Shown here: piece after piece, positions 1 to 46,530 of the stretch
Position numbering within the stretch: position 1 is the stretch's first letter
How the letters are laid out: every line of letters begins with the position of its first letter
Origin: Thermoplasmata archaeon
GTDB taxonomy: Archaea > Thermoplasmatota > Thermoplasmata > Sysuiplasmatales > Sysuiplasmataceae
Direction: 5' to 3'
Length of the DNA stretch: 46,530 bases
Assembly (NCBI GenBank): GCA_021817225.1
Contig: JAKAVR010000009.1
Span: 1 to 46,530, forward strand
The notes under the pieces: generated by a model
What the model saw: only the letters and a program-made list of their open reading frames with translations
Told to the model about the DNA's origin: nothing
Database searches by the model: none
Translations under genes and position numbers: made by a program

Positions 1-2
1 CG

Positions 3-110
3 ATTTCGGGGAAGCAGATAGACCTTCCGACGGTCAGGCCTCCCCTCGTGCCTGTGTATCTCGGGGCGCTTGCGCTCACGGATATTCCAATCGAGGAGGA
101 GGAGAAATGA
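3..110 (+). CDS. C-terminal tail of an FAD/2Fe-2S alpha subunit of an opine- or sarcosine-oxidase-type dehydrogenase (partial)
   Basis: The window opens inside a reading frame that runs in phase from base 3 to a TGA at 108-110, encoding 35 residues. The segment contains RPPLVPVYLGALAL. This resembles the closing RPPxxPVxLGALA motif of the 2Fe-2S-binding alpha subunits of octopine oxidase, hydrogen cyanide synthase and heterotetrameric sarcosine oxidase. Its stop overlaps the start of the next gene as ATGA, and that gene encodes the matching FAD beta subunit, so subunit pairing and translational coupling are likely. Only the tail is visible, so the cofactor sites cannot be checked and the substrate is unknown. 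Confidence 0.6.
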   Translation: MSGKQIDLPTVRPPLVPVYLGALALTDIPIEEEEK

Positions 111-1261
111 CGGAGCAGTTCGACGTTGCAGTAATAGGCGCAGGAATTTACGGCCTGATGACCGCCCACAGGCTCCTGGCAATGGGAGTCAGGAAGGTTG
201 CCGTCTTTGAAATGAACTATATCGGGAGCGGTCAGTCAAGCAGGAACGCGGGCGGCATAAGGGCCCAGTTCGCAAATCCACACACAATAAGGTTCATGGT
301 GGCTGCGGAGAACGAGTGGAGGAGCATGACGCGGGAGCTCGGCTACAACATTCTGTTCACGCAGGACGGCTATCTCTTCTCATGCTATGATGATGAGGAC
401 CCGGAGCTTTACGCACTCCACAGGAAGCTGCAGAATGAGAACGGTGTCAAGTCCGTCTGGCTTGAACCGGATGCCGTAGCGGAGCATGTCCCGGGCATCA
501 ATCGGGAGGGACTTGCAGGCGCGAATTTCCACTCACTTGATGGAATACTGCATCATGACGCGGTGATATCGGGCCTTATCTTCTCCATCAGAAGGAACGG
601 CGGGAAGATATACGAGTATACGCCAGTCAGCAAGGTCGAGATGGGTCATGATGGAAAGGCCACCCTGCACACGCCAAACGGCAATTTTCAGGCAGACTAC
701 GTTGTCAATGCAACCGCGGCCTACGCGCCCGGCATTGCGTCCGGCCTGGGTATAAGCCTTCCAATAAAACCTGTGAGGAGGGAACTGGTTGCAACCGAGC
801 CGCTCCAGTTTTTCATGAAGCCAATGCTCGTCTCACTGAAGTACGGCATCACGATTCACCAGTCGCTTCGCGGTGAGTTCATCGGCCATACGAGCATCGC
901 CGAACCTGAAAACTTCGACCTGAAGGCAAGCTTTGCCTTCATGGTCAAGTATGCGAGGGACATCACAAAGCTCCTTCCGTTCATGAAGAACGTGAGAATA
1001 GTGAGGCAGTGGGCAGGCACATATGATATGACACCCGACAACTCCCCTGTCCTCGGACCGGCGCCGTCGATACCCAACTTCATAAACGCCGCCGGGAGCA
1101 GCGGTCATGGTTTCATGATGTCTCCCGCGGTAGGAAAGTTCATCGCGGAGTACATAACAACGGGGAGGGTGAACGAGCTGATGAGGCCCTTCAGTCTCGA
1201 AAGGTTCGGGAAGGGGGAACCGCTGACGGAGCTTGTCCTGTCACAAAGGGGAGTGCTCTGA
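107..1261 (+). CDS. FAD-dependent amino-acid oxidase/dehydrogenase, beta subunit type (DAO family)
   Basis: A 384-residue flavoprotein of the D-amino-acid oxidase (DAO) family. It has an N-terminal Rossmann motif GAGIYG at residues 11-16, followed by a beta-alpha-beta acidic residue in VFEMNY. A conserved SGQSSRNAGG stretch resembles the FAD-contact region of sarcosine/octopine oxidase beta subunits. The C-terminal GSSGHGFMMSPAVG is the usual second FAD-binding segment. Family members oxidise the C-N bond of amino acids, opines or sarcosine. ATG at 107 overlaps the preceding stop, and the region just before it is purine-rich (GAGGAGGAG), a good ribosome site. With the upstream 2Fe-2S subunit and the downstream FAH-fold hydrolase it forms a small catabolic operon. 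The substrate cannot be read from the sequence. Confidence 0.82.
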   Translation: MTEQFDVAVIGAGIYGLMTAHRLLAMGVRKVAVFEMNYIGSGQSSRNAGGIRAQFANPHTIRFMVAAENEWRSMTRELGYNILFTQDGYLFSCYDDEDPELYALHRKLQNENGVKSVWLEPDAVAEHVPGINREGLAGANFHSLDGILHHDAVISGLIFSIRRNGGKIYEYTPVSKVEMGHDGKATLHTPNGNFQADYVVNATAAYAPGIASGLGISLPIKPVRRELVATEPLQFFMKPMLVSLKYGITIHQSLRGEFIGHTSIAEPENFDLKASFAFMVKYARDITKLLPFMKNVRIVRQWAGTYDMTPDNSPVLGPAPSIPNFINAAGSSGHGFMMSPAVGKFIAEYITTGRVNELMRPFSLERFGKGEPLTELVLSQRGVL

Positions 1262-1331
1262 TGCCTCCCCGCAGAGTGTTAGAGTCAGAACACCGCTATG
1301 CCCGAAAACAAGCTGCGGAGGTGTGAGTGCA

Positions 1332-1964
1332 TTGTACGCCGAACCAACGAAAATAATCTGTGTCGGCAGGAATTACCTGCTCCATGCAAGAGAGCTCAAC
1401 AACGATGTTCCGGTAGAGCCCATGTTCTTCCTCAAGCCTCCAAGCTCGGCAATAAGGAACGGGCAGAGCATTGTTCTGCCACCTGGTGCCGGGAGGGTCG
1501 ATTTTGAGGCTGAGCTCGGGGTCGTTATCTCCGACAGGGCGGTCAGGATACCCAAGGCGGAGGCATTCGACCATGTTCTCGGCTATGTAGTCTGCAACGA
1601 CGTGACTGCGAGGGAGATGCAGGACAGGGCGAAGCGCTCCGGGCAGCCCTGGTCCGTGTGCAAGGGATACGACACATTCTTCCCCATGTCCGAAGTGAAA
1701 CCGGCCAGGGAAGTTTCCGATCCTGGACAGCTGGATATAGAGCTGAGACTCAACGGTGAACAGAGGCAGAGAGGGAACACAAGGGACATGATTTTCCCCA
1801 TCGAGAGGCTCATAAGCGATATCTCGCAGGTGATGACGCTTGAAAGGGGCGACATAATCGCAACCGGTACGCCATCGGGCATAGGGCAGCTGCACCCCGG
1901 AGACAAAGTTGTGATATCGATAGGATCAGTTGGAACGCTGTCCAGCAATGTGACTGGTTCCTAG
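1332..1964 (+). CDS. Fumarylacetoacetate hydrolase-family protein (acylpyruvase-like)
   Basis: A 210-residue FAH-fold hydrolase close in size to FAHD1/acylpyruvase enzymes, which cleave C-C bonds of acylpyruvates or decarboxylate oxaloacetate with Mg2+. Visible motifs are GRNY near residue 12, the metal-binding E-x-E in DFEAELGVVI at 57-66, CNDVTAREMQ, KGYDTFFPMS and TGTPSGIG. TTG at 1332 is chosen because GGAGGTG (1317-1323) lies 8 nt upstream and the protein then begins as the family usually does. A start at 1233 would add about 33 unlike residues that overlap the upstream gene. The TAG stop is shared, as the palindrome CTAG, with the convergent helicase gene. The physiological substrate is not known. 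Confidence 0.82.
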   Translation: MYAEPTKIICVGRNYLLHARELNNDVPVEPMFFLKPPSSAIRNGQSIVLPPGAGRVDFEAELGVVISDRAVRIPKAEAFDHVLGYVVCNDVTAREMQDRAKRSGQPWSVCKGYDTFFPMSEVKPAREVSDPGQLDIELRLNGEQRQRGNTRDMIFPIERLISDISQVMTLERGDIIATGTPSGIGQLHPGDKVVISIGSVGTLSSNVTGS

Positions 1965-4732
1965 TCCCAGAACCTCTTCGTTCTTGCGAAAACAATCTCC
2001 TGCTCCAGCACTTCCTTCAGGAGCTGCTCCTCGTCGGAACCGTGCCTTGCGAGTATCTTTGCTGCGCTGTCCGGTCCTATTCCCCTGCCTGCAAGAACAA
2101 GCAGCGCCCTCTGTCCGTATTCCATTACAAGGTTGGCGTTCTTCCTGAGCTTCCTGGAAAGCTTCGGGTCCTCCTCCCTTGCACGGCCGGAGAGCTCTTC
2201 AACCTCATACTTGCTCAGTGCCGCAACCATCCTGCTGCCGCACTTCCAGCATTTTATCCTCTTCTCTTCCCTGGCCGCCTTGGTCTTCTTCTTCGCTTTG
2301 CAGTAGAGACAGACAAGTGTGAAATCCTCGTCCATCAGCCTCCTGCTGAGGGCCTCAAGAATGCCCTTGTCTGCCCTTGCCGGCTTGTAAAGCTCCCTCG
2401 CAGTGTCAATCCCCTTCTCCCCCACCGGCGACAGCGGTGCATGGACAACTTCTATCTCGCCGGATGCGACAAGTGCCAGCACCTTCCCGGTTGTTTCTAT
2501 GTCCATGCTCTCCCAGACAGTCTTGTCGATTGTCTCATCCATGACGGGCGTGTGCTCGTATGTGGACATCAGCCTCGGCAGGTTGAGCTCCCTGTAGTCG
2601 GCATCCTTGCGTATGATTCCGAATTTCTTTCCCACAAAGAGGAACTGCCATTTGGCGTAGGACACATTCGAAACGATTTTCCTCATGAATGCGTCGAGCG
2701 CTTCCGGCTGTATCGACCTGAGCGCTTCTTCCACCCACTCCCTCCGGAATCCACGCGGCATGTCGAGGACTATCCTGTAAGGGTCAATGTCTATTCCCAC
2801 GCTCTCTCCGGATCTTGCTGATATTATCGCAGCTATCATCCTGGAGAGCGTTTCGTTGACACGTGTGCCGAAGCAGCAGTTGAGTACAACCCTCCTGCCC
2901 GATATCTCAATGACAATCCTCCTGTCGGTGGCCAGGACAAAGGGCTCCTTCACGCTGTCAAGGTATTCCATTATCTTGCGGGTCGACTCGGCATCGACGG
3001 GGTAGTCCATGAAATTCCTCATGCGGCGCAGTTTTCCGACCTCCTGCGCCACCTCGAACGGGACGGGTATCTCTTCACCGACCCAGGAAGGGAGCGCTCC
3101 GAAGACAGAGACCGGTTCCACAAGTATCTCGCTCTCCCTGAGCTCAACGATTCTCCAGCTCCTTCCATGCGTGATGAAGACTGCCCCTTCCTCGGCAAAG
3201 GAGACCACAAACCCCTCATCGAGTGTTGCAATGATCTTCCTGGTTCCTATGTCCCTTATGTTGAATGTCTTCTCGTCCCTGATCATCGAAATGTTTTCGT
3301 AGAAGTAGTGGAGGCCACGCATTGACCTCCTCACCCTTTCGTCCTCGACCTTGACGAGCCTGTATTCCCTCGCGAAATCGAAAAGCTCCATGAACCTTTC
3401 CCTGGAGAGTCCTGCGAACGGGTAGCTCCTCCTTACCGTGGAATACATCTCATCCGGAGTGTATGTCCCCTCCGACGACATTGCAACGATCTGGTTTGAG
3501 AGCACTGTGAGCGGCAGCCGCCTTACAACCTGCTCCTCGAGCTCCTCGGCCATTCCCCTCCTGCTTATGACCGCTCCCTCGAGCAGTTCGTCCTCGTCAT
3601 ATGCTATGATCCCTCCTCTGCTGACCGCACCTGCCCTGTGTCCCGCTCTGCCTACGCGCTGCAGCATCCTTGTGACCTGTCTGGGAGAATTGAACTGTAT
3701 GGAGAAATCTGCGGATCCGATGTCTATCCCAAGTTCGAGGGAGGATGTGCATATCATGCACTTCAGCTTCCTCGACTTGAATTCCTCCTCCATCTGCATC
3801 CTAAGTTCCTTTGAAAGCGAGCCGTGGTGCACGCCAACCGGGTAGTCAGGAAGCCAAATGTGGAAACGGGATGATATCGCCTCGGCAAGGTCACGTGTGT
3901 TCACAAACAGCAGTGTGCTTGTATGGCTGTCTATGATGGACTTGCCCATCTCCAGCGCGGAGGCAAAGCCCTCGTCCACCTGAAGGTTTGCCGAAATCTT
4001 CTTCGTCTCCTCACCCGGGATCGGGCATCTCACCTCCATCTCCCTCAGTTTCTCAACCGGAATTCTTGCTATTGTGACTTCCCTGTCCGCCGCCAGGAGC
4101 CTGGCCACCTCTTCCGGCGTTCCGACTGTTGCAGAAAGCCCAACCCTCTGGAACTCACCCGAAATTCTTGTCAGTCTTTCGAGTGCGACTGCAAGCTGTG
4201 CTCCCCTCTCTCCCGATACCAGTTCGTGTATCTCATCCACAACGACATATTTGACGGACTTGAGAGAATTCCTGAGGTTCTTCCCAATGAGCAGTATCTG
4301 CACCGTCTCAGGAGTGGTTATGAGGATCTGCGGGGGATGCGCAGACTGTCTTATCCTTTCAGACTGGGGTGTGTCACCGTGCCTCACCGCCGCCTTCAAA
4401 CCGACCGCGGATGCGAGTTCCTGAAGCCTGAGAAGCATGTCCCTGTTGAGCGCCCTCAGGGGCGTTATGTAGAGGCACACAATGCCCTCCGCTCTTTCAG
4501 ACGCAACCATGCGCTGAAGGATTGGAAGCATTGCCGCTTCCGTCTTCCCTATCCCGGTTGGAGCGCATACAAGCACGTTCTTTCCATCGAATACGGGACC
4601 GAATACATCCTCCTGCACGGGATGAAGCTGAAGGATATTCCTCTCCCTCAGCACTTTCCTGAGCCTGGGGTCGAGTGAATTTATCAGGCCGACTGTCATG
4701 TCTTCTGGCTTTTCCAGGAGGGTTTCATCCAT
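1961..4732 (-). CDS. lhr: Lhr-like superfamily 2 ATP-dependent helicase
   Basis: A 923-residue helicase. Two RecA domains carry Walker A APTGIGKT (residues 57-64), the motif Ia-like TPLRAL, the Walker B DEIH box (166-169), SAT in GLSATVG, and motif VI QRVGRAGHR. This is the Lhr-core layout, with winged-helix and Lhr-specific domains after the motor. A cysteine pair array near the end (CLYC at about 808, CWKC at about 828) looks like a zinc ribbon, which not all Lhr proteins have. Lhr helicases translocate 3'-5' on single-stranded DNA and unwind DNA or RNA:DNA in repair. ATG at 4732 sits about 30 nt from an AT-rich TATA-like element near 4757-4767, so the transcript may be leaderless. Several large ORFs on the opposite strand are shadows of this gene. 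Confidence 0.93.
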   Translation of the reverse strand: MDETLLEKPEDMTVGLINSLDPRLRKVLRERNILQLHPVQEDVFGPVFDGKNVLVCAPTGIGKTEAAMLPILQRMVASERAEGIVCLYITPLRALNRDMLLRLQELASAVGLKAAVRHGDTPQSERIRQSAHPPQILITTPETVQILLIGKNLRNSLKSVKYVVVDEIHELVSGERGAQLAVALERLTRISGEFQRVGLSATVGTPEEVARLLAADREVTIARIPVEKLREMEVRCPIPGEETKKISANLQVDEGFASALEMGKSIIDSHTSTLLFVNTRDLAEAISSRFHIWLPDYPVGVHHGSLSKELRMQMEEEFKSRKLKCMICTSSLELGIDIGSADFSIQFNSPRQVTRMLQRVGRAGHRAGAVSRGGIIAYDEDELLEGAVISRRGMAEELEEQVVRRLPLTVLSNQIVAMSSEGTYTPDEMYSTVRRSYPFAGLSRERFMELFDFAREYRLVKVEDERVRRSMRGLHYFYENISMIRDEKTFNIRDIGTRKIIATLDEGFVVSFAEEGAVFITHGRSWRIVELRESEILVEPVSVFGALPSWVGEEIPVPFEVAQEVGKLRRMRNFMDYPVDAESTRKIMEYLDSVKEPFVLATDRRIVIEISGRRVVLNCCFGTRVNETLSRMIAAIISARSGESVGIDIDPYRIVLDMPRGFRREWVEEALRSIQPEALDAFMRKIVSNVSYAKWQFLFVGKKFGIIRKDADYRELNLPRLMSTYEHTPVMDETIDKTVWESMDIETTGKVLALVASGEIEVVHAPLSPVGEKGIDTARELYKPARADKGILEALSRRLMDEDFTLVCLYCKAKKKTKAAREEKRIKCWKCGSRMVAALSKYEVEELSGRAREEDPKLSRKLRKNANLVMEYGQRALLVLAGRGIGPDSAAKILARHGSDEEQLLKEVLEQEIVFARTKRFWD

Positions 4733-4756
4733 CTACAAGTTTTGCAGGAGCTGCTC

Positions 4757-4767
4757 TGATATAATGT
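4757..4767 (-). promoter_or_regulatory. Putative TATA box for the Lhr gene
   Basis: On the minus strand the sequence reads ACATTATATCA, centred about 30 nt before the ATG at 4732. This is the spacing expected of an archaeal promoter driving a leaderless or nearly leaderless transcript. Confidence 0.4.
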
Positions 4768-4799
4768 TCTTTTGATGTGCGAAGCGCAACCGGTCCGTT

Positions 4800-5048
4800 T
4801 CACCTGCTCTGCTTGAGCCTGTCCACTATCTCTGCGCCTTCGGGAAAACGGCCTTCTGTCTCCTTTGAAAAGACAAGCTGGTCATCAACCATTACGTCGA
4901 AGATGCCATGGTCCCCCGGCTCCATTGAAACGCTCAGCTTCTTCAGGTACGACATCCCGAGTGCATCGAGTATGTTCTTTGCGAGGTCAAATGCCCTTGG
5001 CATATAACCGCATGGCTGACAGTATCTGATCCTGACTGTTTTCAACAT
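4800..5048 (-). CDS. SelT/SelW/SelH (Rdx) family thioredoxin-like protein
   Basis: An 82-residue protein with the Rdx-family fold signature: beta strand, then CxxC in RYCQPCGY (residues 8-15), then an amphipathic helix, and late in the chain PGDHGIFDVMVDD, matching the G-F-V-D core of these proteins. In this family the CxxC, or CxxU in selenoproteins, takes part in thiol redox reactions. Here both positions are ordinary cysteines. Its size is normal for the family. It is transcribed divergently from polX across a 60-bp AT-rich spacer. The physiological partner is unknown. Confidence 0.8.
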   Translation of the reverse strand: MLKTVRIRYCQPCGYMPRAFDLAKNILDALGMSYLKKLSVSMEPGDHGIFDVMVDDQLVFSKETEGRFPEGAEIVDRLKQSR

Positions 5049-5108
5049 AACGCAGATTCACTTTAATTATCTAGAAAAACGTTTGCTTCCACAGGAGATA
5101 CAAAACAT

Positions 5109-6824
5109 ATGGATCCTGCCAACGGCCCGGTTGTCAGCATACTCAATGAGATAGCAGACATACTCGAGATCACCGGTTCAGACAGGTTCAGGCCAATCGC
5201 GTACAGGCGTGCGGCCAGGACAATAGAGGCTCTGCCCCGGCCCATTCAGGACTATATAAAGGACGGTTCGATTTCCGAACTTCCCGGCGTGGGAGAGGCC
5301 ATAAGCCAGAAGGTAAAAGAGTACGCCCTGACAGGTAAACTGGACTACCTGGAAAAACTGAGGACAGGAATACCCCCCGGCCTCCTGGAGCTTCTCAACC
5401 TTCAGGAGGTCGGACCGAAGACGGTGGGCAGGCTGTACATGGAGCTCAAGTTAACATCGATTGACGAGCTGCAGCGTGCCTGCGAGGAACACAGGGTGAG
5501 CAAGCTGAAGGGGTTCGGAGAAAAGACTGAGGAACGAATCCTGCAGAGCATCCGGTTCTACAGGGGGAGCAGCAGGCGTTTCATGCTCTCAACAGGCGAC
5601 TCGATTGCATCCGGCATCATCACACATCTCTCAGCAAATGCAAAGCTCATTGAGGCCGCAGGCTCGCTTCGCAGGAGAAAGGAGACCGTTGGCGACCTGG
5701 ATATCATAGTTGCATCAGACGACTCCCCTGCAGTCATGGACAGGTTCGTTTCCTATCCCGATGTCAGCATTGTCTATTCCAAAGGGGAGACGAAGTCAAG
5801 CGTTCTCCTCAATTCTGGCCTTCAGGTGGACCTGAGGGTGGTGGACGAGAAGAGCTACGGGGCCGCACTCCTTTACTTCACAGGGTCAAAGGATCACAAC
5901 GTTGAGCTCAGGAATCTGGCAATCGACAAGGGATACAAACTAAACGAGTATTCGCTGTCTCAGAGGAACGGCGACCAGTTTGTTGCGGGCAGAACCGAGA
6001 AGGAAGTTTATGACGCCCTTGGCCTCCAGTTCATAGAGCCGGAGCTGAGGGAGGCGAGGGGTGAAATAAGGGCTGCCCAGGAGGGCAGGCTTCCCGGGCT
6101 GGTTACCGAATCAGACATAAAGGGAGACTTACACTGCCACACAAACTGGACCGACGGCAGCAGCCCTATTGAGACAATGATTGAGGCTGCTGAAAAGCGC
6201 CGCTACCAGTACATAGGTATTTCAGACCACTCCCGGAGCTCAAAGATCGCGAAGGGACTGAGCGATGAAATGATGGAAAGGCAGCTGAAGAGGGTCGAGA
6301 AAATAAACTCATCAGGCAAATACCCGATCAGGGTGCTGTGCGGAAGCGAGGTCGACATAATGCCAGACGGCAGCCTCGACTACGACGATGCGCTTCTTTC
6401 AAGAATGGATTTTGTAATCGGCTCCGTCCACTCGAGATTCAACATGGAAAAAGCCGAGATGACGGAAAGGCTGCTCACGGCGATGTCAAATGACCACATC
6501 ACCGTGCTCGGCCATCCAACAGGGAGGCAATTGGGCTCAAGGGAGGCTTATGCATTCGACGCTGAACGCATATTCGAAGGTGCCAGGGACAAGAAGGTGA
6601 TGCTTGAGGTGAACGGGTCACCCGAAAGGCTCGACCTGAATGACGAGCTCATTATGGAGGCAAAAAGGCACAAATGCGTTTTCATCCTCAACACCGATTC
6701 GCATCACTTCACCTCACTTGCAAACATCAGGTATGCCGTCTCCATGGCCAGGCGCGGCTGGCTCACGGCGGGGGACGTTTCCAACACCTCCGACCTGAAG
6801 GAATTCAGCAGTATGATTGGCTGA
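5109..6824 (+). CDS. polX: Family X DNA polymerase with PHP phosphoesterase domain
   Basis: A 571-residue PolX. The N-terminal part holds helix-hairpin-helix DNA-binding motifs (ELPGVGEAIS, NLQEVGPKTV, KLKGFGEKT). The nucleotidyltransferase core follows, with the metal-binding DxD in VGDLDIIVAS (about residues 194-203) and the third acidic residue in QVDLRVV. The C-terminal PHP domain starts at about residue 339 with DLHCHTNWTDG and includes ISDHS, GSEVDI and NTDSHH, the usual metal ligands. This architecture carries out gap-filling synthesis and 3'-5' exonuclease or phosphoesterase reactions in base-excision repair. A GGAGAT ribosome site lies 9 nt before the ATG. The length is normal for PolX-PHP proteins. 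Confidence 0.95.
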   Translation: MDPANGPVVSILNEIADILEITGSDRFRPIAYRRAARTIEALPRPIQDYIKDGSISELPGVGEAISQKVKEYALTGKLDYLEKLRTGIPPGLLELLNLQEVGPKTVGRLYMELKLTSIDELQRACEEHRVSKLKGFGEKTEERILQSIRFYRGSSRRFMLSTGDSIASGIITHLSANAKLIEAAGSLRRRKETVGDLDIIVASDDSPAVMDRFVSYPDVSIVYSKGETKSSVLLNSGLQVDLRVVDEKSYGAALLYFTGSKDHNVELRNLAIDKGYKLNEYSLSQRNGDQFVAGRTEKEVYDALGLQFIEPELREARGEIRAAQEGRLPGLVTESDIKGDLHCHTNWTDGSSPIETMIEAAEKRRYQYIGISDHSRSSKIAKGLSDEMMERQLKRVEKINSSGKYPIRVLCGSEVDIMPDGSLDYDDALLSRMDFVIGSVHSRFNMEKAEMTERLLTAMSNDHITVLGHPTGRQLGSREAYAFDAERIFEGARDKKVMLEVNGSPERLDLNDELIMEAKRHKCVFILNTDSHHFTSLANIRYAVSMARRGWLTAGDVSNTSDLKEFSSMIG

Positions 6825-6884
6825 GCCGTGACTCGCGCCGCCGTCCAGTTCGGGACGCACTGCTGAAATGCTCATGCGTCCAAT

Positions 6885-6896
6885 ACTGTTTTTTGC
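6885..6896 (+). terminator. Oligo-T tract downstream of polX
   Basis: Six consecutive T residues at 6889-6894 lie about 65 nt after the polX stop. Archaeal RNA polymerase commonly terminates at such U-tracts without a hairpin. No strong stem is seen beside it. Confidence 0.35.
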
Positions 6897-6930
6897 TCAC
6901 GATTTAAGCAGCGCGGACAGGTTAACTATT

Positions 6931-6942
6931 CATATACATACC
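6931..6942 (+). promoter_or_regulatory. Putative TATA box for the tusA-sqr-dsrE-DUF1641 unit
   Basis: The AT-rich stretch ATTCATATACAT precedes the TTG start at 6982 by about 46 nt. This predicts a short 5' leader of about 20 nt. It is the only good candidate in the 157-bp spacer after polX. Confidence 0.4.
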
Positions 6943-6981
6943 GCATTTACCTCAAGGTTGCCGTTATAGGGGGCCCAGCCT

Positions 6982-7221
6982 TTGTCAGATTTGAAAATAT
7001 ACAAGACAATCGATGCGACTTCCGAGAATTGCGCAGGTCCCATAGGTGAGCTTGCAGGTGCAATGAATGATGCCTACGTGGGGGAGGGAGTGACAATCAT
7101 CCTTGGGGATGAGGCCACAAGGGACGACATTCTCGTATGGGCTTCCAGAACAGGCAACGAAATTGTTGGAAATACCTCTGAGGGTGGCAGGTTCACCCTC
7201 GTTCTGAGGAAGGTGAAGTAG
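6982..7221 (+). CDS. TusA-like sulfurtransferase with altered active-site motif
   Basis: A 79-residue protein of the TusA/SirA fold. The two-layer pattern is clear: an N-terminal strand, a helix after the Cys, then VTIILGDEATRDDILVWASRTGNEIV, which matches the usual TusA second half. In TusA the N-terminal CPxP cysteine carries a persulfide passed on to DsrE-type proteins and sHdr. Here the motif reads NCAGPIGEL, so the Cys and the second Pro remain but the first Pro is replaced. It starts at TTG 6982 and is followed after 1 nt by the SQR-like gene, so the two are probably cotranscribed. A role in sulfane sulfur relay is likely. Whether the altered motif changes its partners is unknown. Confidence 0.75.
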   Translation: MSDLKIYKTIDATSENCAGPIGELAGAMNDAYVGEGVTIILGDEATRDDILVWASRTGNEIVGNTSEGGRFTLVLRKVK

Positions 7222-7222
7222 T

Positions 7223-8377
7223 TTGAAAAATGTCCTCGTAGCAGGCGGTGGCCTAGGCGGAACGATTGTTGCCAACAGGATAGCTCAGAGACTGTCAAAC
7301 GAGATTGATAATGGCGAAGCAAGCGTCACTGTGCTGGACAAGAGTGATAGGCACTTCTACCAGCCCGGGTTTCTGCTCGTTGCAATGGGTGCCATGGAGC
7401 CGCAGGACACCCATATTTCCGAACGTACCGTTCTTGACAAGAGGGTCAAATTGGTCACTGGTGACAACGGCACGATTACAAAGATCGACGCGGACAACAG
7501 GTCGCTGCACACTGCGGACGGCAAGTCGCACAAGTATGACCATCTCGTCCTTTCCACCGGCTCGCACCTGCAGTTCGACGAGATTCCAGGCTTCGCTCAG
7601 GGCGCAGACACATTCTTCAACCTTGAAAAGGCGAAGGAAATGTGGACCAAGGTCCAGTCATTCCAGGCAGGAAAGATTGTTGTTGACACGGCTATGCTTC
7701 CACACAAGTGCCCTGTCGCCCCGCTCGAGATAACACTCATGCTCGACGATTACTACAGGAAAAAGGGGATCAGGGACAAGGTCCAGATAGACTACTGCTA
7801 CCCGACACCAGCCGTCTTCGGTATACCGAACGTGGCAAAGATGATGACAAAGATTTTCGGGGACAGGGGCATCAACATACACACGCAGTTCACACTCGGC
7901 TCCGTTGACGGAGGGGCGAAGAAGATCACATCCAAGGAAGGCGAGACGCTCGACTACGACATGCTTGTCAGCGTTCCACCGCACAAGGGTGCCCAGGTAA
8001 TAGGCGACTCGGGCCTCGGGGACAGGAGGAACTGGGTTTCAACGGACAAGTTCAGCCTTCTTGTGAAGGGGCATGATGACATACATGCAATGGGTGACAC
8101 GACGGACATAGCAATATCAAAGGCTGGTTCCACCGCGGACTACGAGTCATATGTTGTCAGCCACAATGTGGCAGCAGATCTCACAGGCAGCGGCGGCAAG
8201 AAGAGTTACCCGGGCTCTGTGTTTTGTTTCATCGCAACCGGCATGGACCAGGCGACATACATCAAGTTTGACTACAACCACCCTCCAGTACCGCCAACAC
8301 CGTCGCAGATATACTGGTGGAGCAAACTTGCATACAACAAGCTCTACTGGAGTGTACACGCCCGCACGATGATCTGA
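7223..8377 (+). CDS. sqr: Sulfide:quinone oxidoreductase-like FAD flavoprotein
   Basis: A 384-residue flavoprotein of the SQR / flavocytochrome c sulfide dehydrogenase family. The N-terminus has the FAD motif AGGGLGGT (residues 7-14). Further signs are DKSDRHFYQPGFLLVAMG, typical of SQRs, and a cysteine in PHKCPVAPLE (about 160-168), which resembles the second redox-active Cys region of SQRs. GDTTDIAISKAGSTAD is the second FAD contact. SQRs oxidise sulfide to polysulfide at the membrane and pass electrons to quinone. The C-terminal part has the amphipathic, aromatic character expected for membrane attachment. The full redox Cys set cannot be verified by eye. The TTG start follows the TusA-like stop by 1 nt. 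DsrE-like and DUF1641 neighbours are a common SQR context. Confidence 0.82.
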   Translation: MKNVLVAGGGLGGTIVANRIAQRLSNEIDNGEASVTVLDKSDRHFYQPGFLLVAMGAMEPQDTHISERTVLDKRVKLVTGDNGTITKIDADNRSLHTADGKSHKYDHLVLSTGSHLQFDEIPGFAQGADTFFNLEKAKEMWTKVQSFQAGKIVVDTAMLPHKCPVAPLEITLMLDDYYRKKGIRDKVQIDYCYPTPAVFGIPNVAKMMTKIFGDRGINIHTQFTLGSVDGGAKKITSKEGETLDYDMLVSVPPHKGAQVIGDSGLGDRRNWVSTDKFSLLVKGHDDIHAMGDTTDIAISKAGSTADYESYVVSHNVAADLTGSGGKKSYPGSVFCFIATGMDQATYIKFDYNHPPVPPTPSQIYWWSKLAYNKLYWSVHARTMI

Positions 8378-8388
8378 GTGTGCAGCGC

Positions 8389-8772
8389 ATGAGCATCGCC
8401 ATCATTCTCGGCTCAAACCAGCTGGACAAGGTGGAGTTCGCCTCCATGACTGCCTTCCTTGCATCCAGCATGGGCGACGAAGTGTCTGTCTTCGCCACAA
8501 TGGACGGCGTCCAGGCATTCACAAAAGAGCCGTCGATTCTTTCAGATGCCGACTCGGCGAAGAAGATCGTTCTGGCAGAAAATGGCGGCAAATTCCTTGA
8601 TTATTTCAGGAAGGCAAAGGGGACCGGCAAGGTGAAGATCACTGCCTGCAGCATGGCTTCCAGGCTGTTCGGTCTCAAGAAGGAGGATTTCGCCGAGATT
8701 GTGGACGGCGTGGGTGGCCTGACAGCATTCCTCGACTCCTCCGAAGGAAGCAGACTAATGAGTATATGGTGA
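8389..8772 (+). CDS. DsrE-family sulfur-relay protein
   Basis: A 127-residue DsrE/DsrF-like protein. It opens with the family beta strand and helix (SIAIILGSNQLDKVEFASM), then a strand in DEVSVFATMDGVQAF. The candidate sulfur-carrying cysteine is in KITACSMASRLFGL, in the position used by DsrE2/DsrE3 proteins. DsrE proteins take sulfane sulfur from TusA or persulfidic donors and hand it on. ATG at 8389 is preferred. A GTG at 8380, directly after the sqr stop, would add three residues. The stop overlaps the start of the DUF1641 gene by 7 nt, so the genes are coupled. Confidence 0.8.
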   Translation: MSIAIILGSNQLDKVEFASMTAFLASSMGDEVSVFATMDGVQAFTKEPSILSDADSAKKIVLAENGGKFLDYFRKAKGTGKVKITACSMASRLFGLKKEDFAEIVDGVGGLTAFLDSSEGSRLMSIW

Positions 8773-9671
8773 TTTACTTGACAAGTGAAAACACTGATCG
8801 TGCAAGAAGCATTGCCCTGAGCGCCGATGACGAGAAGCAGGTGAGGGATTTCATATCCAACATTCCACGCTTCAACAGTGTAATGAATGAATTTTCAAGG
8901 ATGATGGATGAGGGTCAGATTGACGCGCTGTCTCAGGCTCTCGCCGCACTCAGATTTCTCAAGGAGGGACTCAACGATGAGGCGATAGAGTCCATTTCCA
9001 AAATGGGCGGCAGCTTCGTCGAGGCGGCCTCCGCCATTTCTTCCGTCCCTGCAAGAAAGGTCATCGAGAGCGTCAGCACCGAAGGAAACGAACTTTCGCA
9101 GCTCATAGAACAGATGGGAAGGATGCACAGGGATGGCGTGTTCGACGCGGTGGTCAACGCAGCCTATGCGCTCAAGTTCCTGAAGGACGGCCTCAACGAC
9201 GAAGCTGTTGAGAACCTGGCCACGACAATGAGCGAGATGCTGACAATGTGGAGGCAGTATTCCTCCACGCTGTCCAATCCGGAATTCGTGTCAACGCTTG
9301 CAAAGATATCGAAGCTGGAGCGCGATGGTGCGATTGATGCGGTGGTGGACAGCGCATACGTCCTCAAGTTCCTGAGGGACGGACTGAACGACGAGGCATT
9401 GACAAACATAGCCTCAATAATGTCACAGATGCTTACTCAGTGGAATTCACTGCACAAGCTGATAGACATGATGACATCCTCCACGGCAGACAGGATTTTC
9501 AAGGTCCTGACGGACGAGGACATAGAGAAGCGCCTTGAGGCGGCGACACCAAGGAAGGGGGGAATGTCCCTGCTGAGCCTGTCCGACCCCGATGTGAGGA
9601 AGGGAATGGGCGTCGTCTTTGAAATGCTCAAGATCATAGGCGAGGAGTTCAGAGAGGACGGCCAGAACTAG
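8766..9671 (+). CDS. DUF1641 protein with internal repeats, SQR-associated
   Basis: A 301-residue, mostly helical protein of the DUF1641 type. It has no predicted membrane span and no cysteines. The hallmark is an internally repeated block of the form DGxxDAVVxxAYxLKFLxDGLNDEA followed by xMSxMLxxW. Two close copies are at about residues 119-162 and 184-226, with a weaker first copy at about 46-86. In archaea and bacteria DUF1641 genes often lie next to SQR-like flavoproteins. A scaffold or membrane-recruitment role for the SQR-like enzyme is plausible but unproven. The ATG at 8766 lies within the last codons of the DsrE-like gene. A TTG at 8778 would be a slightly shorter alternative start. 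Confidence 0.75.
   Translation: MVIYLTSENTDRARSIALSADDEKQVRDFISNIPRFNSVMNEFSRMMDEGQIDALSQALAALRFLKEGLNDEAIESISKMGGSFVEAASAISSVPARKVIESVSTEGNELSQLIEQMGRMHRDGVFDAVVNAAYALKFLKDGLNDEAVENLATTMSEMLTMWRQYSSTLSNPEFVSTLAKISKLERDGAIDAVVDSAYVLKFLRDGLNDEALTNIASIMSQMLTQWNSLHKLIDMMTSSTADRIFKVLTDEDIEKRLEAATPRKGGMSLLSLSDPDVRKGMGVVFEMLKIIGEEFREDGQN
8901..9443 (+). repeat. Three internal coding repeats in the DUF1641 gene
   Basis: Coding repeats at about 8901-9023 (degenerate), 9120-9252 and 9316-9443. The latter two share most of a 40-residue unit at protein level, while the DNA has diverged at third positions. This is an old internal duplication, not recent slippage. Confidence 0.7.
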
Positions 9672-9734
9672 GCGGTAACGGAAGGTCCTGGTGCTTCCGC
9701 TTCGCCGGGCGCGGTCCAGTTTGCACAAGTTAAC

Positions 9735-9745
9735 AAGTTATATAG
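9735..9745 (+). promoter_or_regulatory. TATA box for the second tusA, leaderless
   Basis: AAGTTATATAG, centred near 9741, lies 27 nt before the ATG at 9768. This spacing places the transcript start at or next to the start codon. It also decides the start: the in-frame ATA/ATG region near 9750 would fall inside the promoter spacing. Confidence 0.6.
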
Positions 9746-9767
9746 TGATATGCACCTTTCGCCCCCC

Positions 9768-10004
9768 ATGGATCAGGGACAACAGAAAGTGCGTGATTTG
9801 AGGGGCCTGCAGTGCCCGATGCCTATTATGGAGGCGGCCAAGGCAGTGAAGGAAGCACAGCTGAACGAGCAACTCACGGTTCTTGCGGATGATCCCGCTG
9901 CAAGATCAGACTTTGAGGCCTGGTCGAGGAGAACGGGGCATACACTCGTCGCCGTCAACGACCACGGCAATTACACCGAGTTCGTCATAAGGAAGACTCA
10001 CTGA
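9768..10004 (+). CDS. tusA: TusA-family sulfurtransferase (canonical CPMP)
   Basis: A 78-residue TusA protein with the intact active-site motif LRGLQCPMPIMEA, whose cysteine carries persulfide sulfur. It is followed by LTVLADDPAARSDFEAWSRRTGH, the standard second half. The start is set at ATG 9768 because a TATA box is centred 27 nt upstream. TusA proteins shuttle sulfur between donors, DsrE-family proteins and the sHdr complex. It has its own promoter and converges with the end of the minus-strand sHdr operon, 28 nt away. It differs from the TusA-like protein at 6982, so the locus has two distinct TusA forms. Confidence 0.9.
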   Translation: MDQGQQKVRDLRGLQCPMPIMEAAKAVKEAQLNEQLTVLADDPAARSDFEAWSRRTGHTLVAVNDHGNYTEFVIRKTH

Positions 10005-10032
10005 AAATGCATGTGGCCGGAAACAGGCTGCA

Positions 10033-10311
10033 TCAGATGGAAATGACATCATCCGACTGCTTCAGCATGCTCTCAAATTCCTCAAGCGTGATTTTGGGTA
10101 TTGCCGGCGGCGTCCTGTAGCCAAGCTCCAGCGTCCTTGCCGAACCACGGCTCAACTTCCCGGCGAACCATCCCTCCTCGTTCATGTATGCCGCCGAGCC
10201 AAGCAGTACCACGGTGAGATCGCTTCTCTTCTCAATCTCGTGCAAAACAGGCCACCATGACGAATCCGCGTCTATCCTGTGGCTTATTATGGCTGCCGTC
10301 TTCCTCGTCAG
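10033..10311 (-). CDS. DsrH/TusB-like protein, probable CTG start
   Basis: A 92-residue frame resembling DsrH/TusB. It has an AIISHR strand, a helix (WWPVLHEIEKRSDL), TVVLLGSAAYM in place of the family's LLLQDGV segment, and a C-terminal ITLEEFESMLKQSDD helix. The open frame has no ATG, GTG or TTG before the TTG at 10245, and starting there would remove the first family strand and helix. A CTG at 10311-10309 overlaps the upstream TGA as CTGA, with the purine-rich GGGTGGTGG just before it, and gives the right length. It is the last gene of the 13-gene operon and completes a DsrE-DsrF-DsrH-like set. No cysteine is present. It would act in sulfur relay as a structural partner. The start is inferred. 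Confidence 0.6.
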   Translation of the reverse strand: MTRKTAAIISHRIDADSSWWPVLHEIEKRSDLTVVLLGSAAYMNEEGWFAGKLSRGSARTLELGYRTPPAIPKITLEEFESMLKQSDDVISI

Positions 10312-10643
10312 AAGACCACCACCCTTGCTTCCTGCAGCATTGATGCGAACTGCTCATCAGTCAGCGGCCCGAAGCCCTGCACGGATGGCATTTCCTTCAG
10401 CCTGGCAGCCGAACTGGAGAGGAAGTAAGTGCTCAGCCCATCGATGCTGGATATGCGCCCAAGCTGTCTCAGCCCGAAGCTGTACCCGCTCCCCTCAAGC
10501 ATTGAAAGGACGGCGTCGTCCATGAGGACGAAATCAACCGCGTGGCCAAGTCCGCTGAACATCATCGCAGCCCTCTCCGCCTCCTGGAAGTGAGCCCCCT
10601 GCATTGGAGCGTGTGTGAGCACAACAACGACTCTCATCGTCAT
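10308..10643 (-). CDS. DsrF/TusC-like protein
   Basis: A 111-residue DsrE/F-superfamily protein. It begins MTMRVVVVLTHAPMQG and continues with an ERAAMMFSGLGHAVDFVLMDDAV strand-helix-strand unit typical of DsrF/TusC. It contains no cysteine, as is usual for the TusC-type member of DsrEFH/TusBCD, so it is probably a structural subunit. The ATG at 10643 overlaps the stop of the preceding DsrE-like gene as ATGA, which supports this start over the longer upstream frame. Its own TGA overlaps the next gene as CTGA. It would assemble with the DsrE- and DsrH-like neighbours. Confidence 0.72.
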   Translation of the reverse strand: MTMRVVVVLTHAPMQGAHFQEAERAAMMFSGLGHAVDFVLMDDAVLSMLEGSGYSFGLRQLGRISSIDGLSTYFLSSSAARLKEMPSVQGFGPLTDEQFASMLQEARVVVF

Positions 10644-10981
10644 GTCTCCGATGTGAAGTTGAGGAGCACGTCGCACTCCTCCACCATGTCCACAAGGTCC
10701 TCCAGCGTTCCCAGTTTCGCTCCCTCCACGACGCTGTCCACTCCCCTGAAGGTTGCGCATGTTGTGCATGCGGTCATGTCAAGGTGCTCATCCCTGAACC
10801 TCGAGACAACCGTTTCCACCTTGTCCGTAACCAGTTTCGTGGAAGCGTTGTACACACCATCTCCAAGAAGGAAGATGCGCACCTCATTGCCCGAAGCCGC
10901 CAGCCCCTTTGCGATCTCAAGCACATGCTCGCTGTTGTCATGCTGCACGGGGGAGGTGAAGAGCAGTATTGCGACCTTCAT
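10640..10981 (-). CDS. DsrE/TusD-like sulfur-relay protein
   Basis: A 113-residue protein starting MKVAILLFTSPVQHDN, the first strand and loop of DsrE/TusD. Next come SEHVLEIAKGLAASGNEVRIFLLGDGVYNA and the candidate sulfur-binding cysteines in DMTACTTCATFRGVD, where TusD/DsrE proteins keep the active Cys before an RG pair. In DsrEFH this is the catalytic subunit that accepts sulfur from or gives it to TusA. The start ATG at 10981 overlaps the previous stop as ATGA. The longer frame back to 11014 is shadow sequence. It is encoded between a 66-residue unknown protein and the DsrF-like gene. Confidence 0.8.
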   Translation of the reverse strand: MKVAILLFTSPVQHDNSEHVLEIAKGLAASGNEVRIFLLGDGVYNASTKLVTDKVETVVSRFRDEHLDMTACTTCATFRGVDSVVEGAKLGTLEDLVDMVEECDVLLNFTSET

Positions 10982-11178
10982 TTCAGAACAAGCCCCCACC
11001 CCGCCTGAGTGCACACATATTCCGACCCGTCCACCTCGACCAGCCCTCCAAGATCAACCTGTCCCTCGTAGAAGAGCCTGTTGAGCATCGCGGCAGCTTC
11101 CGGCGGAACGGCCCTCAGGTCGTGCGCCGGGAGCTGCATCGGGTTTCCGACCCTGGCAAGAATCCGCGCCTGCATCAC
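10978..11178 (-). CDS. Small conserved-context protein of unknown function (66 residues)
   Basis: A 66-residue soluble protein beginning MMQARILARVGNPMQL and ending TQAGWGLVLK. It has one cysteine, no transmembrane segment and no recognised motif. It is real by context: its ATG overlaps the Mrp stop by 4 nt and its stop overlaps the DsrE-like start by 4 nt, so it sits inside a tightly coupled stretch of the sHdr operon. The helix ending in LNRLFYEGQVDLGGLVEVDG resembles a small wing or dimerisation module, but no family assignment can be made. Confidence 0.6.
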   Translation of the reverse strand: MMQARILARVGNPMQLPAHDLRAVPPEAAAMLNRLFYEGQVDLGGLVEVDGSEYVCTQAGWGLVLK

Positions 11179-12284
11179 GCACCCCTGAAAATCGCCTTCT
11201 TCGGTCCTGAGGTTTTCAGGAGACAGAAGCGAACGCTTCTGGCTATCTCGAACAGCTCCTTCCTCCTGTAAATCTCAATTTCTCCCCTGTCTGCAAGCGC
11301 AGAGACCGCAGGGTCGAGGGGGAGCGAGCCCATGAATTCAAGGCCAAGCCTCCTGCTTATGTCCTCCGCGCCGAGCCTGCCGAAGACGTTCAGCCTGTTG
11401 CCGTCGGGGAGCTGCAGATATGACATGTTCTCCACAACGCCAAGGACCGGTGTTTTCATCTCATGAGCCATCTGCACCGCCCTTGATACCACGGTGTTGG
11501 CTATGAGCTGCGGGCTCGTGACAAACATGACACCATCCGGCCTGAGCGACTGGAATACTGTGAGAGGTGCGTCGGATGTGCCCGGCGGAAGGTCCACGAG
11601 CAGGTAGTGCAGGTCGCCCCAGTCCGTTTCGGAGAAGAGCCCCCTGATTGCACTGTTTATTAGCGGTCCCCTCCACACCAGTGGCGTCTGGAACCTGTCC
11701 ATGATGAGGTCTATTGACATTATCTTGACACCCATCGAAGATGTCAGCGGCTCCATCATCTTGTCCTCCCTCAGTTTCGGCATTTGCGATATGCCGAACA
11801 TCCTGGAGATGCTCGGGCCCGTTATGTCCGCATCCAGGATCCCGACCCTGTAACCTGAAAGTGCAAGGTGTGTCGCCACCGTCGCAGTCACGAAGCTCTT
11901 GCCAACCCCCCCCTTGCCGCTCGCGACAACAACAACCGTCCTGACGCCCTTCCTGTTGAGCGCATCTATGCCGGAAGACGCCTGCTGCCCGACCACCGAA
12001 AGCTCCATTCTCTCCTTCTCGGCGGGAGCCGCGTCCGCCGGGCCCTGTATGAATTTGACTTCCGCCTTCTCCCCATGCCGTTCGGCTGCGGACATTATGT
12101 CGGACTTGAGCACATTCAGCAGTTCGTATTCGAGAGAATTGACCTGTATCTCGACCTCAAGCTTTCCGTCCGCCTGCCGCACACTGCGCAGCATTCCCAT
12201 TTCCGCAATTGCCCTGTTCAACTCGGGGTGCGGGACCGCCGAGAAGATTTCCCGGAGGCCTGCCTGTCCGTCGAGTCCTGCCAT
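11175..12284 (-). CDS. Mrp/NBP35-family P-loop ATPase with N-terminal MIP18 (DUF59) domain
   Basis: A 369-residue protein. Residues 1-85 form a MIP18/DUF59-like domain (AGLREIFSAVPHPELNRAI). From about 120 a deviant Walker A follows, GKGGVGKSFVTA, with DADITGPSISRMFGI after it, which is diagnostic of Mrp/ApbC/NBP35 ATPases. These proteins carry and insert Fe-S clusters. The C-terminal CxxC that holds a bridging cluster in many Mrp proteins is not seen. Its position in the operon, between lipoate ligase and the DsrE-type genes, suggests it matures the many Fe-S clusters of sHdr. It lies 5 nt downstream of the ligase gene. Confidence 0.88.
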   Translation of the reverse strand: MAGLDGQAGLREIFSAVPHPELNRAIAEMGMLRSVRQADGKLEVEIQVNSLEYELLNVLKSDIMSAAERHGEKAEVKFIQGPADAAPAEKERMELSVVGQQASSGIDALNRKGVRTVVVVASGKGGVGKSFVTATVATHLALSGYRVGILDADITGPSISRMFGISQMPKLREDKMMEPLTSSMGVKIMSIDLIMDRFQTPLVWRGPLINSAIRGLFSETDWGDLHYLLVDLPPGTSDAPLTVFQSLRPDGVMFVTSPQLIANTVVSRAVQMAHEMKTPVLGVVENMSYLQLPDGNRLNVFGRLGAEDISRRLGLEFMGSLPLDPAVSALADRGEIEIYRRKELFEIARSVRFCLLKTSGPKKAIFRGA

Positions 12285-12289
12285 CTAGA

Positions 12290-13417
12290 TCAATCCACCG
12301 GCACAATCACCGGATGGGCAACCGCCTCGATTATTGTTGCTGATATGTCCTCGGCGGTCGCACCAATGATGGTGACACCCTCTTCCCTCAATACAGACCT
12401 CACGGCATTCAATACCACGCCCTCGTCGAGGCGAAGGCCCGCAAGCCTCCTTTCAAGGTTCGACAGCGGCCATCCCACCGGGACGGTGAAGAAATCGCCA
12501 GATATTGCCACCTCTTCAATCATTCCGTTGTCGACGAGCATTGTGACCCTTACAAGCTTCTGCGCCTTCCTGTCATATTCACAGAGGAACATTCCCTCCA
12601 TGATCTTCACAATCCTGCCCCTGCGCGCACCCATCCTGCTGCCTGATGCAGAGCGCTCGAATATCCAGTCATCACTTCCTCTCTCCCGGACAAGCTCCCC
12701 GATACGCTCCTCTTCAAGTCCGGTCAGGCTGCCGGCCGAATGGCCGCCGTATGCCTCCGCGAAGGACTCGATGAGCAGTTCCTCCACTTCCCCTCTTTCA
12801 GGAATTCTTCCAAGCTGCTCCCTCACCGATGTCAGGTACTTCGACATGCTGTCGGCAACCTTTCCCCTGAATTTCTCGTCAGGCACCTTCAGTATCCCAC
12901 ACATTGCCTCTATGTTCAAATCCAGGAGTATGTCGCCAGTCAGGACTCTTGCCCTGTCAATGTCCACCGCGCCATTTGCGCTTATCTTCCTTCCACCGAC
13001 GGCAAGGTCGTTGAGCCCCTGCCTTTCGGCATTCACGCCAAGGTGTTTCAGGACCGAGGCAAGCGGTTCAAGCATCCTGCCGTAGTAGTTCTTCAGCGTC
13101 CCGGAGGTTGTTCCGGAGTCGAGCGAGGCGATGAGGAAGTAGTCCTGCTCCCAGGGGCCGTCCGCTATCGCCCCGCCGCCTATCACGCGCCGCACAAGCG
13201 GAATGGAATGCGCCCGGCAGTATTCAATGTCAATCTCCCTTTCGACCTCCTGGTGGAAGCCCGCATTTGCAAAGGGGGCAGATGGATGGCATATCACAAG
13301 CGTATCTCCCCTCTCCCCGCGGGAGACGGATTCGGCAAGAGCCACGAATGCATTTGTCATCACAAGACCGTCGACGGCGCCCAGTCTTATAACTGAAAGA
13401 GAAGGCACCTGATTCAC
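12290..13417 (-). CDS. slpl(AB): Lipoate-protein ligase of sulfur-oxidation type, fused A and B domains (sLpl(AB)-like)
   Basis: A 375-residue ligase. The LplA catalytic domain shows RRVIGGGAIADGPWEQD (about 75-91) and NDLAVGGRKISANGA, in which the family lysine lies. The C-terminal third contains ISGDFF, and LERRLAGLRLDEG follows it. These are features of the LplB/C-terminal accessory domain, so both domains are on one chain. In sHdr loci the sLpl(AB) ligase attaches octanoate or lipoate to LbpA, distinct from the ligases serving glycine cleavage or 2-oxoacid dehydrogenases. It abuts the DsrE-like stop with no gap and lies one gene from lbpA. No LipS1/LipS2 or LipA-type sulfur inserter is present in the window. 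Confidence 0.82.
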   Translation of the reverse strand: MNQVPSLSVIRLGAVDGLVMTNAFVALAESVSRGERGDTLVICHPSAPFANAGFHQEVEREIDIEYCRAHSIPLVRRVIGGGAIADGPWEQDYFLIASLDSGTTSGTLKNYYGRMLEPLASVLKHLGVNAERQGLNDLAVGGRKISANGAVDIDRARVLTGDILLDLNIEAMCGILKVPDEKFRGKVADSMSKYLTSVREQLGRIPERGEVEELLIESFAEAYGGHSAGSLTGLEEERIGELVRERGSDDWIFERSASGSRMGARRGRIVKIMEGMFLCEYDRKAQKLVRVTMLVDNGMIEEVAISGDFFTVPVGWPLSNLERRLAGLRLDEGVVLNAVRSVLREEGVTIIGATAEDISATIIEAVAHPVIVPVD

Positions 13418-13792
13418 CTAGAAGCTTATGACCGAATCTGCATCGAGGGCAAGGTCCGCAAGCGTCGAGGTCCCCACCACCCTCACTCCTTCAATCACAT
13501 CGGATGCCTCAATGTTGCACAGGTCCCTCAGACTCTCCTCGCATACATAGAATTTGACGCCGTTTTCCAATGCCATGTTTATGAACTGCTTGAGGCTGCC
13601 GCCCTTCTTCAGTGCAACCGTTTCCGCCACGCCCTTCTTGAGCAGTTCGGCGGCGTGCATCAGGAAATACATCGATGTGTCAATCTCCATCGCGGCAGAC
13701 AGTGCGGCCGTGTAGATGGGCGCATAGGTCTTGTCCGGATTCTCGGGTCCGTTTGTCATTACATACAGCAGTTTCTTTGTTTCTTCTGTCAT
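13418..13792 (-). CDS. DsrE3-like protein of the sHdr operon
   Basis: A 124-residue DsrE-family protein. TEETKKLLYVMTNGPEN gives the first strand, IYTAALSAAMEIDTSMYF the helix and strand, and KFYVCEESLRDL carries the candidate sulfur cysteine in the family position. DsrE3 proteins receive sulfur from TusA in sHdr-type oxidisers. The ATG at 13792 lies 4 nt past the lbpA stop. The longer frame to 13837 would overlap lbpA. Position between lbpA and the ligase ties it to the lipoate-dependent step. Confidence 0.8.
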   Translation of the reverse strand: MTEETKKLLYVMTNGPENPDKTYAPIYTAALSAAMEIDTSMYFLMHAAELLKKGVAETVALKKGGSLKQFINMALENGVKFYVCEESLRDLCNIEASDVIEGVRVVGTSTLADLALDADSVISF

Positions 13793-13796
13793 GCGC

Positions 13797-14246
13797 TCAC
13801 TTCTGGCACCTGATGCATTTGACGTTGTCCCTCGCAATAATCTCGTTGAACCTTGTCCTGGCCTGGTCCGCCTTGAGCAGACCGGCTACCTCCGCCTGGT
13901 TCGTCACCTTGATCTGCGCGATCCATCCCTCTCCGTAGGGGTCGTCATTTATCAGCACAGGCCGCAGTTCAAGCTGCTCGTTGATCTTTGTTATTGTTCC
14001 TGCCAGGGGGAAGTGGACCGGGCCCGCCCACTTGCCACTCTCAATCGTCGCAACAGGCTTCCCCTTCTCCCTTGAAGTCCCTGGTGCCTTGATGCGCACA
14101 TGCAGTATCCTTCCGGCTCTGGTCTGCGCAGGGTCTGTCAGTCCTATTGTTGCGTTCTCTCCGTCAAGCCTGATCCATGTCATCTGGCTGCCCTCCAGAT
14201 AATAGTGCAGCTCGTCAGGTATCTCGCATCCGTTGATTATTGCCAT
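13797..14246 (-). CDS. lbpA: Lipoate-binding protein of sulfur oxidation (LbpA, GcvH-like)
   Basis: A 149-residue GcvH-fold protein. The lipoyl hairpin has ATIESGKWAGPVHFPLAG, in which the Lys of ESGKW is the predicted lipoylation site, and NDDPYGEGWIAQIKV is the standard H-protein C-terminal strand. In sHdr pathways LbpA is essential and carries sulfur-bound intermediates on its dihydrolipoyl arm, unlike GcvH of glycine cleavage. The neighbours (sHdrB1 upstream, DsrE3 and sLpl(AB) downstream) support LbpA over GcvH. A GGTGA site lies 4-5 nt before ATG 14246. The last residues are CIRCQK, a CxxC tail not needed for the H-protein fold. Confidence 0.88.
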   Translation of the reverse strand: MAIINGCEIPDELHYYLEGSQMTWIRLDGENATIGLTDPAQTRAGRILHVRIKAPGTSREKGKPVATIESGKWAGPVHFPLAGTITKINEQLELRPVLINDDPYGEGWIAQIKVTNQAEVAGLLKADQARTRFNEIIARDNVKCIRCQK

Positions 14247-14256
14247 AAGCTCACCT

Positions 14257-15171
14257 TCAGTATCCCATTCTCTTGAGCACTCCGTTCGCATCCGACAGGT
14301 TCTCCTGTATTGCCATTTCCCTGCGGGAGTGGCCGAACGCGAGCCCCATGAGCTGGGTAAAATAAACAACCGGCCTTATTATTCCAGCGCCGTACTGCTC
14401 CGTGATTTTTGGAATATTCATCTCAATGTTCACCTGGCCCAGGGGGCACATTGTCGAAACCATGTCCGCCCCTGCCCTGGCAGCCTCGTTGAGTATCGCC
14501 GCGCTGAAGCCAATCGACACCTCCCTGTCTGCGATCGTGTGGCCCCCGCCGCAGCATATTGTCTTCACAGGGTAATCGACCGTTGTTGCCCCTGCAGCCT
14601 GAAGAAGCTCATCCATGAAGAACGGGTGCTCCGGGTTGTCCTTCCCCGACTGCAAACCAGCACCGGTGTACACCTTCGGCCTTGTGTACAGGCAGCCGTA
14701 ATAACATGCAACCTTCAGCCCCTTCAGCGGTTTCGTTACCTTCGACCTGACTGCATCAAGCCCAACCGAATTCCTGATCACTTCAAGCACATGCTTGACT
14801 TCCACTTCGCCCCCGTACTGCGGCAGATCGGCCTCTGCAAGGTATTTTCCGAGCCTTTCCCTTGAACCTGAATCCTCGCTTATTGTCTTGTTCGCCCTCG
14901 CAAGAGCATAGACGCAGCCGTTGCATGGGGCGATGACCGTCTTGGCACCCATCTCCTGTGCCAGGGCAAGGTTCCTTGTGGGAAGGAAGACGGAGAGGTC
15001 GTAGCTTATGTTCTTCACCTCCGTTGCACCGCAGCAGTTGTAATCCTTGATCCTGTCCATTGGAATGTCAAGATCCCTGAACACAACTTCCGTCGATTTC
15101 TGGTACGCTTTCCCGAGACCGTCCATTGAGCAGCCGGGGTAGTATGCCATCTTTTCATTTTGTTGAGCCAT
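14257..15171 (-). CDS. shdrB1: sHdrB1: heterodisulfide reductase B-like subunit
   Basis: A 304-residue HdrB-like protein with two CCG domains. The first has YYPGCSMD, NCCGATE and APCNGC. The second has CYYGC, KTICCGGG and TMCPLGQVN. These cysteine sets bind the noncubane [4Fe-4S] clusters that in methanogen HdrB reduce heterodisulfide and in sHdr handle sulfur compounds. ATG at 15171 is chosen for its GAGGCGGAT upstream. ATG 15150 directly before AYYPGC is the alternative. It overlaps sHdrC1 by 17 nt, and lbpA follows after 10 nt. It belongs to the sHdrC1B1AB2 complex core. Confidence 0.9.
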   Translation of the reverse strand: MAQQNEKMAYYPGCSMDGLGKAYQKSTEVVFRDLDIPMDRIKDYNCCGATEVKNISYDLSVFLPTRNLALAQEMGAKTVIAPCNGCVYALARANKTISEDSGSRERLGKYLAEADLPQYGGEVEVKHVLEVIRNSVGLDAVRSKVTKPLKGLKVACYYGCLYTRPKVYTGAGLQSGKDNPEHPFFMDELLQAAGATTVDYPVKTICCGGGHTIADREVSIGFSAAILNEAARAGADMVSTMCPLGQVNIEMNIPKITEQYGAGIIRPVVYFTQLMGLAFGHSRREMAIQENLSDANGVLKRMGY

Positions 15172-15853
15172 AACCATCCGCCTCGAGTATGCTGTCTGCA
15201 ACCTTCTTCATTTTCTTCCAGCCCTTCGTCCTTCTCCTTATTGGGCCGGTCCTCACATTACCGTTCTTTATGATCTTGAATGCCATCCTTGCCATGAAGC
15301 CCCTTGTGAAGTCAGCCGGTTTCTCGCTCCTGACATATTTGAGCGTGAGTCCCAGCTCATCAAGCACGCCTGTGGCCATTATGTTGTCGAGATAGGTCCT
15401 GTCCCACCTTGAACCGGGGGTGTCCTCCGCAATTCCCCTTTTTCTCATCACTTCATCAATTGCGTGGACGACCTCTTCAACCTTGACGCCTTTCGGGCAC
15501 CTCTCGACGCACTTGTTGCAGCTGATGCACCGCCATATCACGTTCTCGTACTTCTTTAGCTCCTCGACATTCCCCGTCTGCGCGAGGTAGATGAAGTACC
15601 TCGGATTGAACTCCCTCAGTCCGTAGTCTGTATGCAGGCAGCATCCCGAAGTGCACGTACCGCACTGCCAGCAGTTGGTCACCGTCTTTCCGCCTTGAAG
15701 TGACTTGACTTCCTGAACGAAATCCTCGTGGTAATCCGTCAGGAGCCGTTCCTTGATGAATGTGTTCCACCTGCCGGAAACATCTACCCCGTCGACGACT
15801 GCTTTTTCCTTCTCGATAACACCGTCGATAAGGCTCTTCTCATGTATGGGCAA
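15155..15853 (-). CDS. shdrC1: sHdrC1: ferredoxin-like HdrC subunit
   Basis: A 232-residue protein with two [4Fe-4S]-binding motifs of HdrC type: NCWQCGTCTSGC (about residue 60) and CISCNKCVERCPKG (about 108). A helical C-terminal domain follows. It would pass electrons between the B1 subunit and the flavin-bearing A subunit. The TTG start at 15853 is well supported by GGAGGG six nt upstream, and an in-frame ATG is absent. It overlaps the Hyp stop by 14 nt and sHdrB1 by 17 nt, so it is tightly coupled. Confidence 0.9.
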   Translation of the reverse strand: MPIHEKSLIDGVIEKEKAVVDGVDVSGRWNTFIKERLLTDYHEDFVQEVKSLQGGKTVTNCWQCGTCTSGCCLHTDYGLREFNPRYFIYLAQTGNVEELKKYENVIWRCISCNKCVERCPKGVKVEEVVHAIDEVMRKRGIAEDTPGSRWDRTYLDNIMATGVLDELGLTLKYVRSEKPADFTRGFMARMAFKIIKNGNVRTGPIRRRTKGWKKMKKVADSILEADGYGSTK

Positions 15854-16511
15854 GGATTTCCCTCCTTATGCCCAGTATCATTGCAGCGAGGACGGTGCTG
15901 TTGGGGAAAAGCGCCTCCATTCCGCCCGAGTTCATTGAGGAGTCCTTCGCTCCCATGATGCCCCCGGCGTAGGCAAGGGAGCACATGATGTCGAGGCCGT
16001 AGAAACCATGTGCGCTGTAGCCGGCCGCATCAAGCACTCGCTTTGCTTCCTGGAGAAGCGTCTGCCTTGCCGTAAAGCCGGAAGGAACTTCTCCCCTGAC
16101 GGCTCCCGAAAGTGCACCCTTCCCGTTTTCCGGGTTGAAGACCCATCTCGTGCACAGTCCGAACCTGTCAGGATTCAGAAAATGTATCGACTCCATTGCA
16201 ACATCCTCAAGCGCTCCCGCAGGCGCGCCATTGAGGGAGGAAAAACGCTGTATCGGGACGTTTGGCTCGATGCTTGACACGCGCAGCGACTTAAGCGCCG
16301 CGTTGAGTTGTTCAATGCTGTTGCCCGAGATAATCTCCTTTGAATGCCTCCTTGCCGAAAGGAAGCTGCCGAAGAATGAGCCGAAATCTCCATCCGTCAA
16401 TTCTTCCCTGTCCCTGACAATTGAAAGGAGCTTCGCCGTCTTCGAGCGAAGCCCGCCGGTGAAAATGTCAAGCTCCTTCTGTGAAAGTGAGCCGAGTGTT
16501 GCCCCAGCCAT
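15840..16511 (-). CDS. Hyp protein of the sHdr cluster
   Basis: A 223-residue protein (243 if started at ATG 16571). Many sHdr loci have the order hdrC1-B1-A-hyp-C2-B2, with a conserved unnamed protein beside hdrA. This gene lies directly after sHdrA and fits that place. It has three cysteines or fewer in scattered positions, no Fe-S motif and no membrane span. It contains FNPENGKGALSGAVRGEVPSGF and an alanine/glycine-rich C-terminal region that may be a small-molecule or partner interface. ATG 16511 has GGAG nine nt upstream and avoids a 41-nt overlap with sHdrA. The longer start is possible. Confidence 0.72.
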   Translation of the reverse strand: MAGATLGSLSQKELDIFTGGLRSKTAKLLSIVRDREELTDGDFGSFFGSFLSARRHSKEIISGNSIEQLNAALKSLRVSSIEPNVPIQRFSSLNGAPAGALEDVAMESIHFLNPDRFGLCTRWVFNPENGKGALSGAVRGEVPSGFTARQTLLQEAKRVLDAAGYSAHGFYGLDIMCSLAYAGGIMGAKDSSMNSGGMEALFPNSTVLAAMILGIRREILAHT

Positions 16512-16530
16512 TGAAACAAGCTCCGTGCTT

Positions 16531-17598
16531 TCAAGCGCCGGCCGGTACCTTGATTGTCCTTCTTCTGACATAATTCAGCGCCTTCATTGCAGCGGCAGAC
16601 CCTTCCGTTATTGAATCGGGTATGGCCTTTGGTCCCGTGGCCGTTCCGCAGACATACACTCCGGGGACGGCGGTGCTGACGGGCATGGAATCGGACTCGA
16701 GTGGTTTGATGAAGCCATGTTCCTCAATTTCCAGGCCAAGCAGCTTCGATGCCTCAAGCGTTCCCTCGCTCGCCTCCATGCCGGTGGCAAGTATGACCAT
16801 GTCGAACGGCACTTCGCTTGGCCTCTGAAGTATTGTGTCCTCGGCCATGGCTATCAGCCTTCCATCCTCCCCCTTGTTTATCGAGCCGATTCTGCCCCGG
16901 ATGTACTTCACTCCATATTCCTCCATTGACTTCCAGTACAGCTTGTCCTCCCAGAATCCGTATGTCCTGATGTCCATGTAGTAGACGTAAGTGTCAATCT
17001 CCGGATGTATTCGGCGGACTTCCATCGCCTGCTTTATGCTCACGGCGCAACCGAGCCTGCAGCAGTAGAACTTGCCAACCTGCTTGTCCCTTGAGCCAAC
17101 GCAGAGCAGCCATGCGATCCTCTTTGGCTGCTGACCGTTTGACGGCCTGACTATCTTCTCATCGCTGAGCATCTTCTCGAAGTCCTTGAAATCAATGACG
17201 TCGGGATAGACGCCATAGGCGTACTCGTATTTCTTGTGAGGGTCCCAGTGGGAGAACCCCGTGGCAACAATGACCGCATCGACGCTCTCACTGACCGAAG
17301 TTCCGTTGCTTTCAATGGTGACATTGAATCTTCCGCCCTTCTTCTCAACCGATTTCACACTCGCGCCGAGGAGTCTGCGCACACTTGAATTCTCAACACT
17401 GCTGATCAGCGGATCGAGCACTTCTTCCACGGGCTTCATGTCAGGGGCCAGGAGGCTGTAGTGCAGCTTCTTTGGCGTGCCGCCAAGAAAAGTCTCCTTT
17501 TCGACAAGTATTGCATCTCCTCCCGCTTCCGCTATGTCCTGGGCAGCGCTCAGCCCGGAAGGCCCTCCTCCTATTACAAGAAACTTGGGGTTTGTCAA
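16531..17598 (-). CDS. shdrA: sHdrA: FAD-binding HdrA-like subunit
   Basis: A 355-residue flavoprotein. VIGGGPSGLSAAQDIAEAGG near the N-terminus is the FAD motif. LLCVGSRDK, then FYCCRLGCAVSIKQA, is the HdrA signature around an Fe-S site. TGMEASEGTLE and VCGTATGPKAI are later nucleotide and FAD contacts. It is much shorter than methanogen HdrA and lacks the extra ferredoxin domains, as expected for the sulfur-oxidising sHdrA. The TTG start at 17598 has GGAGA seven nt upstream. Electrons from sulfur oxidation would reach the FAD here. Gaps are 13 nt to sHdrB2 and 19 nt to Hyp. Confidence 0.9.
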   Translation of the reverse strand: MTNPKFLVIGGGPSGLSAAQDIAEAGGDAILVEKETFLGGTPKKLHYSLLAPDMKPVEEVLDPLISSVENSSVRRLLGASVKSVEKKGGRFNVTIESNGTSVSESVDAVIVATGFSHWDPHKKYEYAYGVYPDVIDFKDFEKMLSDEKIVRPSNGQQPKRIAWLLCVGSRDKQVGKFYCCRLGCAVSIKQAMEVRRIHPEIDTYVYYMDIRTYGFWEDKLYWKSMEEYGVKYIRGRIGSINKGEDGRLIAMAEDTILQRPSEVPFDMVILATGMEASEGTLEASKLLGLEIEEHGFIKPLESDSMPVSTAVPGVYVCGTATGPKAIPDSITEGSAAAMKALNYVRRRTIKVPAGA

Positions 17599-17611
17599 TT
17601 TGCCGTCTCCT

Positions 17612-18859
17612 TCAGTTATCCATTATCACATGTCCCTTGTTCACCGCAAAATACTTCTCCATCTCGTCGTGGGGCTTGTACAGCATCTCCGGCTCCTTGC
17701 CCTTCTGAAGCTCCTCAATGTAGTTGCTGAAATCCTTCTTGTAGAAAGCGACATCAAACCCCATCTTCTCAAGCAGTTTGTCCGTGGGGGAACTGTGCCA
17801 GTGTATCTGCACAATCTTGTATGGGTGTGCACCCGCGGCGAGGGCCGCAAACTGAACATCCGAAAGGACGGGGAGCATGTAATCCATGCCGTGGCTCTTT
17901 CCTATCCACTGGCTTTTGTCCAGCGTGGTGACACAACCTGTGTCCGTCGTGATTGCAACATCCGCATGGGCTTCCTCCACCATTGGTTTGATCTTCCTGA
18001 GCGTTGCAAAAGACCTGCTGAATTCCCTCTCTGTAAGTATGTGCCTGAAGCCAAAACCACAGCAGTCATACCATGTGCTGTAGTCTGCGACTTTCGCCCC
18101 AAGCGCCTGGACCACCGCAGTCGGCGGTGCCGGTCTCTGGCCGCCATTCGTGTCTTTCTCGTAAACTGCGTCCTCGGGCACCATCTTGTAGTAATGGCAT
18201 GGTTCGTGGACGGTGGCTGTGATGCCATCCATCTTCATCTTCACCATGGACGCCATTTCCTTTCTCTTGACGTGCACCCATTCGCTGTAATGCACAATCT
18301 CCTCGGGAATCACAAGTTCCTTCCCCATGTGGTGCATTATGTCCCTCACCTTGTCCCTGACCTCCTTGTTCTCAACAAGCAGCTTGCGCATCTCCTTGTA
18401 GTCGCCGAAGCTTGTGCCGCAGTGGATCAGCGGGAAGGTGCCCGTCTCATAGGCCCTGTACCAGTTCCTGACTGCGACCGCAGCCAGCGCAATCGGGTTG
18501 GAAGTGCCCGAGCCATGATAGTTCCAGGCGGTGCAGGAAGTCTGGTGCGGCTCGTTCAGATAATTGGTCTTGAACTGATTCATGAACCAGAGGAGCGATG
18601 ACGGATAGCCCGGAATATTGCCGCACTGTCCGCAGGACTTGTGGTGCCACAGGTAGTCCGTGGGTATTTTTTTCTTCCAGCCGAAGAGCGTCTCCACCTC
18701 GATCGGCTTGTTCTTCTGCTCTATGGGAATGACTACGAGCTCGCCCTTTTCGTGGAGGTTCCACATCTCCTCGCGGACATCGTGCACCTTCTTGTCGGAG
18801 TAGATCCTCGCATTGGCCCTCTCGGAAAGAACATCCCTGATTTGGTCGGCATTGAGCAT
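17612..18859 (-). CDS. shdrB2: sHdrB2: HdrB-like subunit
   Basis: A 415-residue protein with CCG-type cysteine motifs. It includes SCGQCGNIPGYP, HQTSCTAWNYHG, HEPCHYYKM and WYDCCGFGFRH. TDTGCVTTLDKSQ further on would complete a second noncubane-cluster site. In sHdr complexes B2 is the second HdrB-like subunit, and its active cluster is thought to bind or cleave sulfur substrates. A helical N-terminal stretch (LNADQIRDVLSERANARIYS) precedes the first cysteines. ATG 18859 lies 3 nt past sHdrC2. The length is about 100 residues above sHdrB1, which is normal for B2. Confidence 0.9.
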   Translation of the reverse strand: MLNADQIRDVLSERANARIYSDKKVHDVREEMWNLHEKGELVVIPIEQKNKPIEVETLFGWKKKIPTDYLWHHKSCGQCGNIPGYPSSLLWFMNQFKTNYLNEPHQTSCTAWNYHGSGTSNPIALAAVAVRNWYRAYETGTFPLIHCGTSFGDYKEMRKLLVENKEVRDKVRDIMHHMGKELVIPEEIVHYSEWVHVKRKEMASMVKMKMDGITATVHEPCHYYKMVPEDAVYEKDTNGGQRPAPPTAVVQALGAKVADYSTWYDCCGFGFRHILTEREFSRSFATLRKIKPMVEEAHADVAITTDTGCVTTLDKSQWIGKSHGMDYMLPVLSDVQFAALAAGAHPYKIVQIHWHSSPTDKLLEKMGFDVAFYKKDFSNYIEELQKGKEPEMLYKPHDEMEKYFAVNKGHVIMDN

Positions 18860-18862
18860 GTT

Positions 18863-19633
18863 TCAGACCCCAATTCCGTATTTTTCCTTCATCTCTTCGA
18901 ACTCCTCTCTCCATTCGTCAACTATGTCCTCGATCATCTCGACAAGGTCGGGGTCAATCGACTTGAGCATATCCACGACGCCTGCCTCCTTGTAAATCTG
19001 GAAAAGCTCAAGCGACGTCTGCATTGAAACTTCCCATGATGAATCTGTTACCTGAAGAACGTCGACCGGGATTGCCTTGCGCAGCGTCTTGATGTCTGTT
19101 TGCCTTGCTACGGCGAATGGTCCCCAGTCAGCGAAGAAATCGGGCTGGATCATATCGGGCGACACCTGTGTGCCCTTTGTCATGACCACGAGCAGTATCC
19201 TGCTGTACGGCTTCAGCACCTCCTTCGCGCTCTCCAGGCCGTTCTTCACTGCAAGCTCCCTCATCACGCTTATGATGCCTGCAATGTCATTGCCGAACCT
19301 GCACCTCATGTTGCATGTATAGCACTGGCAGCATGCCCAGATTTTCTCCTGCATCGCATCCAGGAGAACAAGCGGATCGTCCTGATAGGCTATCTGGAGC
19401 ATTTCCCTGGGGCTGAAATTGTAAAAGCGCGCAGCGGGGCAGCCCGTCGTGCACTCGCCACAGTTTATGCAGCCCAGCACATACTCCTTGTACCTGAAGT
19501 CTGACTTGAAATCCCTGAAAATGCTCGCGGCAAGCGCCTCCGTCTGATCGTCGTGGGGTCTTGCTCCCGCGATCACCATTGAAGACTGGACGGGCTCAGT
19601 CTTCTTTCTCGGAAGGTTCTGGAGTACAGTCAT
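18863..19633 (-). CDS. shdrC2: sHdrC2: ferredoxin-like HdrC subunit, first gene of the operon
   Basis: A 256-residue protein with two [4Fe-4S] motifs: CINCGECTTGCPAARFY (about residues 54-70) and CCQCYTCNMRCRFGN (about 100). NFSPREMLQIAY between them is typical of HdrC. A helical C-terminal domain follows. It is the first gene of the 13-gene minus-strand operon. ATG 19633 is preceded by AGGTGAG at eight nt and by a TATA box at about -85, implying a roughly 60-nt leader. It would link B2 to sHdrA. Confidence 0.9.
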   Translation of the reverse strand: MTVLQNLPRKKTEPVQSSMVIAGARPHDDQTEALAASIFRDFKSDFRYKEYVLGCINCGECTTGCPAARFYNFSPREMLQIAYQDDPLVLLDAMQEKIWACCQCYTCNMRCRFGNDIAGIISVMRELAVKNGLESAKEVLKPYSRILLVVMTKGTQVSPDMIQPDFFADWGPFAVARQTDIKTLRKAIPVDVLQVTDSSWEVSMQTSLELFQIYKEAGVVDMLKSIDPDLVEMIEDIVDEWREEFEEMKEKYGIGV

Positions 19634-19711
19634 AGCCTCTGCTCACCTACATTCGATTGTAATGCTGCTGGGGCAGGTAAATTCTGGATTAGCTCACTAT
19701 AATGGCAGGAA

Positions 19712-19726
19712 CATATAATATACTTT
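19712..19726 (-). promoter_or_regulatory. Promoter of the sHdr operon
   Basis: On the minus strand AAAGTATATTATATG forms the best TATA element in the spacer between sHdrC2 and tnpB. It predicts a start of transcription near 19692 and a leader of about 60 nt, so the operon mRNA is not leaderless. It is the only clear promoter for the whole 9.6-kb unit. Confidence 0.55.
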
Positions 19727-19840
19727 GGAAATAATAAGAAAAGCCGACAGAATTCTGGTTTTCCTGTTCCTGGATTTCAGGGAATACCTGCTACCTGCCT
19801 TCAGCGCCATGTCATCCGCCTGCCCTGTCAACAGCCCAGA

Positions 19841-21088
19841 CTACCCTGCCGGCATTCCGTTCCCGCTGCTTCGCACATGCATTATTTCGGTTCTGCCCGC
19901 CGAGGTTGAACTCGCGAGCTTCGAGGCATCGACTCTGAGGACTTGCGAAGTATGCAATGAATCCTCCTCCATCGCTTCATTTGCCCCGCCTTTGGCCACA
20001 AGCTGTGGCAGTGACTGTGCGAACCTCACCCAGCCACTTTCCGAAAGCATGAGTGCCTTCAGAAGCGGATTATCTATCCGCCTGCTGCATCCGGGGCAGC
20101 ATATGGCACCGCCGTTCCTGTCCCTTGATCTTGGGAGTCTCTCCCCGCATGCGGGACATCTTTGCGCATCGCCCATCTGCTGCTTTCTGAGGTGCAGCAC
20201 TATTGTGCCGTTCCACCTTGCCTTGTATTCAATCTCTCTCTTTACTTCGCCGAACTGCCAGGCATTTGTCCACTTGTTCACGAATTTCTGCTTTCTGCCG
20301 GTGCCATGACTCGTTTCGGCAAATACAATCACTTCCGACATATTTTTCGCAGAGTCGACAACATCTCTTGTCACCGAATGGAGAATATGTGCGGTCCTGT
20401 TCATCCTGCGTTTTGTATACTTCTCTGCTATCCTGCTTTTTATCCTGTTGTCCCTTCTCGAGACGGATGAAATTATTTCCGCCGTAGTTCTCTTGAGCTT
20501 CACAACCTTGCGGAGGTCATACTGAAGCGCTGCCCCGCCGCCTGCAACAATCAGGCCGGTCGAATTTCCATCCACCCCGAGTGCACCGTGAAAGGGGGCG
20601 GCATCTTCAACGTTCTTTGTTATGCAAAGCGAAAGTGAACCCTCCGAAAGGCTGAATGAATTTACCTTGACTCCTTCGGACCATATCTGCTCAAGCGTGT
20701 GACTGTTCAATTCGATCTCCTCGAAGACCCTGTTGTCAATCGGTATCCGCAGCATGCCATTTTCAGTGATGACAAATCCGTAGCACGATACGAGGTTCGG
20801 GGCAGACATGTAAGGATTTTTCGTGCTGACGCCCCTTCTAAGGGACTTCTTCCTGGATGCAAGGATGCCTGACGCCTTGGAAATGGCACATAACCTGTAA
20901 TACGACGGCACCTGGTATTTCCTGAGTTCGCCGTATGTGAGCCGCGAGAGCCTGCGGAGCGTCGAGCAGTCATTCAGTATTCCCGCCTGAATGCAGTCGT
21001 TTACCATCGACTTGAAGTGAGTCATCAGTGACATTATGCGCGGTGAAGGCGAGTAGGTCTGCATGACGCACTTTCTTGCTAGCACGGG
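19841..21088 (-). mobile_element. tnpB: Lone TnpB-like (IS605 OrfB) RuvC nuclease gene
   Basis: A 415-residue TnpB-like protein. RuvC-I is LGVDGNSTGLIVAG, RuvC-II VIVFAETSHG, and the zinc finger CPACGERL, then CCPGC. After this comes RRIDNPLLKAL in place of the usual DRDxNAAxNI, so an acidic residue remains but RuvC-III is diverged. TnpB proteins are RNA-guided nucleases of IS200/IS605 elements. No TnpA and no clear left or right end are seen. GTG 21088 is chosen because a TATA element is centred about 33 nt upstream, but TTG 21112 is possible. It separates the sHdr operon from the apr operon. It is either a decayed insertion or a resident TnpB. Any guide RNA would probably overlap its 3' end near 19700-19850. 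Confidence 0.75.
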
Positions 21089-21115
21089 GAGTCTCAGCGG
21101 AGTAAACGCCAAAAG

Positions 21116-21126
21116 AGTATTTAATG
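21116..21126 (-). promoter_or_regulatory. Putative TATA box for tnpB
   Basis: CATTAAATACT on the minus strand, centred about 33 nt before GTG 21088. It lies too close to TTG 21112 for that codon to be the start of a transcript made here. Confidence 0.4.
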
Positions 21127-21214
21127 GATTGACAGCAGTCTTTCAGCGTCAACGGTCAGTCTGGCTGAAACAAGAGTTAAATGCGAGTCCGCTTTTGCAC
21201 TGCCTGCTGAAACG

Positions 21215-22000
21215 ATGAAACTTGCAGTCATATCGGATATTCATGGAAACCTGGTGACGCTTGAGGCAGTACTTGCTGATATGAGGGGTAGAGGCATCGA
21301 TTCAATTGTGTGCCTTGGCGATGTTATTGCCACCGGTCCGAGGCCGGTTGAATGCCTCGAGACCGTAAAGGGGCTCGCCTGTCCAGTCGTCTTGGGTAAC
21401 ACCGATGAGCGTTTCATAAGCGGAGGCAAGGGGTTTGGCAAGGCAGGAGGCAAGGAAGTCCACATGCTTGAGAAGATGTTTGAATGGACTTCGTCAAAGC
21501 TTTCATCTTCACATCTGAAGTTCATGGAGACGTTCAAACCCACTTTGTCGATAGATCTCCCGGGAGGCAGTTCACTCCTCTGCTACCACGGATCTCCGCG
21601 TTCAAACAGGGAGCTGATCACTTCTTCCACTTCGGAGGAGAAGATGCATGAGATATTTTCCGGTGAGGAGAATCACCAGCTGTATGCAGGGGGTCATTCA
21701 CATGCTCAGATGCTCAGGACGCATGGCAGCTCTGTGATATTCAACCCGGGGAGCGTTGGTCTTCCCTTTGTCAAGCTCAGCGACGGCAGGGCGGTGAACA
21801 TTCCGAGGGGCGAGTATGCAGTTGTGGAAGCTGATACGAATGGAGTCAGGATAGAATTCTGCAGAGTGAACGTCGATGTGAAAAAGATAATGGACGACGG
21901 CCTTTCCAGCGGCCTTCCATATTCTGATGTCTGGGCCTCAGACTGGGGGACTCCGGAAGGAATCACTAAAACGGACAAAAAAACTAATAACGGGATGTAG
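21215..22000 (+). CDS. Calcineurin-like metallophosphoesterase (YfcE/DR1281-type)
   Basis: A 261-residue phosphoesterase. The metal motifs are clear: ISDIHGN (residues 6-12), CLGDVIATG, LGNTDER, CYHGSPRS and GGHSHAQM, ending the core with FNPGSVGLP. It is cytosolic, with no signal sequence. Such enzymes hydrolyse phosphodiesters or nucleotides using a di-metal centre. The C-terminal 60 residues are more variable. It lies 25 nt upstream of aprM on the same strand, so read-through into the apr genes is possible, although no functional link is evident. Its promoter diverges from that of tnpB. Confidence 0.88.
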   Translation: MKLAVISDIHGNLVTLEAVLADMRGRGIDSIVCLGDVIATGPRPVECLETVKGLACPVVLGNTDERFISGGKGFGKAGGKEVHMLEKMFEWTSSKLSSSHLKFMETFKPTLSIDLPGGSSLLCYHGSPRSNRELITSSTSEEKMHEIFSGEENHQLYAGGHSHAQMLRTHGSSVIFNPGSVGLPFVKLSDGRAVNIPRGEYAVVEADTNGVRIEFCRVNVDVKKIMDDGLSSGLPYSDVWASDWGTPEGITKTDKKTNNGM

Positions 22001-22025
22001 TTCTACTCTGACTTTGGAAATAATA

Positions 22026-22775
22026 ATGTGGTCCGTCAATCCGTTCACCAACCTGACTGTATTTCTGTCTCCTCTTGTGATGCAGGTTTACATTGTCCTT
22101 ATGATTCTCTCCGTTGCCCTTGGAACGGTGTATGACCTGCTCCATGGAAGCAAGACAAAGTTCTTCTCAAGGCAGCGGGCCAAAGCAAAGGCCCTTGCAA
22201 AGAAGGAACTCACTGGCGGGGAGAAGGCTGCGATTGCGGCAAAGACTGCCGTTACGGTCATAGCCGTGTCGGGCGAGTTCCACGAGCGCGGCAGAAGGAT
22301 ATCGCACATGCTCATGAATTACGGCTTCGTCCTCTATCTTCTCACGACGGTAATCATGATATTCGTCTACCCCACAGATGTCAGGACGCCTGTGGCACTC
22401 CCGGTCCTCTGGAACCTTGGTGCCCTTCTGATCATTGCAGGCGGCTACTGGTTCTTCTTTGTGCTTCGTGTCAACGTATCCCACGACGGCGATTCGCCGC
22501 TGAAGCTGATTAGGGCGGACCTGTTCATCTTTTCGCTTATCTCCGGTGTGACATTTGCAATACTCATGGAGATGGTGGAGGTAGCACAGAACACAATTGC
22601 GACAGGCGTGTTCTTCGCCTTCTATATATTCTTCACGACCATCCTGTTTGTCACCATACCATGGTCCAAGTTCTCTCACATGTTCTACAAGCCGGGGGTT
22701 GCGATACAGAGAAGACTGGAAGAGGCAAGCGGTTCCTCAGATCTACCCTCGCCCGCTGATGGCCACAATCTTTGA
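22026..22775 (+). CDS. aprM: AprM-like membrane anchor of APS reductase
   Basis: A 249-residue membrane protein with about five hydrophobic segments, including PLVMQVYIVLMILSVALGTV, YGFVLYLLTTVIMIFVY, LWNLGALLIIAGGYWFFFVL, LFIFSLISGVTFAIL and FYIFFTTILFVTIPW. The pattern and a histidine in SKFSHMFYKPG resemble nitrate-reductase-gamma/HdrE-type anchors. It directly precedes aprBA, as AprM does in sulfur oxidisers that lack QmoABC. Role: it would link APS reductase to the quinone pool. Start ATG 22026 follows the phosphoesterase stop by 25 nt, and longer in-frame starts overlap that gene. The aprB gene begins 11 nt after its stop. Confidence 0.78.
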   Translation: MWSVNPFTNLTVFLSPLVMQVYIVLMILSVALGTVYDLLHGSKTKFFSRQRAKAKALAKKELTGGEKAAIAAKTAVTVIAVSGEFHERGRRISHMLMNYGFVLYLLTTVIMIFVYPTDVRTPVALPVLWNLGALLIIAGGYWFFFVLRVNVSHDGDSPLKLIRADLFIFSLISGVTFAILMEMVEVAQNTIATGVFFAFYIFFTTILFVTIPWSKFSHMFYKPGVAIQRRLEEASGSSDLPSPADGHNL

Positions 22776-22786
22776 GTGTGATCCAA

Positions 22787-23242
22787 ATGCCAACGTTTGT
22801 TTACATGACGAAGTGCGACGGATGCGGAAAGTGTGTTGACATATGTCCCTCGGACATAATGCACATAGACCCTGTGTACAGGAGAGCGTTGAACATAGAG
22901 CCGAACTTCTGCTGGGAATGCTACTCATGCGTCAAGGAGTGCCCGCAGAATGCGATCGATGTCAGGGGATATGCCGATTTTGCTCCTCTGGGACACAGCG
23001 TGCGTGTACTTCGTGAGCCGGAGAAGGGGACAGTTTCCTGGAAGATCCGCTACAGGGATGGGAGGCTCAAGGAATTCACCTTCCCGATTAGGACGACCCC
23101 GTGGGGTTCGATAAGGGGTCCTTCACAGTATGATGCTCCAGACACTAAGGGGCTCTCTTCGCCGCTGCTTGCCCATGAGCCAGAAGCGCTCAAGATCGAG
23201 AAGCTGCCGACACTTCCGGCAGAAGGAAAGAAGCAGGTGTGA
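22787..23242 (+). CDS. aprB: Adenylylsulfate (APS) reductase beta subunit, AprB
   Basis: A 151-residue ferredoxin-type subunit. The first cluster motif is CDGCGKCVDICPSD (about residues 9-22), the second CWECYSCVKECPQNAID (about 44-60). AprB homologues then continue with a conserved RGYADFAPLG and a C-terminal tail that wraps AprA, represented here by PIRTTPWGSIRGPS. It shuttles electrons between AprA flavin and the membrane partner. ATG 22787 (MPTFVYM) matches the usual AprB start. A TTG at 22772 overlapping the aprM stop is the alternative. Confidence 0.92.
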   Translation: MPTFVYMTKCDGCGKCVDICPSDIMHIDPVYRRALNIEPNFCWECYSCVKECPQNAIDVRGYADFAPLGHSVRVLREPEKGTVSWKIRYRDGRLKEFTFPIRTTPWGSIRGPSQYDAPDTKGLSSPLLAHEPEALKIEKLPTLPAEGKKQV

Positions 23243-23247
23243 GACAG

Positions 23248-25092
23248 ATGGGTCTTTTCTCTTCAAGAAAGACAAGGGTCGTTGATTCCGACGTACTGAT
23301 AATAGGAGGGGGGTTCGGCGGCTGCGGAGTGGCCTACGAATCAAGGTACTGGGGAAGGGACATGAAGATCGTCGTTGTCGAGAAGGCCAACATAGAAAGG
23401 AGCGGCGCAGTTGCTCACGGCCTTTCTGCGATCAACTGTTACATGGGAATGCAGTGGGGGGAGAACCAGCCCGATGACTTCGTCAGGTATGCAAGGGGAG
23501 ACCTTCTGGGACTTGTAAGGGAGGATCTGCTGTATGATATCGCCAGGCATGTGGACTCAAGCGTCCACCAGTTCGAGGAATGGGGATTACCCATAATGAA
23601 GGACCCCAAGACGGGTCACTACCAGAGGGAGGGAAGGTGGCAGATAATGATACACGGCGAAAGCTACAAGCCGATTGTGGCAGAAGCCGCCAGAAAATCA
23701 GCCACTGAGGTAATCAATCGCGTAATGGTCACTCACCTGCTCATGGACAGGACAAGGCCGAACAGGGTTGCGGGCGCAGTCGGTTTTAACGTCAGGGATG
23801 GTACATTCTACGTCTTCAGGGCGAAGTCGGTTGTAGTCACCGCTGGAGGGGCATCCCACATATTCAGGCCAAGATCCATTGGCGAGGGCGCAGGCAGAAC
23901 ATGGTACTCCCCATGGAGCACGGCATCCGCCTACACGCTCCTGATTCAGGCCGGCGCCAAGATGATCCAGATGGAGAACAGGATAGTCCTCACCCGCTTC
24001 AAGGACGGTTACGGGCCTGTCGGTGCATGGTTCCTTCTTCTGAAGACATACGCCACAAACGCTTACGGGGAGAAATACGAGGCATCCAGGTTTGACGAGA
24101 TCAAGGCGCTTGTCGGGAAGTATGCCGAAATCAAACCGATGCCTACCTGCCTTAGAAACCATGCGATGATTCAGGAAATGAAAGCCGGGAAGGGCCCGAT
24201 CTACATGCATACTCAGGAATCGCTCGACAGCAAGGAAAAAGAGGAGATCGGGTGGGAGGACTTCCTCGACATGACAATAGACCAGGCAGTCGTCTGGGCG
24301 TCGCAGAATATTGACCCGAAGGAGAAGCCTTCCGAACTCATCGCCTCCGAGCCATATGTAATGGGGTCGCATGCAACATGCTCTGGTGCATGGGCCAGCG
24401 GTCCAGAGGACTTCGCGCCCTCCGATTACCAGTGGGGGTACAACAGAATGACCACGGTGGAGGGCCTTTTCGGTGCGGGTGACACAATAGGAGGCTCCGC
24501 TCACAAATTCTCTTCAGGCTCATTCACGGAAGGAAGGATTGCAGGCAAGTCCGCGGTGAAGTATGTGCTTGACCATGCGAACGACCCGCCCCAGATCGAC
24601 GAGGCGCAGATTGACACCTACAGGGAACTGATTTTCAGGCCCCTCGAGAATTTCGAGGTAGGGAGAAACGAAATAGTCGCAGGCACAGTCGCTCCCGGAT
24701 ACATCTATCCTATACACGGTCTTCAGAGGCTCGAAAAGATAATGGATGAATACGCGGGAGGGGTCAGCACCTTCTATCTCACAAACGAACCAATGCTCAA
24801 CAGGGGGCTTGAGCTTCTTGGCATGCTGAAGGAGGATCTTGCGCACATAGGTGCCGATAGCATGCATCAGCTGCAGAGGGCATGGGAGCTTAACCACAGG
24901 GTCTGGACGGCCGAGGCTGTCATGAGGCACACTCTGTTCAGGCAGGAGACTAGATGGCCGGGCTACTACTACAGGGGCGATCATCCAAAGCTCAATGACG
25001 ACGACTGGCATGTCTTTACCTGCTCACAGTACATTCCGAAGACCGACGAGTGGCAGATGACAAAACTGCCAGTGCACCACATCTTGCCCTGA
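23248..25092 (+). CDS. aprA: Adenylylsulfate (APS) reductase alpha subunit, AprA
   Basis: A 614-residue flavoprotein of the fumarate-reductase fold, normal in length for AprA. VLIIGGGFGGCGVAYE is the N-terminal FAD motif. VVVEKANIERSGAVAHGLSAINCY and LFGAGDTIGGSAHKFSSGSF are diagnostic of AprA, and ARGDLLGLVREDL is also conserved. It interconverts APS and sulfite plus AMP. ATG 23248 has AGGTG eight nt upstream. A GTG at 23239 overlapping the aprB stop would add three residues. The sequence alone cannot tell oxidation from reduction, but sat, aprM and the sHdr genes point to oxidation of sulfite. Confidence 0.94.
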   Translation: MGLFSSRKTRVVDSDVLIIGGGFGGCGVAYESRYWGRDMKIVVVEKANIERSGAVAHGLSAINCYMGMQWGENQPDDFVRYARGDLLGLVREDLLYDIARHVDSSVHQFEEWGLPIMKDPKTGHYQREGRWQIMIHGESYKPIVAEAARKSATEVINRVMVTHLLMDRTRPNRVAGAVGFNVRDGTFYVFRAKSVVVTAGGASHIFRPRSIGEGAGRTWYSPWSTASAYTLLIQAGAKMIQMENRIVLTRFKDGYGPVGAWFLLLKTYATNAYGEKYEASRFDEIKALVGKYAEIKPMPTCLRNHAMIQEMKAGKGPIYMHTQESLDSKEKEEIGWEDFLDMTIDQAVVWASQNIDPKEKPSELIASEPYVMGSHATCSGAWASGPEDFAPSDYQWGYNRMTTVEGLFGAGDTIGGSAHKFSSGSFTEGRIAGKSAVKYVLDHANDPPQIDEAQIDTYRELIFRPLENFEVGRNEIVAGTVAPGYIYPIHGLQRLEKIMDEYAGGVSTFYLTNEPMLNRGLELLGMLKEDLAHIGADSMHQLQRAWELNHRVWTAEAVMRHTLFRQETRWPGYYYRGDHPKLNDDDWHVFTCSQYIPKTDEWQMTKLPVHHILP

Positions 25093-25102
25093 GGGTGTTA
25101 CA

Positions 25103-26263
25103 ATGATACCACAGCCTTATGGCGGCAGGCTTGTGAACCGGCTTGTCAGACACGGCGCAGGAGATGGAATGGACGATTACGGTTCTCTCCCATCTATTCA
25201 GCTCACGCTGGATGAGAGCTATGATGCCGAGAAGATTGGCATAGGCGCGTACAGTCCGCTCGAAGGGTTCAGTTCAGAGTCAGAGTTCGAAAGCATAACA
25301 TCGGGCACGAAGCTGGAGAACGGGCTGCCGTGGAGCATGCCAATCGTCCTCGCTCCATCAGGGAAGAGGAACACGGAGACGGTCGAAAGGCTCAGGGCAG
25401 GGGATGCGGTGCTTCTCAACGACCACTCGGGGAATCCTCTTGCTATCCTCCACCTCTCCGGGAAATACGCTCTCCGGAAAGACAGGTTTGCGGAGAGGGT
25501 ATACGGAACGAAGGACACGAAGCATCCGAACGTGGAGGAAATACACAACATGGGCACGACCGCCCTTGGCGGAAGCATCGACCTTCTGCGCAGGCTCGAA
25601 AGCCCCTTCTCAAAGTATGAGCTCACCCCGGAGGAAAGCAGGGAGCAGTTCAGCAGAAAGGGATGGAAGAATGTCGCAGCATACCAGGCAAGGAATCCAC
25701 CCCATCTCGCACACGAGTACATACAGCGCATAACGCTCGAGAGGGATGACGTCGACGGGCTCTTCATACAGCCTGTCGTGGGCAAGCTGAAGAAGGGTGA
25801 CTACAAGCCTGAAGTGATCATGGAGGCGTATGACGCCTTCGTTTCAAAATACTACAGGGGGGAGAGTGTCCTTCTCGGTTCACTTTCAATCTCAATGCGC
25901 TACGCCGGCCCGAAGGCGGTGCTTTTCTACGCGATCGTGCGCAGGAATTACGGCTGCTCCCACTATATTGTCGGCAGGGACCAGGCAGGTGTCGGCAGCT
26001 ACTACGACCCGTACGCCGGCCACAGGATATTCGATGAATTCGATGTTGGTGTCACCCCCATTAGGTACAATGAGACATTCTACTGCTCCGCCTGCAAGGG
26101 AATGACGTCAACAAAGGTGTGTCCTCATCCTGAATCATACAGGGTGAACACAAGCCAGACAAGAATAAGGCGGATACTCGCCGAGGGAGGGGAAATTCCG
26201 AATGAGATAATAAGGCCCGAGGTCGCCTCCATTCTTGCCAGGGGAAACGTCACAATCGAGTGA
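25103..26263 (+). CDS. sat: Sulfate adenylyltransferase (ATP sulfurylase)
   Basis: A 386-residue ATP sulfurylase. The nucleotide-binding core has QARNPPHLAHEY (about residues 195-206) and VGRDQAGVGSYYDPY (about 288-302), the positions of the family QxRNPxHxxH and GRDHAG motifs. A cysteine set in FYCSACKGMTSTKVCPH is the zinc site seen in many archaeal and sulfur-oxidiser Sat proteins. With APS it yields ATP and sulfate (reverse: sulfate activation). It follows aprA by 10 nt and GAGGGTG precedes the ATG, so it is the last gene of the aprM-B-A-sat operon. It converges with the minus-strand phosphatase-like gene 16 nt away. Confidence 0.95.
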   Translation: MIPQPYGGRLVNRLVRHGAGDGMDDYGSLPSIQLTLDESYDAEKIGIGAYSPLEGFSSESEFESITSGTKLENGLPWSMPIVLAPSGKRNTETVERLRAGDAVLLNDHSGNPLAILHLSGKYALRKDRFAERVYGTKDTKHPNVEEIHNMGTTALGGSIDLLRRLESPFSKYELTPEESREQFSRKGWKNVAAYQARNPPHLAHEYIQRITLERDDVDGLFIQPVVGKLKKGDYKPEVIMEAYDAFVSKYYRGESVLLGSLSISMRYAGPKAVLFYAIVRRNYGCSHYIVGRDQAGVGSYYDPYAGHRIFDEFDVGVTPIRYNETFYCSACKGMTSTKVCPHPESYRVNTSQTRIRRILAEGGEIPNEIIRPEVASILARGNVTIE

Positions 26264-26279
26264 ACACACCGATTCCGTT

Positions 26280-26786
26280 TCAGTATGTCACGTTTCTCGA
26301 AGCCCTCTTGTTAACCCGCTCCGTCATCTCTGCGAGCTCTTCCATTGTTCCTGCATATTCGCTGTCACCGAGCTCCGATGCTTTTGATATGTCTGCCCCC
26401 ATCAGCGAATATTCCGAAAGGGTGTAAATGACCGCTTCAGGCTTTGTGAAGAGAAGCATGCCCTTGACTCCCATGTCCAAAGTGATTGTGAGCTGGTTTT
26501 CGTCGCACATCTGTTCTCTGAATTTCCTGCTTCTGAATGTTCCGGAATCTATTCCCCTTGATGAGAGGAATGCGGCTGCCCTCGTGCTTATGCCCAGCCC
26601 CTCCTCTGCCCAAATTCCTGCAGATGATGCACGCACAGGCTGCTTTCCCTCCTTCACGGCGATGGAGGAGTAGTGGTTAAGAAGCAGTTCTGCGACAGCA
26701 CTTGCGTCCCTGTTCCTCTCGCCTACAAAAAGAATCGTCTGGACCGGTTTGCCGAATATGAACCGTCTCAGTACGTTTTCTGCCAG
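26280..26786 (-). CDS. LMW protein-tyrosine-phosphatase/ArsC-like protein with a degenerate P-loop
   Basis: A 168-residue reading of the LMW-PTP fold. ILFVGERNRDASAVAE stands where the active-site loop (V)CxxNxCRS should be. The nucleophile Cys is Gly, the second Cys is Asp and the Arg is Ala, while Asn and Ser are kept. The rest is typical: RASSAGIWAEEGLGIS, SRKFREQMC and, towards the end, ELGDSEYAGTMEELAEM. There is no ATG, GTG or TTG before GTG 26657, which would drop the P-loop. CTG 26786 lies eight nt after GGAGG and is the best start. It is probably a catalytically dead ligand-binding or regulatory relative. It follows the 90-residue unknown gene by 15 nt. Confidence 0.62.
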   Translation of the reverse strand: MAENVLRRFIFGKPVQTILFVGERNRDASAVAELLLNHYSSIAVKEGKQPVRASSAGIWAEEGLGISTRAAAFLSSRGIDSGTFRSRKFREQMCDENQLTITLDMGVKGMLLFTKPEAVIYTLSEYSLMGADISKASELGDSEYAGTMEELAEMTERVNKRASRNVTY

Positions 26787-26801
26787 CGTCCCAGCCTCCT
26801 T

Positions 26802-27074
26802 TCAGAGGTCGATGTCCCTTCTCTCGATAATATCGCTCTTTCTAATCGGAAGAACGTTCCTGTATGCGGGGAACATATCTTTGCCGTAGCGCTCTGCTAC
26901 CCTGGCGTTGTCTTCCTCTACGGCCCGTTCGCCAATGAATACAAGCTCCTCGTCCTCTCTGATCAGAATTCCCGCCACGCTGAAAATGATCCTGTGGAAG
27001 TGAGTTGGAAGCTTTTCAGCGGGGTCCTCATTGAAAGGCTTTGGATCAGAGTATTTGATGTACACAACCTTCAA
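26802..27074 (-). CDS. Unrecognised 90-residue protein, sulfur-island operon
   Basis: A 90-residue soluble protein starting MKVVYIKYSDPKPFNED, with IIFSVAGILIREDEELVFIGERAVE and a charged C-terminal half ending in IRKSDIIERRDIDL. It has no cysteine, no signal and no membrane span, and no known family comes to mind. The TTG at 27074 lies about 23 nt from a TATA-like AAATTTATTTCA, so the transcript may be leaderless. It sits between the DsrE2-like gene and the phosphatase-like gene in one direction, and its stop is followed at once by GGAGG and CTG of the next gene. Function unknown. Confidence 0.6.
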   Translation of the reverse strand: MKVVYIKYSDPKPFNEDPAEKLPTHFHRIIFSVAGILIREDEELVFIGERAVEEDNARVAERYGKDMFPAYRNVLPIRKSDIIERRDIDL

Positions 27075-27113
27075 ATGGGACTCCGCTCCATGAAATAAAT
27101 TTGAGTCCCTGCT

Positions 27114-27575
27114 TCAGAGGAACAGTGTTATCGCGTCGGGGTCTGATGCCCACTCGAGGAACGTTGCCGCCCCGCAGACATCAACGCCGCTGTAGGCAAG
27201 GCTCTCCTTGGTTGTGCCGAACAGGGCCATTGTCGGTGAGCATGCGTTGACGCGTACGCCCGACTGAATTGCCATGTTCATCATCTGGTCGATTGAAGGC
27301 ATGCCGCCCTTGCTTATGAGGCCAACCATCTGCTGCTTTGTCATGCCTATGTCCACGCTTGGGCTCACTCCCTCAGTCTGTCCCTTGGTAAGCAGCTTCA
27401 TTCCTCCGAATGTGAAGTACATGTAGACCTCCATTCCCTGTGAGGCCGCTGTCGTCGCAAGTATAAGCGCCGGATAGGCTGTATCCATTGTACCCTTGCT
27501 TACAACCATGACAAGTTTGTTCTTTCTCTTTGCTTCCTGCGAGGACTGCTCCCTTTGCATCTGTGCTGTTTCCAT
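27114..27575 (-). CDS. DsrE2-like protein
   Basis: A 153-residue DsrE-family protein. KLVMVVSKGTMDTAYPAL gives the first strand and loop, MEVYMYFTFGGMKLL the second strand, and RVNACSPTMALFG carries the single conserved cysteine of DsrE2. SGVDVCGAATFLEW follows. DsrE2 proteins sit in sHdr and TusA contexts in archaea and accept sulfur from TusA. Residues 1-20 are polar and variable. ATG 27575 is used, with a start nearer LVMVVSKG possible. It is the last sulfur gene of the island on this side, with a gap of 39 nt to the 90-residue gene. Confidence 0.8.
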   Translation of the reverse strand: METAQMQREQSSQEAKRKNKLVMVVSKGTMDTAYPALILATTAASQGMEVYMYFTFGGMKLLTKGQTEGVSPSVDIGMTKQQMVGLISKGGMPSIDQMMNMAIQSGVRVNACSPTMALFGTTKESLAYSGVDVCGAATFLEWASDPDAITLFL

Positions 27576-27725
27576 CGATGACGCCCCACTGGTTTAACGG
27601 CTCAATGCTATTTTATCATTGCGACATCGTTTTCCTGACGAACTGAATCAGGATAGTGTTAAGCCGCCATTCACACTGATACCAAGCGATAACATGTCAT
27701 TGCAGAATGTCGGAGGTCCTTCCCG

Positions 27726-28751
27726 ATGAAGGCAGCTGTGTTGAGGGAATTCAATGTCATGCCCGCCGTGGAGGACAGGGAAATGCCTGATGCAAAGGGC
27801 GAGGAGATTGTCATCCGGCAGACGTATACCGGAATATGCTACAGGGACATACTGACTCTCCACGGGAAATTCCCCAGGACAAACCTGCCTCTCGTTCCGG
27901 GCCATGAGGTGTCGGGCAGGATAGTTGGAGTGGGTGAGCAGGTGAAGGACCTGAGGGAAGGGGACAGGGTCTCCGGTCTGATTTACCTCCCCTGCGGGAA
28001 ATGCATGTTATGTCTCGGCGGAAGGGAAAATCTGTGCAGGAACAAGAGGACTCTCGGAGAGGCGGTTGACGGCTCATATGCCCCATATGTGAGGATGAAT
28101 GAGCGCAGTGTGGTCAGGGTGCCGGCGGGTGTGGACGAGTCATCGGCTGTCATAGCCGCCTGCGTGACTGGAATGATCATACAGGCTCTCAGGAACAGGG
28201 CAAGGCTTTCAGAAGGGGAAACGGTGCTTGTCACAGGCGCTGGAGGAGGGGTGGGCGCTCACGCCGTGCAGGTGGCAAGGGCACTTGGTGCAAGGGTTAT
28301 AGCAGCCACAAGCAGCCAATGGAAGGAGGAGAAATTGCACGATCTTGGGGCAGATGCTGTTGTTCCCTCGGGCAACCTCTCCAGACAAGTCAAGGAACAA
28401 ACAGGCGGAGAGGGCGCGGATGTTGTGGTTGAAACAGTCGGTGGTCCCACTTTCAGGGAGTCGCTGAAGGCGCTGAACTTCGGCGGCAGGCTTGCGCTAA
28501 TAGGCAATGTGGATGCTTCCAGCGTCGATCTGCCGCTCGGATATACGATTCTCAAGGGGCTGGAAATAATAGGCAGCGTAAGCTCCACCAGGGCAGACGT
28601 TGCCGAGGCGCTGGATCTCTCCAGGAGGGGAAAGGTGAAACCCGTGATAGATCGCATTGTCACGCTGGAACGGCTGGGGGAAGCCTACAGTGCGATGGAA
28701 AAGAGGTCAACGTTCGGCAGGGTCCTCATAGATATGGCCGGCGCCGAGTAG
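27726..28751 (+). CDS. Zinc-dependent medium-chain dehydrogenase/reductase (acryloyl-CoA reductase or quinone reductase type)
   Basis: A 341-residue MDR enzyme. The catalytic zinc region is TGICYRDILTLHGKFP and GHEVSG. The structural zinc cysteines are CGKCMLCLGGRENLC (about 96-110). The NAD(P)-binding site is VTGAGGGVGAHAVQVARALGA (split here; AxGGVGxxAxQ type). Archaeal relatives include acryloyl-CoA reductase and alcohol dehydrogenases, so the substrate is open. GGAGGT at eight nt supports ATG 27726. It is a single gene, divergent from the DsrE2-like gene. Confidence 0.82.
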   Translation: MKAAVLREFNVMPAVEDREMPDAKGEEIVIRQTYTGICYRDILTLHGKFPRTNLPLVPGHEVSGRIVGVGEQVKDLREGDRVSGLIYLPCGKCMLCLGGRENLCRNKRTLGEAVDGSYAPYVRMNERSVVRVPAGVDESSAVIAACVTGMIIQALRNRARLSEGETVLVTGAGGGVGAHAVQVARALGARVIAATSSQWKEEKLHDLGADAVVPSGNLSRQVKEQTGGEGADVVVETVGGPTFRESLKALNFGGRLALIGNVDASSVDLPLGYTILKGLEIIGSVSSTRADVAEALDLSRRGKVKPVIDRIVTLERLGEAYSAMEKRSTFGRVLIDMAGAE

Positions 28752-28839
28752 GTTTGCCGCTCAAAGAGGCACAGATTACGGGCAATGCTTAAATTGTGAA
28801 TGGGTTTCACATCACATTGTTTGGCCGGTGATACGGAAG

Positions 28840-30357
28840 ATGTCGGACAGCACCGATGATTATGAAGCTGAAATGGACAGGCTGATGAAGATCAGGTTCA
28901 GGAAGCTCCAGGAGCAGATCGAGAAGGGCGAGGAATCATTTGCCTATTCCTACAGCCGTGATACCGATGCGTCGGCAGTCAAATCGGAGTTTTCAGGCGC
29001 AGGGCACGAGCCAAGCGCCGAATCTGTCAGGCTTGCCGGGAGGATCATGGTCGTCAGGGACCATGGAAAATCATGTTTCATGAATCTGAAGGACAGGAGC
29101 GGCACGATTCAGCTCTACGGCCGTCTGGATATCATGGGTGCGGATGAATACAGTAAATTCAGCGTCATCGATGCGGGGGACATCATCGGTGTCGAGGGGA
29201 ATGTATTCAGGACGAAGAAGGGCGAAATCACTGTGCAGGTGAAGAGCTTCAAGCAGCTCGCGAAATCCCTCCGCCCGCTTCCCGAGAAATACCATGGCCT
29301 GAAGGACATCGAAACAAGGTACAGGATGCGCTATGTAGATCTGGCTGTCAACGACAACGTCATGAACAATTTCATACTCAGGGCGAGGTTCATCTCACTC
29401 GTCAGGAAGTGGCTCGACGATCGTGGCTACATTGAGGTCGAGACGCCGATTCTCACATCGATTCCCAGCGGTGCGCTTGCAAAACCGTTCAGAACGCATT
29501 ACAACTACCTCGACCAGGACTACTATCTCAGAATTGCCACCGAACTCTACCTCAAGAGACTGATCGTGGGTGGGATGGAGAAGGTATACGAGATCGGCAA
29601 GGACTTCAGGAACGAGGACATGGACACCACGCATAACCCCGAATTCACCATGCTTGAACTGTACGAGGCATATTCAGACTACGGCGACATGATGCGCCTC
29701 ACAGAATCTCTCGTCAGCGACTGCATCTACTCGCTTCTGGGGACTCACGAGATGGAATATGAAGGGAAGAAGCTGAACTTCAAGCCTCCGTGGAGGAGGC
29801 TCACCATGCTCGAGGCTATAAGGGATGTGGGCGAGATAGACATAAGGGATCCTGCAGACGCAGGGGAACTGCTCAGGTTAGCCAGGGAGCTCGGGCTTGA
29901 GAAGCTCAGGGATGACATGTCCGCTGGCGAGCTCATAGCCCAGATATATGACCAGAAGGTGGAAGACAAAATAATACAGCCGACCCTCGTTTCGGAGTAT
30001 CCGGTTGAAATCTCACCCCTCGCCAAGAGGAAGAGGGGAAACCCGATGTTTGCCGAACGATTCGAAGGCTTTGTCAACGGCTTCGAGATTGCCAATGCAT
30101 TCTCGGAGCTGAACAGTCCACTCGAGCAGAAGGCAAACTTCGAGGCACAGATGGCAAGGCGCGCGAAGGGAGACGAGGAGGCCCATCCGTTCGATGAGGA
30201 TTACATAACGGCCCTCGAGTACGGCCTTCCGCCGACGGGCGGCCTGGGTGTCGGCCTTGACAGGATTGTCATGCTCTTCACAAACTCTTCCTCCATCAAG
30301 GACGTCATGCTTTTCCCGCAGCTCAAGCGGAAGGAGCAGGCTACTACAAAGGAATAA
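28840..30357 (+). CDS. lysS: Class II lysyl-tRNA synthetase
   Basis: A 505-residue class II LysRS. The OB-fold anticodon-binding domain lies first (VRLAGRIMVVRDHGK and FMNLKDRSGTIQLY). The catalytic domain follows, with motif 1 around FIEVETPILTS-like RGYIEVETPIL, motif 2 FRNEDMDTTHNPEFTMLE, and motif 3 GLPPTGGLGVGLDRIVM. It charges tRNA-Lys. ATG 28840 is preferred over GTG 28828 because GGTGAT lies six nt upstream. A TATA-like GCTTAAATT near 28789 gives a short leader. It is followed by sec61-beta with a promoter overlapping the end of lysS. Confidence 0.95.
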   Translation: MSDSTDDYEAEMDRLMKIRFRKLQEQIEKGEESFAYSYSRDTDASAVKSEFSGAGHEPSAESVRLAGRIMVVRDHGKSCFMNLKDRSGTIQLYGRLDIMGADEYSKFSVIDAGDIIGVEGNVFRTKKGEITVQVKSFKQLAKSLRPLPEKYHGLKDIETRYRMRYVDLAVNDNVMNNFILRARFISLVRKWLDDRGYIEVETPILTSIPSGALAKPFRTHYNYLDQDYYLRIATELYLKRLIVGGMEKVYEIGKDFRNEDMDTTHNPEFTMLELYEAYSDYGDMMRLTESLVSDCIYSLLGTHEMEYEGKKLNFKPPWRRLTMLEAIRDVGEIDIRDPADAGELLRLARELGLEKLRDDMSAGELIAQIYDQKVEDKIIQPTLVSEYPVEISPLAKRKRGNPMFAERFEGFVNGFEIANAFSELNSPLEQKANFEAQMARRAKGDEEAHPFDEDYITALEYGLPPTGGLGVGLDRIVMLFTNSSSIKDVMLFPQLKRKEQATTKE

Positions 30358-30396
30358 ATAGTATCTTCCGGAATAGTCCGGTCGAGTGCGTGCTAA

Positions 30397-30564
30397 ATGG
30401 CGAAGAAAAAGGGAGAGGGTTTTCAGTCCGCCGCCGGTCTTATTCGTTACTTTGATTCGGAGGACGAGAAGGCACTCAAGCTGAGCCCATGGCTGGTTGT
30501 CGGCCTCATAGTGGCCGCCGTCGTAATCATCTCATGGCTCTCATACGCATACCCCCTGGGCTGA
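30397..30564 (+). CDS. secG: Preprotein translocase subunit Sec61-beta/SecG
   Basis: A 55-residue tail-anchored protein. After the basic start MAKKKGEGF comes QSAAGLIRYFDSEDE, the archaeal Sec61-beta signature. A short linker, then one transmembrane segment of about 22 residues (WLVVGLIVAAVVIISWLSY), ends the chain. It is the small subunit of the SecYE-beta channel in the cytoplasmic membrane. A TATA-like GAATAAATAGT at about 30352-30362 overlaps the lysS stop and puts the transcript start a few bases before the ATG. The length is normal for archaea. Confidence 0.92.
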   Translation: MAKKKGEGFQSAAGLIRYFDSEDEKALKLSPWLVVGLIVAAVVIISWLSYAYPLG

Positions 30565-30621
30565 GTTCCCGGCGTTGCGTTAGCTTTAACGGAAGTGCCG
30601 TAATCATACCTACGGGTCAGC

Positions 30622-31152
30622 ATGGCAAAGGCAGTTCTTGTCGTTGACATGATAAACGAGTTTGTGACTGGCAAGTTTGGTTCAAGGAGGGCAAGGGCAA
30701 TTGTCCCTGCGGTTGTTTCGCTGTGCAGCAGGGCAAGATCCAGCGGTGTGCCTGTATTCTACGTGAGGGATGCCCATAAGCCAGGCGATCCTGAACTCAG
30801 GGTATGGGGGAAGCATGCGATGGAAGGAACGCAAGCCTCCGAGATTGTGGATCAGCTCAATCCCCAGCCGGGTGATGCAGTGTTTGACAAGAGGCAATTC
30901 TCCGGATTCCAGAACACCGCCCTGGATGCCTCCCTCAGGGCCAGGGGTGTGGATACAATTTACTTCGCGGGCATAAGCACGGACATTTGCGTCCAGCACA
31001 ACGTTGCAGATGCCCTCTACAGGGGATACAGGACGGTTGTGGTGGAGGAATGTGTGGAGAGCATAAGCGCCAGGACCAAGGCAACAGCGCTAAAGTACAT
31101 GGAGAATATCTACGGAAGCAAAATAACGCAACTCAGCAAGGTGAAATTCTGA
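30622..31152 (+). CDS. pncA: Nicotinamidase/isochorismatase-family cysteine hydrolase
   Basis: A 176-residue hydrolase. The catalytic Asp is in VVDMINEFV (about residue 9), the Lys in FDKRQFSGFQNT and the Cys in GISTDICVQHN (about 122). A cis-peptide motif is part of the same loop. This triad belongs to nicotinamidases and isochorismatases. The next gene, coupled through a CTGA overlap, is a nicotinate phosphoribosyltransferase, so nicotinamidase (nicotinamide to nicotinate plus ammonia) is the likely activity. A TATA-like GCTTTAACG about 34 nt upstream indicates its own promoter. Confidence 0.87.
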   Translation: MAKAVLVVDMINEFVTGKFGSRRARAIVPAVVSLCSRARSSGVPVFYVRDAHKPGDPELRVWGKHAMEGTQASEIVDQLNPQPGDAVFDKRQFSGFQNTALDASLRARGVDTIYFAGISTDICVQHNVADALYRGYRTVVVEECVESISARTKATALKYMENIYGSKITQLSKVKF

Positions 31153-32339
31153 AGGAGTTTTTCGTCGCTTCATCGAAGGAAATTGCGGACGGGGAAACAA
31201 CAGACACATACTTCCGGCTCACAAGGGAGATACTTCAGCAGAACGGCCTTGACAGTGTTGTCGTAAAGGCGGAGATCACGGCAACTGAACTTCCAGACCA
31301 GTGGAAGTGGGCTGTACTGACCGGAGTCGAGGAGATGGTCCGGCTGTTCGAGGGTGTGCCGGTGACTATCCGCTCCCTCAGAGAGGGCACTGTCTTCAGG
31401 AACAAGTCGAGGCGCGGTATCCCCGTACCGCTTGTGCGCATTGAGGGCAAATATGCAGATTTTGCGGTCTATGAGACACCCGCCCTTGGCTTCCTTTGCC
31501 AGTCTTCCGGAATCTCAACCATGTCTTCCAGGTACAGGAAGTCTGCTGGCGACAAGACCATCCTTTCCTTCGGTGTCAGAAGGGCGCATCCGGGCATTGC
31601 ACCTATGATCGACAGGGCATCCTACATAGGCGGCTGCGATGCGGTCTCCTCCATACTGGGTGCAAAGTGCATTGGACACCCGCCCCAGGGAACGATGCCG
31701 CATGCGGAAGTGCTCGTATTCGGAGATTCACGCAAGGCATTCGATGCATATTCACGGGCCGCCCACAGGGGAACCAGGAAGATTGCACTTGTCGACACAT
31801 TCTCGGACGAGAAGAGCGAGGCTTTGCTCGCGGCCAGAACCATACCGGACCTGTATGCCGTGCGTCTCGATACCCCGAAGTCGAGAAGGGGTTCATTTGC
31901 ATCCATCGTTTCAGAGGTCAGGTGGGAGCTTGACGCGAACGGCTTCAGAAACGTCGGTATAATCGTCTCGGGCGGAATAAGGGAGGAGGATATCCCTTCA
32001 CTTGTTGCCGCAGGCGTGGACGGTTTCGGTGTTGGGACTGCAATAAGCAATGCACCAACTGTCGACTTTGCCCTTGACATTGTCGAAGTGGATGGCAGAA
32101 AGTACACGAAAAGGGGCAAGTATTCGGGTGCGAAGGATGTGTACAGGTGCCCAAAGTGCATGAATTTTGATGTGCTGCACGAGGGGCAGAGGCCGGGCAG
32201 GTGCCCCGACTGCGGGACAAAGCAGGAAAGCATGCTGCACACGGTCATCAGGGAAGGGAAGAGAACGGCGAAGGAGGAATCTCCCGATTCGATAAGGGAG
32301 AGAGTCCTGAGCGAGCTGAAATCAATAAGCGAGCTGTGA
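31149..32339 (+). CDS. pncB: Nicotinate phosphoribosyltransferase (zinc-ribbon archaeal type), CTG start
   Basis: A 396-residue NAPRTase of the archaeal type. It has YETPALGFLCQSSGIST, SFGVRRAHPGIAPMIDRA, YIGGCDAVSSILGAK, RLDTPKSRRGSF, SGGIREEDI and GVGTAISNAP. A C-terminal zinc ribbon follows, CPKC then CPDC, as in the Thermoplasma enzyme. It makes nicotinate mononucleotide, the next Preiss-Handler step after pncA. No ATG, GTG or TTG lies near the expected N-terminus: the nearest upstream starts are at 30987, inside pncA, and the first downstream ATG removes about 60 conserved residues. CTG 31149 overlaps the pncA stop as CTGA, with AGGTGA four nt upstream, and gives LKEFFVASS, matching the family start. 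Confidence 0.9.
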   Translation: MKEFFVASSKEIADGETTDTYFRLTREILQQNGLDSVVVKAEITATELPDQWKWAVLTGVEEMVRLFEGVPVTIRSLREGTVFRNKSRRGIPVPLVRIEGKYADFAVYETPALGFLCQSSGISTMSSRYRKSAGDKTILSFGVRRAHPGIAPMIDRASYIGGCDAVSSILGAKCIGHPPQGTMPHAEVLVFGDSRKAFDAYSRAAHRGTRKIALVDTFSDEKSEALLAARTIPDLYAVRLDTPKSRRGSFASIVSEVRWELDANGFRNVGIIVSGGIREEDIPSLVAAGVDGFGVGTAISNAPTVDFALDIVEVDGRKYTKRGKYSGAKDVYRCPKCMNFDVLHEGQRPGRCPDCGTKQESMLHTVIREGKRTAKEESPDSIRERVLSELKSISEL

Positions 32340-32442
32340 AGGCACACTTGTCCGGGTCTGGGTGCAATGCATAAAGCCGTCCAGGCTGCAGGGTGGAATC
32401 AATCGGGAGCTGCGCAAACGGCGACCGGGCACCTGTTTCACG

Positions 32443-32452
32443 ATGCTTTTAT
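32443..32452 (+). promoter_or_regulatory. Putative TATA box for the zinc-finger gene
   Basis: CTTTTATTTC, centred about 30 nt before ATG 32477, fits an archaeal promoter of a leaderless transcript. Confidence 0.4.
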
Positions 32453-32476
32453 TTCAGGAGGCGTTATCGGCCGTTC

Positions 32477-32698
32477 ATGGTACACAATCCAGACGGCCGG
32501 ATTGCGGGCAGAAGCCTGGAGGATGGCCGCATCACATGGTCCCACAAATACGACCTCAATCTCATTTTCACACCCCCTGATGAGGGACAGCGCTGCGACT
32601 CATGCGGCAGGGCGCTCATAGAGATGGACGGGAAGTGGCATCCGGTAGAGGTCAGGTCCGGGAAATACCATTGCGAAGCGTGTTCTCGCGGGCAGTAG
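32477..32698 (+). CDS. Small zinc-ribbon protein
   Basis: A 73-residue protein. CDSCGRALIEMDGKW, then, 20 residues later, YHCEACSRGQ, gives two CxxC pairs that should bind one zinc ion. A polar N-terminal region with EDGRITWSHKYDLNL precedes them. It has no other domain, so nucleic-acid binding, protein binding or a chaperone role are all possible. ATG 32477 is supported by a TATA element 30 nt upstream. The longer frames before it (from 32362) have no family support. It ends 18 nt from the convergent membrane-protein gene. Confidence 0.65.
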   Translation: MVHNPDGRIAGRSLEDGRITWSHKYDLNLIFTPPDEGQRCDSCGRALIEMDGKWHPVEVRSGKYHCEACSRGQ

Positions 32699-32716
32699 CA
32701 CCGCCACGTGCCCGGC

Positions 32717-33394
32717 TCAGGCGGAGTGGATTGTTCCACGAGTCGTCCCCTGGCCGGAGGGGAAGTCGAGAAAGCCGAGGAAGAGAAGCAGTATGCCCAC
32801 GAACTCGGCGTAGTAGAGGGCGACGGGGAAGCTGTGGAGTGCGAATAGCGACCCCGCCACAGAAAGCACCGTTGCGCCTGCAGCAATGAGGAGTGTGCCG
32901 ATCCTCCTTGTCCTGTATGTGGAGTAGAGTGCGAGCGCTATGATCACAGTTGCGGCGGGCGCGGTGACAAGCGTGGAGGATATTATGTCATAGAGCGGCA
33001 GCGCCTGGGTCACAACCCCCTTTTCTACCACCGACGTGCTTACACTGGTTGTGAAGCTGAAATAGGCTGTGGTGATGCTCATAAGTATCATGTAGACGAG
33101 CCAGACGGCCCTGACCCATCCGTTTCTGACCATGCTCATGGAGCCTATTGAAAGAAAACCGACAAGAAGTGCAACCATGAAAATATACGACTGTATGAGC
33201 GGCTGGGACCAGTAACCGAAGTAGATGAATGCCTCCTGCATTATTGTGACGAAGGCCAGGAAAAGGCCGGCTCCCCACCAGAGAAAGCTGTTCTTCCCCA
33301 TGCTGTACTTGCGCAGTACAAGGATGGAGAGAGAAAGTGTCACAAGCGAGAGCACGACAAGGGAGGCACCGACAGCCGCATCCTCCGGTGTCAA
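32717..33394 (-). CDS. Membrane protein of unknown function, about seven helices
   Basis: A 225-residue membrane protein with about seven hydrophobic segments, among them LVVLSLVTLSLSILVL, WWGAGLFLAFVTIM, IFMVALLVGFLSIG, VWLVYMILMSITTAYF, VTAPAATVIIALALY and LLIAAGATVLSVAG. No catalytic motif is seen. The pattern is like archaeal seven-helix proteins of unknown function. It starts at TTG 33394, 10 nt after the korB stop on the same strand, so it is probably cotranscribed with korAB. A link to Kor function is possible but not shown. Confidence 0.6.
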   Translation of the reverse strand: MTPEDAAVGASLVVLSLVTLSLSILVLRKYSMGKNSFLWWGAGLFLAFVTIMQEAFIYFGYWSQPLIQSYIFMVALLVGFLSIGSMSMVRNGWVRAVWLVYMILMSITTAYFSFTTSVSTSVVEKGVVTQALPLYDIISSTLVTAPAATVIIALALYSTYRTRRIGTLLIAAGATVLSVAGSLFALHSFPVALYYAEFVGILLLFLGFLDFPSGQGTTRGTIHSA

Positions 33395-33404
33395 TCAGCC
33401 ACCC

Positions 33405-36336
<2,932 letters not shown>

Positions 36337-36342
36337 CCGGAA

Positions 36343-36426
36343 TCACTCCCGGTCCAGCATCCATCCTTCTAACTGACCAATGTTAGAAAATACGTCAATT
36401 CGTTCAGCCGGCTCTTCTTCGTTCAT
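36343..36426 (-). other. Possible 27-residue leader ORF before korA
   Basis: An ATG at 36426 opens a 27-residue frame (MNEEEPAERIDVFSNIGQL and onward) that ends at a TGA whose last bases lie within GGGAGTGATT, the ribosome site of korA. If translated, it could couple initiation of korA to its own termination. No homologue or codon statistics were tested, so it may be chance. Confidence 0.25.
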
Positions 36427-36483
36427 ATGCAGAATTTGCCCCGGGTCAGGACTTTTCTGACTTTGATGTCTTGTACTTGCGAC

Positions 36484-36497
36484 TCTTTTATATACTC
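36484..36497 (-). promoter_or_regulatory. Strong TATA box for the korAB operon
   Basis: On the minus strand AGAGTATATAAAAGAG contains the canonical archaeal TATA element. Transcription should start near 36463, leaving a long leader (about 130 nt) before the korA TTG. Confidence 0.65.
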
Positions 36498-36559
36498 TTC
36501 TCTTCGCATTTCCGCTACAGAATCTCTTCGTCAGATTCTGCATGCAGAAAAGTCGCAGG

Positions 36560-37072
36560 CTACGCCGGGGACATGCTCCAGACAACAACATCCCCCTGCT
36601 TCAGCTTCTCCAGCTGTACGCCGTACAATGCAGGCTGGCCGTTCACAGTGTACTGCCAGAAGAGGGTGCTTGTGTTGTTCACTCCCTGGATGCCTGTTAT
36701 CAGGGATTCCCCGAAGCCTGGAAAGTAGGTCGACTCGAAAGTGATATTCACTCCAGTGGCTGACTTCATGGCGATAGATGATGCCTGCATCAGTGACCAC
36801 ACATTGTCGTTCGTGATATTCACATTGCTGAAGATGTACTCCGAGACGCTTGAACTGGAGACGGTATAGCTCCATTCTCCATGCGCCTCAGTGAAATTGA
36901 GCGTGTGTCCCGGCATGAAAGAGGGATTGTCTGTCCCGAAGTCTATGACAAGCGTACTCTCAATCGGGGAACTTCTGCCAGGTGCCAGCACTGTGTATTC
37001 CGCCGCTGCCACGATCAGGGTGACTGAGGCCACAAAAGCGGCCAGGAGCATCCTTCTTCTTCCAGCTGTCAG
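36560..37072 (-). CDS. Secreted or membrane-anchored DUF4430-domain protein, probable CTG start
   Basis: A 170-residue protein. An N-terminal basic stretch AGRRRM is followed by a hydrophobic segment, LLAAFVASVTLIVAAAEYTV, i.e. a signal peptide or anchor. The rest is a beta-rich extracellular domain ending in LFWQYTVNGQPALYGV and KQGDVVVWSM, the DUF4430 (transcobalamin-like) signature. The RRR just before the hydrophobic part belongs to a normal signal n-region. CTG 37072, with GGAG about ten nt upstream, keeps it, while ATG 37051 drops it. It lies downstream of the PAC2 gene, 14 nt away. The ligand is unknown. Confidence 0.65.
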   Translation of the reverse strand: MTAGRRRMLLAAFVASVTLIVAAAEYTVLAPGRSSPIESTLVIDFGTDNPSFMPGHTLNFTEAHGEWSYTVSSSSVSEYIFSNVNITNDNVWSLMQASSIAMKSATGVNITFESTYFPGFGESLITGIQGVNNTSTLFWQYTVNGQPALYGVQLEKLKQGDVVVWSMSPA

Positions 37073-37086
37073 TCCCGTTCCACTCC

Positions 37087-37899
37087 TTACACGTAAGCGG
37101 GTGAACTTCCTCCGGGTCCCAGTTCCCCTTTCGGTGTAGTCCTGGTCAATGACTCCTTTATTGCAGTCTCGATTTCTGTGGCCCTGGCGTAGAGTGGCTT
37201 AGGGTCGAGCTTAATCAGCGGCAGCATTTTGTCAAGAACCTCAATCGTCCTTGCCGCTGACCTTGCTGCAGGATAGTTCGCTGGTGCCTCGGCCAGCAGG
37301 GAAATTATGTTTATCTTCTCCACAGAGCCCTTGTGCAGCAGCACCCCCGATACACCGCCGACCATCCCTTCAGACATCTGCTGCACTTCAAATTCTTTCA
37401 GGAGGTGCCTTGCATCAAGTGTGCTCCCCACTGAAATTATCTCCGGCTTTGTGTTGTTTTCCGTATCGGAGTTGAAACCCTCCAGAGTGACCATCATTGA
37501 AACATTGTTCTTTGAGCTCCAGTAGATTATTGCATCGGCAAGCGGTTCGATCATTTCCGGCGGGGGAGTGAATTCGGATGTAATGACAACGACCTGCTGG
37601 CATTTCTTGCCCGGGCCGCATAGATGCTCCCCCGCATATATCCTGACAGGAGGATTTGGCACACCGTCAATGACCACCGCCGTTGGTGCGAAGTACTTGG
37701 AGGAGAAGTAGCCGATCCGCCTCAGCTTGAGCTGCCTGATGACATGATTTGCAACTATTGAACCAACAAGTCCTATTGTCGGAAATCCCACGAGGACCAG
37801 GGCGTCTGTGATCTCCATGGGTGATTCTTCGATGACCGATATGTCCTCGGACTCGTATACTACGGACTTGCCGGATGTCTCCATTTTGCCTGCCGTCAT
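37087..37899 (-). CDS. PAC2-family protein (proteasome-assembly-chaperone-like)
   Basis: A 270-residue PAC2 protein. ALVLVGFPTIGLVGSIVANHVI is the conserved glycine-rich start of the fold (two pieces), then YFSSKYFAPTAVVIDG, QVVVITSEFTPPPEM and NVSMMVTLEGFNSD. GGVSGVLLHKGS and EAPANYPAARSAARTIEVLDKML follow. In eukaryotes PAC2 helps proteasome ring assembly. The archaeal family is widely distributed and its role is not settled. A TATA element at 37921-37928, 26 nt before ATG 37899, suggests a leaderless transcript. Two residues of the same kind also allow ATG 37884. Confidence 0.85.
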   Translation of the reverse strand: MTAGKMETSGKSVVYESEDISVIEESPMEITDALVLVGFPTIGLVGSIVANHVIRQLKLRRIGYFSSKYFAPTAVVIDGVPNPPVRIYAGEHLCGPGKKCQQVVVITSEFTPPPEMIEPLADAIIYWSSKNNVSMMVTLEGFNSDTENNTKPEIISVGSTLDARHLLKEFEVQQMSEGMVGGVSGVLLHKGSVEKINIISLLAEAPANYPAARSAARTIEVLDKMLPLIKLDPKPLYARATEIETAIKESLTRTTPKGELGPGGSSPAYV

Positions 37900-37920
37900 G
37901 CTTATGCAATGAATCTGCCG

Positions 37921-37928
37921 CTTTTAAT
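37921..37928 (-). promoter_or_regulatory. TATA box for the PAC2 gene
   Basis: ATTAAAAG on the minus strand, centred about 26 nt before ATG 37899, implies a leaderless transcript. The downstream DUF4430 gene is probably in the same unit. Confidence 0.5.
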
Positions 37929-37962
37929 CTGTTTTGATATTCCCCTGTCGGGGAGAACGGGG

Positions 37963-38382
37963 TCAGCGCAGCGCATTTAGCATGAGCATAAGTGTGTTGA
38001 GCGACTTGAGCTGGCCCCCGTTCATCTGGGACATCTTTCGTATTATGAGGTCGTTCTGGAGCTTAAGCGCCACATTCAGCCTCCTGCCTCCAAGGGGTGT
38101 CAGTGCTATGAACACCACCCTCCGTCCCTCCTCCACTTTTTTACGCTTTACAAGCCCGCGGCTCTCGAGGCCCTCAACAGTGAACGTGACTCCCGCCCTG
38201 GTTATCGTGAGCTCCTTCGAGAGTGTGGCGAGCGTCGACGGTCCGATGAACTTGATATACTGCAAGATCTGGAATTCCAGGTAGCTGATATCTGTTGGAA
38301 GGATCGCATTTTCAATCTCCTTCCTCACACCGTTTATCAGTGTCATCAGCGAGTTCCACACCTCGAGGTATTCCCTATTCAT
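37963..38382 (-). CDS. MarR-family transcriptional regulator
   Basis: A 139-residue winged-helix regulator. The DNA-binding core is SYLEFQILQYIKFIGPST, ATLSKELTITRAGVTFTVE (recognition helix) and LVKRKKVEEGRRVVFIALT (wing). Dimerisation helices lie at both ends. It lies upstream of a PAC2/DUF4430 unit and downstream of an MFS gene on the same strand. MarR proteins often control themselves and a neighbouring transporter. ATG 38382 is chosen because the extra N-terminal residues of the longer frame are not part of the fold. A candidate operator lies at 38410-38427. Confidence 0.87.
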   Translation of the reverse strand: MNREYLEVWNSLMTLINGVRKEIENAILPTDISYLEFQILQYIKFIGPSTLATLSKELTITRAGVTFTVEGLESRGLVKRKKVEEGRRVVFIALTPLGGRRLNVALKLQNDLIIRKMSQMNGGQLKSLNTLMLMLNALR

Positions 38383-38409
38383 CCTTCTCTGTCCCCCGTG
38401 GTGCAATTT

Positions 38410-38427
38410 TCAAGTCGACTACCTTGA
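38410..38427. promoter_or_regulatory. Candidate MarR operator (TCAAG-N8-CTTGA)
   Basis: A perfect 5-bp inverted repeat with an 8-bp centre (18 bp overall) lies 28-45 nt upstream of the marR ATG, between a TATA-like ACTTATCGG and the start codon. Size and place fit a self-repression site. A single match is weak evidence. Confidence 0.35.
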
Positions 38428-38612
38428 CCGATAAGTTCTCCATGTTCTTCCTGCAGAATCCAATGCGCTTGGTCAATTGCACATTCGAGCGCAACCGACT
38501 CCCTGCTTTCCCCCTGACGAATGGGCACTTTACTGCGCAGGTTGTTATTATTACCTTCCGGATGATGTAAAATTGATCGCCAATATCACCTTTGCGCTCG
38601 GCTCCTGACCAT

Positions 38613-39881
38613 TCAGCTCTCATGCACAATGATTTCGTGCCTGTTTGCACCCGCAATTTTGCCGAAGAATTTCAGGTAGAGATAGATGTTAAGCGAGCTC
38701 ATCACAAACGCTATCTCAAAAGGTATGATGTACCCAAGAAAGTCCTGGATGACTCCGGATACAGGTGCGGCGCATGCTGACGGTATCAGCCTCGCTGCCT
38801 GATTGCTGCCGGAAGCGTTGGCCCTTGTCTCCTCGTCAACAAGGTTCATCATCAGTGACGACTGGGTTGGAAGAGCGATCGCCCTGAAGATGGTGAAAAT
38901 GACATATGCAATCGAGGCCAGTAGGGCGCTCGTGGCAAACGGGAAGTATATCATGAACGCCGCCGAAAGCGCTCTTGAGTAGACTATGAACCTAACAAAT
39001 CCCAGCTTCTCCGTCATGTAAGGCGCTGCAAGCATGAACAGTGCGCTTGAGAACCCTCCGACTGCAAACAGGTCCCCGATCTGTCCCTGACCCAAATGCA
39101 TCTGGTAATGGAGTATAAGGGGCAGAAACTGAATGATTAAGCCCTGAGAAGCGCCGTTTATCGCCCCTGTTATGATGAATTTACGTATTGTGGTCCTGTT
39201 TTCGTTCTTATCCCGGCCGCTTTCCAGTGGCTTTCCGACTTCTTTCGGCCCGGATAGTTCCCCGCTGCCTTCCGTACCCGCACCAGTGGGCACGACTCTG
39301 TTCTTCGGTCTGAAATTCTCCTTTATGGGAATTGCAAAAATTAATGAAAATGCGGAAAAGGCGAGGGCTATAACAAACAGGGAGTGAAAATCACCGAGGT
39401 TGGAGGCAAGAGCTCCTACTGAACCTGTAATGCTCGACATTACCGTGAAAAGTGAGAAAACAAGCGTCCTGTTTCCTGCATTCGTCTTCTCGGCAAGGAG
39501 GGCAGACTGCATGGGAACAACAGCTGCCCCGACCCCGCCGCCTACAAGGCCGCCCGCTATTCCGAAGCCACCCAGTGCCGCCGAAAGAATAAGCACATAG
39601 AAATTTGCAGTGACAAGCAGCATGATCAATGCAGCAGGCAGCAGTGCAATCGTCAGGAGCAGGAGCTTTTTCCTTCCGTACTTGTCCGCATATCGTCCTG
39701 TTGCGAATGAAATTAACGGGACACCTATGGCTCCTGCGCCCAGGAGTATTCCAACGAGCGTAAGTGAAGTGAAGACGGACTTGTAGTAGAGACTGATTAT
39801 TACTGAAAGTATCCCGCCGGCGAAACTCCTCGTACCCCTGGAACCAACAAGAAACCACAGATCAAGTTTGTCTCGATCCAA
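38613..39881 (-). CDS. Major facilitator superfamily transporter
   Basis: A 422-residue MFS protein with about 12 predicted helices. The first half ends in a long charged cytoplasmic loop (KENFRPKNRVVPTGAG and onward to RDKNENRTT). The GRYADKYGRKKLL segment between helices 2 and 3 is the MFS loop signature. It has no substrate-specific motif. It is adjacent to a MarR gene, so drug or metabolite export is plausible. Start ATG 39881. It lies 100 nt downstream of the dienelactone hydrolase on the same strand. Confidence 0.87.
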   Translation of the reverse strand: MDRDKLDLWFLVGSRGTRSFAGGILSVIISLYYKSVFTSLTLVGILLGAGAIGVPLISFATGRYADKYGRKKLLLLTIALLPAALIMLLVTANFYVLILSAALGGFGIAGGLVGGGVGAAVVPMQSALLAEKTNAGNRTLVFSLFTVMSSITGSVGALASNLGDFHSLFVIALAFSAFSLIFAIPIKENFRPKNRVVPTGAGTEGSGELSGPKEVGKPLESGRDKNENRTTIRKFIITGAINGASQGLIIQFLPLILHYQMHLGQGQIGDLFAVGGFSSALFMLAAPYMTEKLGFVRFIVYSRALSAAFMIYFPFATSALLASIAYVIFTIFRAIALPTQSSLMMNLVDEETRANASGSNQAARLIPSACAAPVSGVIQDFLGYIIPFEIAFVMSSLNIYLYLKFFGKIAGANRHEIIVHES

Positions 39882-39981
39882 ACGAGTTCACACTTCCGGA
39901 CCGCCTTGCCTGGAGCGGCGCATGAGACACCTCATCCTCGGATTCTTCAATTCAGTTTTCATTTATCTGTCGTGTCTTGTT

Positions 39982-40806
39982 TCAGTTTTGTTTCTTAAGC
40001 TTCACTGAAAAGAATCTGAGTACCCTTTGCCACGCGTCCTTGGCCGCTTCCTCGCGGTAATTGCTCTTATGTGTGTCGTTGAAAAATGCATGCGGAGCTC
40101 CGGGGTAGATACACATCTCGAAATCCTTCTCGTTATCGACCATGGATTTGACCAGTTCAGGTAATCCCGCGTCTATGCGCTTGTCCGAACCGCCATATAT
40201 TCCAAGAACGCTCCCTTTTATGTTCCTGACAGTATCAATGGGTTCTGGGTTTGCTCCGTAGAAGATGATCGATGCATCCGTTTCACCCGTGCATGCAAGT
40301 CTCCCGGACATTGAGCCTCCAAAGCAGAATCCCACGCTGCCGATCCTTCCGTCTGTAAGGCCGCCTGACCTGAGGTATCTTGTTGCCGCGACCAGCTCGT
40401 TTGTAAGCTTGTCCTGCGGCAGATCAAACAGCGTTCCCATTAGCTGGCCAACAATCCTCCTTCTCTCTTCCGGAAGTTTCTCAAGTTCCTTCCTTGTGTA
40501 TTCCTGATCGCGCTGTTTTCCCGGTGGCAGAGCTGAAAAGAATTCCATCACATTTGTGATGTTCTCCTCCGTCAGAAGTGGAGAAACATGCTTGCTTGAA
40601 AAGAGATGCGGCGCAAGTGCAACATAGCCTTCCGATGCCAGCCTGTCCGTCACTTCCCTTATGTGCTTGTTGAGTCCCCATATTTCATGTATGACAACGA
40701 CACCTGGGTATTTTTTGCCGTCCGATGGTCTGGAGAGGTATGCATCGATGGGTCCCAGCTCACCACTGTAATGAACATCTTCTCCTGCAATTGCTCTGCT
40801 TGTCAT
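39982..40806 (-). CDS. Dienelactone hydrolase-family alpha/beta hydrolase
   Basis: A 274-residue hydrolase of the dienelactone hydrolase family. The nucleophile is the Cys in GSVGFCFGGSMSG. The acid is the Asp in YGGSDKRIDA and the base is the His in YPGAPHAFFND. PGVVVIHEIWGLNKHI carries the oxyanion-hole Glu. These enzymes hydrolyse lactones and esters in ring-cleavage catabolism, but many relatives have other substrates. It has no signal peptide. It is divergent from the M42 peptidase across a 143-bp spacer. Confidence 0.88.
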   Translation of the reverse strand: MTSRAIAGEDVHYSGELGPIDAYLSRPSDGKKYPGVVVIHEIWGLNKHIREVTDRLASEGYVALAPHLFSSKHVSPLLTEENITNVMEFFSALPPGKQRDQEYTRKELEKLPEERRRIVGQLMGTLFDLPQDKLTNELVAATRYLRSGGLTDGRIGSVGFCFGGSMSGRLACTGETDASIIFYGANPEPIDTVRNIKGSVLGIYGGSDKRIDAGLPELVKSMVDNEKDFEMCIYPGAPHAFFNDTHKSNYREEAAKDAWQRVLRFFSVKLKKQN

Positions 40807-40919
40807 CTTAACACTTCAAATCCTAATCTGCAACTTGTATTAATTGCTTGATATGGGCCGCATCCTGAGCACAGAATTTTCATCGGCCCCTCGCTGTTTC
40901 CTCGCAGACTTTCGGTCAG

Positions 40920-40930
40920 ATTTTTATTGA
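40920..40930 (+). promoter_or_regulatory. TATA box for the M42 peptidase gene
   Basis: ATTTTTATTGA, centred about 25 nt before ATG 40950, predicts a leaderless transcript. Confidence 0.5.
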
Positions 40931-40949
40931 GGGCCGCCGATAAGGTTGC

Positions 40950-42047
40950 ATGTCGCTTGATGGAAGAGAGTTGAGCCTGCTTAAGGAGATGTCCGAATCA
41001 TTCGGCCCGTCCGGTTTTGAAATTGAGACAGCGTCTATTGTGAAGAAAGCTGGAGAAAGGTTTGCGGATGAAGTCTTGAAGGACAAGCTCGGCTCAGTCA
41101 TCTTCAGGTTGAAGGGAAAAGCCGAAAGACCGAGGGTCCTGCTTGCGGGACATATCGATGAGGTAGGGTTCGTCATAACAGGCATCGATGAAAAAAGTGG
41201 TTTCCTGACCTTCAACCCGCTCGGTGGATGGTTCGACCAGGTGCTTCTGGGACAGAGGGTGAAAATAAGGGCTGCCAAGGGTGATGTTGTCGGGGTCATT
41301 GCTTCGAAACCCCCGCACCTGCTCTCCCCCGACGAAAGAGAGAAGGTTGTGAAAGTCAATCAGATGTTCATCGATGTGGGCGCACGAAACAGGGAGACTG
41401 TGGAAGAAGAACTTGGGGTGAAGGTTGGCGATCCGGTCGCACCGTCAGCCGAGTTCATCACATCCATCAGTGACAGGGTCGTAATAGGAAAGGCATTTGA
41501 CGACAGAATAGGGACATTCGTGGGTCTGCAGGTTATGAAAATGCTGAGGGAGGCGGGGATTGCTCATCCCAATACATTATTCATGGCGGCCACAGTCCAG
41601 GAGGAGGTCGGGCTGAGGGGTGCGCAGACGGTTTCGCATGTTGTTGACCCTGATGTTGCAGTCGTGCTGGAGACGGACATCGCCGGGGATGTTCCCGGAA
41701 TAAAGCAGAGTGAGGCTCCCGCAAAAATGGGTTGTGGTCCTTCAATTATAACGTTCGATGCAAGTATGATCCCAAACCAGCCGCTCAAAAGGCTTGTCAT
41801 CGAGACGGCAGAAGAAGAGGGTATAAAGTATCAGCTTTCCTCCGTTGCAAGAGGGGGAACCGACGGAGGGAAGTTTCATCTCGGCCGTTCAGGCTGCCCC
41901 TCGATCGCCATTTGTGTCCCCACAAGGCATATCCACTCCCATTCAGCCCTCGCAGAAGTAAGTGATATTGAAGCCACGTCAAGGCTTGTGGTCGCTCTTG
42001 TCAGGAAACTGGATGAGAGTCGAGTGGAAGGCCTTACCTCCCTCTGA
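40950..42047 (+). CDS. M42-family metalloaminopeptidase (TET-type)
   Basis: A 365-residue peptidase. The metal and catalytic residues are visible: H and D in LLAGHIDEVGF (about residues 64-74), D in GKAFDDRIGTF, EE in VQEEVGLRGAQ, D in LETDIAGD and H in TRHIHSHSA. M42 enzymes form dodecameric tetrahedral complexes that trim peptides released by the proteasome. Intracellular, no signal peptide. The start follows a TATA element by 25 nt. It converges with a small membrane-protein gene 14 nt away. Confidence 0.92.
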   Translation: MSLDGRELSLLKEMSESFGPSGFEIETASIVKKAGERFADEVLKDKLGSVIFRLKGKAERPRVLLAGHIDEVGFVITGIDEKSGFLTFNPLGGWFDQVLLGQRVKIRAAKGDVVGVIASKPPHLLSPDEREKVVKVNQMFIDVGARNRETVEEELGVKVGDPVAPSAEFITSISDRVVIGKAFDDRIGTFVGLQVMKMLREAGIAHPNTLFMAATVQEEVGLRGAQTVSHVVDPDVAVVLETDIAGDVPGIKQSEAPAKMGCGPSIITFDASMIPNQPLKRLVIETAEEEGIKYQLSSVARGGTDGGKFHLGRSGCPSIAICVPTRHIHSHSALAEVSDIEATSRLVVALVRKLDESRVEGLTSL

Positions 42048-42060
42048 ACAGGGCACAGCT

Positions 42061-42540
42061 TCAGCCTGAGCTGGCACGCCGGACGGCTCTCAGATCACTG
42101 AAGCCTATGAATGCAGTTACTGCTGAAAACACAAGCAGCAAAGTCACGAAAAGGGAAGTGGCGAACAGTGAGCCAGAGCCCCGGATAATGCCGAAACCGA
42201 AGAGGTAATCCCATCCGGAATAGGCTGAGCCCCCCTGGAAGGAACTCAGTGCAAGGTTTGAAGCGGCATCTCCCATTATTGCGGCAATGCCGACAATACC
42301 CCAAATACCTGCGAACATGTTCGTCGCTCTCCAGGGACCGATTAAGACAAGCAGCAGGACCACAACATTGATGATCGAATACACCAGGAGTCCCCACCAG
42401 TGCAAAGAGTTTCCGGGTAGAGACAGGTAAGTGTCGGAGGTAAGCAGATAGAGCCCCGCAATCAGCTCCACAAGAAGCGACAGCACCAGACCCATGTACC
42501 GCTTGCCGGACACAAGGCCGCGGGCCTTCATGCAATCCAA
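42061..42540 (-). CDS. Small four-helix membrane protein, unknown
   Basis: A 159-residue membrane protein. Hydrophobic segments at YMGLVLSLLVELIAGLYLL, LLVYSIINVVVLLLVLIG, MFAGIWGIVGIAAIMG and LFATSLFVTLLLVFSAV indicate four helices. Two positively charged ends suggest an N-in, C-in topology. No enzymatic motif is seen. ATG at 42531 (MKARGL) may be the real start, in preference to 42540. A neighbour-based function cannot be inferred. Confidence 0.6.
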   Translation of the reverse strand: MDCMKARGLVSGKRYMGLVLSLLVELIAGLYLLTSDTYLSLPGNSLHWWGLLVYSIINVVVLLLVLIGPWRATNMFAGIWGIVGIAAIMGDAASNLALSSFQGGSAYSGWDYLFGFGIIRGSGSLFATSLFVTLLLVFSAVTAFIGFSDLRAVRRASSG

Positions 42541-43107
42541 AACCTGTGTTTAATGATATTAACGTGCCGATTTCTTGCCGAATGTTCGATGCACTTTAAT
42601 GTTACGATATACGGCATTCAGCTGCCTTCGTGTGAAAAGGTTCGGAATGTATGTCCTTTTGATGGCATGGTGCAGTTGTATCGAGGCTTCAGTGAGGACA
42701 GGTGCGAGAGAGATTGCGGTAATTTTTGATTATCTGTTATTTATTGATGCGGCAACTATGTCGTGGTAAAGGCAGCCTGGTTCGAGTCACTGGCGGGCAT
42801 CACGAATTTACGCATGGCTATTTCAGCTGTCAATCTGGCTGCGTCTGAGATTCGTAATTATCCTCGTCCAGAAGGTGGGATATTGCATATAGCTACCCTG
42901 TTGAGAGGGCTGGTACTGCAGAATATGTAGGGTAGTAAGTTGTAGTTATTATTTATCATCAAGATTTAAGTATTAATCCACGATAATAAGTGCAAAACAG
43001 GTTACGCGAGCTTTGCCGGTGTTCGGTGAAATAAGATACGTCTTAGAAAGAAACGCTAATCTTAAATCTCTCCTATGTAACTAGAATGTTTACAGGGGAA
43101 AGGAAAA
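42541..43107. other. 567-bp AT-richer spacer without a convincing gene
   Basis: This stretch is visibly AT-richer than the rest of the window and holds only short frames (the longest, 64 codons at 42575-42769, resembles nothing). A tRNA-like GGTTCGAGTC at about 42778 has no matching stems. The last 100 bases contain a TATA-like AATCTTAAATC near 43065-43075 that probably serves the radical SAM gene. No repeats or insertion-sequence ends were found by eye. Confidence 0.5.
43065..43076 (+). promoter_or_regulatory. Putative TATA box for the radical SAM gene
   Basis: The AATCTTAAATCT element lies about 38 nt before ATG 43108. A leader of about 10-15 nt follows, ending with GGGGAAAGG, a usable ribosome site. 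Confidence 0.35.
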
Positions 43108-44784
43108 ATGTCAAGATTCGTACTAGTTCCGGATGCAACTCTGAATTACGACTACAGAAATTTCCCTCTGCTTGATTTCATGCCTTGCGCACCATCTAAC
43201 GTCCTTCCTGAAATGTTCTATTCATTCCTGAGAGGATCCGCATCTCCTCCTCTGCCAGACGGTCGCGCGAAATATGCGCCATATTCCCTCAGGAAGCTTG
43301 AAGCTGCTCTCCTGACCAAATTCAAGCCACGCGACGTAGTTGTGGCGCATGAAGATCACCTGCAGGATTTCATAAAGGACGACACGGAGGTTATTGGCGT
43401 TTCGACAATGGATCCTCTTGGCGCCGGGCCGCTTACGATGTCCTACAGCATCCTTTTCGACACAACGGCGTATCCGTGGGTCAGGAAGGAATGGTACCGT
43501 CTCATGGACAGGATAAATACTGTCAGGAGGGGCACGAAGGCGAAGCTTGTAGTGGGAGGCCCGGGTGTCTGGGAGTTTACCATTTTCCCTGAGGAGCTTG
43601 AGCGATGCGGAATAGACTATGCATTCCAGGGTGAGGCGGACGATATCGCCCCAGAAATATTCGAGCAGCTGGGCAGCGGCGATATTGATGGCAGCATGTT
43701 CTACACCGGCTACATGAGTTTTGATGACAATTTCAGGAGGGCGTACAAGGACCATCCCCGTTTTGTATCGCGGAAGCCAGGAACACCCAACTATCCATCG
43801 CTTGAACAGATTCCTCTGATCACAGGAGCAACAATGAAGGGCATGACTGAAGTGATGCGCGGATGCGGAGTGGGATGCGACTTCTGCGAAGTCACGCTGC
43901 GTCCTTCCAGGTATTACACGAAAGAGATGATAAGAAAGGAAGTGGAAGTCAATGTGAAAGGCGGATGGACGAACGCATGGCTTCACTCCGACGAGATATT
44001 CGCATACAAGCATGGCAGGATGTTTGAACCGAATGAGGAAGCGCTCACCGACCTGTTCACATCGGTAATGTCCATTCCAGGATTGGAGAGCGCCAATCCG
44101 ACTCATGGCAGGATTTCAATCCCTGCAGCCTTTCCTGAACTCGTAGGCAAACTGAGCAACATAATGAGGGCGGGGCCATCAAACTGGATAGGGGTACAGG
44201 TTGGTGTCGAAACAGGCAGCGAGCGGTTGGCGAAGATACACATGCCGAACAAGACGCTGCCACTCAGAATAGGCTCGGACGGCTCATGGCAGGACATAGT
44301 GTGGTGGGGCGTTCACAATTTCAACAGATACTTCTGGCGCCCTGCGTTTACAGTTCAGGTCGGGCAGAGGGGAGAAGAGGAAGAGGACAACTGGCAGACT
44401 GTGGAGATGATCAACAGGATGAGCAACTCGTTCTACGACAACAAGCCTTTCGAGTTCACAATTACGCCAATGCAGAATGTCCCCCTCGGCCTGATCAAAA
44501 GCAGGAAGTTCGATTCACTCCATCTTTCTGAGTCGCAACTGGCCGTGTACTATGCCTCGTACAGGCACCTGGCAAAAATGGCCGCCAGAGATTCGGCCGC
44601 ATCGACATCGGGCAGAATACTTGGGAGGGTAGGGACTGCTTCGCTTATATCCGTCGGTGGATGGCTGATGCTCAAGGGTGTCGAGAGGATTTGCCGCAGG
44701 AGAGGGCTTGATATAGAGAAGGTAAAGAGGTATGGCATAGACTCACAGTCGGGTGATTTCAAACCGACTCCTGTACACGCCTGA
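43108..44784 (+). CDS. Radical SAM protein, candidate GDGT-ring synthase (Grs-like)
   Basis: A 558-residue radical SAM protein. The [4Fe-4S] motif is CGVGCDFCEVT, that is Cx3Cx2C (about residue 252). N-terminal of it lies an alpha/beta region with KLVVGGPGVWEFTIFPEEL and IDYAFQGEADDIAPEI, as in B12-binding-domain radical SAM enzymes. The C-terminus has a hydrophobic stretch (ASLISVGGWLMLKGVE). Length, domain order and an archaeal acidophile-like background resemble GrsA/GrsB, which form cyclopentane rings in tetraether lipids. This assignment rests on resemblance from memory. Other B12-radical SAM roles, such as methyl or thioether transfer, are possible. It has its own promoter and precedes an MMPL exporter by 112 nt. 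Confidence 0.65.
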   Translation: MSRFVLVPDATLNYDYRNFPLLDFMPCAPSNVLPEMFYSFLRGSASPPLPDGRAKYAPYSLRKLEAALLTKFKPRDVVVAHEDHLQDFIKDDTEVIGVSTMDPLGAGPLTMSYSILFDTTAYPWVRKEWYRLMDRINTVRRGTKAKLVVGGPGVWEFTIFPEELERCGIDYAFQGEADDIAPEIFEQLGSGDIDGSMFYTGYMSFDDNFRRAYKDHPRFVSRKPGTPNYPSLEQIPLITGATMKGMTEVMRGCGVGCDFCEVTLRPSRYYTKEMIRKEVEVNVKGGWTNAWLHSDEIFAYKHGRMFEPNEEALTDLFTSVMSIPGLESANPTHGRISIPAAFPELVGKLSNIMRAGPSNWIGVQVGVETGSERLAKIHMPNKTLPLRIGSDGSWQDIVWWGVHNFNRYFWRPAFTVQVGQRGEEEEDNWQTVEMINRMSNSFYDNKPFEFTITPMQNVPLGLIKSRKFDSLHLSESQLAVYYASYRHLAKMAARDSAASTSGRILGRVGTASLISVGGWLMLKGVERICRRRGLDIEKVKRYGIDSQSGDFKPTPVHA

Positions 44785-44861
44785 TTGAAAACAGCATACG
44801 CAGCCCGCATCAGATCTGACAGTCTGTGCGATGGTTTGTCGTACTGTGATTACCAAAGATC

Positions 44862-44872
44862 AAGTTAAATAA
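44862..44872 (+). promoter_or_regulatory. TATA box for the MMPL exporter gene
   Basis: AAGTTAAATAA, centred about 30 nt before ATG 44897. An ATG at 44885 would be only 18 nt away, so 44897 is preferred. Confidence 0.4.
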
Positions 44873-44896
44873 TGATTCCTGCTAATGCAAAATTGG

Positions 44897-46530
44897 ATGT
44901 TCGAGAGCGCCTTTGAATCCCTTGGCCATATTTCCGAGAGGCACAGCCTGAAACTGATCGTCGCATGGATTGCAATCTTACTGCTGCTGGCACCATTCGC
45001 CGGGATGCTGTTCGGTATGACTTCCTACGACATAAGTTCAGGCATTGTCCCGTCCAACTCAATGGCAGTCAGGGCTGACAATCTGCTCAGTGAATATTTC
45101 CCAGGCAGTGCAGCGAGCGCCAACTCGAGCAACAGCATTATTGTAGTCACAACCGGGACTAACATCAACGATGCGAGTGTCATATCCTCCTATATCTCCG
45201 CACAGTCCCTTGCGTCGAGGTATCTCAGCGGCCAGGGCATCACATCAAACATTACATCGGTGGTAGGGCTTGAGAAGACAACGCTTGCAGGTTTCTCTTC
45301 AGGTGCACTGGAGGAGATGAATGCAACATATGGCGTTTCGGCACAGCTTGCAGCTCAGATGTATCAGCTGAACACAACGCTGAACAGCACGCTGCAGATG
45401 ATATACGGTATTCCAGCAATCTTCCTCTTCGAGCTGGGACAGACAGGTTCGCCCTACTCGGCGTACATGCTTACACAGCAGATGCTTGGCTCCTCTCCAG
45501 TGCCTTCGGCCTACCTCGGTTCGTTTTATTTCTATTTCAACAATTCCGTAATAACCAACGCCACCCAGAACGCAGTAGCTTCGATAGACCAGGCGGTCAC
45601 GAACACTTCCTCGCAGTATTACACCATCGCCTCGGCAAATCCGCCGCTGGAGGCCATTTCATACTCAATTCTTGGCAACTTCACCCTGGCAGATTTTTCT
45701 CTTGCCACCCAATCGCAGCGACTGCATTATTACGGCTATGCTTATGCCTACTCCTTTTCCTCCTTTGTGCCTGGACTTTATTCAAACCAGTCAATCAGGA
45801 ACTTCATCGTGGACCAGCTGAACACCACTGTGCCTTCTTTCTTCGGCAGGCTTTACAATATTAGCCAGCCTGCTTCACAACAGCAGTTGACGCAAACAGC
45901 TGTTGCGCTCACCGCACACGGGCTGGCAGCAGCCCTTGAATTCAATCCGCTTCTGAAAGTCAACAGCGCCGCACTTGTCTCCTATCTTGAGCAGCTGTGG
46001 AGCAGCGGCAATTTGACTGCATTTGTGAACAGGGTGATGCAATTCTCTGGTTTTGACGGCTATCCTGTGATACCATCGCCCTATGTGATGAGGAACTTCG
46101 TTGGCCTGGACAACTCCACAACCATCATGGCAATCTCTCTTTCAGCCAACCTTACCGACACCCAGACAAATGATCTCGAGTCTGCGATTGCAGCAGGTTT
46201 CAGCACGGTCGGAGGTCACCACCTGTATGTATCGGGCAGCAGTGTGATGAGCAGCCAGCTTGCCTCTCAGACAATCGGCGGCATGATCAGGGCGCTGATC
46301 ATAGGCATTGTGCTATCGATACTGATCGTCGGCATTTTCTTCAGGTCGATCGTTGCAGCTTTCCTGCCGCTTGCCATGTTTGGCGTTTCGGCGGTTTCGG
46401 CATTCTCGCTCAATGCGCTGCTCTACAAGTACGTGCTTAAGTCAAGCATATCTTTCATTACACCGACATTGCTTCTGATACTCCTTCTTGGTCTTTCGAC
46501 CGATTATGTTGTGTACATAATGGCCAGATT
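44897..46530 (+). CDS. MMPL/RND-family exporter (partial, runs off the window)
   Basis: The frame opens at ATG 44897 (alternative ATG 44885) and stays open to the last base, giving at least 544 residues. A first transmembrane helix (LIVAWIAILLLLAPFAGML) is followed by a large extracytoplasmic domain rich in Ser, Asn and Thr. From about residue 460 the membrane cluster begins: IRALIIGIVLSILIVGIFF, FRSIVAAFLPLAMFGV and LILLLGLSTDYVVYIMAR. The LSTDYVVYIM motif carries the proton-relay Asp of MMPL transporters. MMPL proteins export lipids or drugs using the proton gradient. The C-terminal half, and hence whether it is a one-chain RND, lies outside. Confidence 0.85.
   Translation, partial: MFESAFESLGHISERHSLKLIVAWIAILLLLAPFAGMLFGMTSYDISSGIVPSNSMAVRADNLLSEYFPGSAASANSSNSIIVVTTGTNINDASVISSYISAQSLASRYLSGQGITSNITSVVGLEKTTLAGFSSGALEEMNATYGVSAQLAAQMYQLNTTLNSTLQMIYGIPAIFLFELGQTGSPYSAYMLTQQMLGSSPVPSAYLGSFYFYFNNSVITNATQNAVASIDQAVTNTSSQYYTIASANPPLEAISYSILGNFTLADFSLATQSQRLHYYGYAYAYSFSSFVPGLYSNQSIRNFIVDQLNTTVPSFFGRLYNISQPASQQQLTQTAVALTAHGLAAALEFNPLLKVNSAALVSYLEQLWSSGNLTAFVNRVMQFSGFDGYPVIPSPYVMRNFVGLDNSTTIMAISLSANLTDTQTNDLESAIAAGFSTVGGHHLYVSGSSVMSSQLASQTIGGMIRALIIGIVLSILIVGIFFRSIVAAFLPLAMFGVSAVSAFSLNALLYKYVLKSSISFITPTLLLILLLGLSTDYVVYIMAR

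Follow-up and report, generated by a model that had tools for sequence, protein, structure and literature searches.

The gene order aprM-aprB-aprA-sat in a Thermoplasmata genome raises the question of whether an archaeon encodes the quinone-linked APS route of sulfite-oxidizing bacteria and, if so, whether the genes came from those bacteria, as the preliminary description of this locus had suggested. The window, i.e., the whole 46,530-nucleotide stretch of DNA analyzed here, is contig C2 of a 1.97-Mb MAG (95% complete, 1.6% contamination), and all genomic inference on the operon draws on MAG sequences alone. A sequence check left the gene limits as first noted, with a tight four-gene operon on the plus strand and intergenic gaps of 11, -4, and 10 nt. 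The gene aprM (22026–22775; start ATG 22026, stop ending at 22775) encodes a 249-aa integral membrane protein. It is followed by aprB (22787–23242; start ATG 22787, with an alternative TTG at 22772 possible), encoding the APS reductase beta subunit with the eight cysteines of two 4Fe-4S clusters, and by aprA (23239–25092), encoding the FAD-containing alpha subunit, whose GTG start at 23239 lies in a 4-nt overlap with the aprB stop (an alternative ATG at 23248 is possible). The gene sat, which begins 10 nt past the aprA stop (25103–26263), encodes an archaeal-type ATP sulfurylase. AprA (980 bits; cut-off 641.75) and AprB (184 bits; cut-off 135.65) pass their NCBIfam equivalog cut-offs, and Sat scores above those of NF003166 and TIGR00339.

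Two other MAGs of the group, both recorded as Thermoplasmata archaeon (TL1-5.bin102, L034, and DBS2-5.bin48, L035), keep the operon as well, with AprA identities of 90 and 89%, respectively; L034 and G331, from the genus of the window, match identically and were counted as one genome. Because the locus comes up in three MAGs, each time between the same flanks, and is native in composition, misbinning or recent import is ruled out. The same gene order occurs in L034 and L035 and also in three Sysuiplasma-type genomes (L082, L085, and L086), in which AprM is only 30% identical to that of the window. A calcineurin-like phosphoesterase gene (21215–22000, plus strand) ends 25 nt before aprM, is kept there in both sisters, and may be where the operon begins in this group; in Sysuiplasma L086, its homologue lies directly 3' of sat. 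Among the best 80 of at least 592 AprA relatives, 79 loci have an AprM homologue upstream of aprA, and the sole exception (L053) is on a contig that ends within aprB, so that a chance linkage of aprM and aprBA is excluded. The claim that aprM stands directly before aprBA as in sulfite oxidizers is borne out by gene order and spacing. This is a real and complete aprMBA-sat operon of the SOB lineage I type in an archaeon, a known kind of operon whose archaeal members are new.

The APS reductase itself is not of the Qmo-linked type (sulfate reducers and SOB lineage II), either by its AprB loop or by its AprA clade. All six A. fulgidus AprA residues that we take to form the active site (N74, E141, W234, R265, L278, and H398) are matched in the alignment with the window AprA. 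According to one study (PMC2211403), Qmo-linked AprB carries a charged loop after Cys-B13, whereas lineage-I AprB lacks the loop and accompanies aprM. In the alignment, the window AprB has no KGx[DE][KR] loop at this site, where it reads CDGC-GKC; the loop is present in AprB of L158, L160, L166, L175, and L187, and a similar 5-residue insert occupies the site in L114, L181, and L184. In the region between strands 8 and 9 (strand numbering from the alignment alone), where lineage-I AprB is expected to have a longer and mostly acidic loop, the window AprB has two additional residues (REPEKG) compared to the Qmo type (RGTD). In trees, the AprBA of the three archaea and that of the lineage-I bacteria, as far as sampled, are sister groups (100/100), and the archaeal AprBA does not group with the sulfate reducers. 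Whether the name lineage I should take in these archaea is a matter of definition.

The best-described relative, the sat-aprMBA locus of Allochromatium vinosum and SOB lineage I, shares with the window AprM before AprBA, Sat in the operon, an AprB without the Qmo loop, and an operon without qmo (PMC3779200, PMC2211403). The present locus differs in its archaeal host, in an archaeal-type sat placed after rather than before aprMBA, in the adjoining sHdr genes, in the absence of dsrA, and in a Qmo-like cluster elsewhere in the genome. Within the archaea, Candidatus Sysuiplasma superficiale (L086) and FK5.bin12/YP4.bin50 (L082, L085) share the gene order, a sat with 58–59% identity (compared to ≤42% for bacterial loci), sHdr genes (HdrA, HdrB1 72–80%), DsrE2, and LMW-phosphatase-like genes, but they differ in AprA (71%), in the divergent AprM, and in lacking a QmoC match (0/3 genomes). 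The sat-aprBA-qmo locus of G113, a genome from the same archaeal class as the window, and the AprBA of Archaeoglobus fulgidus belong to the same enzyme family. However, the G113 AprA (52% identity) falls in a separate clade, its AprB has a Qmo-type insert, a canonical QmoC stands beside apr, and AprM was not found there. Among the matches listed from open-licence papers, a description of archaeal aprM was not found.

The affiliation of AprM bears on how electrons from AprBA could reach the membrane. A 2013 account described AprM as resembling neither known domains nor cofactor sites (PMC3779200). The window AprM has zero matches in Pfam, and its sequence gave only a spurious repeat match against the PDB. 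It matches the QmoC model over the membrane part only (42 bits; cut-off 300), and comparison of profiles from 66 AprM and 5 QmoC sequences by hhalign gave a probability of 97.6% (E 4.4e-12). The 66 rows comprise the window and 65 of 76 references (L053, L038, L080, and L106 were left out of the reference set as cut contigs); the window AprM is 75–80% identical to its counterparts in the two sister MAGs and 27–57% to the 63 others. Only two histidines, His94 and His218, are invariant across all 66; both are also invariant in a set of 21 rows to which the distant L132 belongs, and they align opposite His235 and His360 of QmoC, which are themselves invariant in the five QmoC sequences. An AlphaFold2 model of AprM (pLDDT 88, pTM 0.82) has EtfD (Z 10.5) and NarI (eight chains, Z 9.5–10.2) as its top structural matches, the next unrelated structure scoring 7.9, although for helical bundles a Z of about 10 counts as moderate (the safe value for the tool is about 13) and Foldseek was weak on the same model (best E 0.06, none below 0.001). 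The QmoC model match, the profile comparison, and the aligned histidines rule out AprM as a protein without relatives.

AprM is tied to the membrane cytochrome b domains of QmoC, NarI, and EtfD by its sequence homology to QmoC, by the pair of invariant histidines that align, and by its predicted fold. In contrast to QmoC, it has no HdrC-type Fe-S domain, no invariant AprM residue corresponds to one conserved QmoC histidine (His342), and the haem in AprM is putative. The conserved residues and the predicted model suggest that AprM serves as a haem-b entry point for electrons rather than as a bare anchor, probably with one b-type haem and a site for quinone.

The statement that the operon has a membrane anchor instead of Qmo holds for the operon and its flanks, in which no qmoABC was found beside aprBA, but it is not fully right for the genome: each of the three genomes of the group has a Qmo-like cluster at another place. 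The opposite pattern, an AprA of the archaeal sulfate-reducer clade combined with qmo genes elsewhere, was found only in its second half: Qmo-like genes are present, and AprA lies outside the Archaeoglobus clade. On contig C1, genes for FlpD, QmoA-like, QmoB-like, and QmoC-like proteins stand in a row. The FlpD is a separate 140-aa gene and not fused to QmoB, whereas we take the canonical QmoABC to have the FlpD/MvhD domain fused to QmoB. QmoC matches at E ≤ 1e-20 occur in 4 of 389 Thermoplasmatota genomes, namely that of the window, its genus mate, G113, and G040, and QmoC is also present in both named sisters.

The contiguity of these four genes and the conservation of QmoC at 84–86% across the three genomes of the group would suit a role of the C1 complex as the true electron partner of AprBA, with AprM as a mere anchor or auxiliary protein. 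We consider this quite unlikely: the window AprB has no Qmo loop, and the C1 QmoC-like protein scores 261 bits (group range 250–261), below the NF038018 equivalog cut-off of 300, compared to 390 for the QmoC of the true Qmo that adjoins aprBA in G113. G113 also encodes a second, apr-unlinked FlpD-QmoA-QmoB-QmoC set, and it is this second set (QmoA 55%, QmoB 43%) and the set of G040 (QmoA 53%, QmoB 44%) that the C1 cluster resembles most; the C1 QmoA is only 33% identical to the true QmoA of G113. The C1 QmoC is equidistant from both G113 sets and G040 (28–29%). Since the nearest sets are apr-unlinked in G113 or come from a genome, G040, with no aprA above the cut-off, the C1 cluster probably encodes another complex of the Hdr/Qmo-like kind, perhaps ‘type II’, which is reported from organisms with or without Apr (PMC10504309).

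The genes around the operon point to where sulfite could come from. A divergent sHdr-LbpA sulfane-oxidation cluster occupies the minus strand at 11175–19633 of the window. Family matches identify HdrC1-like (18863–19633), HdrB1-like (17612–18859), and HdrA-like (16531–17598) proteins, followed by a fast-evolving Hyp protein without a family match (15840–16571) and by HdrC2-like (15155–15853) and HdrB2-like (14257–15201) proteins. Next to these are LbpA, a GcvH-like lipoate-binding protein (13797–14246), a DsrE-family sulfur carrier (13418–13837), a lipoate-protein ligase (12290–13417), and an Mrp/ApbC-type Fe-S P-loop NTPase (11175–12284). The order hdrC1-B1-A-hyp-C2-B2 with lbpA and the lipoate ligase is present at 12290–19633, with C1/B1/C2/B2 named after the gene order in Hyphomicrobium. 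The sHdr system of Hyphomicrobium denitrificans makes sulfite (PMC10332631), and AprBA-Sat is therefore the natural next step. On the plus strand, a sulfide:quinone reductase-like gene (7223–8377) matches NF049943 with 338 bits, below the cut-off of 525, and is followed by DsrE-like and DUF1641 genes up to 9671. On the other side of the operon, a DsrE2-type sulfur carrier (27114–27575, minus strand) is 71% identical to its counterpart at the Sysuiplasma locus.

Based on these affiliations, aprMBA-sat likely serves sulfite oxidation, with AprM passing electrons to quinone. In the proposed route, the neighboring sHdr-LbpA system would supply sulfite, cytoplasmic AprBA would convert sulfite and AMP to APS, and Sat would form sulfate and ATP from APS and pyrophosphate. 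AprM, with a predicted five-helix fold of the NarI/QmoC type, may dock AprBA and hand its electrons to the quinone pool, probably via one haem b with His94 and His218 as its ligands, and cytochrome bd would be capable of re-oxidizing the quinol. Direction, co-transcription, haem, quinone contact, and physical coupling to sHdr are all inferred here, whereas the genes, their order, their sequence affiliations, the AprM-QmoC homology, the conserved histidines, and the predicted fold are observed. The oxidative, quinone-linked route proposed at the outset agrees with the lineage-I-type AprB, the lack of dsrA, the sHdr-LbpA and SQR-like genes in the window, and a cytochrome bd in the genome (E 1.4e-89). 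Counted against it are a haem-copper oxidase not found in this genome and the state of cytochrome bd in the sister genomes, one of which has bd pieces with stops while the other has no bd match.

Both AprBA and Sat are reversible, and because of the reversibility of APS reductase the direction is not fixable from sequence. The reversibility is what speaks for an operon that runs reductively, for assimilation or sulfate respiration, but we regard this as very improbable, given an AprA outside the sulfate-reducer group in the trees and an operon that sits among sulfur-oxidation genes. Moreover, dsrA was not found in the genome of the window, and reductive sulfate respiration was rejected on this result. 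With oxidation as the preferred direction, about 20 kb of an acidophile-associated, uncultured archaeon would hold a putative complete sulfane-to-sulfate route (SQR-like, sHdr-LbpA, and AprMBA-Sat). Sulfur oxidation by these archaea is not a new idea, since the abstract of the founding Sysuiplasmatales paper reportedly describes oxidation of reduced sulfur compounds.

The second part of the question concerns the origin of aprMBA. The gene aprA is found above the cut-off in 19 of 389 Thermoplasmatota genomes, and the window AprA is 71% identical to that of the Sysuiplasma types; most other Thermoplasmatota stand at 63–69%, G054 at 56%, and G113 at 52%. Sampling covered the best 80 of at least 592 AprA relatives together with 299 Pseudomonadota and 301 Chloroflexota genomes (phyla named after the record titles of the center loci); for several G+C-rich loci, including L117, L118, L120, L130, and L131, only tblastn results were used. 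In a 60-row AprA tree without the long-branched D. gigas sequence, one fully supported clade holds the three archaea along with the complete set of 26 lineage-I bacteria, and within it the bacteria stand together (95/86); Thermoplasmatota groups lie outside, and Archaeoglobus, G113, lineage II, and Chloroflexota are far away. The bacterial clade recurs in a second AprA tree (97/96) and in a tree of AprM alone (93/78), which has the same shape, and the combined AprB+A+M tree places the bacteria in one clade without the archaea (99/98.7). AU tests used subsets of 43 rows for the second AprA tree and 27 rows for AprB+AprA, without L130, L132, and L114 (long branches or far types).

An acquisition of aprMBA by the genus from sulfur-oxidizing bacteria, replacing or inserting into an archaeal locus beside sat and sHdr, draws on identities that are higher to bacteria than to Sysuiplasma, both for AprA (80–82% to the nearest Betaproteobacteria vs. 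71%) and for AprM (up to 57% vs. 30%). A position of the three archaea inside the beta-type bacteria is disfavored by AprB+A+M (AU p 0.02–0.03), whereas it is not rejected by AprA alone (p 0.22–0.24) or AprM alone (p 0.18), and an unsampled donor that branches from the stem below the bacteria would suit every tree. However, the GC and codon comparison shows the locus to be native in composition: 409 of 443 control gene sets deviate in codon usage as much as aprMBA or more, and its GC is 0.52–0.55 compared to about 0.66 in the bacterial loci. The distances to Sysuiplasma also scale like those of the neighboring sHdr genes. The ratio of the distance between the window and Sysuiplasma to that between two Sysuiplasma types is 1.09 for both AprA and Sat, 1.05 for AprB, and 0.93 for AprM, and as the seven sHdr-cluster genes with data range from 0.92 to 1.77, AprA is no outlier. 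With the native composition, a sat and sHdr closest to Sysuiplasma and other Thermoplasmatota, and trees that set the bacteria apart from these archaea, the suggested gain from bacteria is not supported, and we consider it rather unlikely.

These archaea appear to have carried the locus for a long time, and the aprMBA of lineage-I Proteobacteria looks like a sister or derivative of it. Inheritance of aprMBA within Thermoplasmatota together with sat and sHdr, followed by passage to lineage-I Proteobacteria from a relative of this genus, has in our judgment close to an even chance. The bacteria and the three archaea are nested among Thermoplasmatota AprBA when Chloroflexota and lineage II (and Archaeoglobus in the 60-row tree) serve as the outgroup, a single clade of all archaea is rejected (p 0.0006 for AprA, 1.7e-5 for AprB+A), and one clade of the other archaea is rejected as well (p 0.005 for AprB+A), although this last clade was chosen after seeing the trees. 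Sysuiplasma moreover carries the same sulfur island in rearranged form, with DsrE2, LMW-phosphatase-like, and phosphoesterase genes. Against this reading stand the sampling, with Thermoproteota outside it, a long-branched outgroup, an f5/f14 group that shifts position between trees, and the possibility of repeated transfers from an unsampled bacterial stem. Transfer from archaea to bacteria is still the simplest reading, as it takes inheritance within the archaea and one export to Proteobacteria.

With an archaeal sister group for the proteobacterial aprMBA clade, it becomes possible to test which way a major gene transfer of the sulfur cycle went, and the hypotheses of a reversed transfer and of a haem in AprM are both open to test. 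The two taken together, i.e., that lineage-I aprMBA was exported from Thermoplasmata near this genus and that AprM descends from QmoC and took the place of the Qmo complex as a quinone-reducing subunit with a single haem, form a tentative and somewhat doubtful proposal. The absence of qmo homologues is a reported correlate of SOB Apr lineage I. As for mobile elements, AprA was not found in viral contigs, and the two plasmid records that carry it are distant.

The minus-strand gene at window positions 19841-21112, which lies between the sHdr cluster and the calcineurin-like phosphoesterase gene, encodes a TnpB-like protein, although its match to guided_TnpB (48.5 bits) does not reach the cut-off of 100. 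Both sister-MAG loci with the same operon (L034 and L035) have a counterpart in the same position with 68-70% identity to the window gene, and the TnpB-like gene therefore looks fixed in the group formed by these three loci.

The group of the window also keeps a FlpD-QmoA-QmoB-QmoC-like cluster, located at 29542-34664 on contig C1 of the same MAG (locus L138, 5542-10664). Relatives of this cluster occur in two other Thermoplasmatota genomes, one in G040 and another in G113, where it is a second copy. On contig C4 of G113, a Thermoplasmata genome, locus L114 encodes Archaeoglobus-type sat, aprBA, and canonical Qmo genes, and it differs in this from every other Thermoplasmatota locus read.

Two aprBA copies (L126 and L127), separated by approximately 16 kb, are present on contig C12 of a single genome, G354; the second copy adjoins an sHdr cluster and falls in a different clade. 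Homologues of AprA, AprB, and Sat were also identified in an unannotated record labeled as a Klebsiella pneumoniae plasmid (NZ_CP061967.1, 19839-21725; L187). The tree neighbors of its AprA are sequences of the Qmo-linked lineage II, and the record is perhaps a contaminant contig. The genome G401, named SAR202 (Chloroflexota), encodes an AprA (L053) with 74% identity to that of the window and a Rhodospirillales sequence as its tree partner, which may reflect either transfer or misbinning.

In G331, the genus mate of the window, cytochrome bd subunit I contains in-frame stops and is split into three pieces (contig C1, 2407-3640; L191), which may represent either a broken gene or assembly errors.
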